Assembly (NCBI GenBank): GCA_964017235.1 | Contig: OZ024938.1 | Location: 57,217,816 to 57,281,815 of the forward strand | Source of the DNA: Sabellastarte sp. h YS-2021 | Taxonomy: Eukaryota > Annelida > Polychaeta > Sabellida > Sabellidae | Length of the DNA: 64,000 bases | Reading direction: 5' to 3' | Part shown: piece by piece, positions 1 through 64,000 of the stretch | Layout of the letters: each line of letters starts with the position of its first letter | How positions within the stretch are numbered: position 1 is the first letter of the stretch | Program-made: the position numbers and the translations under genes | Notes under the pieces: generated by a model | Told to the model about the DNA's origin: nothing | The model's input: the letters and a program-made list of their open reading frames with translations, nothing else | Databases searched by the model: none

Positions 1-1708
1 ATCTTGTCCTTCCCCCTTCAAAAATGGCTAGTATTGTGTCCTCGCTTGCAATTTTGACCAGCGTTTTGTCTACTGGCATTTTGTCCACCAGCTTTTTGTC
101 TGTGCACCAAGGTTATATAACCACAACATATTTTGATTGTGGCTAGTAGCCACAATCTTATAGGAATACCAGCAAGAGTCAGAAAAAAGAAAGAATTGAT
201 TGCATAGGCCTTTTTTTTTTTGGGGGGGGGCTTTAGATCATGCAATTACAACAAATATTTCTTGAAAATGTTTGCAATGATTAACCATTCAAACTGTCAA
301 CTATTTATTTTCCTGGTGAAGTAGAACATGGCCACAACCATAACAGAATAATCTATATTTTACATGTGACTGAATCACTGAATACATCAAATGTTATTTT
401 GAACTGTGTGTAATAGCTTCGAATATAATTCGGGAAAATGTTTACAAAATATCTGTTGAAAATTACTGCATTTGCTCTATACACTAAACACTAATTGGCT
501 ATTTCAGAACATTTTACAGTAAATGTCAAAACAAAAAGGATACTTTTATGCAATGGTTCAAAAAGTTCAGTCCCACCATTACATTAACCAATTCTTTCAA
601 ATGGGTTTGTAAAAGTAGATTTATATGAGGCACTATTGTATTATTCAAAGCATGTAAAAATACTGTTTTAAAAGATCTATTCAATGAAATCAATGCAAGT
701 AGCTGAAACTAATATATCTATATTATACAGTGTCATGTCTTCTAGGTGGGTGATAAAGCAGAAAATATAGATCCATGTACAATAGTTTTGAAGCTTTCTA
801 GCAGGGTACCACACTGAAAAGAAACCCCACAGAACAACTATTGTCCACACTGCTGTTATTTTTTAATATATCTCGCATAAAAAGAACAATATTAGCCTTT
901 TTATTTTTACTTTTTTTTACTGCTTTATACCAAAACATTGATATGCTTTCTACTCTTTTATCAGAATTTTCTCTATGTTTGGAAAATTATTCTGTAATAT
1001 TAAATTTTCAATGTGGTCAGATAATAGAGGTGTCCAATGTGGTCATAGCATCTATGCACTATGGATTATGTACGACTTACAGAATAGTCTAGAGTACATG
1101 TATTAGGGTACTCCTGTAAACCTGGACTAAACCTCCAAATAGTCAACAAGTGGTTGAAAAGTCTTCCATCAGTACACTCGGACTGAAAATGATAAATCTT
1201 ATACAAATTTACTTTGCATGACTAAAAACTAGTTCCCCAACTTAAAACATGGCAAGTGTGATGCTGACTTCATATAAGTCTTGACAAAACATTTTATACC
1301 ATAAATAATAGTATTTCATGAGAGCATTATTTCACAAAATTATTCCGTTTGCAACACAAACAATACACATTCTTTCAATTAAAACACTGAAAAAAATATA
1401 CAAGTAAGAGAAGAATCACAGAAGAGTGCAATGTCTTAGACAGACACTGGAAAAATGATTGTATTCATTGACAGAGGTTAATCTAGGTCCATGCCAGTGT
1501 CATATTGTCTCATAAATACTTCTCATTACAAACTTTAAAAGGGATTATTGGTATGAGTGTGACTCTGAATGAAAAATGGGGCTAGGTACCAATCCAAATC
1601 TGTGTACTTGTATTTTAGTATTAACAAACTAAATGCACCAGTAAAGCAAATATAGAATAGAATGGAAGCAGTTTTATACTGCAAAACTGATGTGAGTCCT
1701 CTAGAGTG
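1..1708. other. AT-rich stretch with no gene recognised
   Basis: No open frame here resembles a known protein, and the frames present are short and low in complexity. The first 110 bases carry several near-copies of a short unit of the form CAGC-N-TTTTGTC. The same unit recurs at about 30240-30310, so both belong to one interspersed repeat family. The rest is AT-rich with no recognised structure. It could include 3' sequence of the COQ10 gene that ends to the left, but no COQ10 C-terminal exon is visible. Confidence 0.5.
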
Positions 1709-1710
1709 CT

Positions 1711-1890
1711 AGGGCCAGTTTCACAAAGCCTCCTAAAAAATAAAGGTCACCTTAAATTAAAGGATTTCTTTGAATTTCAAGGGAGTTTTCAAGGTCTCCT
1801 TTGAGGAAGGAGGCTTTATAAAACTGAGATGTTTTAAAGGAGGGAAAAAGGTGACCTTTATCTTAAGGAGGCTTCGTGAAACCGACCCCT
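1711..1890. repeat. MITE with about 40-bp terminal inverted repeats
   Basis: The left end (GGGCCAGTTTCACAAAGCC and following bases) is matched in reverse complement by the right end (GGCTTCGTGAAACCGACCCC), with similarity over about 40 bases including AAGGTCACCTT. Shorter inverted and direct AAAGGAGG motifs lie between. This is the architecture of a non-autonomous DNA transposon. No transposase is present and the superfamily is unknown. Confidence 0.7.
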
Positions 1891-1954
1891 GGCTCAGAGT
1901 CACAGCCCTAATCATTATACACTGGAAGTTTCAATGTAACATTAAAAAAATTAA

Positions 1955-2902
1955 AACTAGATTGGGCCAACTCGGCGCCAACATATCCCCAGACAGGTCA
2001 TCACTCACGCCACAGGTTTTGATCGGGAATTTTTTAAAACATAATTACACATTATTATATGAACTTCAGCACATCAATCTACTCTGTTTATATCTTCCCA
2101 AGGAAGATGGTGTATCCCCAGACGCCGAATACATAACTCAAATTATATTTTCAATCTTCCTGCAATGATAACTCTAAACCTATTTTCAAAGTATTTAAAT
2201 GATTGATGATTGAATGTCCATTCTAAACTAATAATCCCAAAACAGCATATCTGTTTCTATATTTGTTGACAAATAAAATATTATTTTTAACTCAAGTCAT
2301 CATACTTTTCAATCTTCCTTCAAAGTATTTAAATGATTGATGATTCAACGTCCATTCTAAAATTCATAATCCCAAAAGCGCATATCTGTTTCTATATTTG
2401 TTCACAAATAATATATTATTTAAAAAAAAACTAGATTGGGCCAACTCGGCGCCAACATATCCCCAGACAGGTCATCACTCACGCCACAGGTTTTGATCGG
2501 GAATTTTTTAAAACATAATTACCCATTATTATATGAACTTCTGCACATCAATCTACTCTGTTTATATCTTCCAAGGAAGATGGTGTATCCCCAGACGCCG
2601 AATACATAACTCAAATTATATTTTCAATCTTCCTGCAATGATAACTCTAAACCTATTTTCAAAGTATTTAAATGATTGATGATTGAATGTCCATTCTAAA
2701 ATAATAATCCCAAAAGAGCATATCTGTTTCTATATTTGTTGACAAATAAAATATTATTTTTAACTCAACTCATCATACTTTTCAATCTTCCTTCAAAGTA
2801 TTTAAATGATTGATGATTCAATGTCCATTCTAAAATTCATAATCCCAAAAGCACATATCTGTTTCTATATTTGTTCACAAATAAAATATTATTTAAAAAA
2901 AA
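1955..2902. repeat. Tandem duplication of a 474-bp unit
   Basis: The motif CTAGATTGGGCCAACTCGGC occurs at 1957 and 2431, and what follows each is almost identical, so a 474-bp unit is present twice. Within each unit a block of roughly 130 bp (TTTAAATGATTGATGATT, then CATATCTGTTTCTATATTTG) is itself repeated, giving a two-level structure. TATCCCCAGAC occurs twice in each unit. Its reverse complement sits at the right ends of the two larger repeats that follow (about 5684 and 11009), so these units may be the left part of the same element. Confidence 0.75.
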
Positions 2903-5617
2903 ATTATTAATATTATTATTTTATTATATTATTTTTAGAATTTGCAAATTGTTTTCAGTTATTTATTTCCTCTATACCTATATATGTGGTCCATATATAT
3001 GCAACCTAAATATGTGACACAATCTCAGTTCTGACTCCCCTTTGTGTTATATGTAATGAAGCCCACCACCTCCCACCCCCACCCCTCTCCCCTTCTCCAC
3101 ACCTCTCTCACTATTACACAAGATCTGCAACCCCATTGAGTTCTTTGTTTCTCATCTGATATCATTAAATACCTTTGTTTATTTAGTGTCACTCAATATA
3201 GCTGGAGGTCCCAGAGGTGGGTGGGGGGGAATCCGGGTGGGGGATGCATAAATGGTAAACAAACAATCTATATAAAAGGGGTACTCAAATACAAAAAGAA
3301 TTGAGAATTTTAAGTATGTGATTATCAACTGAAATGAGTTCATAACTGTAGGAGCTGTGTCAAAATTAACTGAGGCAAGTTGAATAAAACTGGGCTAGTT
3401 GAGGGTTAAAAATCCCCTAGTTTTACTACATAAGGATATAATTTCATTAATATTGGGACTTAAAGCTCACTTAAAGTGTCCATTTTGTCTACTTGAATAT
3501 GTTTAACCAGTTTCATTTTAAAAAGTGAAAAACTCAGCAAGCAGAGGTATAACACACAAAAATAAGTTATTAAAAGACTAAGATAGCCATAACATTATTA
3601 ATATTCAAAATTTAAATAGACAGGCATTTCCTTTTAAAAATTCAAAGATTTCAGCTCTATAACCCACATAGTTTGACAGTTACTGGGCTTTAAAGTGGCA
3701 TAATGTCCATAAATTGGGTTTCTGTGGGCATTTTGCAATTGTTAAAGAGACCTTAGCAATTAAACAACAGATCTGAAACTTTTTGGGGGACATACATAAC
3801 AAACAAAAATTATATATAATACAGTTTAAGACTTGTCACACTAAGCATTTCCAAATAACAGGGCAAAATACGGAAAAAATGTCCAAAAAGGCACTTGGGC
3901 GAGTGTCTATGGCCCTCATACACAGGTTAAATGTCTACTAAAAACCTTGATTTTCGGCATATGTAAAAAGGACATAATAATGCATTCCCAGATGGGATTT
4001 CAGCTCCATCAATCACATAGTTTAACAGTCACAGGGCTTAAAGGTGGTAAAAAGTCCAAATATTGGGTCTCTGTGGGCCTTTTAGAGATCTCGATGTGGC
4101 TTTCAAATTAAAGCTTCAGACTTAAAATTTGTTACATACTAAGATTACACATAGAATATGTATCTAATAAAGTTTGAAACTTCTCAGACTTACCATTTCC
4201 AAGTTACAGAGCAAAATATGTGAAAAATGTCTTAAAAGGCTCACTCAGGTGGGTGTTTAAGGTCCTCATACACAGGTTAAATGTCTACTTGAAGCCTTGA
4301 TTTTTCGCACATGTAAAAAGAACATAATAATGTATTCCCAGATGAGATTTCAGCTCTATCAGTCACATAGTTTAACAGTCACAGGCCTTAAAATTGGCAA
4401 AAAGTCCAAATACTGGGTCTTTATGGGGCCTTCTAGAGACCTAAATGTGGCCTTCAAATTAAAGCCTCAGACTTAAAATTTGTCACATACTAAGATTACA
4501 CATAGAATATGCATCTAATACAGTTTGAAACTTCTTAGACTTACCATTTTCAAGTTACAGGGCAAAATATGTGAAAAATGTCTAAAAATGGTCACTCGGG
4601 TGGGGATTTATGGTCCTCATACACAGGTTAAATGTCTTCTTAAAGCCTTAATTTTTGGCACATATATAAATAACATACTAATATCTTCCCAGATAGGATT
4701 TGAGCTCTATCAGTCACATAGTTTGACAGTCACAGGGCTTAAAAGTAGCAAAAAGTCCAAATATTGGGTCTTTGGGAGCCTTTTAGAGACCTCAATTTGA
4801 CCTTCAAAATTAAAGCTTCAGACTTAAAATCTGTTACATACTAAGATTACACACAGAATATATATCTAATACAGTTTGAAACTTCTCAGACTTACCATTT
4901 CCAAGTTACAGGGAAAAAGATGTGAAAAATGTCTTATAAGGGTCACGCGGGTGGGTGTTTATGGTCCTGATACACAGGTTAACTGTCTATTAAAGGCCTA
5001 AATGTTGGGGCACATATAAGAAAACACATAGATATATTCCCAGATGATATTTAACTTAGATGAGAGACATAGTTTGAAAGCTACAGTGCTTGAAAGTGGC
5101 AAAAAGTGCATAAATTGGGTCTCTGTGGGCACTTTTGAGACCTTAAGTCGACCCCGTTGGGTAAACCTACAGCCCTAAAATTTTCTACAGACAAGGATTA
5201 CATATCAAAGTTATACCTAGCGCAGTTTGAGACTCATCAGAATTACCACTTCCAAATTATAGGGCAAAATATGTGAAAAGTATAGCAAAAAATCCCCAAG
5301 TGGGGGTATTTATGGGCCTCAAACACAATTTTCTCCTCAACTTAAAGTCGTGATTTTCGGCACATGTACTAAGAACATATTAATGTGTTGTCAGGTAAAA
5401 TTTCAGCCAGCTGAGCATCATAGTTTGTGACCTACAGGGCTCTAAGTGGCCAAAAGTCCAATTTCTGACCTTAAGGTGGCCATAAGTTCTTTTTTACTGA
5501 GAGTTTAAGGTCACCTTAAAATAGGGATCTTCCTTTGGGCACCCTTAACATGTGTACCAAGTTTGAAAAAAAAATATTAATTTGTTTTTGAGTTATCGCG
5601 TCCACAAGGAAATTTCT

Positions 5618-5651
<34 letters not shown>

Positions 5652-5697
5652 GACGGACCTGAATCCAATATATCCCCGACTTTCGTCTGGGGATATA
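2903..5697. repeat. Copy 1 of a 2.6-2.8 kb tandemly duplicated repeat
   Basis: The segment is repeated almost base for base at 5698-11022. From about 4000 to 5300 it contains degenerate monomers of about 350 bp (ACTAAGATTACACATAGAAT recurs near 4139, 4489 and 4840). It ends with a GGC microsatellite (about 5620-5650) and an imperfect hairpin, TATCCCC...GGGGATA. Copy 1 keeps about 190 bp near 3215-3400 that copy 2 lacks, and has a longer GGC tract. There is no coding capacity. A terminal hairpin after tandem monomers resembles Helentron-related (HINE) elements, but this is inference. Confidence 0.8.
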
Positions 5698-6746
5698 ATT
5701 ATTTATATTATTATTTTATTATATTATTTTTAGAATTTGCAAATTGTTTTCAGTTATTCATTTCCTCTATACCTATATATGTGGTCCATATATATGCAAC
5801 CTAAATATGTGACACAATCTCAGTTCTGACTCCCCTTTGTGTTATATGTAATGAAGCCCACCACCTCCCACCCCCACCCCTCTCCCTTCTCCACACCTCT
5901 CTCACTATTACACAAGATCTGCAACCCCATTGAGTTCTTTGTTTCTCATCTGATATCATTAAATACCTTTGTTTATTTAGTGTCACTCAATATAGCTGGA
6001 GGTCCCAGAGGGACAGGGCTAGTTGAGGGTTAAAAATCTCCTAGTTTTACTACATAAGGATATAATTTCATTAATATTGGGACTTAAAGCTCACTTAATC
6101 TGTCCATTTTGTCTACTTGAATATGTTTAACCAGTTTCATTTTAAAAAGTTAAAAACTCAGCAAGCAGAGGTATAACACACAAAAATAAGTTCTTAAAAG
6201 ACTAAGATAGCCATAACATTATTAATATTCAAAGTTTAAATAGACAGGCATTTCCTTTCAAAAATTCAAAGATTTCAGCTCTATAACCCACATAGTTTGA
6301 CAGTTACTGGGCTTTAAAGTGGCATAATGTCCATAAATTGGGTTTCTGTGGGCATTTTACAATTGTTAAAGAGACCTTAGCAATTAAACTACAGATCTGA
6401 AACTTTTTGGGGGACATACATAACAAAAAAAATTTTTTGTAATACAGTTTAAGACTTGTCACACTAAGCATTTCCAAATAACAGGGCAAAATACGGAAAA
6501 AATGTCAAAAAAGGCACTTGGGCGAGTGTCTATGGCCCTCATACACAGGTTAAATGTCTACTAAAAACCTTGATTTTCGGCATATGTAAAAAGGACATAA
6601 TAATGCATTCCCAGATGGGATTTCAGCTCCATCAATGACATAGTTTAACAGTCACAGGGCTTAAAGGTGGTAAAAAGTCCAAATATTGGGTCTCTGTGGG
6701 CCTTTTAGAGATCTCAATGTGCCTTTCAAATGAAAGCTTCAGACTT

Positions 6747-9457
6747 TTTTTTTTTTTTTTTTTTAAATTTTTTTATTATACACTAATGACATGGTTATTG
6801 ACAATTCACAGAGACATAACTACATGACACTACAACAAAACATTCACAAAACAAAAACACATAGTGGTATTCATTAAATACAATTCTTAAAAAATATCTA
6901 ATGCACTTCAAAAAAAAATAATAACTTGTAACATCAGTTGTTTTTCAGAGACTCCAACCGTATTTGTATACTATATATTGCTTGCAATAGCTTTAAGATA
7001 TCCTTTAATATCATTATTAACTCCTTCAGCATTATCAGAGTAGTCTGGGAGTTTTAAATATATTTTAGACTTTGATTTAAGCAAAAGCAGATATTCATTA
7101 AAAACCAATGGTTTTCCATTTGTTTTTGAGATATTGATATACCATTTCCCTAACAAAATTTGAAAGTTTTGAATCATATTATTAGAGCTTAATTTTTTTT
7201 CATTTACTCCATAACCGAAAAGTACTTCACAAACAGTATATTCTCTATCCTTTATATTTAACACTTTGTTCACCCATCTCCGTAATTCCTCCCAAAATTG
7301 TTTACTTAACCCACACACAAAAAAGTGATGCTCTATTGTATCTGTTAATTCACAAAAATCACATTTTGAAGAATTTTTTACTTTCCATGTATATAGATTT
7401 AAATTACAGTTTGTTAATCTATTTATGATTTTGTACTGGAAAGATTGAAGATACGGTTCTGTTACTATATAGTGAACCATGTGAAATATTTTTCCCCAGG
7501 CAGCTACTTCGAGAAAAGGATATATTTCTATCCATCTTTCCACAGATGATGACACCTGTAACTTATCATTCAAGGTTATCCAGTATAATACTTTATTCTT
7601 TAAATTGGAAATTTCTGTTAATTTACCTCTAACTGGAATGAGTGGGGTTACACTTCTTATAATATTTGGTAAAGGTTTGTTTTTGACTGTATTTTTCCAA
7701 GTTCTTGGTATTGAGTCAATTATCTTGTTATATGACAATATGTCTATGTTTAAATTAGCTTTAGTAGTAAACTCTTCGAAAGGCAGAATACAACCATCTT
7801 TAGATAATATATCTCCTATTACTAAATTGTGGGTGTCAATTTCCTGTATTCTAAGTTCGACGGATTGTAAAGGTTTATCTCCACAACATATAAGTTTATT
7901 ATTAAAAATAAATTCATTAATGATTTCCTCGCATGATTTTGGAGGAATCCCATGAAATTGTACCCAACAATCAAAAACCTGTCTGTGAAAAGGGGTGAGA
8001 CACTTAAAACTTTGTGTTGGTGGTAACTTATTTCTCAGTTTGCCTTTAGCTATATTTAATAAAAACCAGGTTAAACATTGCCATTTACCCTGTGGTTCTA
8101 TGAATAATTGTTTTATCCATTTTATTTTAGATACTACATTGATTGCAAAAATATCAGGCATTTTGAGCCCACCCATTGTGTAAGTAGCAGTTATTGTATT
8201 TCTTTTTATTTTTGCTGGTTTATTTTCCCATAAGAATTTAAATAATAATCTATCTATTTTTTCCAATATATTCATTGGACAAAAGCATACCGACAAGAGA
8301 TAATTTATCTGAGGCAAAACAAGTGATTTCAATATCAAAATTTTAACTTTAAGTGACATTTTTCTGCATTTCCAGATATTAATTATGGTTTCCATTGAGC
8401 TTAGCTTATTTTCAAAATTTAATGATATTGATTCATTTAAGTTATATGAAAACCATACACCCAATGTTTTGAAACTGTTCTTATTAACAGTTAATTTACT
8501 AATTATTTTTGGCAGATAAATATTCTGAAACCTACTTGATCCAACGGGAATTATTTCACTTTTTTCCAAGTTAATTTTTAATCCCGAGCAATTGTAAAAG
8601 TTTTTTAGACATGTAATTAAATGGACAACAGACTCAATATCTCTTACAAATATAGTTGTGTCATCTGCTAGTTGACAAATCTTATATTCTTTGTTTTCTA
8701 TATTTATTCCATTTATTAATTTTTTATTTCTTATTACTACTGCCATCACCTCTACCACCAGTAAGAACAAAAGTGCTGAAATTGGACACCCCTGCCGTAT
8801 TCCTCTATTTAGTTTGAAGTATTGAGAGAAGTATCCATTATTACTTACACATGATTCTATACTATTGTATACTATCTCAATCCATTTTATAAAATTTGGT
8901 CCAAAATTGAAAGCTTTTAGCGTTTTAAAAAGGAAAGACCATTCTACACTATCAAATGCCTTTTCAAAATCTAATAAAATAATATAGCCCTGTGTTTGCT
9001 TCAAATTTGTATATGACATAATGTCATCTATAATTCTAACATTTTCTCCTATATATCTGTTTTTAAGATAACCTACTTGATCAGAATTGATCAATTTAGG
9101 TAGGACAAACTGAAGCCTATTAGCTAATGCCTTTGTCAGAATTTTATAATCAGTATTAAGAATGGACACTGGTCTCCAATTTTTCAAATATCTCAAATCT
9201 TTGTTTGGTTTCGGTATAAGGTTGAGGATTCCTCTCCTTTGATCACTAGTTAAAAGTCCGTTTTGAAAAGAATACTTGTAACTGTCAAACAACAACATTT
9301 TTATATCTGGCCAGAAAAACTTACAAAAATTTGTTGTAAAGCCATCATTTCCAGGAGATTTATCATTTTTCAAATTTTTCAAGGCTTTAGCAATTTCATG
9401 TAATTTTAAAGGAGTTTCACACATTTTTTTTTCAATATCACTCAAAAGAGGTATATT
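6747..9457 (-). mobile_element. 5'-truncated L1/Tx1-like non-LTR retrotransposon
   Basis: A minus-strand insertion with a poly-A tail (plus-strand T run starting at 6747) and a nine-base target duplication, TTCAGACTT, at 6738-6746 and 9458-9466. The upstream endonuclease region and first ORF are missing, so the copy is 5'-truncated, as is typical of target-primed reverse transcription. It lies within one of the 350-bp monomers of the surrounding repeat. The reverse transcriptase frame is intact, so the insertion is probably young and postdates the repeat duplication. Confidence 0.93.
6971..9445 (-). CDS. LINE reverse transcriptase (partial ORF2, 824 residues)
   Basis: Uninterrupted non-LTR reverse transcriptase lacking its N-terminal apurinic-type endonuclease. 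Residues 26-33 carry KNDKSPGNDG. Residues 159-167 (DFEKAFDSV) are the first catalytic Asp region, 215-223 (GIRQGCPIS) the central loop, and ADDT at 260-263 the catalytic Asp pair, preceded here by Leu. A C-terminal Cys/His cluster (CDFCELTDTIEHHFFVC) is present. LADDTTIF and the spacing resemble L1/Tx1-like elements. The first Met is close to the truncation point and is probably not the native start. In a living element the protein would copy its RNA at a nicked target. This copy is not expected to mobilise itself. Confidence 0.93.
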   Translation of the reverse strand: MSDIEKKMCETPLKLHEIAKALKNLKNDKSPGNDGFTTNFCKFFWPDIKMLLFDSYKYSFQNGLLTSDQRRGILNLIPKPNKDLRYLKNWRPVSILNTDYKILTKALANRLQFVLPKLINSDQVGYLKNRYIGENVRIIDDIMSYTNLKQTQGYIILLDFEKAFDSVEWSFLFKTLKAFNFGPNFIKWIEIVYNSIESCVSNNGYFSQYFKLNRGIRQGCPISALLFLLVVEVMAVVIRNKKLINGINIENKEYKICQLADDTTIFVRDIESVVHLITCLKNFYNCSGLKINLEKSEIIPVGSSRFQNIYLPKIISKLTVNKNSFKTLGVWFSYNLNESISLNFENKLSSMETIINIWKCRKMSLKVKILILKSLVLPQINYLLSVCFCPMNILEKIDRLLFKFLWENKPAKIKRNTITATYTMGGLKMPDIFAINVVSKIKWIKQLFIEPQGKWQCLTWFLLNIAKGKLRNKLPPTQSFKCLTPFHRQVFDCWVQFHGIPPKSCEEIINEFIFNNKLICCGDKPLQSVELRIQEIDTHNLVIGDILSKDGCILPFEEFTTKANLNIDILSYNKIIDSIPRTWKNTVKNKPLPNIIRSVTPLIPVRGKLTEISNLKNKVLYWITLNDKLQVSSSVERWIEIYPFLEVAAWGKIFHMVHYIVTEPYLQSFQYKIINRLTNCNLNLYTWKVKNSSKCDFCELTDTIEHHFFVCGLSKQFWEELRRWVNKVLNIKDREYTVCEVLFGYGVNEKKLSSNNMIQNFQILLGKWYINISKTNGKPLVFNEYLLLLKSKSKIYLKLPDYSDNAEGVNNDIKGYLKAIASNI

Positions 9458-11022
9458 TTCAGACTTAAAATTTGTTACATACTAAGATTACACATAGAAT
9501 ATGTATCTAATAAAGTTTGAAACTTCTCAGACTTACCATTTCCAAGTTACAGAGCAAAATATGTGAAAAATGTCTTAAAAGGGTCACTCGGGTGGGTGTT
9601 TAAGGTCCTCATACACAGGTTAAATGTCTACTTGAAGCCTTGATTTTTGGCACATGTAAAAAGAACATAATAATGTATTCCCAGATGAGATTTCAGCTCC
9701 ATCAGTCACATAGTTTAACAGTCACAGGCCTTAAAATTGGCAAAAAGTCCAAATACTGGGTCTTTATGGGGCCTTCTAGAGACCTAAATGTGGCCTTCAA
9801 ATTAAAGCTTCAGACTTAAAATTTGTCACATACTAAGATTACACATAGAATATGCATCTAATACAGTTTGAAACTTCTTAGACTTACCATTTCCAAGTTA
9901 CAGGGCAAAATATGTGAAAAATGTCTAAAAATGGTCACTCGGGTGGGGATTTATGGTCCTCATACACAGGTTAAATGTCTTCTTAAAGCCTTAATTTTTG
10001 GCACATATAAAAATAACATACTAATATCTTCCCAGATAGGATTTGAGCTCTATCAGTCACATAGTTTGACAGTCACAGGGGTTAAAAGTAGCAAAAAGTC
10101 CAAATATTGGGTCTTTGGGAGCCTTTTAGAGACCTCAATTTGACCTTCAAAATTAAAGCTTCAGACTTAAAATCTGTTACATACTAAGATTACACACAGA
10201 ATATATATCTAATACAGTTTGAAACTTCTCAGACTTACCATTTCCAAGTTACAGTGAAACAGATGTGAAAAATGTCTTATAAGGGTCACTCGGGTGGGTG
10301 TTTATGGTCCTGATACACAGGTTAACTGTCTATTAAAGGCCTAAATGTTGGGGCACATATAAGAAAACACATAGATATATTCCCAGATGATATTTAACTT
10401 AGATGAGAGACATAGTTTGAAAGCTACAGTGCTTGAAAGTGGCAAAAAGTGCATAAATTGGGTCTCTGTGGGCACTTTTGAGACCTTAAGTCGACCCCTT
10501 TGGGTAAACCTACAGCCCTAAAATTTTCTACAGACAAGGATTACATATCAAAGTTATACCTAGCGCAGTTTGAGACTCATCAGAATTACCACTTCCAAAT
10601 TATAGGGCAAAATATGTGAAAAGTATAGCAAAAAATCCCTAAGTGGGGGTATTTATGGGCCTCAAACACAATTTTCTCCTCAACTTAAAGTCGTGATTTT
10701 CGGCACATGTACTAAGAACATATTAATGTGTTGTCAGGTAAAATTTCAGCCAGCTGAGCATCATAGTTTGTGACCTACAGGGCTCTAAGTGGCCAAAAGT
10801 CCAATTTCTGACCTTAAGGTGGCCATAAGTTCTTTTTTACTGGGAGTTTAAGGTCACCTTAAAATAGGGATCTTCCTTTGGGCACCCTTAACATGTGTAT
10901 CAAGTTTGAAAAAAAAATATTAATTTGTTTTTGAGTTATCGCGTCCACAAGGAAATTTCTACGGCGGCGGCGGCGCGACGAACCTGAATCCAATATATCC
11001 CCGACTTTCGTCTGGGGATATA

Positions 11023-11339
11023 AATATAAATGAAAAAAGAGAAGAATGTAGAACACAGAAACCAAACTTACCATTCATTTAATTGATAATAATAACATTA
11101 TAATGCTACTCTTTCTCGAGTAAACATCTTTGATTTTTAACGAGATGCTATTTATAATCTACCAAAGCTATTTATTTCAACTGATAAAAGATTGATATTC
11201 ACAATGACAATTATTCCATACAACAGACATATTAAGAATTAATCCTTTTATTTACAGGTGTACTTCTTGTGAGTCAGACTAAAATATTTTACTCAATCAT
11301 CTTACAAAAAACTTTTTTTAAAACAAAGAGAATACATAC
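11023..11339. other. Short stretch between repeat and COQ10 exon, no gene seen
   Basis: AT-rich sequence to the left of the COQ10 exon, beginning right after the terminal hairpin of the large repeat. It should be COQ10 intron, because the next coding exon (the C-terminal half of the START-like domain) is not found here. Confidence 0.5.
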
Positions 11340-12318
11340 CCTCACTAAATATGGTCTAGAAACTGTGACTATTGAGGTATATTTCTCAACCAATGGAGGG
11401 AATCCCACTGTGAGGTTGCATTTAAAATGGTTGCCCTGAGCCTTCCCGACTATTGATTCTTTACACCAGGGGACAAACTCTGTGTAACTGCCTACATCTG
11501 AGACAATGTCATACATCTGTTCCATGGTGTAACTGCAGAAAAAAAATGCACGAGGGTTAATGTTGCTTCAGACATATTGTATAACTAAAAAATGGAACAT
11601 TTTAATCTGAAGTGTGATTTGCTGAGGTAAATAGCTGGACAACAATGAAAAAATACAAACACAGTAAGAGGAAAATCCTACCGCCCAGTTACCAACAAAA
11701 AAGAGGGTAACTCAGCTTAAAAATACGAGTGTTAAGTTTTTCCCAAAACAACAGCGCCTACTGTAATCTAACTCTATTTCACCAATTATTTTAACACTAG
11801 AATGGACTACAGAAATAATACAACAGCTTCGGATGCTTAGTTTACTTCTGATACAAACTAGTACAGAGCAGTGGGGCAACAAGTACTAAAGAATAAGATA
11901 CCATTGTACTGTGTAGCTAAAAAAGACGGAAGAACATACAAAAATTTCAATACCTAATTGGGCTAGTTAAATTTCCTGGCAAGACATGGTAATTGCAAGT
12001 GTGTGGCAAAAGAAAAATTCTTTGATGTTTAACAGCAAGGCAAAATTAAAAATAGGACAAAATTACCTAACTATATCTCTGACTAAAATTAAATAAATAA
12101 TAGTTCACATTTGGGTACAACTAATTAACAGACTATTCACATGGCATGACATTTTAAATATTATTAATAAAACTTTTTGCTGCTAACTTTATCCAACGAC
12201 GACATGTCCTTATTATACATACCCAAGAATACGCCTTTCTGAGTATTCCAACTTTTTATTTGGTTTTCTATTCAATGAATCAGAAAAAGGCAACTTTGGA
12301 AAGCCACCCATAAAGGTC
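11340..12318 (-). CDS. COQ10: Coenzyme Q-binding protein COQ10 homologue, two internal exons
   Basis: COQ10 is a mitochondrial START/polyketide-cyclase-fold protein that binds coenzyme Q and supports its synthesis and use in respiration. Two exons are visible. Exon A is 12318 down to 12223, after an AG acceptor, with donor GTATGT in phase 2. Exon B is 11532 down to 11340, donor GTATGT in phase 0. They join in frame and read through YSERRILGYTMEQMYDIV, VPWCKES and VGFPPLVEKYTSIVTV, which are characteristic of the family. The first exon (mitochondrial targeting peptide) would lie at higher coordinates and the C-terminal exon(s) at lower coordinates; neither was found. A 12 kb DIRS insertion begins 235 bp upstream of exon A, so it is in the upstream intron or has separated the 5' end. 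Whether the gene is intact cannot be judged from this window. Confidence 0.87.
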
Positions 12319-12570
12319 CTATAATATGAGAAGAAAACATTGTCAGCATTGAAAAATATCCAAGATCATCTCAGTAATAAAATTTGGCACAATTTACTTG
12401 AGAAACACAATCTGTTAATTGAATTATAGGTCACATGTAGTCATATATTTGAGTGAATCTCTACCATATTTTCGGTGCAGTAGAGGTCTATCCCAGTAAT
12501 TTACATTGGGAGGGCATGGTAAAGGTATGGTTGAGGTCATGTATAGTTATATTTTTATTGCATAAAAACG

Positions 12571-12732
12571 TACTTACATAATCCCAACAGAAGCTTACGT
12601 GACCTACCGTTCGGTCAAGGACACAGACAATGTGTCTCGCCATTTTTTTTACTGAAAGTACACACGTAAACCCCAGCGGGCACCTGCTGGAGGTTATATC
12701 TCCACTGTAAGTTGTCATTCTTATTTTGACCG
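12571..12732 (+). repeat. Left inverted terminal repeat of the DIRS element
   Basis: Reverse complement of 24561-24721 with few mismatches over about 160 bp. It begins TACTTACATAATCCCAACAG, and the stretch to the left (from 12553) also appears in the internal complementary region. It lies about 50 bp upstream of the gag start codon, so it probably contains the promoter. Confidence 0.92.
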
Positions 12733-12780
12733 CCATCAAGTACACACGCGTTCTTTTCGGATCTTCAAAGATTTTTTACC

Positions 12781-14325
12781 ATGTCCGAAAAACAAAGGAA
12801 ATGCTCCATTTGTGCAGGTGATATGTTGCCTTGGGACAACCATCAGGCCTGTTTAAAATGCAGAAACGACAAGAAAGGGAAGGATAAGTGTGTGATTGGT
12901 AAGGAAAGTGACTGTACTATTTGTGCTGGTGCTTTGAAAATTCCTCATAGAAAGAAATCTTCAAAAACTAAAGTTTCTGACAAGTTTGATGACTCGCTGT
13001 TGGATGAGCCAACTCCTTCAAAGTCCTCAACTTCCTCCACTTCTACTCCTGATTCATCTCTTCAGGAGATGTTAAAGGCTATGAATTCTCAGTTATCTTC
13101 CCTGGCTTCTCAATTTGAGGAGTTTAAGCGCAGGGATAAACCTTCAGCTTCCAAAACAACTCTTCCACACTCTCAGGAGCAGGGTATGTGTGCCCCTGCC
13201 TCCCAGAGCAGACCAGTCCCCTCAGAGGGGGAATTATCTGATGAGGAATCATCTTTACCTGCTACAAAACGCCATAGATCCAGGTCTCCTCAGGGTGATT
13301 CAGACACTCATTCCCAGGAATTAGATCCTTCCTATGTGGAAATGCTCAATGCCATCAGGAATCTGTTGGATTTAGAGGTACCACAAGTAGAGTGCCTTGT
13401 GGCTCCCTCTGCATTCTCTAAGAAACCTTCTAAGCAGGTGGTCAGAAAACAGAATTTGGCGTTACCTCCTGTTCAAGATATACAGTCCATGTGGGACTAT
13501 AGATACAGAAAGGCCTCTGGAACAACAGTAAAAGACAAGTCTAGCTCTGAATCTCTATCTCAGGGACAGTTTTTGGCCTTTGAGAGGCCTGACATGATTT
13601 ATTACACCACTTCTCCTCAAAATACTCCTCTGAAAGCTCCTAAACTTCCTGACTCATACTTCAACATAGCTAAAGTAAAGTCTTTGTCATCTTCAATCTC
13701 TGTACCTTCCAAGCAGTTTATTGTACAGGAGACAGTTTGCAGAGAAAATGTTCAAATCCTGGGCCATGTTGTATGGTTTAAAATGGCTATTGAGGAACTC
13801 AACAATAGGATCCAGGAGTTAGCTACTGAGATCAAATGTTCAGAAGATCTGGAAACCATCAGGGAATCAGCAGATCTCATGATCAAATACTCTCAACTCC
13901 AGGCTTCTGTCACATCTTCCTTAGAAATAGCTCTGGATACAGTCCCCAATCAGAATATGACTCTGGCATGCAATATGCTCCTTGCAAGGAGAGACAGCCT
14001 ATTGAAGGACTGCAGCTCAAAATTAGGTCCTAAGGACTTGGCGAGCTTGCGTACAGATCATTTTGACCAACAGGAGGTCTTCAACTCGGATATTTTATCC
14101 CAGGTTGAGGATAACATGATCAAAAGATTGTCAATAATGAAGGAATCTGATTCCAAGTCATACAGAGACTCTGTGAAGAATTTCGATTTCGGGAGATCTT
14201 CACATCCAAAGCCCTCACAGGAAGGTAACAGGTCGTTTCGTGACAAACGAACGCAGCAAAATTCAACCTATGGCCACTTCTCTGCGCGCGCATCGCGAGG
14301 AGGCAGAGGTGGAAAGAGGAAGTGA
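12781..14325 (+). CDS. DIRS gag-like protein (514 residues)
   Basis: The first frame of the DIRS element. The N terminus has a zinc-knuckle-like arrangement, C-x2-C (residues 8-11) followed by H-x2-C-x2-C, and then a second C-x2-C. A Ser/Thr/Pro- and Lys-rich low-complexity region covers about residues 55-175. A more conserved central part follows, and the C terminus ends RGGRGGKRK, a basic nucleic-acid-binding tail. This matches the position and style of DIRS gag proteins, which are thought to package the RNA. The start follows the ITR at once and no upstream in-frame Met is credible. A pol-like reading (SGARLRTFWQVW) starts in the next frame at about 14330, so gag and pol overlap or nearly touch. 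Confidence 0.85.
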   Translation: MSEKQRKCSICAGDMLPWDNHQACLKCRNDKKGKDKCVIGKESDCTICAGALKIPHRKKSSKTKVSDKFDDSLLDEPTPSKSSTSSTSTPDSSLQEMLKAMNSQLSSLASQFEEFKRRDKPSASKTTLPHSQEQGMCAPASQSRPVPSEGELSDEESSLPATKRHRSRSPQGDSDTHSQELDPSYVEMLNAIRNLLDLEVPQVECLVAPSAFSKKPSKQVVRKQNLALPPVQDIQSMWDYRYRKASGTTVKDKSSSESLSQGQFLAFERPDMIYYTTSPQNTPLKAPKLPDSYFNIAKVKSLSSSISVPSKQFIVQETVCRENVQILGHVVWFKMAIEELNNRIQELATEIKCSEDLETIRESADLMIKYSQLQASVTSSLEIALDTVPNQNMTLACNMLLARRDSLLKDCSSKLGPKDLASLRTDHFDQQEVFNSDILSQVEDNMIKRLSIMKESDSKSYRDSVKNFDFGRSSHPKPSQEGNRSFRDKRTQQNSTYGHFSARASRGGRGGKRK

Positions 14326-14649
14326 CTTCTCAGGGGCAAGATTGCGGACTTTTTGGCAGGTATGGTCAAACAAGAGGAGAGTGCCCGTGAACGGGCACTG
14401 TGTCAGCTGACTGAATGTTTTTGATTTGTGATGGTGATAATGAGAGGAAAGCATAATTATCAGGCAAAGGGCTGTACAGAAATACAGTAAATGGTAACTG
14501 AACACATGTTCGAAAGATATTCCGAAGCTGACAGAAGAAAACGACAAAAAAGTTGTGCCCTGCAAATGGTATTATGAAATAAAGTAACAAGGTAATTGTT
14601 TAAGGGTAAAAAGTAGGTTAAAAATATTTAAAGAAATACTATAAATGCA

Positions 14650-15608
14650 ATATCCTCGTTCCACCATGAAGAAGGGGTCCAAAGGTCAAATCTGACCATA
14701 CCAAAAGATTCCCAGCCAAAGAATTTAGGATGGTTTACCATCCCAAACCTCTCGGACCAATAATAAGTGAGTTATAGGCACTTTTTAAGTTTGGCTATCC
14801 TTGTTTGACCTTGAAGGAGGGGGTCCAAGGTCAAATCCGACCACACAAAAAAATTCCCAGCCCATGATTTCCTGTAGCTTGTTTACCATCCCAAACTTGT
14901 AGGACCAATAATAAGCGAGTTCTAAGCAATTGTAAGTTTGACTATCCTCAACTGCCCTTGAAGGAGGGGTCCCAGGTCAAATCTGACCACACCAAAAGAA
15001 TCCCAGCCCATGATTTCCTATATGTTGGTTTACCATCCCAAACCTCCAAGACCAATAATACGCGAGTTATAAGCACTTTAAGTTTGGCTATCTTCGTTTG
15101 ACCTGGAAGGAGGGGGTCCAAGGTCAAATCCGACCACACAAAAAAATTCCCAGCCCATGATTTCCTGTAGCTTGTTTACCATCCCAAACTTGTAGGACCA
15201 ATAATAAGCGAGTTTTAAGCAATTGTAAGTTTGGCTATCCTCAACTGCCCTTGAAGGAGGGGTCCCAGGTCAAATCCGACCACACCAAAAGATTCCCAGC
15301 CCATGATTTTCTATAGCTTGGTTTTCCATTCGAAACCTCTAGGACCAATAATAAGTGAGTTATAAGCACTTTTAAGTTTGGCTATCCTCATTTGACCTTG
15401 AAGGAGGGGTCCAAGGTGAAATCCGACCACACCAAAAAATTCCCAGCTCATGATTTTCTATAGGTTGGTTTTCATTCCAACCTCTGGGACCAATAATAAG
15501 CGAGTTATAAGCACTTTTATGTTTGGCTATCCTCATTTGACCTTGAAGGAGGGTTCCAAGGTCAAATCGGACCATATTAACAGATTCCCAGCCCATGATT
15601 TCCTACAG
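14650..15608. repeat. Tandem array A, about 146-bp monomers, 7 copies
   Basis: The motif TTGAAGGAGGGGTCCAAGGT (or close variants) recurs at about 14667, 14811, 14957, 15102, 15249, 15398 and 15542, giving a period of 144-149 bp. Other shared parts are GATTCCCAGCCCATGATTT and GACCAATAATAAG. The first four units alternate between two variants, so a dimer of about 291 bp is visible. The array stops inside a monomer at about 15608, where array B starts. Confidence 0.9.
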
Positions 15609-18600
15609 GTTGGATACAATGATTTACTCAACAGTGAGAACCTGAAAGAAGCTATTGCTCAGCTATCCCATGACATAGAGGTCTGCAATTTCACTATGTT
15701 ATAGCTGACCAAAACGTCTGTGAATAACATATTTAACAAAATACTCTAAATGTAATAATTTTCAAGTTACAACTGATTTACTCAAGAGTGAGAACCTCAA
15801 AGTAACTATTACTCAGCTATGCAATGAGCTACATGTCTGAATTTTTGCTCTGTTATAGCTGACCTAAAAGTAGCTGAACAACATATTTAAGCAAAATACT
15901 GTAAATGCAATAGTTTTCAAGTTACAACTGATTTACTCAATAGTGAGAACCAGAAAATAGCTATTGCTCCGTTATGCCATGAGCTATAGGTCTGTAATTT
16001 CACTATGTTATAGCTAACCCAAAAGTAGGTGAACAATATATTTTAACAAAATACTCCAAATGCAATATTTTTCAAGTTATAGCTGATTTACTCAACAGTC
16101 AGTGCCTGAGAACAGCTATTGCTCAGTTGTGCCATGAGCTACAGGTCTGTAATTTCACTATGTTATAGCTGACCCAAAAGTAGCTGAATAACATATTTGC
16201 ACAAATTTCTGTAAAAGCAATAGTTTTCCAATTACAACTGATTTACTCAACAGTGAGAACTTCAAAGTAGCTATTACTCAGCTATGCAATGAGCCACAGG
16301 TCTGGAACTTCACTATGTTATAGCTGACCCCAAAATAGGTGAATAAAATATTGAAACAAAATACTCTAAATGCAATAGTTTTCAAGTTATAAGTGATTTA
16401 CTCAACAGTGATAACCTAAAAGTAGCTATTACTCAGCTATGCCATGAGCTACAGGTCTGAAATTTTACTATGTTATAGCTGACCCAAAAGTAGCTGAATA
16501 ACATATTTATACTAAATTCTCTAAATGCAATAGTTTTCAAATTACAAGTGATTTACTCAACATTGAGAACTTCAAAGTAGCTATTACTCAGCTATGCAAT
16601 GAGTCACGGGTCTGGAACTTCACTATGTTATAGCTGACCCCAAAATAGGTGAATAACATATTGAAACAAAATACTGTAAATGCAATAATTTCCAAGTTAT
16701 AAGCGATTTACTCAACAGTGATAACCTAAAAGTAGCTATTACTCAGCTATGCCATGAGCTCAGGTCTGAAATCTTACTATGTTATAGCTGACCCAAAAGT
16801 AGGTGAACAACATATTTAAGCAAAATACTGTAAATGCAATAGTTTTCAAGTTACAACTGATTTACTCAATAGTGATGACCTAAAAGTAGCTATTACTCAG
16901 CTATGCCATGAGCTACAGGTCTGAAATTTTACTATGTTATAGTTGACCCAAAAGTAGCTGAATAACATATTTATACTAAATTCTCTAAATGCAATAGTTT
17001 TCCAATTACAACTGATTTACTCAATAGTGAGAACCTCAAAGTAGTTATTACTCAGCTATGCAATGAGCTACAGGTCTGAAATTTCACTATGTTATAGCTG
17101 ACCCAAAAGTAGGTGAACAACATATTAAAGCAAAATACTGTAAATGCAATAGTTTTCAAGTTACAACTGATTTACTCAATAGTGATGACCTAAAAGTAGC
17201 TATTACTCAGCTATGCCATGAGCTACAGGTCTGAAATTTTACTATGTTATAGCTGACCCAAAAGTAGGTGAACAACATATTTAAGCAAAATACTGTAAAT
17301 GCAATAGTTTTCAAGTTACAACTGATTTACTCAATAGTGATGACCTAAAAGTAGCTATTACTCAGCTATGCCATGAGCTACAGGTCTGTAATTTCACTAT
17401 GTTATAGCTGACCCAAAAGTAGCTGAATAACATATTTATACGAAATTCTCTAAATGCAATAGTTTTCCAATTACAACTGATTTACTCAATAGTGAGAACT
17501 TCAAAGTAGCTATTACTCAGCTATGCAATGAGCCACAGATCTGAAACTTCACTATGTTATAGCTGATCCCAAAATAGGTGAATAACATATTGAAACAAAA
17601 TACTCTAAATGCAATAGTTTCCAAGTTATAAGCGATTTACTCAACAGTGATAACCTAAAAGTAGCTATTACTCAGCTTTGCAATGAGTCACGGGTCTGGA
17701 ACTTCACTATGTTATAGCTGACCCCAAAATAGGTGAATAACATATTGAAACAAAATACTCTAAATGCAATAATTTCCAAGTTATAAGCGATTTACTCAAC
17801 AGTGATAACCTAAAAGTAGCTATTACTCAGCTATGCCATGAGCTACAGGTCTGAAATTTTACTATGTTATAGCTGACCCAAAAGTAGGTGAACAACATAT
17901 TTAAGCAAAATACTGTAAATGCAATAGTTTTCAAGTTACAACTGATTTACTCAATAGTGATGACCTAAAAGTAGCTATTACTCAGCTATGCCATGAGCTA
18001 CAGGTCTGAAATTTTACTATGTTATAGCTGACCCAAAAGTAGGTGAACAACATATTTAAGCAAAATACTGTAAATGCAATAGTTTTCAAGTTACAACTGA
18101 TTTACTCAATAGTGATAACCTAAAAGTAGCTATTACTCAGCTATGCCATGAGCTACAGGTCTGAAATTTTACTATGTTATAGCTGACCCAAAAGTAGGTG
18201 AACAACATATTTAAGCAAAATACTGTAAATGCAATAGTTTTCAAGTTACAACTGATTTACTCAATAGTGATGACCTAAAAGTAGCTATTACTCAGCTATG
18301 CCATGAGCTACAGGTCTGAAATTTTACTATGTTATAGTTGACCCAAAAGTAGCTGAATAACATATTTATACTAAATTCTCTAAATGCAATAGTTTTCCAA
18401 TTACAACTGATTTACTCAACAGTGATAACCTAAAAGTAGCTATTACTCAGCTATGCCATGAGCTACAGGTCTGAAATTTTACTATGTTATAGCTGACCCA
18501 AAAGTAGGTGAACAACATATTTAAGCAAAATACTGTAAATGCAATAGTTTTCAAGTTACAACTGATTTACTCAATAGTGATGACCTAAAAGTAGCTATTA

Positions 18601-20600
18601 CTCAGCTATGCCATGAGCTACAGGTCTGAAATTTTACTATGTTATAGTTGACCCAAAAGTAGCTGAATAACATATTTATACTAAATTCTCTAAATGCAAT
18701 AATTTTCCAATTACAACTGATTTACTCAATAGTGAGAACCTCAAAGTAGTTATTACTCAGCTATGCAATGAGCTACAGGTCTGAAATTTCACTATGTTAT
18801 AGCTGACCCAAAAGTAGGTGAACAACATATTAAAGCAAAATACTGTAAATGCAATAGTTTTCAAGTTACAACTGATTTACTCAATAGTGATGACCTAAAA
18901 GTAGCTATTACTCAGCTATGCCATGAGCTACAGGTCTGAAATTTTACTATGTTATAGCTGACCCAAAAGTAGGTGAACAACATATTTAAGCAAAATACTG
19001 TAAATGCAATAGTTTTCAAGTTACAACTGATTTACTCAATAGTGATGACCTAAAAGTAGCTATTACTCAGCTATGCCATGAGCTACAGGTCTGAAATTTT
19101 ACTATGTTATAGCTGACCCAAAAGTAGCTGAATAACATATTTATACGAAATTCTCTAAATGCAATAGTTTTCCAATTACAACTGATTTACTCAATAGTGA
19201 GAACTTCAAAGTAGCTATTACTCAGCTATGCAATGAGCCACAGATCTGAAACTTCACTATGTTATAGCTGATCCCAAAATAGGTGAATAACATATTGAAA
19301 CAAAATACTCTAAATGCAATAGTTTCCAAGTTATAAGCGATTTACTCAACAGTGATAACCTAAAAGTAGCTATTACTCAGCTTTGCAATGAGTCACGGGT
19401 CTGGAACTTCACTATGTTATAGCTGACCCCAAAATAGGTGAATAACATATTGAAACAAAATACTCTAAATGCAATAATTTCCAAGTTATAAGCGATTTAC
19501 TCAACAGTGATAACCTAAAAGTAGCTATTACTCAGCTATGCCATGAGCTACAGGTCTGAAATTTTACTATGTTATAGCTGACCCAAAAGTAGGTGAACAA
19601 CATATTTAAGCAAAATACTGTAAATGCAATAGTTTTCAAGTTACAACTGATTTACTCAATAGTGATGACCTAAAAGTAGCTATTACTCAGCTATGCCATG
19701 AGCTACAGGTCTGAAATTTTACTATGTTATAGCTGACCCAAAAGTAGGTGAACAACATATTTAAGCAAAATACTGTAAATGCAATAGTTTTCAAGTTACA
19801 ACTGATTTACTCAATAGTGATGACCTAAAAGTAGCTATTACTCAGCTATGCCATGAGCTACAGGTCTGAAATTTTACTATGTTATAGCTGACCCAAAAGT
19901 AGCTGAATAACATATTTATACGAAATTCTCTAAATGCAATAGTTTTCCAATTACAACTGATTTACTCAATAGTGAGAACTTCAAAGTAGCTATTACTCAG
20001 CTATGCAATGAGCCACAGATCTGAAACTTCACTATGTTATAGCTGATCCCAAAATAGGTGAATAACATATTGAAACAAAATACTCTAAATGCAATAGTTT
20101 CCAAGTTATAAGCGATTTACTCAACAGTGATAACCTAAAAGTAGCTATTACTCAGCTATGCCATGAGCTACAGGTCTGAAATTTTACTATGTTATAGCTG
20201 ACCCAAAAGTAGCTGAATAACATATTTATACGAAATTCTCTAAATGCAATAGTTTTGAAGTTATAAGCAATTTACTCAACAGTGATAACGTAAAAGTAGC
20301 TATTACTCAGCTATGCCATGAGCTACAGGTCTAAAATTTTACTATGTTATAGCTGACCCAAAAGTAGCTGAATAACATATTTATACGAAATTCTCTAAAT
20401 GCAATAGTTTTTAAGTTACAAGTGATTCTACTCATGATGGAAGTTACTGAAAAGCCCAAAAGTAGCTATTACTCACTTAGCTATTGAGACAGGCACCCAA
20501 CTTACTCACCATATTGTAGCTATGAAAAAAGTAGCTGAATAACATATTTTAACAAAATGCTCTAGATGCAACAGTTTTCAAGTTATAAATGATTTTGTGC
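15609..20600. repeat. Tandem array B, about 155-bp monomers, about 31 copies
   Basis: Each monomer carries GATTTACTCAACAGTGA, TAGCTATTACTCAGCTATG, ATGTTATAGCTGACCC and AAATGCAATAGTTTTC. Successive TGTTATAGCT starts at 15697, 15851 and 16006 give the 154-155 bp period. Monomer variants recur in a fixed order: identical variant pairs at 17031/18736 and 17671/19376 are both 1705 bp apart, which is 11 monomers. The last units (after about 20440) are strongly diverged. There is no coding capacity. Confidence 0.93.
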
Positions 20601-21093
20601 ATGATTTCATGAATGTTAATGCATTAAAAATTATTAAAAAAATTTATTAAAAAAAAAGTAAGAGAGATCCAGGTCTCATACTCACACAAGAGAATCTACC
20701 TCTGGCCTAGTACATATATGCAAGATATGAGAGAAATCCCTGCAATAGTCACTGAGAAAATTGTGATAAAAAGTTGAAATTTTCACACTTTTGGTGGGGG
20801 TACCCCCCTTGTAATGTCTCTAGCAAACAGACGAACAGACAGATTTGCATGCCTTGAACAATTTTTCATCCTCGATAGATAAGGTATCTTTTAAAAAAAA
20901 CAGCACGTCTCTAGGCCTTGTAGTTTTGGAGGAGAAGTTGTTCACGTGGACGCGTACGCGTACGCCCACGCCGCAGAGTGACGACATAATGCCAGCTGAC
21001 TGACAAGTCAGCTGACATAAAAACCACGCCCATCCCAGAGTAGTAAGTTTACTGCAACATGGCTATCGCCTAGACTTCAAGTTTCTTCCAAAA

Positions 21094-23016
21094 TTGTCGA
21101 AAATTCCGCTCATTTTGAGCGAATATCACAACAAAAACAAAGATGGCGCCCTCCAAGAGGCAGTTCAGGCCATGCTTACAAAAAAGGCGATAGTTCCTGT
21201 CAAAAAACTCACTACTCTGGGATATTACAGCAGACTTTTTCTGGTTCCAAAACCCATGAATCGTTGGCGACCAGTAATAGATCTAAGTATGTTAAACCTT
21301 CATTTACATGTACCGACATTCAAGATGGAAACAGCCGAATCTATCAGGAAATCGATTCGAAAAGGGGAGTGGGTCATCTCGATAGACCTCACAGACGCTT
21401 ATTTCCATGTTCCAATACATCCACAATCTCAAAAATATCTGAGATTTCAGACCAAAAAAGGGGTTTTTCAGTTTCAAGCTCTTCCTTTTGGTGTCGCGAC
21501 AGCTCCCCTAGAGTTCACTCGCATTGTCAAAGAGGTCAAACTCATAGCTCAAGCCAGGAACCTCAGAATCCATCAATATCTGGACGACTGGCTTCTTCGG
21601 TCACCATCAAAAGATCAATGTCTCAAAGATTCGGAAAAGTTAGTTCAATTGGTCCAAGAACTAGGCTGGCTTATCAATTTTCAAAAATCGGAATTGATAC
21701 CCACGCAAAAACTGGATTTTCTGGGCTATCATTTCGACCTTCAGAGGGGTCTAGTGTTCCCAACCCAGAAGAAACTCGATCGGCTAAACGCTCAGACTGT
21801 TTCCATCAGAAAGTCATTAGTCTTGACTCCAAGAAAGCTCATGTCGCTCATAGGGACTTTAGCTTCCTTGGAAAAAACAGTACCACTAGGAAGGTTACAC
21901 ATGAGACCTTTCCAGTGGTACCTAAAGTCGCACTGGAAGTTTCCCCAGTCGTTGGACATAAGGATTCCAGTAACAGGAAATTTCCTGAAGCACCTAAAGT
22001 GGTGGGAGGATATCAAAAATCTCATGGCAGGTGCTCCTATCCATCCTCAGGTACACAACACACTGGTGTTTACAGATGCCTCACAAAAAGGCTGGGGAGC
22101 TCACTTAAACGAGATAGTGTTAAGTGGTCTCTGGTCAAACAAGGAAGCCCAGCTCCACATCAATGTATTGGAGCTAAAAGCTGTTCTTCTAGCCCTAAAG
22201 GGCTTTCAGGAACACTTACAAGGTCAAACAGTGCTCATTTGTTCAGACAACAGCACAGTAGTATCTTATCTGAACAAAGAAGGAGGCACACATTCCATAG
22301 AGATGTGTGCTCTTATCTGGAGAATTCTTGCATTCACAAATTCCAGAAGAATCCAGATAAGGGCAAGACACGTACCTGGATCCCTAAACGTCATAGCAGA
22401 CTCTCTATCACGAAGGGACAAGGTCATACAGACGGAGTGGTCACTTCACCAACAGATATTCAACCAAATTTGCAAAGTTTGGCACACACCAATGGTAGAT
22501 CTTTTTGCAACTCATCTAAATTACAAACTTCCAATTTATGTATCTCCTGTCCCAGACAGAAAGGCTTGGAAAATAGATGCATTGAATATCTGTTGGGAAG
22601 GCCTAGACGGCTATGTCTTCTGTCCAGTAGCCATCCTGCCACAAGTAATTCAAAAAATAATAACATACCCATGCAGGATGATAGTACTGGCTCCAGGGTG
22701 GCCAGGGATGCCATGGTTTTGGGATCTAGTGGATCTCTCGACCAGGGTACCCCTACAGCTCCCTCACTGGAAGACACTTCTGAAGCAGCCACATTCCAAC
22801 AGGTTCCACAACAACGTGGAGTACCTGAATCTACATGTGTGGCTTCTGGATTCCAGGAATCCAATTCTGGAAGATTCTCATCTGAGGTGGCAGAAAGAAT
22901 TAAGGCACCTCAGAGGGAATCCTCAAGAAAAGTCTATCAATCAAGGTGGACCATTTATGGGCAATGGTGCACAGAGAATAAGGTGGACATCACCTCAACA
23001 GCTGTTCCCCAGGTAG
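21094..23016 (+). CDS. DIRS reverse transcriptase / RNase H / methyltransferase-like protein
   Basis: Copies the element's RNA. In order: RT with SIDLTDAYFHVP (Asp98 and Asp101) and YLDD at residues 162-165; RNase H with TDAS (Asp328), Glu360 in NVLELKA, Asp385 in CSDNS and Asp436 in ADSLSR; then a domain running from VDLFATHLN to VLAPGWPGMPWFW (about residues 468-543), which matches the N6-adenine-methyltransferase-like module known from DIRS elements. The Met at 21094 is not the native start. The frame is open back to 21016 and upstream residues (GYRLDFKFLP) belong to the family, the earlier part being cut off by the array element. The catalytic residues look complete, but the insertion would separate the protein from its native N terminus. 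Confidence 0.92.
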   Translation: MSKIPLILSEYHNKNKDGALQEAVQAMLTKKAIVPVKKLTTLGYYSRLFLVPKPMNRWRPVIDLSMLNLHLHVPTFKMETAESIRKSIRKGEWVISIDLTDAYFHVPIHPQSQKYLRFQTKKGVFQFQALPFGVATAPLEFTRIVKEVKLIAQARNLRIHQYLDDWLLRSPSKDQCLKDSEKLVQLVQELGWLINFQKSELIPTQKLDFLGYHFDLQRGLVFPTQKKLDRLNAQTVSIRKSLVLTPRKLMSLIGTLASLEKTVPLGRLHMRPFQWYLKSHWKFPQSLDIRIPVTGNFLKHLKWWEDIKNLMAGAPIHPQVHNTLVFTDASQKGWGAHLNEIVLSGLWSNKEAQLHINVLELKAVLLALKGFQEHLQGQTVLICSDNSTVVSYLNKEGGTHSIEMCALIWRILAFTNSRRIQIRARHVPGSLNVIADSLSRRDKVIQTEWSLHQQIFNQICKVWHTPMVDLFATHLNYKLPIYVSPVPDRKAWKIDALNICWEGLDGYVFCPVAILPQVIQKIITYPCRMIVLAPGWPGMPWFWDLVDLSTRVPLQLPHWKTLLKQPHSNRFHNNVEYLNLHVWLLDSRNPILEDSHLRWQKELRHLRGNPQEKSINQGGPFMGNGAQRIRWTSPQQLFPR

Positions 23017-23912
23017 CAGAATTTTTAAACTACCTGTTCACAGTCAAAAATCTCAAACCAGCTACAATCACTGGTTACAGAACAGCAATTGCTGATGCTT
23101 TGGGTTCACAGGGTGAATTCATTTCAAAAAGTCTAGAACTGAATAGACTTATTGCCAGCTTCACCAGGGATAGACCTAAACCAAATAGGTCCATACCTAC
23201 ATGGGACCTCTCATTGGTCCTCTTAGGTTTGACAAAACCTCCCTTTGAGCCTTTGTCAGAGGCTCCTTTGAAGTGGCTAACTTACAAGACAGTGTTCCTG
23301 TTAGCTTTAGCCTCAGGAAAAAGAAGGAGTGAGATACATGCATGGACTCACTCTTCTGTCTCTTCAAGGAGAAATTGGTCAGAAGTTACTGTCTCTCCTT
23401 CTCCGGCCTTCCTGGCTAAAAACCAATTGGCTTCGGATGGCCCTGATTCCATTAAGCCAGTAGTGATACCAGCCCTTACTATCATGTTGGACAGCTCACT
23501 GGTGGAGGACAAGTCACTTTGTCCAGTTAGGGCCCTCAAGGTCTATTTAGAGAAGACCAAATCCATGAGAAAGGGCAAGGCCCTGCTCTTTGTATCCCTT
23601 AGGGAGGGTTATTCTAAGGATATCACAAGAATAACCATTTCCCAGTGGATCAAACACACCATTCAAACTTGCTATCAGTCTTCAGATACGGCTGATCAAC
23701 AGGTCACTCAGGTTAGAGCTCATGATGTTAGAGCTATGGCTGCATCACTTGCATTTAAAGGAGGTATCTCCTTAGAGCAGGTCTTGAGCTCCTGTTACTG
23801 GAAATCCCACAATACCTTTACAAACTTTTATTTGAAGGATATTTGCTGGGAAAATGATGATATCTTTAAGTTAGGTCCCATTGTGTCTGCACAGCATGTA
23901 GTGAACAATTGA
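21264..23912 (+). CDS. DIRS tyrosine recombinase (overlapping frame)
   Basis: The recombinase part starts around 22890 and reads to 23912. It shows an Arg-containing box (SGKRRSE, about 23313-23333), HDVR (23721-23732) and a catalytic Tyr in NTFTNFYLKD (codon 23829-23831), in family order. This enzyme integrates the circular DNA. The frame is open far upstream, to 21264, entirely within the RT/RNase H frame in another phase. The upstream part has no domain of its own and is rich in Ser/Arg. Whether it is translated, or translation enters near 22890 by slippage or reinitiation, cannot be told. DIRS elements are known for such overlapping frames. Confidence 0.88.
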   Translation: MATSNRSKYVKPSFTCTDIQDGNSRIYQEIDSKRGVGHLDRPHRRLFPCSNTSTISKISEISDQKRGFSVSSSSFWCRDSSPRVHSHCQRGQTHSSSQEPQNPSISGRLASSVTIKRSMSQRFGKVSSIGPRTRLAYQFSKIGIDTHAKTGFSGLSFRPSEGSSVPNPEETRSAKRSDCFHQKVISLDSKKAHVAHRDFSFLGKNSTTRKVTHETFPVVPKVALEVSPVVGHKDSSNRKFPEAPKVVGGYQKSHGRCSYPSSGTQHTGVYRCLTKRLGSSLKRDSVKWSLVKQGSPAPHQCIGAKSCSSSPKGLSGTLTRSNSAHLFRQQHSSILSEQRRRHTFHRDVCSYLENSCIHKFQKNPDKGKTRTWIPKRHSRLSITKGQGHTDGVVTSPTDIQPNLQSLAHTNGRSFCNSSKLQTSNLCISCPRQKGLENRCIEYLLGRPRRLCLLSSSHPATSNSKNNNIPMQDDSTGSRVARDAMVLGSSGSLDQGTPTAPSLEDTSEAATFQQVPQQRGVPESTCVASGFQESNSGRFSSEVAERIKAPQRESSRKVYQSRWTIYGQWCTENKVDITSTAVPQVAEFLNYLFTVKNLKPATITGYRTAIADALGSQGEFISKSLELNRLIASFTRDRPKPNRSIPTWDLSLVLLGLTKPPFEPLSEAPLKWLTYKTVFLLALASGKRRSEIHAWTHSSVSSRRNWSEVTVSPSPAFLAKNQLASDGPDSIKPVVIPALTIMLDSSLVEDKSLCPVRALKVYLEKTKSMRKGKALLFVSLREGYSKDITRITISQWIKHTIQTCYQSSDTADQQVTQVRAHDVRAMAASLAFKGGISLEQVLSSCYWKSHNTFTNFYLKDICWENDDIFKLGPIVSAQHVVNN

Positions 23913-24411
23913 GACTTAATAATATAATCAGTCTTTATGTTTTCAGGATGTATGGATTTGGACTGGAATGTACTAGGACTTTGATTTGTGGAACAAGAAT
24001 ATGGATAAGACTTCAGGACTGAGGTTATGGCTGCTTGGCTTGAGGGACAGCTGCACTCTGACTGTTGGAGTTTTATTCAACTGGGCACAGCTGACCTTTG
24101 ACCCCTGCACTACTGTATAGACAAGGTGGAGGGTTTCATACATATTATTTGATGTACAGTACAGCATGCTGCTTTCATAAGTGGGTGAGTACTTTACAGC
24201 TACTTTATTACAATTACTTTTTACTTTAACAGTACTTGTATTGACTATGACAGTAATAATGACACTAGTATTCATATATGTAGTATATTACAGTGTTTGT
24301 AGTATAACATATTGTGTATGCATTTTTTTGTATCTGTATACCTAAAGAACTCTCCTATAGCACTTGACAGTCCTCAGAAGTCTACCCACCATGGACCTCA
24401 GGGCTGCATTC

Positions 24412-24516
24412 AAGCTTCTGTTGGGATTATGTAAGTACGTTTTTATGCAATAAAATTGGTTAATTTTATTGTAATTGGAATTTTTATAAATAAAAATACT
24501 TACATAATCCCAACAG
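24412..24516 (+). repeat. Internal complementary region of the DIRS element
   Basis: The first half (AAGCTTCTGTTGGGATTATG to GCAATAAAA, ending near 24455) is the reverse complement of the left element end. The second half (from TTGGTTAATTTTATTG to CATAATCCCAACAG) is the reverse complement of the right end. The region is therefore an antisense copy of the junction of the two ends, the template thought to let DIRS elements complete their termini and form a circle. Confidence 0.93.
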
Positions 24517-24560
24517 GGAGAGTCCAACCCTCCTCCCCTCTACCATCTTCTGAGGGGTAG

Positions 24561-24721
24561 GGTCAAAATTAGAATGACAACTTACAGTGGAGATATAACC
24601 TCCAGCAGGTGCCCGCTGGGGTTTACGTGTGTACTTTCAGTAAAAAAAATGGCGAGACACATTGTCTGTGTCCTTGACCGAACGGTAGGTCACGTAAGCT
24701 TCTGTTGGGATTATGTAAGTA
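24561..24721 (-). repeat. Right inverted terminal repeat of the DIRS element
   Basis: Inverted partner of 12571-12732. The unique right terminus (ATTTTTATTTATAAAAATTC and following, to about 24762) lies outside it and is mirrored in the internal complementary region. Confidence 0.92.
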
Positions 24722-24762
24722 TTTTTATTTATAAAAATTCCAATTACAATAAAATTAACCAA

Positions 24763-26450
24763 ATTTATGTTAACACATATCACATTTTTTGGGATATATG
24801 GTGGATGTAGGGATTTCTCCCAGTAATCTGAATTACAAGAGAGTGATAGACATGTGATATAGTTACATATTTCAGAAGACCATATTTTAGATAGAAGTAA
24901 ATTGACTAGATTTGAATTTTACATACATTAGAATGTGTCTAGAGAGTAGAGATACTGTTTCACTAAGGTATCCAGACATTTGAAACACTGCAATCGTCTT
25001 TTTTAAAGTTGGTATGACACTATTTTCACCAAACAGTAATGGTATATATTTCTATTTATAAAATATTGCCAGAAAATTCCCACAAAATTCCTGACACTTT
25101 AAAACATTGTAAGGAAACAGGAGGTCACAGAATTACTTGGCGATTTTCTTGCAAATATTTTAAAATAAGATATGTAAATATAAGGTCACAGAATTCTGTG
25201 GGGTTTCTAATGAATACTTTATAATATAGAAATGAGGAAATGCATGAGGTCACATAATTCTGTGGAATTACATAGTGTATCTTAGAAAATGCAGGGCATA
25301 CGCGTAGGGTCCCTGCAGGATTGGCAGATTTTGACGGACATGGTTAAGACCTGTGGTTTAAACCGGTTGAAACTGTCATGTCAAAAATGCCAACCCCCCC
25401 TCCAAAGAATATTGTTAACAACTGGATAATAGGTCCTGAACTTAGTTTTCTGTGTATTTTTATATATTGAAAGTTAATGTTCAGTTTCTAAGACAATTAT
25501 GCATCTCAAATGTTATAAACAATCTTAAAGCTGTCTTAAAATGCATCTCTTAAGTTATTTTGTCTCTAATTTTTTAGTATTGAGATAAAAAGGCGATATG
25601 CATGCATTGACACATACAACCAGTGAAAAAAAAAATTGTTTTCTGAGTACATTAACTTTATTAAACATAAAAATAAAAGAAAATTAAACATATAATTTTA
25701 TAACAATTTTTATGTGGAATCCAGTGGAATCATCTTTCACTGACAAGCATTACCCAGGCTCCAGGCATGATTTTGGTTTCTACACTACGGGATTAATGTC
25801 AGTAAGCTGACTATTGAAACACAATGTGATTGTCTTTCTCTAATTCACTAATCACTTAAAGGGACATTTGTTGAGGTAGTTTCTCAAACCAGTGTCGAGT
25901 CAGGAATAATCTTACCCCCCATCCTTGACAGTATAACTCTGTCCATTGACAGGAATAATTGCGACATCTGCTGAGTTAGTGTAATTTTGGTAAATTTATT
26001 TATTTGTTAGTTTTGATACAAAAAGTTATGTAAAATTACCACAATATCAGGCAAGATGAAACAAAATACAATATGAATATAGCGAACTACTTGTTTAACT
26101 CATCTTTACCGTGCCAGAGGTTTTGGCTATTTTTTACACTTGTTGAGGTTTTTGACACCGCCATATCAAAAAAAAAAAATTTTATGTCAAAAATGCAACC
26201 CTGGGTCCCCAACATATAAAATTCTCTCTATGTGTGAGACTCCTGGTATCTAAAGCAAACAGTATGTGTCGGTCTGATATTTATTCCCATATTGTCACAA
26301 AAGATGACCATTACCATTTTGTCAGAAGAATTTTAAGCAGCTTATGGTATCCAGAAAACAAGGGAAATATGGAAGAAATAAATATTCACGAACAAACCAA
26401 ATCAAGTGGGGGATACATTATTCTATGAACACCATTATAAATAAAAATCA
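24763..26450. other. Intergenic, no gene recognised
   Basis: AT-rich with no protein similarity seen. The part at about 25060-25270 holds three spaced copies of a motif around GAGGTCACAGAATTCTGTGG, each containing the palindrome CACAGAATTCTGTG or a decayed form. The rest shows nothing identifiable. Confidence 0.5.
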
Positions 26451-26499
26451 CAAAACAGCATTTTTATTTGTAAAATATTGTTAGAAAACCCCATGAAAT

Positions 26500-27620
26500 T
26501 CTGTGACCTCTGATATATCTAGTGACAGAACTTTAAATCTGACAGAATTTCAAATTATGTCACCAGACCTTCCAACTGGAAGCTCTGTCAACAGAACTTC
26601 CAATTGAAACTTATGTCAAGATATTTTGATAGAATTTTATGTTACATGTTTTATTTTTATGTAGAAAGAGCTTATTTATAACTGGAATTTGTAATCTTGC
26701 TTGTAAATAATTCTTGTAATTATATGTGCTTTGCTCTTTTCACATTGCATCAATTTTCAGTTCACAAATGACATTGCAGTTGCAAATGATGATCCCTTTG
26801 AAGTTAATTTCCAGGATACGTTAAAGCTTTTTAAAAAGATTTTTAAGGTACAAGGATTTATCAGAGGGAGCTAGGTGCAAAGAGTATAAGTAGTTAATTG
26901 ATTGATTTAAAAAATACTGCTGAATAGTAAGTAGGTATTTAATCCTTGGTACTCGGGAAAATTTAAAAATGAAAGATAATAGGTTAACTGACATTACTAC
27001 GTTAATTAAAAGAAATAAGTGAGTGGGTATATTAACAAGGCCAAAAGGTGTTTTGGCCCCTAGCGCGAGGGCAAAGCCATCAGAGACACAAGTAGTGAAG
27101 TAGAATTTACAAAAGTCTGGGGACACAAAGAAATTCCAACTCAGACCCATCCCACAGCTGGTCTAGTACTCAGACGGTTAACCATCCAAGTACTAACGTA
27201 GCCCATTGCCACTTAACTTCAGTGAGCAGACAAATACTCATCACCCTGCGCTACAATTCATGAAAGTCCAGAGACAAAAAAGTGATCTGTAGAAGAGCGA
27301 GCTCTATTGAGGCTCACGCTTAAAAAAGGCCAAAATTATATTCTTCAAAATAACCTATATTCTGGACCTAAGAGCAATACCCCCAAATGTCATTAACAGG
27401 ATTTGAAGTTCTGTCCACAGGATTTCAAATTCTGTTGACAGAACTTCAAATCCATCAAACATCTGGACCTCAGAACAATACCCTTGATTTTCAACAGTAT
27501 TAGAAGTTGTGTCGACAGAATTTCAAATTCTGTCGACAGAACTTCAAAGCTCTCCAAACAAATGAATCACAAGAATTGGAAATTCTGTCGACACAACTTC
27601 CAATTGGAAATTCTGTTGAG
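26500..27620. repeat. Interspersed GTCGAC-centred palindromes
   Basis: Copies of an imperfect palindrome of the form GAARTTCTGTYGACAGAAYTTC occur in two clusters, about 26520-26620 and about 27400-27620, often about 30 bp apart. Between the clusters lie the 5S-like sequence and AT-rich DNA. Variants with CTGTCAACAG, CTGTCCACAG and CTGTCGACAC show that the centre drifts while the arms stay recognisable. Confidence 0.7.
27150..27255 (-). repeat. 5S rRNA-derived sequence (SINE3-like head or 5S pseudogene)
   Basis: Read on the minus strand, the stretch containing GTTAGTACTTGGATGG and GAAGTTAAG in order matches the internal promoter and core of animal 5S rRNA, with scattered differences over about 100 bp. 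The missing GC-rich closing stem and the many substitutions rule out a functional 5S gene. Minus-strand sequence continues without a break into a unique body (about 27140 down to 26830), as in a SINE with a 5S-derived promoter head. A decayed 5S gene next to unrelated DNA is the alternative. Confidence 0.72.
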
Positions 27621-28070
27621 ACGTAAGGTCCATAAACATAGCTGATCAATGGGAAAAGTTTTTATTGCAGATAATTAATCTACAGTTGCATAAACTCATG
27701 AATATCCATATGCAAATTCCATGTCAGGAAATCCCATGTCATCTCATACAAATATGAATTTTAATAAGTTGTAGCACTACAAATCCCCATAAAACATGAG
27801 AACCTGTTGCATAGCAATTTACTTATGTGTCAGGAACATGATATATTGTCACTTTATTTCTAAAAACTTGAAAAAGATGGCTCAAACATTTTGAAGGTCG
27901 AAAAATCTGGTAAGTGGTAACCATAATTTCTCAAATAAAAGAAAAAAAACAAAACAGCAAGGTTATGTCCCGGGACGTCCCGATATGCAACATATTGGCT
28001 ATATGTCGGGAAGTGCTAAATGCTTCATCTATGGAAGTGCTTTATACCACGGGATGCCTTGTTCTGGGAT

Positions 28071-28320
28071 TGTAGCAATATTTTACAAAATGAAAAGCCT
28101 CAAAGAAGATCAAATACTTTAAACTTGAGAACTCACGGCAGTAGCACTAACTCATTAATATTGATGAGAAGATATGAGGTCACAGACTTCCCGGGTCTAA
28201 CAATATTTTATAAAATGAAAACCCTCATAGTACTGGACGATCAAATACCTTAAACTCGAGGATTCATGGCAGTAGCACTAACTCATTAATATTCATGAGA
28301 AGATCACAGATTTCCCAGAT
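28071..28320. repeat. Tandem duplication of a unit of about 126 bp
   Basis: CAATATTTTACAAAATGAAAA (near 28075) and its variant near 28201 each lead into GATCAAATAC, ACTTGAG/ACTCGAG and GGCAGTAGCACTAACTCATT, then a GAGAAGAT segment. Two units in direct orientation, with no coding capacity. Confidence 0.8.
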
Positions 28321-28381
28321 TTTCTGACAATATAGAAAACTAACGATAAAAAATTAACCAATGAAATAATTTCCCAACATT

Positions 28382-28602
28382 TACTGGTCGGCCAGTGAAT
28401 TTCGTCAGCCCAGTGAAGTTCGTCACCTGCCGTAAAAACGCTCAAGGAAAGGCAATATTCACATTTAAATAAATCGAATAGCTTCTTTCAACGGCAAGGT
28501 ATACATATATGCCGTAACTGGACAGTAAAAACTCTTTAAAATTGACATAAAACGCAGGTGACGAACTTCACTGGGGTGACGAACTTCACTGGCTGAGCAG
28601 TA
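28382..28602. repeat. MITE with 48-bp inverted repeats and TA ends
   Basis: The left end (ACTGGTCGGCCAGTGAA, then CAGTGAAGTTCGTCACCTGC) is matched in reverse complement by the right end (GCAGGTGACGAACTTCACTG to GGCTGAGCAGT). Each terminal repeat contains the subunit CAGTGAAGTTCGTCACC twice. TA flanks both ends. A related element is at 32278-32517. Confidence 0.85.
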
Positions 28603-29279
28603 GCCAGTAAGTTACGTATTGGGATGTCCCCTGATTTAACCACTGCAAAAAAAAAAAAAAAAAAACCCACAACAGCTTCCCTTCAAAATGGTATGGCTAC
28701 ATTTTATAATCGTAGCTTAAACAGTTATTTACATGTCTAAATGTTTTTCTGGAAAATCTCGTTGTGTAGCAGAAAGATAGATTTTTTACATAAATGTACC
28801 TATCTCCAGATGTAAAAAACAACATCGAAATTGCAATATTAGTAAGAGTAAAAACACCACGAAATGGGTCCAATAATGACCAATACACCGATTTTACTTA
28901 GATACTAATGATGTAAATACTTTTGTATTCCATATGGTATAAAATGTGGCTTCAATATACAATAACTACAACGAATTTTTATTAATGAGGAGGGAGAACA
29001 AATTTTGTTCGCCATTGCTTCCTTTATTTACACGACCTTGACCTAGCATTGTCCTTTAAATAACCGAAATAAAATAGATCCGAATAAAGTGGAATTTACT
29101 AAATTTAAATTAGACCTATACGCCAGTAAGGCCAGATAGTCTGAGATACAAATCAAACAAGTGAGATACCCTGTTATCCACTGTTAATCATGGTAGCCAA
29201 TTAAGATATCTTTAAAGACATTTTATTTGACTCAATATCCATTATTTAATCCTCCCTAGTGATATTTCTCCATTCCTGT

Positions 29280-29895
29280 GCTTTTCTTTATTCTGTGTAC
29301 TTTCCCCAGAGGAAAGAAAAAGTTAGTTTTTCAATTTGCTTAACAATATCATTTGGAACATGTAGAACCAGCATATTGCGAACTAATTTTGGAATTATTA
29401 AAGTGTTCGTAACTATAGAATTACCAAAATATGAAAGGTTACATTTATTCCATCTTAATAAAGATAATTCAAGATAATTTATCTTTAGATTCCAGGTTTT
29501 TGCTTGCACATATTTTTATCTTTGCCAATATATATGCCAAGACATTTTATGGGTCTGTCATTAAATTGTATTCCTGGAAATATCTTTGGATTATCAACAA
29601 GACTTCCGAGCCATATTCTATGAGATTTCATTGTATTGACTTTCAAACCGGATACAGAAGAGAAGTAAGATAACTCTTTCCAAGCATATGTGATAGACTG
29701 TTGATCCCACGATGTTAGTGTGGTATCATCAGCATACTGCAATATTACTGATTTGTGTTTTGACAGTTTCAAACCTTTTATATTTTTACTCCGTTTAATT
29801 TGAATTGACAGAAATTCAATAGCTAGGATAAAGAGAAGCACTGACACAGTGCACCCTTGCTTTATCCCCCTTTTCATGTTTGAAGTCATTGACAT
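29280..29895 (-). pseudogene. Decayed LINE reverse transcriptase fragment
   Basis: The minus-strand frame from 29895 holds GIKQGCTVSVLLFILAIEFL and YADDTTLT, the RT loop and catalytic motif of an L1/Tx1-like element. Similarity then switches frame near 29500 and continues to about 29288 (PKLVRNMLVLHVPN, LTFSFLWGK). At least one frameshift is present, and both the start and the C-terminal domain are missing. It is related to, but clearly distinct from, the intact LINE at 6747-9457. Confidence 0.85.
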
Positions 29896-29912
29896 CCACC
29901 TATGCTAATGAC

Positions 29913-30150
29913 AGTGCTGATGATGTTATAATGTTTAGATATATTGCTGTTTTGCTGTATTATTTTTTGTATCAATGCAAATGAAAAAAAAATAGTTTAC
30001 CAAAAGTTTTTTTTTGTTGGAGACAACATAAGACCAGTTAATGATAGCCCTGATGATGTTATACCATAATGCTTAGATGTATCGCTGTATTATGGTTCTT
30101 GTGTCAATAAAAATGAAAAAAATCTTTTTGTTGGATACAACATAAAATAC
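29913..30150. repeat. Tandem pair of a unit of about 130 bp
   Basis: GATGATGTTATA, a TGCTGTATTAT segment and GTATCAATGCAAATGAAAAA (variant GTGTCAATAAAAATGAAAAA) occur twice in order, each followed by TTTTTGTTGGA-ACAACATAA. The two units are diverged. They may be 3' tails of a retroelement, but nothing shows which. Confidence 0.55.
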
Positions 30151-30454
30151 ACAATAAGCCTCACTTGTAATATTTACAAAAGTTATTTCATTTAGAACCA
30201 TTTTGAAATTACACTTTGTCCTCCCTGTACCATAGAATGGCCAGCATTTTGTCCTCCCTTGCATATTTGACTGATGTTTAGCCATCAGCATTTTGTCCGT
30301 CAGCATTTTGTTCATGCACTGGATGATATGTCCCACTATGAAATGTCCAAGTATGAAATATCCATACCCGCGACGACCCATGCCCCCACCCACTTTTGGA
30401 AAATCCTGTATCTGCCTCTGCAAAAGATCATAACAAACTGCATGTGTTCTTACC

Positions 30455-30560
30455 AGTATGCCTATTTCACAACCATAATCCATTGAATTTTGATTCAGAT
30501 TTGGAGTTTTTGGATTAGCTAGATTTGTGAAATACAATTGTCACTAGACCTATATAAAAC

Positions 30561-30591
<31 letters not shown>

Positions 30592-30830
30592 AAAAAACAA
30601 CAACAAAAAACCAAAAAAAAACCAAAAAAAAACATGACATTAACGAACCTACAAATCATAAAAACTTTCCAAATCTTAAAAGTTGCTACCCCATTTTGCC
30701 ACCATTATTTTACAAAGAACACTTATCACGAATCTGAATCCGTGGATCTACCTCAGGATCATAATCCAGATTCACATTCTAGTCACATCACAAGCGAAAC
30801 CATTAATCGGGGGAATCTGTGATTTTCTGA
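30455..30830. repeat. MITE copy 1 (TTTCACAACCATAATCC family)
   Basis: Shares with 31129-31505 the left part (TATTTCACAA, ATTCAGATTTGGA) and the middle (CTCTAGACCT or CACTAGACCT), then CATAATCCAGATT, TCTAGTCACATCACAAGC and GGAATCT. The right terminal repeat is missing here. A homopolymer tract of C followed by A-rich sequence (about 30560-30630) interrupts it. Confidence 0.7.
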
Positions 30831-31128
30831 TTTAAAATGTACTCACATATTGCATCACAATAATTTAGTATCCACAATGTTCTCATTTAAGATTTATCAT
30901 TCATCTGAATTTATCTAAAATGTATCAGCTCTGTATTTCAAGATGAGGCTCATAAATACGTAATGTAGAGTCTGGCATATAAACATATACTACACAAGAA
31001 TAAAGAGTCAGAGTCCTGTATGACAGCCAAGGGTTAAGCAATAAATTAAAATACATGTTAAACTAAATTTGTTTTAATAAATTACAAACATTATAGAATC
31101 TAGCTTCAACAGATTATTTTTGTGAAAT

Positions 31129-31505
31129 ATGCCTAGTGGGTGTATTTCACAAACAAAAATCTGTATAATCTGTGCAATCCAGATTCAGATTTGGATTCTT
31201 TGCATTAGCTAAAATCATGAAATGCAATTTTCTCTAGACCTGAATCTAAAATAAAAAAATGTAACATAAACCAACAAGAATATCATGAAAATTTCCCTAA
31301 TGTTAAAATTTTCTGCCACATTTTGCTGCCATTGTTTTTTTAAAGAATTATGAGTGATCCAATGAATTTGAATCCGTTGATATACCTCGAGAGGTAGATC
31401 AATGGATTCATAATCCAGATTAAGATTCTAGTCACATCACAAGCAAATCTGTTAATCCGAGGAATCTAAGATTCAATGGATTATGGTTGTGAAATACGTC
31501 TAGTG
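31129..31505. repeat. MITE copy 2 (TTTCACAACCATAATCC family)
   Basis: The left end GCCTAGTGGGTGTATTTCAC is matched in reverse complement by the right end GTGAAATACGTCTAGTG, so both terminal repeats remain. The element is about 375 bp and non-coding. It ends fewer than 100 bp before the SF3B1 start codon, so it may touch the promoter region. Confidence 0.75.
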
Positions 31506-31591
31506 TATATACCCGGGTGGTGCATACTGAGGGTTACCTAAGCTGAGAGAAACGTTGTCGTCGGTTTAGCCTCATCGTGTTAAAAATCAAG

Positions 31592-34500
31592 ATGGCTGCA
31601 AATACAACGGAAGGTATCCATATTTAGTTGTAGCATTTGTAAATTAACAAGACTTCGGCGTTATATTGCTCCTAATTTAATGCGTATTGACACCCTAAAT
31701 TTTTCCGCCAAAGATGTCAATCATTAAAAACCGGTGGTTTTTGGAAAAGGTCCTGAAATATACCTTGTAAGCATGTCGTTCTGGAAACGTTCGCCAGTCA
31801 ATACACGGGTGGTCATGAAGATAAACGGTCATAGAGATAAACGGTCTTCAGAATTGTTCAAATCTAAGTGGTGTAAACAACAAAATTACACAAACTAAAT
31901 AAGAAAATACAATCAAAGAAAGCTTATCAAGACATATGGTATTTGGTTTGTGTTGTGCTGCTCTTTAGACTACTTATAGTGGTGGTGGACCAATTCACGC
32001 CCGTGTACCTATTCACGCCCACCCCTAAATTTATCCAAAACAATCACAGTTAAAGAATAAATTACAAATGTATATGATCAATTTGATGATTATCTATGAT
32101 GTGGTAAACATCTTCTATATGAAAATTTATAAATCTGCAAGAAAATTGAGGGTGGGCCTGAATTGGTACCCGGGCGTGAATTGGTCCACTACCACTATTT
32201 GAAGAATTCTGAAGACCGTTTATCTCTATGATCGTTTATCTTCGTGACCACCCGTGTACTCAAAATAAGGGTTACAGTATGCTCAGCTACCCATGTTCGT
32301 CGCCTACCCAAGTTCGTCACCTGCCTCGAAAATGTTAAGGACAGGCAATATTGATACTGAAACAAACGGAACAAAGACTAATAATGATTATGACCGTTTA
32401 TCTTCATGACCACCCGTGAACTCTACTGGGAAAGATTACTGTGAAGAGGTTTTAATGTTGTCAAAAAATGCAAGTGACGAACTTGGGTAGGCGACGAAGT
32501 TGGGTAGCTGAGCAGTACCATCAGTAAGGGAGTTAATCAATTCAATAGCCATCCCCCTGGTTCAGAAAACAGAAGTACAAAATCGAATACAGAATACGGT
32601 TTATCTTTGCACAGTAGTAATTTATCAATGTTACATGTTTAATCACGTTCTAAACCTGAAATATTGTCATATTAAACGGTGTCAAGATGATTCGCCCCCA
32701 GAAACAATTCACTCCTGTTTTCTGAAGACAATTCGACCCTTTAAAAATTGCTCACTAAACAACACTTTACAGATTGACTTCGGAACTGCCAAAGACGGTC
32801 ATATGTTTGTTTGAGTAGGGCTGTGAACGAGTACTCGAGCCTCGATAGACAAGTCGATCTTTGCTAGTACTCGAGTCCATTTAAATCCTCTGTTACTCAC
32901 GAGGTATTGTATTATCGCCCCCGTAATGAAACACTTGTGTAAAATATGCCACATGTCAGCATTTCTGTCACATAATATCAATTGAAGTTGTTATTTTCAC
33001 TTGAAAACGTATAATTTACTCCATATTCTATAATATCTGGCCAAATAGAAGACGTTTTTCTTCAAAAGTTTCGTTTCTGGAACCGACTATCTGTTTACAG
33101 AAGACTTCTAATGGTAGATACTAAATCTTGCGGTTACTCGAATTCGGGCCGGTTGTGAGAGGGCAAGTACTCGATGCCATTTTTCAGCACCCGTCCCAGC
33201 CCTAGTGGTGGTGGACCAGTTCACGCCCACCCCTAAATTTATTCAAAACAATCACAGTTAAACAAAAAATTAGTAACGTAAATGATCAATTTGATAATTA
33301 TTTATGATGTGGTAAACATCTTTTCTATGAAAAATGATAAATCTCTGAGAAAATTGAGGGTGGGCGTGAATAGGTCCACGGGCGTGAATTGGTCCATCAC
33401 CACTAGTTTTGAGGTGTATACTTCTCTTGATTTCAGAACTGTCATGTCCACATTATAAAATATGTAGTGTCTCAACCCACGTGCACCGTTTATCGAGAGT
33501 ATTAATTTCAGCCCACTGTCTAAACAATACAAGAGAAGACGGGCGCGCATGTGTGCACGATAGAAAACATTTAAAGATCAAAATACCTGAAACAGTACAA
33601 GTAAAGACGGATATGCATGTGTGCACAACAAAACAAAACAATAAACAGATTAAAATACCTGCAACTTCACAGCTGAAGATGACCAGCAGCTTGAGCTAAA
33701 AAGTTGGACCCACCAACACAACCATGAAGTCACAGAGGAAGGCTACACCCATCACCACAGACCCAGGTTTCTGGATCCTGAATCTATAAAAGAAGCAGAG
33801 GAGATGTTAAAGGTTGATCCCAACCAGAAACTTCAGAGGCAGCATTTTGTGGAAAAGACTGGAAAACAAGTTAAACAACTAAGGATGAAGGACATCCATA
33901 ACATTTCCAGAGACATGAAGCAGAAGACCAACACTATCCCATCAGTGTCTGTTAGATCTCGGCCAGTGGGTGGAGGAACAGAAGACAACACAGTGAGAGG
34001 ACTATACTTTCAGGACCAAGAAATGAGGACAGCATTTGAGAGGTTCCCTGAGGTCATTCTTATGGATGCCACCCACAAGACTAACTCTTAGGATATGCCC
34101 ATGTATACTTTGTTATGTGTTGACGGGAATGGTGAAAGCCAGGTTGCAGCAATGTCTTTAGTCCAGAGGGAGGATGAGTCTTCAATCAGGAACATGATGG
34201 AACTTTTCAAGAAGAATAACCCCAGTCAAACCTCTGTGGAAGTTGTGATGACAGACAAGGGTATGCTGGAAAGAAAGATCAGCCAAGAAGAATTACCTTG
34301 AGTTGCCTTGCCTTTGTCTGTTCCATGTACTGCGAACCTTTAGCTGTGAGATTTCTGTGGACAAAATAGGGATTTCAGCAGGGGAAAAGACACATGTGTT
34401 GGGCCATCTACAGGACCTCACATATGCTCGAGATGAGATGGAATATGAAAGAAAATACAGGGATATGTGCCTTGCCATGTCACCAAGAGTCCGGGCTTAC

Positions 34501-37500
34501 TATGATGATAATTGGCATCCAATCGAAGAATGGGTGGAGAGCCTTAAGTCAACTCAACTTAACCTTGGGACCAGAACTAACAACAGGGTTGAGTACTTTT
34601 TCTCACACCTGAAAAAAAGCCCTAGTTCAAAGAGGTAGCCTGAAAGACCTGATAGAGAGATATATGACATGTTTGAACACCCTCAGAAGTGAGAGAAGAC
34701 ACAGAGTCCTCCAAGCCCTCACAAAAGTCCCATGTCAGCCTGTGTTGGCAGAAGAGCAGCCATTCCATACTTTTGTCACCCCATACTGTTTTACACTGAT
34801 ACAGGAACAGCTGGCAGGGTCACACAAGGTTGATGTGCTAAGTGCTAACACAGTGCAGAGCTCAAGTGGGACAAGGGAGGTTTCTTCCACTGGGTGTGAC
34901 TGTGTGCCTTTTTCACCAGCATGAAAATACCTTGCAAGCATGTCTTTGCCATTAGAAGACACAATGATGAAGATACGTTCTGCCCAGAGATCATTCATGA
35001 ACGATGAACTGCTAAATATTACAATAGCAAAAGTCACCTGACTCCTAACCGTCAACGGCTTAGCATTTCCAGTCAGGTTACTCCAAGAAGAGGAAGCATG
35101 ATGACAGAGCGTGATCGTTATAAGAGGGCAGGAGAGAAACTGCACAGTGTACAAGCCATCATGGTCCAGTGTGGAACAGCTGAATTTCAACGAAGATGTG
35201 AGTTGATTGACTCACTCATAGTTATGGAAAGAAAATAAGGAAGTACAGTTAATATCATCCAAACAAATTGTGTGCTCCATTCCTGATATATCCACTGATG
35301 AAGTGGAAGCTCTTGTAGAGAAATACCTTAACACACCATGGAAATGCGAAAGCTGCAAAATGCTCCTGAATGATGCTTAATCAATTGCCTGTGATATGTG
35401 CCTGCAGTGGAACCACATCAAATGTTTAAAACGGAAAAAAACTTCCAAAGGCTATTGCTTCTGCTCCCAATGTAAATGAATGTTTCTCTGTATATGAAGT
35501 GCTGATGTGCTAAGTGCTATTTATTTATTTATTAAATCATACACGTAGTATACAAAAGCTATGTTAGTGTTAGGTGCTGTGTTAGGTGTAAAGTTACATT
35601 TCTCAATGTGCTGGTGTATGTTGTTAGTGCTAATATCATATCTATGTATCACTTTACTCCTGTTGAATTTTTTGATTGTGGTGTGGAATAAATTTCAAAG
35701 TTTGGGTACCAGTGTACTATTTCACTTGACACATTATCCAGTGAGGACCGTATTGTGGCAATTGAGCACATGTCAAAAATAGTTGAACTTACAAAACAAA
35801 GGATATAAGGATATATATTTTAATATATACTTTTTAACTACTAGGTTATTGTTTAATTTATATAACAATCAGTTATTGTCTATTAAATGGGGTAATTGTA
35901 TTAGTACAAAATTTAAGCCATCCAATGGAGTTAAGCAGGGTGGTGTTTTATCACCTTTATTATTTACCCTATACATTGATAATTTATTCACAGAGTTGAA
36001 GCAATGTGGCTTTGGGTGCTACATAGGGAATTTATTCTCAGGAGCCTTTGGATATGCTGATGATATTGTTTTATTGGCACCTACTGTTTTCTCTTTAAAC
36101 AAACTCTATAGTATATGTAAACAATATGGACATTCTCATAACATAGTTTTTAATCCTCAAAAAAGCAAGTTACTCATATTTGGAAGTGATATCCAGGGTT
36201 TTGTTATTGACAACAACTTTTTAACATGTCAGCCCACTGATAAGCATGTTGGTCATGTAATTGGTCCTAGTCTTGTTGATCAAGATATCAAAAGTAAAAT
36301 CAATGAAATGGTTATAAATACCAATCATTTAGTATCGACTTTTAGAAATGCATCATATGATATAAAGTACAAACTATTTAAAACATTTGCAATGCCACTA
36401 TATGGATGTGTTCTGTGGGACTACTCTTCAGTGTATATCGAAAAGTTATTTGTATGTTGGAGAAAGTGTATTAGAAGACTTTTAAGTGTCCCTTACAATA
36501 CCCACTCTATATTGTTGCCTATCATTTGCAGTGATTTACCAATAGAATGTCAACTACACAAAAGAGTTATGAAGTTCTTTATATGCCTGGCAAAGTCAAA
36601 TAATATTTATAATAACTTAGCATTGCAGTTAATTGTCGAGGGTAGTAAATCTCGTATGTCTAATTCATTAAATTATATCTGTTATAAATATGGAATATGT
36701 AAATATGATTTAAGTAATGTACAATTGAGTCAGCTAACTTATGTCATGAAACACCTTTTCAGTACAATTGTAGATGTAGATACCTTGGTGTATGCTGATG
36801 TGATTATTGATATGCTCAGTTTTATAGATCAGAATAAGTTTAACATTTTGACTCCAACTCAAACACGTGAATTACTGTCCTTTGCCTGTACAATATAGCC
36901 TGGTTGTGTTTTACTTCTGTGTGTATAATGTTTTGTTTACATTTTTTTTCTCTGACTCTGTCTTTTCATTCCTATGTTATTTTGTGTAAATAATTAAAAA
37001 ATAACTGTATCAATCACATGCAATTGTATACGAATAAATAAATAAATAAATAAATAAATATGTCTCAATACACATTGTGGATACAGTTTATTTGTCCAAA
37101 TACACATTATATGTGATCCTGTCTTCTAAAGTTTATCCATGTAATGACTGTTGTATGTCCATTTATTTCCAGAGATAGAAGCACAGGTATTGGCCCTACA
37201 AGCCAAACGGCAAGGCTTGCAAAGCACTGAAGAGGGGCCCGACCATGTTGGTTTAGGAGAAGAGGGTCACTTTGACACAGACATCTATGATGTTCCTAGA
37301 CAAAGAAGACTCGAAGGTTATGTCACATCTATTGCCGCCACAGAAGAAGTGGATGTAAGTTAGGAAAGATGCATTCAAACCCCTTTTAGTAGAATGTTTC
37401 AGTTATTAGAGCCAAATATCCACTTATTAGCAAGGCATAAGTCGCATTACCATTGATCTTTACCTGCAGTAAACTTTTTCTAATCATAAAAAAGAAGAGT

Positions 37501-40500
37501 GGAATTTGTTTCCATGGTTGTGTCACCTTATAAAAATAATGGTATTTATTATTTAAATATACTCGGTTGATGTATATAGTTTTTCTTTTGAAAACAAAAA
37601 AACAAGTGTTTGCTGAACTCAGACAGGGTCACTTGATGTTTTTAATGGAGGGATTTTATCCAGTAAATGGAGGAGACAGTAGTCATGGAGAGATTGTATT
37701 TCAATATTGATTGATCTTGCCTTGTTAATTTTAGTGTCCCATGTGTAGACAGTTGGGGCCAGATTCATATTTCTGTGGCTGAAATTGAATGTCGTGATAA
37801 AGTGTTCTTTACTGCTTTGTTTTGTTTATTTCAGGAGGATGATGATGTTCCTATGCAGAGATTGGGGATGAAGTCTACATACACTGCACCGCTAAATATC
37901 CTGAACGACATGACCAGAGACAAAGATGTAAGTATCAAAGTGTTTTGGTGCCTACATGTGTGGTTTAACACAGGTCAGTGTTTGCCAATATAATACAGTT
38001 TGGGGTCTTTTACAGCAACATACTCTATAACTTTAGATTTGCACTTGGCATTAATTGTAGCCATAATATCTTAACTAATGAACTTGAGATAGTGAAAAAA
38101 CTGAAAACTAATTCTTAATGAAATTTTAAATCTGTAGTAATGGTTTAAGTAGAAACTAGCCACTAGGGAATATTAATTTTAGTGTATTTGTTAAGCATGA
38201 AGAATTGGTAAATATTTCTTCTGGGTGAAATTTCTATTAGTACAGTTGTTGAAATAAAAAAAGTCACTTGTAAGTGACTGTTTGAACACAACATTTCTTG
38301 CATTTTAATGGTTCCAGATGTGACCAGAGTGAGGAAGTTGAAATTGACACTATTCCCTCTCTCTTCGTTGTTTTTAGGACTATGATCCTTTAGCTGAGAG
38401 AAGAATTCCAAAGATTGCAGATCGTGAGAATGAGTATAAAGCCAATCAGAGGCGCAGGATGTTCTTAACACCAGACAGACACGATCCATTTGCAGGCAAG
38501 TTTTGTTGTTCCTGTGTTTTTGTTTTTGTTCTGTAGCTTCGTGTATTTTTAAAGTATTTCATTGTTTGTCTTCATTATGTATTATACTATATATAGGATA
38601 CCTGGTGTTGTTATTATTGTCAGAATATTCTTCAGAATGTGTAATCATGTTGTTTAATACGATTCACATGAGCCAAAGATTGATTTGTGTTAAATTAAGC
38701 ATTTCTGCATATTCAGTTGGAATATATTGTCTTCGCTGCCTTAGTTGTTACGGTGTTCAGTCAGTGGTCACTTGGCCCTCACCTTTTGAGTAAGACTTGT
38801 GGCAATTTCTGTGAAAGCTCGAGATGTGTCCCAGTTTGAGCTCATATTCTTAAGGAACAATGACATTTGAAATTTCAGTTGAGTCTGTCACTTCAGGGGG
38901 AAGTTATTAGGAAATTGATGCACTGTGACTGTTTCTTTAATAACCTGTACGAAAATGACTAATATTGAAAAATAAGAGATTAGCTGAAATTTTGAAAAAA
39001 AATTACACATTAACAAGGAATAATATACGAATGCATTTGTTGTTCCAGATTTGTCATCTGACAGTTATTATTTATCAATTTGAAATTGAAAACCCACAGT
39101 TTTTAGTGCAGCAAGTTAATTCTTGTGTGTAAAAAAAAAAATCATCATTATCAGTGATGGAAGTTAGGAGGCAGATAAAATAACTGAATGTTGAGTAAAC
39201 TTCTTATACACGCAATTGAAGACTGATCTAAGTTCCCCATTATAAATAAGTTGCAAGTCAACAAGTGTCAAGTAGCTTTTGTTGAATTTTTGAATTTAGT
39301 CATTATGATGGTTGTTTGGCATTTATCTTGGATTATAAGGTAACCTATAGGCATGTTGTGTTGGGGGGGGAAAAAAAAAAAAAGCAAGAAAAATGACTAA
39401 ATCATAGCTACTTGATATATCAAGGGTTGTGGAGATCAAGGTATGTGAAATCATTTTCATTCATCCAACATTTGTTCACAAAGAAAATTTTGTAAAAGAG
39501 ATTCTTGACTGCCGATTCAATAAGAAAGTGATCGAAATAATTCTTTCTTTTGATAACTTTATCAGTTAAATTATACGGTTGATAGAGCCTGAATTAAAAA
39601 TTCTATTTGTGAAAAACATGATTGCATTTCTACAGCGGAGAAATTTTGTTTTTCTTTATTGATAAGCAGTCAAGATTACAAAACAGAAATGCATCAAATC
39701 ATTGTACTGTATAAATTGGTTTTGTGTAATGGAGTGTACTTTAAAAACAATTTAAAAATTTACTTAAAACAAAGAAACTAAATGTAACAGTCGTCAACTG
39801 TTCACTCACTTTACTTTGTCTTATTTTACTAAATGCTAACACCTGTCGCATCAAAACACCAACAAAGCCAATTTTACTCACATTGAACTTCTTTGACCGA
39901 TAGTTATTCATTTTTCATCTCATTTTCATGCACAAGTACGAGAGACAACTTAGCACTGAGACAGCTGTAAAATACTGAATATGACAACTGAAAACTGGTG
40001 TGTAGAAAGACAATTTTTGAACTGTAATAGCTTCATTGCAGAAAAGAAGAGAACAAAAAATAAAATAAAAAATTGAAACCCTGGATTTTCTGTATTCAGA
40101 AAGCACCAGTTTTCAGTCTCAGACTAGCTGTCTTTGCATTTATAAGACTACATAGGGGACATATCTAGGTATTTCTGCTGTCTTTACAAATACATAAAAG
40201 AAAGAAAAAGCTTTACACATTAAATTGAAGATATAAAAGTGTTTAAAAATCATAAATCAATCATAAAAACCTGGTTTAACGAAGGAAACTAATCGTTATA
40301 CCTTCCTTCCGCAGCGTTGGAGACTATTGAAGCTGTTCTGGATGGAAGAAAACCTTAAAGAGAGGTGTGATCCCCCTACATCTCTAGTTTGTATCTTTGT
40401 AACAGTGGGGCACTTTGAGAATGTAACTTGTGTGAAACATATGAGGAAAAAATATGATAGGTTACAGTAGAAGAATCAGTTGTCGATAACCTAATAGAAA

Positions 40501-43500
40501 TTAAAAAAAAAAAATAATAATAATAATGGTCTCGTTTTGTTTTTGTGTGAAAGGTAAAAGCTTGTTACCAGTATTGAAAGAATAAATCCAAACAAGATTT
40601 ATTGACATTACAATATTTAAAGTAACAGATTATGTGGAAACTAAGTGCTAATGAAGAGTGGTTGTTTTTCATCACCAGAATTCATTGGTTGGAGGGTGTG
40701 TGGCATGGAACTACTCTCTGAATTTACCGAGAAGTTTTTCAATGCAAAAATTAAATGAAATTGATGAATAAAGTCTCAGAAATAACCAAAAAAAAAAAAG
40801 AAAAAAAAAGAGAAATCTGGAATTGTAAAATCTAAAAGAATAATTGTGACATAATTATTATAAAGGTTAAGTATGTGTTTGTGCCCCACTGAGTAATGAA
40901 ACTAGGGTTGAGCTAGATTAAGGAATGTATTCTGGATAAAAATCAACATTATTACCGTAGTTTTTTTGCCACAGCAAGTAGACAAAACTGTGCTGGGTAT
41001 TTAAAAACTGGTTAGTAAAAACATCGGTATTTTTCCCCCATTTTTTTTTATGGCTGACTTTTTGTCATCAAAACAATAAATATCATAAAAAGTCAGTAAA
41101 GCCATTCACATAGAGTTTATATGATGTAAAGGTGGTGATTGTCATCTGTAAAATATCTCACAAAGATATTTCTTGTTTTAAATTAATTATTTTGGCACAA
41201 CCAGTTTTGACTGTAAAATCAGTTCCAGCATTATAATACACTCACTGGGTTATGGCGCCCTGTGAGCCATGTAATAGTAGGAATATTGTGACACAACTTT
41301 ATACATGTCCTTTAACTCTTAAACTAACCAGTGCTTCGAGAGACAGTCCATGTTTTTCTGGAAACTTAATCTAAGGTTTAGTGTTGGTATCGAATAAAAA
41401 AATTTGTATCGATATCAAACCATATTTTGCCTTCCGTATTGATCGATATTGAAATATTGGGGCATGAGATGCTTTCCTGGGGCAACCTTTGAAACTCTTT
41501 CGTGAGGTTTAGTAGGTTCCCGAAATGTAAACAAATATCATAATGGCGTTTCCGCTTTAGCGGTAAGTGAAAGTTGACAAAAATAATATGAAAACCAGTA
41601 TATTCTTCAAATATTGTCCTTTATTTGGATGAAAAACACCATAGTTGTACCTGTTAAGTAGTATGTTTCGATATTGATATTGTACTCTACATTATTGATA
41701 TCGGCAAACTTAGTATGAATCGATAAATATTTCAATATCGATAAACAATACCAGCACTACTAAGTTTCTATAAACTATAATTCATTTCCAAAATAACTAA
41801 AAGGGAAAAACTGACTACTTAATCCAGAATACATTGTAATTCTATGTTTTGAGCTATAAGGAGTTTAAGATACCCCCCACAAAACAGCACTACACCATTA
41901 TTTTAAGACTATTTTAGGTAGTCCTGCAAACAAACAACAAAAACTGTAATTGCAGTTTCATTAGTCGACGGAAACAAGAGGTAAAATGTCTACGAAGGAA
42001 TGGCGTAAAATGGTCGCAGTACGTATAACCTGAGGAGTTTCTTATAAATACTGTAGCAAGTGTTTTTATTTTTTATGTATTTGCAATAGTTTATAGAGTG
42101 GTATAAGTGTGAAGAATTGAAGAAGTACACAATGAGACCACTTTGACTTGAATTTTAATTCTCGGCTTTAATCCTCCAAAATCACAAATCAGTGGCTCTT
42201 TGTTGCATGGCCAGCAATTATAAATTTTAAAGTTGGAGATAATGGTCGGCTAAAGATTATAAACCAAGGTAAACTTATATTGGGGTGTAAGGTGCAGAGT
42301 ATGGTATTACAGAAATGAATATTACATCTGTCACCACTTCCAGTGGAAGTCTACCTTGGTCGCATCAAAAATTAATTTTTAAACAAAAAAGTTTTAAATG
42401 TCTCATTATGTTCTTGATTTTTAACAAACAGAAATATGTGCTATATAATCATGCTATGGAATGTTAAAAGTTTCTGATAGATTATCTTTATGACATACAT
42501 TAAAAGTTAATTCAAAAACCTTTTTATCTACAAAATTACTAATGGCAATTTTCCGTTACGACTTCTCGGTCGTAACGACCCCTGTGCTTTATTTTTACAG
42601 GAGGAAAAACTCCAGATGTGGGTTCAATAAGAAGGACATATGCTGATGTGATGGCAGAACGAAAACTCACTGCACAGCAGGTAGATTATATAACTATTAA
42701 GTTTTTGTTTTTTTTTGTAAAGAAATAAGTTAAATACAATTAAAACTCCAGTATTTGTGGAAGGGTTTTTATGTGTTCAAATTGTAAAATAGATTCAATA
42801 TTTAACATGATAATGAGAGTCTAAACATTACCTGAAATATTGTACTTGTCCATCTTTTATTTTCTTCAAATATTGCAGTACTGCAGTGAACAGAAGTATT
42901 ACGGTGTCAAACCAGATGATACATAGTGCCAGAGCAGATGTATTTGTTATGTACAAGAAGTGAGATTCAATGGTATTCTAAACATAAGCTTTTGCCCTTT
43001 TAATTTGCTTACTTTGTAATTTCCACAGAAAGCACTCCAGTTACAAATGCAGGAGAAAGCCAAGGAAGGGACTCTGAAAGCTGTGAATGGTTCTGCAGCC
43101 TCTGGACCAGCGGGAAACGATGCCAGTGCCCAAAAAAAGCGCAGACGCTGGGATCAACAGCAGCAGTCGGGCGATGAAACACCTGCTAAAAAGAAGTCTG
43201 ATTGGGAGAAAGGGGATGCTACAACCCCCTCACATGGGTGAGTGTTGCCAAATAACTTCTTTTTTTCTTAATTTAAAAAAAAATTCAGATGGGCAGGTAT
43301 CTCGGTGTTCAAGTGAAATATGGAAACTTTCATCTGATAGTTTCAAAGGGCAGAACAAGAGCAGCAAAAAAAAAAAAAAAAAAAAGGCAGAAAGCCTGGT
43401 CTACAATCAATGCTAACACTAAAATTGAAATATAAAGCCCTGGCAAGGCAAGTATAGGCAAAACTAGAGTTTCGATTCCACTTTCATTGTGCAAAATTAC

Positions 43501-46500
43501 CTGACCTGTGAGACAGGAACTGAAACCTGTGATTGATTTTTGCTTTAGGCATTTACACTCCAGGTGCAAACATTGAGACTGAATAATGTGCAATAAAATT
43601 CTAAAGTACAATACCAACACAATAATTTTTTTTTCCATTTCAGATGGGCAGAAACACCTGGTCGTAAGACAGGAAGTGAGACTCCTGGTGGTACACCCAG
43701 TGTGCGTCAGTGGGATGCCACACCAGGTCATGCCACTCCTGGTGCTGTGACCCCCGGCAGAGAAACCCCTGGACAAGCAGCAACACCTAGTGCCAGAAAG
43801 AACAGATGGGACGAGACACCCAGAACTGAGAGAGGTTGGTAAATATTGTATATCTTGTGTAAAATATAATTTCCCAATAAATTAAATTGAAGTTAAGGAA
43901 GGTCAACCTTTTGCTGAAAGAGAAATTTTGGTGTAACTTTGTCTTTGAAATCACCACATCAATTAGTTTGTCTGAATTAGACATTAAATAAGAAAATAAT
44001 TTTAGTTATTGTGTACTGAACCTTAAAAGCAGTCTTGTACATAAAAATTTACGAATGAATGTGAAAAAGTAGTTCACAGTGGATTAACAGATTTTAATGT
44101 TGATCTTGATCATTACTTGGAAAGTTTGTGGTTGCTTGGCAATGTTCACTGACTTACGGTGCAAAATCTTGATCAGATAGTTTTCCACTGCATTCTTCCC
44201 CTCACGCCACCCCAGTCATGTACCTAAAGTGCAAGTTTAAAAGTACTCCTTAAAGAATAACAGTATAATAGTCCAAATTTACTTCCCATTGAAACTCAAT
44301 CGTCAATAAACATTGACATTTTGCATCTTTACAGAAACTCCTGGGCATGGTAGTGGCTGGGCTGAAACTCCTAAGACTGACAGAACCATGGGTGATGACA
44401 TCATACAGGAAACTCCTACTCCAGGGGCCAGCAAACGCAGGTCACGTTGGGATGAGACACCAGTTGCCAATACCCCAGGGGGCTTGACCCCTTCAATGAC
44501 CCCGGGGGCTTTGACCCCCAGTATGACCCCTGGAAACCAGACACCGAGTATGACCCCTGGACAAATGACACCAGGAGGAATGACCCCTGGAGGATTCACA
44601 CCTTCGGGTATGGATGACTGATGACCAGTTCTTGTATAATTTGCATACTTTCAAAATATGACAGATGTGCATTTTAATGTCTTTAATTCTGTTTAGTAGA
44701 ATTTATTCTTAGTAGGAAAAATATTCAGGTTCTTAAAGGATATTTTCTTTTTAAATTAACCATTTTCTCTAATTCTTGAATAATATTTCCAAACCCTTCA
44801 AATATGACCTAAGATTCTACACTAAGAGGTAATTACATCCTCCGATGTGGCAGAATGACACAAAGTTGTTGCATAATAGTGATAAACCTTTAAAATATGG
44901 GGACCTAAAACATTATCCTTGCTAGTACAACCCTAATGTTCTAGTTCTAGTGTTATATTGACAGGTATATTTCCCTTGGTGATTTTCAATAAAACTGATA
45001 TTAAATCCATTTAAAGTTGAATGCATCATGCAGAATTTTTTGTTTGGTCACTATCAGGTACAACCCCAGTTGGTCAGAAAGCCATGGCGATGGCCACACC
45101 TACCCCTGGTCACATGATGCCAATGACTCCTGAGCAGATGCAAGCTTGGCAATGGCAACGGGAGATTGATGAGAGGAACCGCATGTTTACGGATGAGGAG
45201 CTAGACTCTATGCTGCCACCTGGATACAAGATCCTCAACCCACCCCAGGGATACATCCCGATTCGAACCCCGGCCAGGAAACTTGTGGCGACACCTACAC
45301 CCATGGCCGGAACTCCTATGGGCTTCAGGATGCAGACGCCAGATAATAAAGCAGGCAGTAATCAGGTGGTGGATCTACAGCCAAAAGGGAATCTACCCAT
45401 TCTGAAGCCAGATGATATGCAGTACTTTGATAAGCTGCTAGTAAGTTGTGACTTTTAATCATCTCAAATTAAAATTTTTTGTCTTTCATGAAAGTTGGAC
45501 TGCAACAATTTTAAAGCTAGATGAAATGCAGTCATTTAATCTTGGTAAATCAATAAGCAATTTTGTGTAAAATTGTAAATTCTGTCAATTTGAATTTATG
45601 GTTTTATTCTTTTGTTAACTCATATGATGCTATACTTCATTGTGATGTTAGGTGTTGTGTATTAATGTAATTAATTCACCCATATTTCACCCATCAGTCT
45701 ATGTCAGGTTAAGATTTCATTGCTTAGTTAACTAGTCATTACTTTGGCAAGTTGTTTGTTTTATTGCATTTTTATAGATCTTTGAGCAAAAAAAAAAAAA
45801 AAAAAAAATTAAAAAAAAACAATAAATACCACTTTATAATTGACCACTATTTGAGTAGTTCTAGGGATTTATACCAGGTCTAGACTGTGATGAAATAAAT
45901 AACATAAGCATAAAACTTGAAGTGGCCCAGTGGCTATCAAGAACCTGAAATAATCTTTTTACTCTCACTGTTTTAGTAGTTGGTTGGAATACAACTCGGG
46001 AAAAACATGTAGGAAATGCCTAATTGCCTGTTCTAATATAACTTAAAAAGGGACGTAATCCTAAATTTAAATATTTCCACTCCTGTTATTCCTGTTTTAG
46101 GTTGATGTGGATGAAGAGAGCTTGTCAGCAGAAGAGCAGAAAGAAAGAAAGATCATGAAGCTTTTGTTGAAAATAAAGAATGGAACTCCACCCATGAGGA
46201 AGGTATAGTTATGATATTTTATCATTCTGCTGAGCCAGCTGTATCCCTGAAACAGAATTCCTGAGTGTCTGAAAATACTTTCAAGTAGACTTTTTTGTAT
46301 CTAATCAGTATTATGGCTTGTGAAATGTTTATATCACCATGATTAATATGTAACATGTCTATACTTGCCATAAAACCTAGCAATAAGGCAGTTTATAGGC
46401 TGGCATTATTTGATTCCCTAAATTGCCCCGTTATTTTACAAATGCTTTGTGCTTTCTTTTTTCAGTTGATAAAGAAATATGGTCATCACAAGGAAAGATA

Positions 46501-49500
46501 TCGTCAGTATTCCAAAATGAAAAAGAGTCTTTCAGTTACAATATTCAATGACGGTATTTTCAAAAATATGAGATACCTTTTGAAATTCACCCACCACCTA
46601 CACGAATATATCTATATTAAATATAAGTGTGAACTAGAAAGCACTCGTAATGCACAAACCTCCACTGCTGCCTGTTTCTGAAAAATGAGGGTGTTTGTGT
46701 ATCCGGAAGATGATCTGGATCTTTTCCAAAATGAAATCATTTCTTTCCTGTAGCCGGCCCTACCCACATAAAAATATTCAGAAAGGTCTGTTCATTACTT
46801 TCAGAGAGATTGTGTTCACAAACAAATTCACCCCAAAACATAACCTCCTTGTGGAGCTAATAATACCTTCATATTTTTACTTCAGGCTGCACTGAGACAA
46901 ATCACTGACAAGGCACGCGAGTTTGGGGCGGGATCTTTGTTCAATCAGATCCTCCCACTGCTCATGTCGCCCACATTAGAAGACCAAGAGCGCCATCTGT
47001 TGGTGAAAGTCATTGACAGAATTCTCTACAAGCTGGATGATTTGGTGCGTCCTTATGTACACAAGATCCTGGTGGTTATTGAGCCGTTGTTGATTGATGA
47101 GGATTACTATGCCAGAGTGGAGGGCAGAGAGATCATCTCTAACCTTGCTAAGGTAAAGTTGTACATCTGATTGGTCATAGAAAATGATTTAGGTTATTCC
47201 ACTAACAAACATTCTCATCACCATTATATTTGAATTACTCAGTTTACTGAACAAGTATACTAAATACTGTTTTGTAAGTATTTCTCGTGCTTACACTGGA
47301 AGTAAGTTTGTTTCAAATTTTGCTTTGACTTTTGTGGCAGCCTGGCAGGCACTTGGAAATGTGTCTCTTGTGTTTTAGTTTTCACACAAATTGAGTTCTG
47401 GGGACACTTCACTTTTGGCCTGATCCCAAATACTGATTATCTTATTGCTGAGCGGGAGTATGTATGTTAGGCTCCTGCAGTTTAATAGGCTACATGTCTG
47501 GAAGCATGAAATGCTGAAATTTCTGCATCAGTCAGTTTAGCCTTCACAATCTGATGTTCAAGTCTATTATCAGACTTCAAACCATTTAAATATTATTCAT
47601 GTGTTTGTTTGTACATTTCTAGGCGGCAGGTCTGGCCACCATGATCTCCACCATGCGTCCTGACATTGACAACATGGATGAGTATGTGCGTAACACAACC
47701 GCTCGTGCATTTGCAGTTGTGGCGTCAGCTCTGGGAATCCCTTCGCTGCTGCCCTTCTTGAAGGCCGTGTGTAAGTCAAAGAAATCATGGCAGGCCAGGC
47801 ATACAGGCATCAAGATTGTACAACAGATCTCCATACTGCTGGGATGTGCCATATTGCCTCATCTGAGGAGTTTAGTGGAAATCATTGAGCATGGTAGGTT
47901 ATTTTTGGTTACTTGAATTTATTGTTTCTGCCTGCTGATTAAAAAATAAAGCATGAGGATCTCATAGATAACATCTAGCCTTTAAAATTCATTGTAATAT
48001 TAAAAAGTGGTCATTATGCAAAGTCCTTCCCTTATTGTTCTGTCTCTTGGTTTAATGATCAAGATCACAGAACTTACGGTCATCAGGGACCTAGTGATTA
48101 GCAAGTTTGGCATCTAATCACAGGCTGTCACCTCTGTGTGGGTTCGAGTCCCACAAGTGACAATGCTGATGACCTGTTCCAATATGACCTTGGCTGTTGA
48201 AGGGGACATAAAACCCCAACTTTGACCTTTGTACCGAACTTAAATTTTTAGAAAGGTACATACTATTGTTGTTTATTTTCTATATTGTATAATTTAAATA
48301 TCAACCTTTATTCCCAGGTCTAGTAGACGAGCAGCAGAAGGTACGTACTATTACTGCCCTGGCTCTGGCTGCTCTTGCTGAGGCAGCCACTCCATACGGC
48401 ATCGAGTCATTTGATAGTGTGCTCAAACCACTGTGGAAGGGCATCAGGATGCACAGAGGAAAGGTGAGAGAACATAGTCCTAACTCTTTAGCTTACAGCA
48501 GTGTTATCAATTGTAGCTTCTCTGTGCATAACTGTTCAAGTGTGACAATTCACAAATGCACATTTGTTGTTGAAAAATCTGGACAATTTGTTTAGGGAAA
48601 TGTTGTGACATTTTTATTTACATTGAATTAAGGACAGTTATATAACTAATAAATGTCTGGAGACGGTTTCATATTTTATTTTTGCTTATTGTCCTATTGA
48701 AAATGTTTTAAAATTCTAAAAATATTTTACAGATATCTATGTCCCTAAACTTTTTATTCCCTTCACAACAATTTTTTGATAGACTGGACAACAGAAAATA
48801 GGAATCTTGCGTGAAGTTTTATGACTTGACATTTTTTCAGAATCTAATGTAGGTTATATGGTTATTATTTTTCAGGGTTTGGCAGCCTTCTTGAAAGCCA
48901 TTGGTTACCTTATCCCTCTTATGGATGCTGAATACGCAAACTACTACACCAGAGAAGTGATGTTGATCCTGATTCGAGAGTTCCAGTCTCCTGATGAAGA
49001 AATGAAGAAGATTGTGTTGAAAGTGGTGAAACAGTGCTGTGCTACAGATGGTGTGGAGCCTCAGTACATCAAAGATGAGATCCTTCCGCCATTTTTCAAG
49101 CATTTCTGGAACCAGCGGATGGCATTGGAGAGGAGAAATTACAGACAGGTATGTGCGGTTATATGGGATGGTTTTGTATTCATTTTAGTTTACAGACGTG
49201 TGTGTTTGTATTGATGGGTACTTTTTTATTTATCAAGTATGGGAGAAGAATTACAGACAGATGTATCAGTTTATGCGATGTTTGCTTGATTTGATGATTC
49301 TTTTGAATGAAAATTAAAAACAATTCTGTTTTACTGACAAGGCTATTTTTTTAAAATTTGGGGGTTGGACATAGTTTCTTTAGGAATGGTCATCTGCTCT
49401 TTGTTGGATTTTTTTTTGTGGACCCAGTTTTGAATATTATTTTCCATCAATAAAAAAATTTATAAATTCTCTACTTTTTTCCAGCTCGTGGACACAACCG

Positions 49501-52500
49501 TGGAAATTGCTAATAAAGTGGGAGCAGCTGAAATCATCACACGAGTGGTGGACGACTTGAAGGATGAGAATGAACAGTACAGGAAGATGGTGATGGAAAC
49601 CATTGAGAAGATTATGGCAAATCTTGGGGCAGCCGATATCGACTCCAGACTGGAGGAACAGTTAATTGATGGCATATTGTACGCGTTTCAAGAACAGACA
49701 ACAGAGGTGATTGTTACTTGAAGGTTGTGTTATGAATTTATCATTTACTTTGGAAATTGTATGAAAGTCGCATCTGGATAGCATTGTGTGTTGAATCCCA
49801 TGAATTTAGGTAAGTTGCCTCAAGTGAAGGGTGAGGTCCTCAGTGTCCTAGTGGTTAGCAAGTTTGGCTGTCGCCTCTGTGGGTTCGACACCCCCCCACC
49901 CACACACAAGTGGTAATGCTGAGGTGAGGACCTGTCCCAATATGACCCTGGCTGTTGAATGAGACGTAAAACCCTAATTTTGACTCAATTGAATCGTGAT
50001 GCGGTTGCATATATTAAATAAAATTTCTGTCAGACTTATTAAACAGAGGGAAGTTTATTGAGAAAAACAATAGCTGCATATATATGATAAACAGGATTTT
50101 TATGGTATTAAACCAATAATATTGGTATAAAAGAAGCCAAAGCAGATTGGTTAATTGTAGATGTGAAAAGCCCAGACTGGTATTAGGTCCAGAGAATGTT
50201 AGGCGGTGTCCAATTCATGACATATACTTAGGATTACCTGTAATGTTCAAACCTTCGTTACCGTAATTAGGATGGAGGTCTGGATGCACTCTTAGGGTAC
50301 CAAACAAGTGTTAAAACTTATCAACCTCTAGGGTTGGGGGGATAAGATAACTATTTAACTTATTATTTAACTTTTTTGCTTTCTAATGTTAATCGTCTCT
50401 TTAATTTTGACCCACATGGTTATATTTATATGCAGTGAACTTGAATATTTCACTTGATCATTTCAAAACCATTACTTTCAGAATGTTTAAAATATCAAAA
50501 ATTTATGAATTTATTTTATATTTATCCAGGATGTGGTGATGTTGAATGGTTTTGGGACTATTGTGAATGCCCTGGGCAAGCGTGTGAAGCCCTACTTGCC
50601 TCAGATCTGTGGTACAATCCTCTGGCGTCTCAATAACAAGTCGGCCAAAGTGAGACAGCAGGCGGCTGACCTTATCTCCAGGATAGCTGTGGTGATGAAG
50701 ACTTGCCAAGAGGTCAGTCAGTGAATGTAAATTATAAGTGCTACACTGTTTTGGTGTGTCTGCTGAAGTATTTTGCCCATTGCTGCCCACATGGTGAATC
50801 AAATTAGCAAATCATACAAAACAGTCTGTAGAATTTTAAGTAAAGTGTGGTCATTAATTACTTACATAAGTTATTATGATTCTGATATCTGTTCTAAAAT
50901 GATATTAAATCTTATAACTGGCGCTATACAGTATATATGTATCCAAGTAATCGAATAAAATTATATGATATATTTGTGCAATATACTAGTAAATACTGTA
51001 TTTTTTATAAATTTTGATGTTTACAGGAGAAGCTGATGGGTCACTTGGGTGTGGTACTGTACGAGTACCTTGGAGAGGAGTACCCTGAAGTACTGGGCAG
51101 TATTCTGGGAGCCCTCAAAGCCATTGTCAATGTCATAGGAATGACCAAGATGACCCCTCCCATTAAGGATCTCCTGCCCAGGCTCACACCTATTCTGAAA
51201 AACAGGTACACTCTATGTGCTCATACTTTTCAATTAATATACCTGTCTCTGTTGGCATTAGTTCAAATGTATTCTTACTCAAATTATTCCAAACACAACC
51301 TGATCTGCATATTTGTGACAGATATCTTAAGAAATTGAGTACTATATTAGATCCTAATATGACATGCATATGTTGGTGCTTTTGATTTTTGAGAGGTGAA
51401 ATGTTCAGATGAAAACTCTTGTGTAGCAAAATTTTTGAAACTCAGAATTAAGTTTAAATGTATTTCAGTAATATTCAACACCGAAAGAACGCAAAAAACA
51501 ATAGCATAAACATGGTTGGGCATACTGAGTACAGATGCACCATAGTTTGGTACTTTTAGTGGATGCATCTGTAATTCAAAGTGTTCCATTCTATATGCAT
51601 TCTAATGACATTCAAATTTGTTCTAGACATGAGAAGGTTCAGGAGAACTGTATTGACCTGGTGGGGCGTATTGCTGATAGAGGTGCCGAGTTTGTAACAG
51701 CCAGAGAATGGATGAGAATCTGCTTTGAATTGCTGGAATTACTGAAGGCTCACAAAAAGGCCATCAGAAGGGCAACTGTCAACACCTTTGGATATATTGC
51801 CAAAGCCATTGGGTAAGTATTGCTTGTTTTTGTATTAAAATGTAGAGAAATAAACGCTGCCTCCAATAATCTATTACCAAAAGAATCCATTGGCTAAATA
51901 TCTCTGTTCTACTTCATTAGTGGGTACGTGTCTGTCATTCAAGTATTTCAGCGCATAGTTTAAAGGTTTATTGAAATCCGTAATCGATGGTTTCTTTCCA
52001 AAATTCTTTGCACTTTGAGCTATTGGCGGCTCCTATAAATGAAAAAAGTATGAAGATAAAATCCTATAATTGATGGAATTAACTGATGTCTCCGTGTAAA
52101 ATAATGAATATCATAAAATTGGTACAGTTTGTGATTCATTGGAAGTAAAGGTTTGTTACTAATGTATTATTCTGTAAAAATGCAAGCAGTTGAATGGCTG
52201 CTTAATTACACACAAGTACTTATTCCTTAAAATCAGTGTCAAATTTTCATAAAAAATTTGGCTCCTTTAAATGGTGCATCGACTGCTGGTTCTCATCCCT
52301 ACTTGAAAAAAAAAAAATTAAAAAAAAAAAAAATTTTCACATGACACTTTGCCACTCTCTCACTCAGCCAAGTAAAAATGTGTGATAGTACATAACAGAA
52401 CTTGTCAAAGTTATAAAATTTGATTGCATATTCAAAACTTTCGTTTGACTCTTTAGGCCTCATGATGTACTGGCTACACTCCTCAACAACCTAAAGGTAC

Positions 52501-54394
52501 AAGAGCGCCAGAATCGTGTGTGCACCACGGTAGCCATAGCAATCGTTGCAGAGACGTGTTCCCCATTCACGGTTCTGCCTGGTCTGATGAATGAGTACAG
52601 GGTACCAGAGTTGAATGTGCAGAATGGAGTGTTGAAGTCACTGTCCTTCATGTTTGAGTACATAGGAGAGATGAGCAAAGACTACATATACGCAGTGTCC
52701 CCCTTACTAGAAGATGCACTAATGGACAGGTAAGGGTTGTTTATAAAGACTACTAAAGTAATCGGTAAGCACTCGAGTAGATAAGAGTATTCCCTTTTCC
52801 ACTAGAACATTGGCTTTTTTCAAAATATTCACATAAACCTACCATAAGTGATCACTTTCTGTAACATTTCAGGGAAAAAGGGCACGATTTGTTGCTTTAT
52901 CATCAAAAATAGTGCATTAAAAAGAGTAGAGTAATGGGAAACATTTAAATAACATACAAATATTAAATTACCACTCAGTCCCAATGAATTTTTCATCTGT
53001 GATCTTTTGTCTAAAATTTCCTTGGCATGAGCACCTAAAGTAAATTTACTTGATTTTTGGAGTTGAATACCTGGAAGTACTGTTCTGTATCCCTGAACCT
53101 ATGCAATTTATGTGATGTGACCTATATAATTTGTTGAAAGCAATCTAAAGTCCAAGTAACTTCTACATCAGTTGAAGTGGAATAATTACAACTAAACAAA
53201 GATTTTTGAGCTGATATTAAATTGCAGTTGTAAAGTCCTCTAACTACTACGTAATACTTATACTTCAATCTACTAAGTGTAACTAATAAGGGAATTTTAC
53301 TTAACAGAGCTTCACATAACGGAAGTTGTACAATAATCCCACTTTTATAAATATAATTGCTTAATTCTTTCAGAGACTTGGTTCACAGACAGACGGCCAT
53401 GTCTGCCATCCAGCACTTGGCTCTGGGCGTGTTTGGGTTTGGTTGCGAGGACGCTCTGATACACTTGATGAACTTCATCTGGCCCAATGTATTCGAGACC
53501 TCTCCCCATGTGGTACAAGCCTTTATGGGAGCAGTGGAAGGAATGAGGGTAGGACTGGGTGCCCATAAAGTGATGCAGTACACCATGCAGGTGGGTAGTT
53601 GTGAAGATTTCACTGTAAAATCAGGTGTTGATTTGTTTTAGGTCAAGTGACGACAGAGGATACAGTTGAGTACAGATGTAACAGAAGGAAAACGCTTGGT
53701 ATAGCACTAATTTTGAAATGCAAAATCATTGAGGAAAACCTACTGACACAATTTGTTTTTTTTTCCTTCATTTCATTCAGTTTTACCAAGGCAAGGTGAA
53801 ATTTTATGATTTATTCAGTGCTCCTTGTAATTTGTTTGGGTTTTAACGTCATTTTCAACACTGTATAGGTCCTATCACAATGGGTACATTTATGGGCAGA
53901 GGAAACCGGTACATACAGTTGGTCAGGCTTCTGTACTATAATCTGCCAACCATTGGCAAGAAACTACTATCTTTCCCAAATAGGTCTGGGGTTAGAACCG
54001 CAGACCTCAGAGTTAGGATGCAAGTGTGTTACCACTGTCCCACCATGGCCCCTTCAGTCATAATCATCTAGATAAACCAAATGCTGCAACTGTTCATCAG
54101 TTTTGTTGTCTTAAAAATGATCTAAAACTTCAAAACATTTCTTGCTTTCAAAAAGATAGAAAAATAATAACCTGTGTTATTAGATTTTAGAATTTATTAA
54201 ACTTTAGGTGAAAATCTTACTTTCTGTATTTTCAGGGTTTGTTTCACCCAGCAAGAAAAGTACGAGATGTGTACTGGAAAGTGTACAACACAATTTATAT
54301 CGGGGCACAGGATTCACTCGTGCCCGCATACCCAAGAATTCCTGATGACGAAAAGAACTCCTACTTGAGATATGAACTGGATTATGTTTTGTAG
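31592..54394 (+). CDS. SF3B1: Splicing factor 3B subunit 1 (complete, 21 coding exons)
   Basis: SF3B1 is the HEAT-repeat scaffold of the U2 snRNP SF3b complex, which clamps the branch-point helix during nuclear pre-mRNA splicing. Coding exons: 31592-31613, 37173-37354, 37835-37927, 38378-38495, 42601-42680, 43029-43237, 43644-43834, 44335-44607, 45058-45440, 46101-46202, 46886-47152, 47623-47893, 48318-48463, 48876-49148, 49485-49706, 50530-50712, 51027-51205, 51627-51812, 52457-52729, 53374-53590, 54236-54394. All phases agree and total 4029 nt (1342 residues; human has 1304). The N-terminal part holds [13 protein letters not shown]-type motifs for UHM proteins (RRRWDQ, NRWDETP, SRWDETP) and many TP sites. 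The HEAT part starts around exon 10 and is highly conserved. The Lys matching human K700 is codon 48338-48340. Intron 4 has a GC donor, and exon 7 a weak donor (GTTGGT). Exon 1 is inferred from the ATG, the phase and the donor. Confidence 0.96.
31802..32258. repeat. MITE with 57-bp inverted repeats, in SF3B1 intron 1
   Basis: The left end TACACGGGTGGTCATGAAGA, continuing through GATAAACGGTC twice, is matched in reverse complement at 32203-32258. A different MITE (31977-32197) sits inside it, so it is a nested host. A fragment of its right end also occurs inside the neighbouring element at about 32388-32414. Confidence 0.85.
31977..32197. repeat. MITE (GTGGTGGTGGACC family), copy 1, nested
   Basis: The ends TAGTGGTGGTGGACCAATTC and GAATTGGTCCACTACCACTA are inverted repeats extending about 50 bp (CACGCCC, CCCACCC). 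A TA dinucleotide bounds both sides. A second copy is at 33203-33405. Confidence 0.87.
32278..32517. repeat. MITE (GTTCGTC family), copy 2
   Basis: The left end GCTCAGCTACCCATGTTCGT, with CTACCCAAGTTCGTCACCTG following, is matched in reverse complement at the right end. As in the element at 28382-28602, each terminal repeat is built of two subunits carrying GTTCGTC, and TA bounds the ends. The interior contains a short stretch of the adjacent MITE family. Confidence 0.83.
32816..33204. repeat. hAT-like MITE (TAGGGCTG family), copy 1
   Basis: Starts TAGGGCTGTGAACGAGTACT and ends GTCCCAGCCCTA. Nearly the same sequence forms the element at 57310-57699, so both are copies of one family. The GTGGTGG-type MITE starts at the terminal TA of this copy. 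Beyond that MITE the sequence GTTTTGAG resembles the left flank TGTTTGAG, which would be a decayed 8-bp target duplication. Confidence 0.83.
33203..33405. repeat. MITE (GTGGTGGTGGACC family), copy 2
   Basis: Starts TAGTGGTGGTGGACCAGTTC and ends GAATTGGTCCATCACCACTA in reverse complement, with the same interior as 31977-32197 (CACCCCTAAATTTAT, AACAATCACAGTTAAA). It appears to have inserted at the TA that ends the hAT-like MITE to its left. Confidence 0.87.
33690..35480 (+). pseudogene. Broken ZSWIM/MULE-like gene with SWIM and PHD-finger remnants
   Basis: Located in SF3B1 intron 1, same strand. Fragments in order: an N-terminal FAR1/MULE-like stretch ([14 protein letters not shown]); a RNase H-like transposase core split by a stop near 34089 ([13 protein letters not shown], then [17 protein letters not shown] and [10 protein letters not shown]); a continuation in another frame ([28 protein letters not shown]); a SWIM zinc finger split by a frame change (CDC, then [11 protein letters not shown] near 34940); and a C-terminal PHD-type Cys/His series ([21 protein letters not shown], about 35340-35478) with one in-frame TAA. 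At least four breaks make it non-functional. It could be a dead MULE transposon protein or a retro-inserted ZSWIM1/3-type gene. No terminal repeats or poly-A tail were recognised. Confidence 0.8.
35783..36898 (+). CDS. Truncated non-LTR retrotransposon reverse transcriptase
   Basis: A 371-residue open frame with the RT loop [19 protein letters not shown] (about residues 48-66) and the catalytic motif [11 protein letters not shown] (about 90-100), followed by the thumb region and a C-terminal part. The endonuclease and the first RT motifs are missing, so the copy is 5'-truncated. It lies in SF3B1 intron 1, same strand, and ends in an AATA microsatellite-like tail. The motif style resembles Jockey-superfamily elements (Jockey/CR1/L2) rather than the L1/Tx1-like LINE at 6747-9457; the clade is not certain. 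The Met used is unlikely to be the native start. Confidence 0.88.
   Translation: MNLQNKGYKDIYFNIYFLTTRLLFNLYNNQLLSIKWGNCISTKFKPSNGVKQGGVLSPLLFTLYIDNLFTELKQCGFGCYIGNLFSGAFGYADDIVLLAPTVFSLNKLYSICKQYGHSHNIVFNPQKSKLLIFGSDIQGFVIDNNFLTCQPTDKHVGHVIGPSLVDQDIKSKINEMVINTNHLVSTFRNASYDIKYKLFKTFAMPLYGCVLWDYSSVYIEKLFVCWRKCIRRLLSVPYNTHSILLPIICSDLPIECQLHKRVMKFFICLAKSNNIYNNLALQLIVEGSKSRMSNSLNYICYKYGICKYDLSNVQLSQLTYVMKHLFSTIVDVDTLVYADVIIDMLSFIDQNKFNILTPTQTRELLSFACTI
36899..37060 (+). mobile_element. 3' UTR and (AATA)n tail of the truncated LINE
   Basis: About 130 bp of non-coding sequence after the reverse transcriptase stop, ending in repeated AATA units (about 37031-37060). Such tails mark the 3' end of several non-LTR families. 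The SF3B1 acceptor for exon 2 lies only 112 bp further on. Confidence 0.75.
40315..40364 (+). other. Candidate poison cassette exon in SF3B1 intron 4
   Basis: A pyrimidine tract and AG (CCTTCCTTCCGCAG, ending at 40314), with a branch-point-like ACTAAT about 25 bases upstream, precede 50 bases that end before a GTGTGA donor. In the phase left by exon 4 the segment reads 14 residues ([14 protein letters not shown]) and then TAA at 40356-40358. Its inclusion would truncate SF3B1 after the N-terminal region and expose the mRNA to nonsense-mediated decay. The donor is weak and no transcript evidence is available here. Confidence 0.35.
41379..41759. repeat. hAT-like MITE in SF3B1 intron 4
   Basis: Starts TAGTGTTGGTATCGAATAA and ends CGATAAACAATACCAGCACTA, an inverted pair. 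It is flanked by CTAAGGTT (41371-41378) and CTAAGTTT (41760-41767), an 8-bp target duplication with one difference, as in hAT transposons. The interior is rich in ATCGAT/GATATTGA motifs and is non-coding. Confidence 0.87.
42554..42577 (+). promoter_or_regulatory. Perfect 8-bp stem-loop upstream of the SF3B1 exon 5 acceptor
   Basis: CGTTACGA and TCGTAACG form a perfect stem around the eight-base loop CTTCTCGG, ending 23 bases before exon 5. It lies where the branch point and pyrimidine tract of this GC-AG intron should be, so it could affect acceptor choice. It is short enough to be chance or the remnant of a small palindromic repeat. Confidence 0.35.
48080..48225 (+). repeat. tRNA-derived SINE, copy 1, in SF3B1 intron 12
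   Basis: A-box-like TAGTGATTAGCAAGTTTGG (from about 48092) and B-box GGGTTCGAGTCCC (about 48140) have tRNA-like spacing. A shared body (AATGCTGATGACCTGTTCC, AATATGACC) follows, with the 3' tail GGCTGTTGAAGGGGACATAA. Same family as 49831-49985. Confidence 0.87.
49831..49985 (+). repeat. tRNA-derived SINE, copy 2, in SF3B1 intron 15
   Basis: TAGTGGTTAGCAAGTTTGGC (A box) and GGGTTCGACACCC (B box) are followed by the same body as copy 1 (GGTAATGCTGAGG, GACCTGTCCCAATATGACC) and the tail GCTGTTGAATGAGACGTAAA. An expanded C/CA tract follows the B box. Confidence 0.87.
53835..54068 (-). repeat. tRNA-derived SINE of a second family, in SF3B1 intron 20
   Basis: On the minus strand the head reads GGACAGTGGTAACACACTTG (A-box region), then GCGGTTCTAACCCC (B box). 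The body runs to GTGTTGAAAATGACGTTAAA and ACCC, a tail clearly like that of the other two SINEs although heads and bodies differ. Confidence 0.78.
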
Positions 54395-56549
54395 AACAGA
54401 GATAATTCATAAACGAAGTATTGTGATTTTAAAAATCCATAAAGATATACTCTGTATATAAAGTCAGTGAAATGTGCTGATTTTTTGTGAATGAAAACAA
54501 GTGTTTTAAGTTACATTGCTGGGTATATTTGGAAATGTTATAGATCAATGTTATTTAAGACATGAATATTGGGAAACTGGACATATCAAATAGACATGTA
54601 GATTTCTGAAAAGAATAATGACATAAACTGGATAATGTGCATTACAAAGTCACTGTGAGACTTGATATATGATGAACCTAGTAAGTTCTGCTCTATATAC
54701 TGTGAATGAAAAGAGTAATCTCGGGAATGAAAGTTATTCAATACTTGGCACATGCACTAGATTGTAAAGATAGCAATTGCTTTAGATATTAACCAGAGCT
54801 AACTAAAGTGAATTCAGATATAACTAGTGCTGGGAGATCGGCACGATTTTACCTGTCGATGTTTGAATCGGAATAATGTGAACAAAGATCGATTATTGCC
54901 GATCATGGAATCAGTTGTGTGAACCAGACAAAAAAATTCAAATATTAAATAAAAACAAGGAAAGTGTACATAAATTAGCACAAATATAACCAAGATATAA
55001 ACTAAAAGCCTTTCACAAACGTCTACCTCATTCATGCCATGCTTTATCTATCCTTGCTTTTGATTGGCTGATTTTACTATCGCCTTGACTACAGTGGGAA
55101 AACCCCCAAGATGTTTTCTGTTTACTATAAATTTTTGCATTTACGGATAGTTTTGTGATTTTAACTGGTAAATGTTCAAAAATTTTACAAATTATTGTTG
55201 CAATTAGTGTTTTATTGTGACAAAAAGGTGACAAAGAAATGAGTTTAGCAAACAACAGCTGTACTTAAATTTTACCGATCATTGATCGGCAATGAGCCAG
55301 CAAGCGATAATACCGAAGTTTGCAAACTTCGTCCCAGCACTAGATATAACACTCTGGAATGGAATAAACTGTTGTGAAGAAATTTAAAAAGAGAACCAGG
55401 AATATGTCAATCATAATTCATGGTATATTATGTAAATATTGTTTCAAAGCAATTGAGTAATTACAGAAATGAAGTATTGTTTGGCTGCAGCTCATGTAAT
55501 GTTTCACAGCCTTTATAGAACATTAGACCTTGGACGAGTATATTGAGTGTATTATGAATTCCCTGTTTTATCCCATGTAAAAAGTTCATTCTTCAATATA
55601 AATGCATTACTTTTAAATATATGGGAAGATAATTAATTTTGATAAGATTATAAATTCATGTAAATATTTAATATAAGAGAAGTCATTTCACAAGTGATAG
55701 AAAATTGGTAAAAAAGTAAATACTAATCTGATTTACAAGCAAAGTAAATTTAATAAAAAAGCTGTATTTCTCAGAATAAAAATTTTTATTTTTATGAAAG
55801 TCATAAACGTATGGCGATCAGGATCAAATTGAGGTCATATGTCACTTGTTATCTATTAAGCCCAGAATGTTATCTATTAAGCCCAGAATGTTATCCTTGA
55901 CAGCTTTTTGTTTTAAACAAGAAACATATATGACTTTTTTGGGGGGTGGGGGTGGGGGGGTAACTCAAGATATACTCTTTTGGCTTCGAAACAAGTTTCC
56001 ATCAGGAGAATCAAAACCAAAGTATTCCCGAGTTCTGTCTGCAGGTAAAATTCTATCAAATATTAACCTGTCAAACAAACACAGTCACAGCTTTATTCTT
56101 TAAAATGGAATATTATACAGACCCAGGTCTCATGATAATGTGTACAGTGTTAACCCGAAGGCTGCACATATAAAAAATAACAAAATGTGAAATAAAATAG
56201 GAGTATATCTATAAAATTACAAATATTGATTACATTAAAAACATTTGAACTTGAAAATTCTATTCTAATAACATTTCAGGTTCGTGAAAATACAGTGCTC
56301 AACTGTTACACAAGTAGAACTGGCTTACAGTTTGGGACAAAAATATTCGAAATCCTGAAGTTTAAAAGAGCTTTACACTTGAACAATGTCCAATTCTTGT
56401 TATTGTTGGTCAAAGAATCATTAATTGATTTGACAGAAAGAAAAAGGCAGGCCTGTCTTTTCAGTAGTTGTGTTACATAGACTAAATCTGCAATAACTGT
56501 GCAAACAACAGTGTCAAGTCTCGATTGCATTCTTCTCCATTGGTTTTAT
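54395..56549. other. Convergent intergenic region between SF3B1 and UNG
   Basis: Holds the 3' untranslated sequence of both genes. No AATAAA lies between the SF3B1 stop and the hAT-like MITE. AATAAA forms occur after it (about 55363, 55750 and 55774), so the MITE may be inside the SF3B1 3' UTR. A 23-bp unit (TGTTATCTATTAAGCCCAGA) is repeated in tandem near 55845-55895. No other gene is seen. Confidence 0.55.
54825..55342. repeat. hAT-like MITE with perfect 8-bp target duplication
   Basis: Starts TAGTGCTGGGAGATCGGCA and ends TTCGTCCCAGCACTA. It is flanked on both sides by GATATAAC (54817-54824 and 55343-55350), a perfect 8-bp target duplication. Terminal inverted repeats of about 12 bp beginning TAGTGCTGGGA and 8-bp duplications are hAT features. 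No transposase is present, and the perfect duplication argues for a fairly recent insertion. Confidence 0.93.
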
Positions 56550-59500
56550 TCACAGGCACCAGTCAATTTCCTTCTCTCCATATTTCTTCAAAACTTTATT
56601 GGTTGCAGAGAAACAGGCACAACCGCTGAACTTATTGAAAGACAAAGGCGAGGGGTGCGCTGTTTTGATCACATGATGCTTCTTCTCGTCCACCAATGTA
56701 CTTTTCTGGTGAGCGAAGTTTCCCCATAGAATGAATACAATTCCAGTCTGGCCGTTACTGATGGATCTGATCACATGATCTGTAAACGTCTGCCATCCAA
56801 ACTTCTTCCCTCCATGAGAGTTTGGAGTGTGTTCACTAAAACCATACAAAATAATGGCATAATTTGCTGTGTTCACAGAATTCAAATTTATTCGGGCAGG
56901 AAATACAGTTTTAGTGACACCAGACAGCAGTTAAAAGACACTGAATATCAAAGCACTGGGCATTGGCCTGTTTGAGTGATCGGTTAAATTCAGAAAAGTT
57001 GGTAAATTTATTCTTAATTTTGGTTCATACACACATATGTTAGTCAACTCTGTATCATCTATCTGCAACATTTACCATCAATCATTCAAATTTCCACATT
57101 CCTAATGGTTAATAGTGCAAAAATTCTCTTCCTTTATCAACGTTCTATTCTCGATGCAGTACCTTGCCATCCAAGGTTTCTTGCCTTCTATCCAATATAC
57201 ACCTGCAGGTGGCTTGTGACATCTAATTTGTGACATGATTTTTTTGTGCAATTTTTTTGTTCATGTACATCTGATCTGATGAAAATCATGCCAAAACGGG
57301 ACATATAACAAGGGCTTTGAACGAGTACTCTAGCCTCGATAGACGAGTCGATCTTTGCTAGTACTCTAGTCCATTTTAAATCCTCGGTTACTCGCAAGGT
57401 ATTGTATTATCGCCCACGTAATGAAACGCTTGTGTAAAATATGCCACATTTCGGCATTTCCGTCACATAATATCAATTAAAGTTGTTATTTTCGCTTGAA
57501 AACGTATAATTTACTCCATATTTTATAATATCTGGTCAAATAGAAGACGTTTTTCTTCAAAAGTTTCGTTTCCGGAACCGACTATTTGTTTACAGAAGAC
57601 TTCTAATGGTAGATACTAAATCTCGCAGTTACTCAAATTCGGGCCGGTTGTGAGAAGGGGAGTACTCGATGCCGTTTTTCAGCACCCGTCCCAGCCCTAC
57701 TTATAACTGTGATTTTACTTTTCACCCAAGTTTTACCCTCCAAGGCGAAAAAAATGGCTGTCACAAATCAGATGTCGGGCATTGCAAATTGAACCTTGAA
57801 TGTCCTACACAGCATGCATGTGTATGTAGACTTACTCTCACAAATTTACATTTTTCAACTGGAAATGCCTCTTCTTTTTGTAGACCTCGTTATTTACTTT
57901 CTCAAGTCTATAATATATATCTTGCATGTAAACTACACTTACACAACTGTCAAGGTTGCATTTAGCAGTAATACCCCTTGTTTTGCCCAGCTTTCTAAAC
58001 AACCATGGTCTGGGATGCTAAATCCTTTGATATCCCTGGCTAGTTCCTTGTAAATGTTCTTCAAAGATGGAGGAATAGCTTGCCCTCTGGGAACTGAGAA
58101 TGAAAGACCATGTGCCTGAAAAGCAGGTGAATGTGCATGAAAACACATTTCAAGAAAATAGCATCAGAGATGCCCGTACCCCACAGCCTGGGGAAATAGT
58201 TTTCAACACCATGAAATATAGAAGTAGTGAAACAGTACAAAGATCTGGATACTTCCAGCGCAGTGTCAGTTCTATAAAGCTCCAAATAATGTTTAGAGAA
58301 AATAACATCTAAAAGAAAGAAAATGTAAGTAAAGTATTAAATCAAGACATTTCAATAGCAAGATGACAGCATTATTCAGTAAACTAAAAAGTACAAAGCT
58401 GCAAATTTTATTAATTGAGTATAGCTGTCGGTGGAAATAGCACAATTGTACAAAAGTACATAAACTAATCAGTTGCAGCAAATTTATATATCTTTGTCAT
58501 AAGAGAAACATGTCTCAAATCTTGCAGGTGAACACACTTTGGGAGAGCCAAAATTAAAGGTCACGCCATGATGCACACCTACACCCCCTAACCAATCCCC
58601 CTACCAAGTGTCAACCTTCTATACCTTACCGAATCTAATAAATAGCCCAGACAAGATTTTCAAACTCATGGTCACTACGACTAGGCCCTAGGTCAAATCA
58701 AGACTACACCATAATGATGCACACCTACAGCCCCAACCAATGTCCCTACCAAGTATCAACTTCTACACCTCAGAGTTTCTGAGATATAGCCCGGACAACA
58801 TTTCATAGGTCAAGGTCACTACAGCAAGGTCAAAGGTCAAATCAAGGTCACACTATGACATTGCACACCTACAACCCCCAACCAGTGTCCCTACCAAGTA
58901 TCAACTTCCTACACCTTACGGTTTCCGAGATATAACCCGGACAAGGTTTTAAAGGTCAAGGTCACTACGGCAAGGTCAAAGGTCAAAACAAGGTCAGACC
59001 ATGATGTTGCACACCTGCAGCCCCTAACCAATGTCCCTGCCAAGTATCAACTTCCTATGCCTGACAGTTGCCGAGATATAGCCCGGACAAGATTATCAAA
59101 CTCAAGGTCACTGTGGCAAGGTTAAAGGGCAAATAAAGGTCAGACCATGACGTTGCACGCCTACAACCCCTAACGAATGTCCCTACCAAGTATGAACTTC
59201 CTACACCTTGCAGTTTCTGAGATACAGCCCGGACAAACTTTTATCCGCTGCCTGCCCAAACGCCCGCCCATCCGGACACCATGGGTGAAAACAATACCTC
59301 GACAGCCCTTAAGGGCTGTGGAGTAAAAAGCTATCTCAACCACAAGGTAATCTCATTTATTTTACAAAATAAAAAATTATTTGTAATGTGCTCGAGTACT
59401 CAATTACCTTTACAATTTAATGAGTACTTTTTTTTCAGTGTGAGCAGTTGAGATCAGTTGGGTTTTGCCTCATTTTCTTGAAAAATTTACATCAAATGAC

Positions 59501-61186
59501 TCATTTTCGATTATTTTTGCAAGACTATCTGATGTAATATTTGTGACCACTTGGAACTATTTTCCTTGATTCAAAATGTTAGTTTGTGGATTTTGCTATT
59601 TTCTCTAATTTTACAGCTACCCACAACAGCGAAATTTTATCAAATGTTGTACTCCTCTTATTATATTGGCTTGCATACAAGACTGAAAGGCAAATTGTAA
59701 CAAATTTTATTGTAATTTAACTATTTGTAAGTTAAATACTTACCTTATCCTCACAAGGACAGACCCACCCTTCCTCCCCTCACAAGTTTGTTTTACAGCC
59801 AACAGGGGACCAAAAATTAAATGAAGATCTCTCGACACAGTCCAACCGACAATGAGTAGTGCGCATGCGCGCCTACCACTAACTACGGGGTTCACCTCTC
59901 GAACAAGAATAAATTTTAAATATTCTTGTTGGTCGCCGTGTTTTGCCTCCACAAAACCAAGTAAGCATTTGTGAGAATAAGGTAAGGCTATTTTACGCAA
60001 TAAAAACATTTGTTATTTGTTCGCACTACCCTAATACTATTTTACAACAAATACTAGATAAAATTTAATTACCTTTAAGTTTAAAATTCATACATCTAGG
60101 ATACCTTTCTTTTATTTTTTAATGAACATGTAAACTTTACTCTCATAACAATTTTTTGATTACAAAATTCCTCTACTTCTAATTTTCCAACTATAATATT
60201 AAATAATTTAAGTTCAGGTACATGTTAAGCTGAGCTTTTACAATATTCATATAGATGTTAAAATGTATGAAAATTTTTCATGCTCTGTGGTGATTTATTT
60301 AAGTTACATAGGAAATGGAAGAAAGTATACAGTTTTTGTATTAGAACCCAGCTAAGCTATGTAAACTTTTAACAAACACCAAATATTTAGATACATGCCA
60401 AATACCATGAGAAGATATTTTAATATTAATTTTGCTATTTGGTTTCAGACTTACTTGTCCTTCATCATGGTAAGGATCTTGTCCCAAAATGACAACTTTC
60501 ACCTGAAACAAAAGTGACGATAGTAATAGTAAAGGACAAACTATAACTCTGGCTATATTCCTGTAAATATTTATCATTTTGAAAGTGAAGTAATGTTGAA
60601 TCTTATGAATATTCAGGCTAAACTTTATCACACCTTTACTTGTTAGAAAACTATCAACCACATTCTTCACATAATCAAGCTAATGGTGAAATCACAAACA
60701 TTGCAAGATTGAAGAATAAGTCCAATGGTCAAACCAGGATGCACAGATTAAATTTTCATACTCTGCACAAACTTGAGAACATCTTAACTCCATCAAATAG
60801 ACAAAATAATTTATGAAAACTGTTTCATAACTAGTACTGCGTACCTCATTAAAAGGTGTCAAAGTAAAAGCATTGAAAATCAAATCCAGTGGTGGATAAA
60901 CTGTAACTTTTTTCTTCTTCAAGCCATCAAGAACATTTTCAATTTTGGTGAAGTATTCCTTTTCAAATTCTTCCCCCAAGACAGCCAACCAGCTGTCATC
61001 CTTGAGGAAAGTTTTGAGCTTCAGATCACACTTCACACCTGCTCCACTGGCACTTTGATCCTTTCTTTCCTTTGGAAGTTTTTCCTTTTTACTGGTGTTT
61101 TTACCTTGAGTTTTTGACATTTTAGTCTTTTTCTGTGGAACTGGTCCTTCCTCAGTGGTACTGTCTGTCTTTTTCTTCTTTGGCAT
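56550..61186 (-). CDS. UNG: Uracil-DNA glycosylase, family 1 (complete, 4 coding exons)
   Basis: Removes uracil from DNA as the first step of base-excision repair. Exons on the minus strand: 61186-60845, 60502-60455, 58115-57943 and 56835-56550. Phases fit and total 849 nt (282 residues; human forms are 304-313). The N terminus (residues 1 to about 50) is Lys-rich and disordered, like a nuclear-localisation region. The catalytic domain shows YPP, the water-activating loop GQDPYH (catalytic Asp, exon 2), [22 protein letters not shown] (uracil-recognising Asn), LWGNFAHQK and HPSPLS (catalytic His with the DNA-intercalation loop). The loop reads DPYHDEGQ where human has DPYHGPNQ. No PIP-box-like N terminus or mitochondrial leader is visible, so alternative first exons may exist. 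Intron 2 holds two mobile-element remnants and intron 3 a hAT-like MITE. Confidence 0.94.
57310..57699. repeat. hAT-like MITE (TAGGGCTG family), copy 2, in UNG intron 3
   Basis: About 390 bp, closely similar along its length to 32816-33204 (GAACGAGTACT near the start, AAAACGTATAATTTACTCCA in the middle, GTCCCAGCCCTA at the end). It is flanked by CATATAAC (57302-57309) and CTTATAAC (57700-57707), an 8-bp duplication with one difference. Confidence 0.88.
58520..59335 (+). mobile_element. Hairpin-ended tandem-array element in UNG intron 2 (HINE/'pearl'-like)
   Basis: Five monomers of about 145 bp, with AAGGTCA...GCACACCTACA at about 58558, 58695, 58840, 58990 and 59136, each containing CCCTACCAAGTATCAACTTC and GAGATATAGCCCGGACAA. 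A unique 3' part follows (GCCCGCCCATCCGGACACCA) and a perfect 18-bp palindrome, ACAGCCCTTAAGGGCTGT (59302-59319), then GGAGTAAAAA. Monomer core, unique 3' segment and terminal hairpin give the same plan as the element at 14371-21021, although the sequences differ. The 5' end is not well defined. Confidence 0.75.
59703..60006. mobile_element. Short DIRS-terminus-like element in UNG intron 2
   Basis: About 300 bp with an inverted pair CTTACCTTATCCTCACAA / TTGTGAGAATAAGGTAAG near its ends. The left part (ATTTTATTGTAATTT, AAATACTTACCTTATCC, CCTTCCTCCCCTC) aligns with the sequence of the large DIRS from its internal complementary region onward (ATTTTATTGTAATTGG, AAATACTTACATAATCC, CCTCCTCCCCTC). 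The right end (TTTTACGCAATAAAAAC) resembles the reverse complement of the DIRS left terminus (TTTTTATGCAATAAAA). It has no coding capacity and appears to be an internally deleted or non-autonomous member of another DIRS family. Confidence 0.6.
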
Positions 61187-61663
61187 GTTGATTACCTAAA
61201 AATAATTATCACATTTCACTTTGTGTTGGTTTGAGCCTTGAGGTCACCTTTCATCCCTGTTTTCATTTTTATTTTAATAGATTTTGAGACACATTTGTCT
61301 AATTTTACATGGCAAATCTCAGTTCTACACGAGGTCATGCTGAGGTCAATATGTAAGGAAAATAGAGTCCTAACCACATCTCTGATTTGATCATATGCAC
61401 CTCATCCTTGGAGCTTTCTAATTTTTCATATTCTGCCGTCCACTAAAAAATGTTTGGTAAATTTTATTTGTACAGGTTTCATAACTGATCTATTACAGTT
61501 ACAGAGATTGTATCCAGATGTCTTGACCGCTGTCTCATAAAATAAGTTCCTGTAAAATTTATTTCTTTTACCTGCTTCTATGCTATACAGAAAAATATAT
61601 TTCAGAAGTGTGTTAAGTGTCAAAGTGTAAAGTCACTTTTGATTGCCTTTAAGTGTGCAATTT

Positions 61664-61734
61664 GCCTGATACTGTATGTGATAACTAGTCACTACTGTAT
61701 TTCGACAGTCTAAGTGATCTGTCTCATCAGAGGC
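61664..61734 (-). ncRNA. Candidate type I hammerhead ribozyme
   Basis: Read on the minus strand: stem I GCCU (61734-61731), core CUGAUGA and G, stem II GACAG/CUGUC with a ten-base loop, core GAAA (61703-61700), then stem III. Stem III pairs A-U, UAC/GUA, an A-A mismatch, GUA/UAC, a bulged A and GUGA/UCAC, closed by the seven-base loop CUAGUUA. It is followed by the cleavage triplet AUC and the other strand of stem I, AGGC (61667-61664). Every conserved core position (C3 to A9, G12 to A14, and the A15.1-U16.1 pair) is present. Self-cleavage would fall between plus positions 61668 and 61667. Stem I is short (4 bp), as in other element-borne hammerheads. Confidence 0.75.
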
Positions 61735-61872
61735 TGGAGAGTGTGTGTAACCCTACCCCCTAAGGTACTTTTTGGAAAGTGCAATTGCACCGCCAGTTTG
61801 CACCAGTGCTGGGTGCACTTTTTGCACCTTTATGTGGTGCAAGGTGTGTAAGTGCTGAAAAGTGTTATTAGG

Positions 61873-62143
61873 TCCCTGAATGTGGGGGAGACAGGGAGAC
61901 CGTTCAGAAAAAGAATTTATGAACACAAACTGTCAGTCTCTAAACCCAAGGAAACCAGAATTACCCTAGTCTCTGAACACTTTACTGAGAAGGGTTATTC
62001 AGTTAGGGACATGCAATTTTCTCTGCTGGAATAGTGTTCCCTCAAGTATAACACTCCCAAATCTGAACATAGAAAGATGAGAGAGAAATGGTGGATGTGG
62101 AATATTGGGGCTATACATCCAATAGGCATTAATCAATTTATTT
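61873..62143 (+). pseudogene. GIY-YIG endonuclease remnant of a Penelope-like element
   Basis: The translation reads NVGETGRPFRKRIYEHKLSV, then VSEHFTEKGYSVRDMQFSLL, an in-frame TAG at 62032-62034, and continues REKWWMWNIGAIHPIGINQF to a TAA. The GETGR...RIYEH pattern, the histidine-containing HF-x2-GH-like segment and the WxW...IHPxGIN end are the C-terminal GIY-YIG nuclease of Penelope-like elements. The first strand with the Tyr pair is missing and the stop breaks the frame, so it is dead. In a living element this domain cuts the target DNA. Confidence 0.83.
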
Positions 62144-62210
62144 AATAAAACGTTCCATTAATGTCCCTTCACACTCTGGACATTACCCTTATTTTCCCTG
62201 CTTCTATGCT

Positions 62211-62740
62211 GTCACTCATGCACAGAAATTGTGATATTAAAAAGCCAAAAACACCAATATTTGACATATATGACCAATCTTTGACATAATATTGAACATA
62301 TTTTTGTAAGTTATTGATATTTGTACACTATAATTATTAAATAATTATATATCAACCATAAAATATAACAATAATTTCTATCTGTGGTTTAGTGTCAATT
62401 TTGAGGAACTTATGATGTGTTCCATGGAAATTCACGAGATGTTAACACAGGCTCATGGCCCGTAAATTTGCAAAGAATGATGTCACGGGCAATTTTTACC
62501 AATTACCAGATCATTTGCACAAAAACACGTTCACCCAAGAAATTTTAAGATCGCACAAAAACACGTTCGCACAATATTAATTTTAGTCTGGTACCCAATT
62601 ACAGTTAAGGTACATTTTGTAGATGAAGTCCAGCAGTTATGTAGAAAATTTTATTGTCCACAATTTGTTCACAAATGACAAAATAACAATCAAAATTTGA
62701 GCACTAATGTGTTGTCTATGTGTACCGAAGCACTGATGTT
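62211..62740. other. AT-rich intergenic stretch, no gene seen
   Basis: No protein-like frame. A motif CACAAAAACACGTTC is present twice (about 62519 and 62556). Otherwise nothing is recognised between the Penelope-type insertion and the MULE pseudogene. Confidence 0.5.
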
Positions 62741-62744
62741 TTAT

Positions 62745-63930
62745 AAGTCCATGGCATCCGCGTGCTGTTGGGTAGACTGTGGCACTGGGCCATAGATCCT
62801 TCCACACCTCCTCAGGAGCTGCTTAGCTGTTATGTCACCATTGGTGAAATCATCCCACTCCCTGTATTTTATCATTAATTTGCCTGTATTCCTTCCTCTC
62901 CACCCGTTGTAGCTACCCATTCTGGATTAATCTCCTCTGTATTGCCACATATTCTTTGTGAAGTAACTCCACAAGGAGATAAAGCTGTAATTGTCCCCGC
63001 CCAGCATTCCGATTCAGTCTGTGGTGCCAGCCCTCATAATCATTGTTGGTCCTGACCTTCTGAAGAAACACAGACCATCAGGCTTCCACATGCTGGAGTT
63101 GATCCATGTGTCCTCTGTGTATTCACAGAGGAGTTGTAGAAGGCTATCACTATCTTCCTCCTTCAAAACATGAAACTGGGATGGGATTATCTCTGAAGGA
63201 AGAAATGGCAATGCAAAGAGACGTCTGCAGTAAGCCCTGGTACCTTCATCAGTGTAAGCTGACTGCAGCCCAATCTCACGCAACTTTCTTTCAACACTCT
63301 GCACCCAATGGAATGCACATCCTTTAAATGATATGCCTGGAAAGGCATACCTGAGCCCTCCCCACATGGCAACCTCAAAATCCAGGACAGCTTCTTCCAG
63401 GTTACAATCACCAATGACACCTTTTACAGAGGAAAAAACAGCCTTGTAGTCATTCTTACTCCTGCCAATATCAGGATAAACAACAGGGGCACTTGGTTTT
63501 TGCTGTCTCCTTGCCTCAGGAAAGCATGAATGGATAGTCCCTGTACAAAGGGAGCCTTGACTAGCTTAAAGGTTCCATCCACATACCATCTTTTGGCTCC
63601 ATGAAGGAGGCCAAGTTGGTGATCAGTGGCGAAAAGGGGATGCCTTCCACCCACCAAAACATTTTCCTGGAAAAATCCTTCTGGGATGTGGTCATGGTCC
63701 AGTGAAAATTCCATGCCTTTGGGATGATTCGGCCTTGTATTTTGCCTGTGGCGGTTGGCAACCCGTTCCAAATTTGTTGGCTTTGGCAGTAAGGCTCTGG
63801 CAGAGTGCTGGGTGAGGGCCTTCTGGACAATAGCTGCTGCTGGTTTAAAGACTTCTTCTCTTCCCCTTTTCCTTCTCTGCGGTTATCTGTACTTTTGTTT
63901 TTCTTGCAGCTGTCTGATGATACAAAACAC
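62745..63930 (-). pseudogene. Decayed MULE-type transposase (FLYWCH/MULE family) gene
   Basis: Read from the right: a Lys-rich N-terminal part and PTNLERVANRHRQ; the MULE transposase core, RWYVDGTFKLVKAPFVQGLS (Asp in DGTFK, the usual first catalytic region), then QVPLLFIL; after a frame change near 63460, NDYKAVFSSVKGVIGDCNLE, VLDFEVAMWGGL (second acidic region) and GCAFHWVQSVERKL; after another frame change near 63065, NNDYEGWHHRLNRNAGRG and LLVELLHKEYVAIQRR; a stop near 62925; and a last in-frame part GDITAKQLLRRCGRIYGPVP. At least three frameshifts and one stop make it a pseudogene. It runs close to the window edge, so upstream sequence may be missing. It could be a dead transposon or a failed domesticated gene. 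Confidence 0.83.
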
Positions 63931-64000
63931 ATGATACCAACATACGAGGTATGTTATGAATGAGATTTCAATCAAATATTTTAAAATAAATTATGTAAAT

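Follow-up and report, generated by a model that had tools for sequence, protein, structure and literature searches.

The question raised by this locus is whether a self-cleaving RNA motif that lies within a short transposon remnant also plays a part in the propagation of the transposon. The motif, a hammerhead, is located on the minus strand at 61734-61664 of the window, as we call the whole stretch of 64,000 nt that was analyzed, and the remnant belongs to a Penelope-like element (PLE). Hammerheads have been known in PLEs since 2014. In the following, positions in the ribozyme-bearing part of the element are given as H numbers, which run in the ribozyme sense.

When the sequence is read directly, the complete hammerhead core, three stems and an AUC site are found on the minus strand from 61734 to 61664 (H140-H210), exactly as an earlier note on this DNA had described. 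The 5' strand of helix I, GCCU (61734-61731), is followed by the core stretch CUGAUGA (61730-61724), by helix II with GACAG and CUGUC enclosing a 10-nt loop (61723-61704), by the core bases GAAA (61703-61700), and finally by helix III and AUC|AGGC, which places the predicted type I cut at 61668|61667, i.e. H206|H207. Helix I comprises four pairs, helix II five and helix III 11, the latter interrupted by an A.A mismatch and a single bulged A. An invariant core, the correct helix order, an open helix I and UH ahead of the cut make this a type I hammerhead. A loose descriptor (CTGANGA, GAA+A and UH, with a minimum of 4, 4 and 3 pairs and G-U permitted) returned this motif as its single match in the window. 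The same descriptor matched 374 times in 5500 Mb of single-stranded first-order Markov sequence, which corresponds to 0.0087 chance matches on both strands of a window and 8.3e-5 in an insert of 612 bp; the earlier assertion that a chance match is unlikely can thus be put in numbers. The covariance search that the note had named as a check turned out differently, since the scores stayed below threshold in the window, in the insert and in ten other loci. No Rfam family reached its gathering score in the whole window, none of the six matches to 61550-62230 at E <= 10 was a hammerhead model, and the same is true for the three matches at E <= 5 in the ten other loci, two of which (L052 and L065) have the motif without its 5' part. 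Another fold reaches the free-energy minimum (-17.8 vs -15.1 kcal/mol for the hammerhead); its stability is ordinary compared with shuffled sequences (z -0.75; 42 of 200 shuffles equally stable), and no tertiary contacts of the window hammerhead were found by eye. The evidence from insertion ends described below is nevertheless judged to outweigh the missing Rfam match, and at the level of its letters the hammerhead motif at 61734-61664 is real.

Further information came from the comparison of related copies in the same genome. Among 34 extracted ribozyme copies, four with a diverged 5' part were excluded (L027, L049, L052 and L065, which are also without the full core), and the remaining 30 were aligned. 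The full core is kept in 21 of these 30, the window copy among them, and is incomplete in the other nine; a family in which every other copy has lost core bases, which the earlier note had considered as evidence against a ribozyme, is hence not what was found. Mean identity among the 30 copies is 0.970 for core plus stems vs 0.893 for the loops (P 0.006), and 0.949 for the core alone, a core base being gone from nine rows. In the structure as drawn, 96.9% of the cells are paired compared with 16.5-37.6% for slid versions, the drawing being based on these same sequences, and the 11 pairs of helix III are formed in 97.0% of the cells across distinct copies. Since no pair with a double change occurs among the aligned copies, which are too alike for compensatory change, this conservation does not amount to proof by covariation.

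The motif is embedded in an insert of 612 bp, which is flanked by 14-bp copies of CCTGCTTCTATGCT at 61571 and 62197, as previously stated, and which has the same ends as the other members of its family. The left copy of the target-site duplication extends over 61571..61584 and the right one over 62197..62210. Between them lies first the B arm on the minus strand (61587..61873, with H1 = 61873 and H287 = 61587), a piece of inverted pLTR that is common to many copies and passes into unique flanks after H287 elsewhere; site B, which forms its outer end in the window, follows 81 bases after the ribozyme cut. It is followed by the head-to-head joint of the two arms (61874..61879), the six bases of which match neither arm in other copies, and by the A arm on the plus strand (61880..62197), which represents the 3' end of the PLE broken off within the endonuclease (EN) domain, has site A as its outer end and shares its last base with the duplication. 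The coding remnant of the GIY-YIG endonuclease end (61879..62142, plus strand) contains an in-frame TAG at 62032-62034 and ends at the stop TAA at 62143-62145. Pfam gave nothing above cut-off for this short fragment, and its identity of 83% to P0001 and 77% to P0003 corroborates the Penelope GIY-YIG remnant proposed in the earlier note. The window insert is a truncated PLE copy, and its H-E junction is private to it among the copies seen. The B arm extends across the ribozyme, so the template of the window copy was uncut at this place; the copy, consisting of a 287-base B arm that contains the ribozyme and an EN-broken A arm, arose from such an uncut template, and L038 resembles it in having a B arm through the ribozyme.

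Some other features of the window surround this insert. The frame at 60692-61195 (minus strand) matches solved uracil-DNA glycosylases, with a best E of 3.7e-6 over residues 61-119, and the ribozyme cut is positioned 482 nt upstream of its first ATG in the same sense; the ribozyme could cut this host uracil-DNA glycosylase-like transcript if the 5' UTR extends that far. At 63017-63565 (minus strand), a MULE transposase domain was matched weakly, with an E of 0.009 that does not reach the cut-off. A satellite array of 32 copies of a 155-bp unit occupies 15615-20595, and the same 155-bp repeat makes up, by eye, the flanks of the solo terminal PLE piece L092. The array is part of a region (12730-23912) with a long frame at 12730-14325, a 147/293-bp array, the 155-bp satellite and a reverse transcriptase (RT) with RNase H that is overlapped by a second long frame; the region resembles a DIRS-type element with arrays inside. 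A LINE-like RT frame (6971-9481, minus strand) in 3813-10622 is bordered on either side by arrays of a 351-bp unit (3813-5279 and 9458-10622).

To place the insert in its family, its own genome of 1.79 Gb, in which the window belongs to contig C19, was searched with the insert as query, and the search for other copies suggested by the earlier note indeed yielded many relatives. At least 62 matches were obtained; copy numbers are lower bounds because only 40 of 1782 first-look candidates were scored. Nearly all of these matches fall into two blocks, H (61587-61873) and E (61880-62197). The mapping of pieces on 21 loci (L001 and L031-L050) revealed the tandem order H-M-N-R-E-U-H, with block sizes of 287 (H), 149 (M), 820 (N), 2123 (R), 318 (E) and 1302 (U) bases, where R comprises the RT and stops where the endonuclease begins. 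Direct tandem units with hammerheads about 2.46-2.47 kb apart are found in L033 and L034 on contig C8. The ribozyme is encoded on the same strand as the RT/GIY-YIG frames in the longest copies; in L046, the M/N frames lead via the RT to the endonuclease, all on the ribozyme strand and broken by a stop and a frame change, the first ATG (frame beginning MSVASES) follows 89 nt after H207, and Pfam RVT_1 and GIY-YIG were both found below their curated cut-offs. Seven of 17 candidates proved to be related proteins, for which a precomputed Pfam list gives RVT_1 in three, GIY-YIG in five and both in P0003. Internally deleted copies also occur, one form joining M1-149 to R1938 and another consisting of a terminal piece, M1-109 and E from about 135 (L053, L054, L055, L058, L059 and L068), the latter being a possible non-autonomous passenger of the PLE. 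An RT with C-terminal GIY-YIG, tandem units, an inverted pLTR and target duplications together characterize the family as a PLE. The scan of IMG/VR with the RT/EN alignment gave 20 pattern stretches and no relative, and none was found in the PDB search with P0001.

The copies meet unique flanks at two places. Site A is the end of the E block (...TTATTTTC), about 52 bases past the EN stop, and site B lies at H287 (...TTTTTCTGT). Among 20 candidate insertions, seven with an unknown end were left out of the repeat test, and 12 of the 13 tested are flanked by direct repeats (13-21 aligned bases, no more than one of them mismatched), L048 being the sole case without them. In 11 of the 12 repeat-flanked insertions the A end is paired with a B end at H284-H287, the remaining one (L049) having its second end near H235. 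From this pairing of A and B ends and the flanking repeats we conclude that the typical insertion consists of two head-to-head cDNA arms. Long insertions are represented by L031 (6.9 kb, including an unmapped stretch) and L032 (4.1 kb), and some loci are not simple A plus B insertions, namely L088 with two terminal arms and L091 and L092 with a terminal piece alone. The head-to-head joining of A and B arms also explains why the ribozyme of the window looks reversed: the guess of an inverted pLTR in the earlier note was right, whereas its view that this is not the expected arrangement was not, since inverted and mostly head-to-head pLTRs with a one-sided tail are described as the usual PLE structure in PMC3846280 and the frames are co-sense with the ribozyme in longer copies. 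By eye, the presumed RT start sites A (62197) and B (61587) are alike (TTATTTTC-CTTGTCTG vs ATTTTTCTGT-TTGTTC) and possibly share a common binding motif. At the joints of L050 and L054, the filler between the arms contains a second short copy of the arm end (ATTTGCC...), as though the RT had switched to the 5' end of a second RNA that was cleaved at this position.

The inner starts of the arms bear directly on the activity of the ribozyme. In L001-L093, 80 arms cover part of H207-H287, of which 42 reach upstream of H147 and 38, from 26 loci, start in H147-H287; the references for arm starts begin at H101. By alignment, 11 of these 38 arms start exactly at H207, the first base past the predicted cut. 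Such alignment-based starts depend on whether the reference has TATC or TATA ahead of AGGC, and the arms were recounted against the upstream letters of their own subfamily, because the base ahead of the cut differs (AUC or AUA). In the recount, 12 of the 38 arms and 11 of the 26 loci start at H207 (L045, L046, L050 twice, L051, L054, L055, L057, L059, L073, L084 and L088). Eight of the 38 rows were shifted, with L068 moving to H205 and L092 to H206 and with L055, L059 and the second arm of L050 being added; both counts comprise 11 loci with H207 starts in lists that are not identical. Further starts were recounted at H206 (four), H205 (one) and H210 (three), and elsewhere no position has more than two. 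Chance alone should make a quarter of the true H207 starts seem longer by one base. Under a uniform null that assumes no enzyme preference and independent loci, 0.27 starts are expected at H207 (P 4e-17). Two of the queries used in the genome search contained the H207 junction and may enrich for such starts; among the loci first listed with the junction-free insert query, five of ten arms and four of seven loci start at H207 (P 4e-9). H207 starts are seen in the AUC as well as in the AUA subfamily, and the A arm begins there in the long copies L046 and L050 and in the internally deleted L045, which differ from each other in flanks and flanking repeats. The pile-up suggests that the predicted cut really happens and sets the start of new copies, and we infer from this genomic rather than biochemical evidence that the ribozyme generates the template 5' end at H207 in vivo.

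The ends, the flanking repeats, the head-to-head joints and the pile-up at H207 are directly visible in the genome, and the explanation that accounts for them best, to which we assign a probability of roughly three in four, is that the hammerhead of an animal PLE cuts the template RNAs at H207 and that the arms are made from sites A and B. The hammerhead sits at the boundary of the tandem units, directly 5' of the first frame of the element, where it would remove everything upstream from a read-through or tandem transcript. The template RNA cut from such transcripts would then begin at H207 (AGGC...), judging from the arm starts 89 nt ahead of the first ATG in L046. The RT/GIY-YIG protein would probably cut the two strands of the target at positions separated by some 13 or more bases, and reverse transcription might begin inside the RNA, at site A on one target end and at site B on the other. 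From a cleaved template, the A arm would be made in full length and the B arm with 81 bases; both would stop at H207 and be joined head to head, which is the form of L046 and L050, while on an uncut template the B arm would continue through the ribozyme, as in the window copy. The majority of the arms (42 of 80) are not cut at H207, which counts against this explanation. Its more specific version, a two-site, two-arm insertion in which some 1.6 kb of the RNA lie between A and B and the hammerhead cut is the common 5' stop of both arms, is tentative and somewhat more doubtful than probable. If it were true, the ribozyme would convert tandem transcripts into unit templates and keep the inverted arm short, and the inverted pLTR, the tail and the hammerhead of PLEs would become parts of one mechanism.

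Other causes of a sharp end at H207 have to be weighed against cleavage by the hammerhead. Transcription of the element might start at H207, or the host might make a 5' end there in another way, with the hammerhead being a relic or having another role. The arm starts tell where the templates ended and not how this end arose, and the broken core in many copies would fit as well. However, the hammerhead independently predicts the same phosphodiester, a transcription start would need to coincide with the cut in several subfamilies, and the ribozyme upstream of it, which would be absent from such transcripts, is nonetheless conserved; we regard a host-made end as unlikely. It is still less probable that the folded hammerhead simply acts as a roadblock that stops the reverse transcriptase, for which cleavage is not needed. 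Three arms do stop at H210, within the 3' strand of helix I, but 12 arms copy this entire strand and stop exactly at the scissile bond, whereas a roadblock would stop the cDNA ahead of the strand, and another 42 arms pass through.

Two further interpretations concern the nature of the motif and have become so improbable that both were rejected. The earlier note had mentioned small metazoan retrozymes, i.e. non-autonomous, circle-forming elements, as known carriers of hammerheads, and the small size, the animal host, the type I hammerhead and the short internally deleted relatives would be in line with a retrozyme. This reading is not borne out, because the window copy carries the endonuclease end of a PLE and the units of L033 and L034 measure about 2.46-2.47 kb by the spacing of their hammerheads, compared with retrozyme RNAs of about 170-400 nt according to PMC7229834. 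A chance resemblance to a hammerhead would be compatible with the lack of an Rfam match and of covariation, but it is at odds with the expectation of 8.3e-5 per insert, the core kept in 21 of 30 copies and the arms that start at the predicted cut. Overall, the first interpretation of the locus is partly supported, and cleavage by a PLE hammerhead remains our preferred reading.

As a motif, this hammerhead is ordinary; its value lies in the evidence of function. The genome itself records the ends of template RNAs, a sharp share of which falls on the predicted cut, so that assemblies alone suffice to test the role of PLE hammerheads in any animal that has PLEs. This is of interest because a review from 2020 called the in vivo activity and role of the PLE hammerhead a mystery (PMC7761336). 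Already known are the hammerhead in PLEs and the inverted pLTR, while the coincidence of the cut with insertion starts and the long conserved helix III appear to be new; no report of this coincidence was found in the literature searched, the coverage of which is without the original 2014/2017 reports on PLE hammerheads.

The closest known system is PAc, a Poseidon-type PLE of Anolis carolinensis, which likewise combines an RT and C-terminal GIY-YIG with tandem units and a hammerhead near the 5' end of the unit (PMC11167929). Reverse transcription of PAc starts inside the RNA on both target strands, by our arithmetic 85-92 nt past its hammerhead cut compared with 81 here, and this precedent of internal starts at a similar distance supports the internal starts proposed for the present family. 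PAc differs in having two adjacent start sites, whereas the ends found here map to two sites that are separated by about 1.6 kb of the tandem unit, and in an ORF start that overlaps the ribozyme, whereas the first ATG of L046 follows 89 nt past the cut. Hammerhead mutants of PAc were still inserted in vitro, showing that cleavage is unnecessary for insertion, and no RNA-seq ends were seen at its hammerhead cut, in contrast to the genomic arms that end there in our family; a long helix III, as present here, is not mentioned for PAc in the sections of PMC11167929 consulted. The Penelope families of Adineta vaga share the inverted pLTR, head-to-head joints, one-sided tail and target duplications; they differ by a tail of about 31 bp and, in the passages of PMC3846280 on them, duplications of 8-10 bp, and a text search gave no occurrence of the word hammerhead in that paper. 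The hammerheads of PLEs and Terminons (PMC6155905, PMC7761336) resemble the present one as type I hammerheads in a PLE repeat, but these sources call them minimal, without helix III and tertiary contacts and with an unknown role in vivo, in contrast to the conserved 11-pair helix III observed here, which points to a PLE hammerhead with a genuine helix III that may work as a monomer. Finally, the 5' ribozymes of R2 and other LINEs belong to other ribozyme classes and other retrotransposons, and their self-cleavage is likewise thought to trim the 5' end of the element RNA off an upstream transcript (PMC7761336). Of the entire fold of the PLE hammerhead described here, the element would retain only the four terminal bases, AGGC, once cleavage has occurred.
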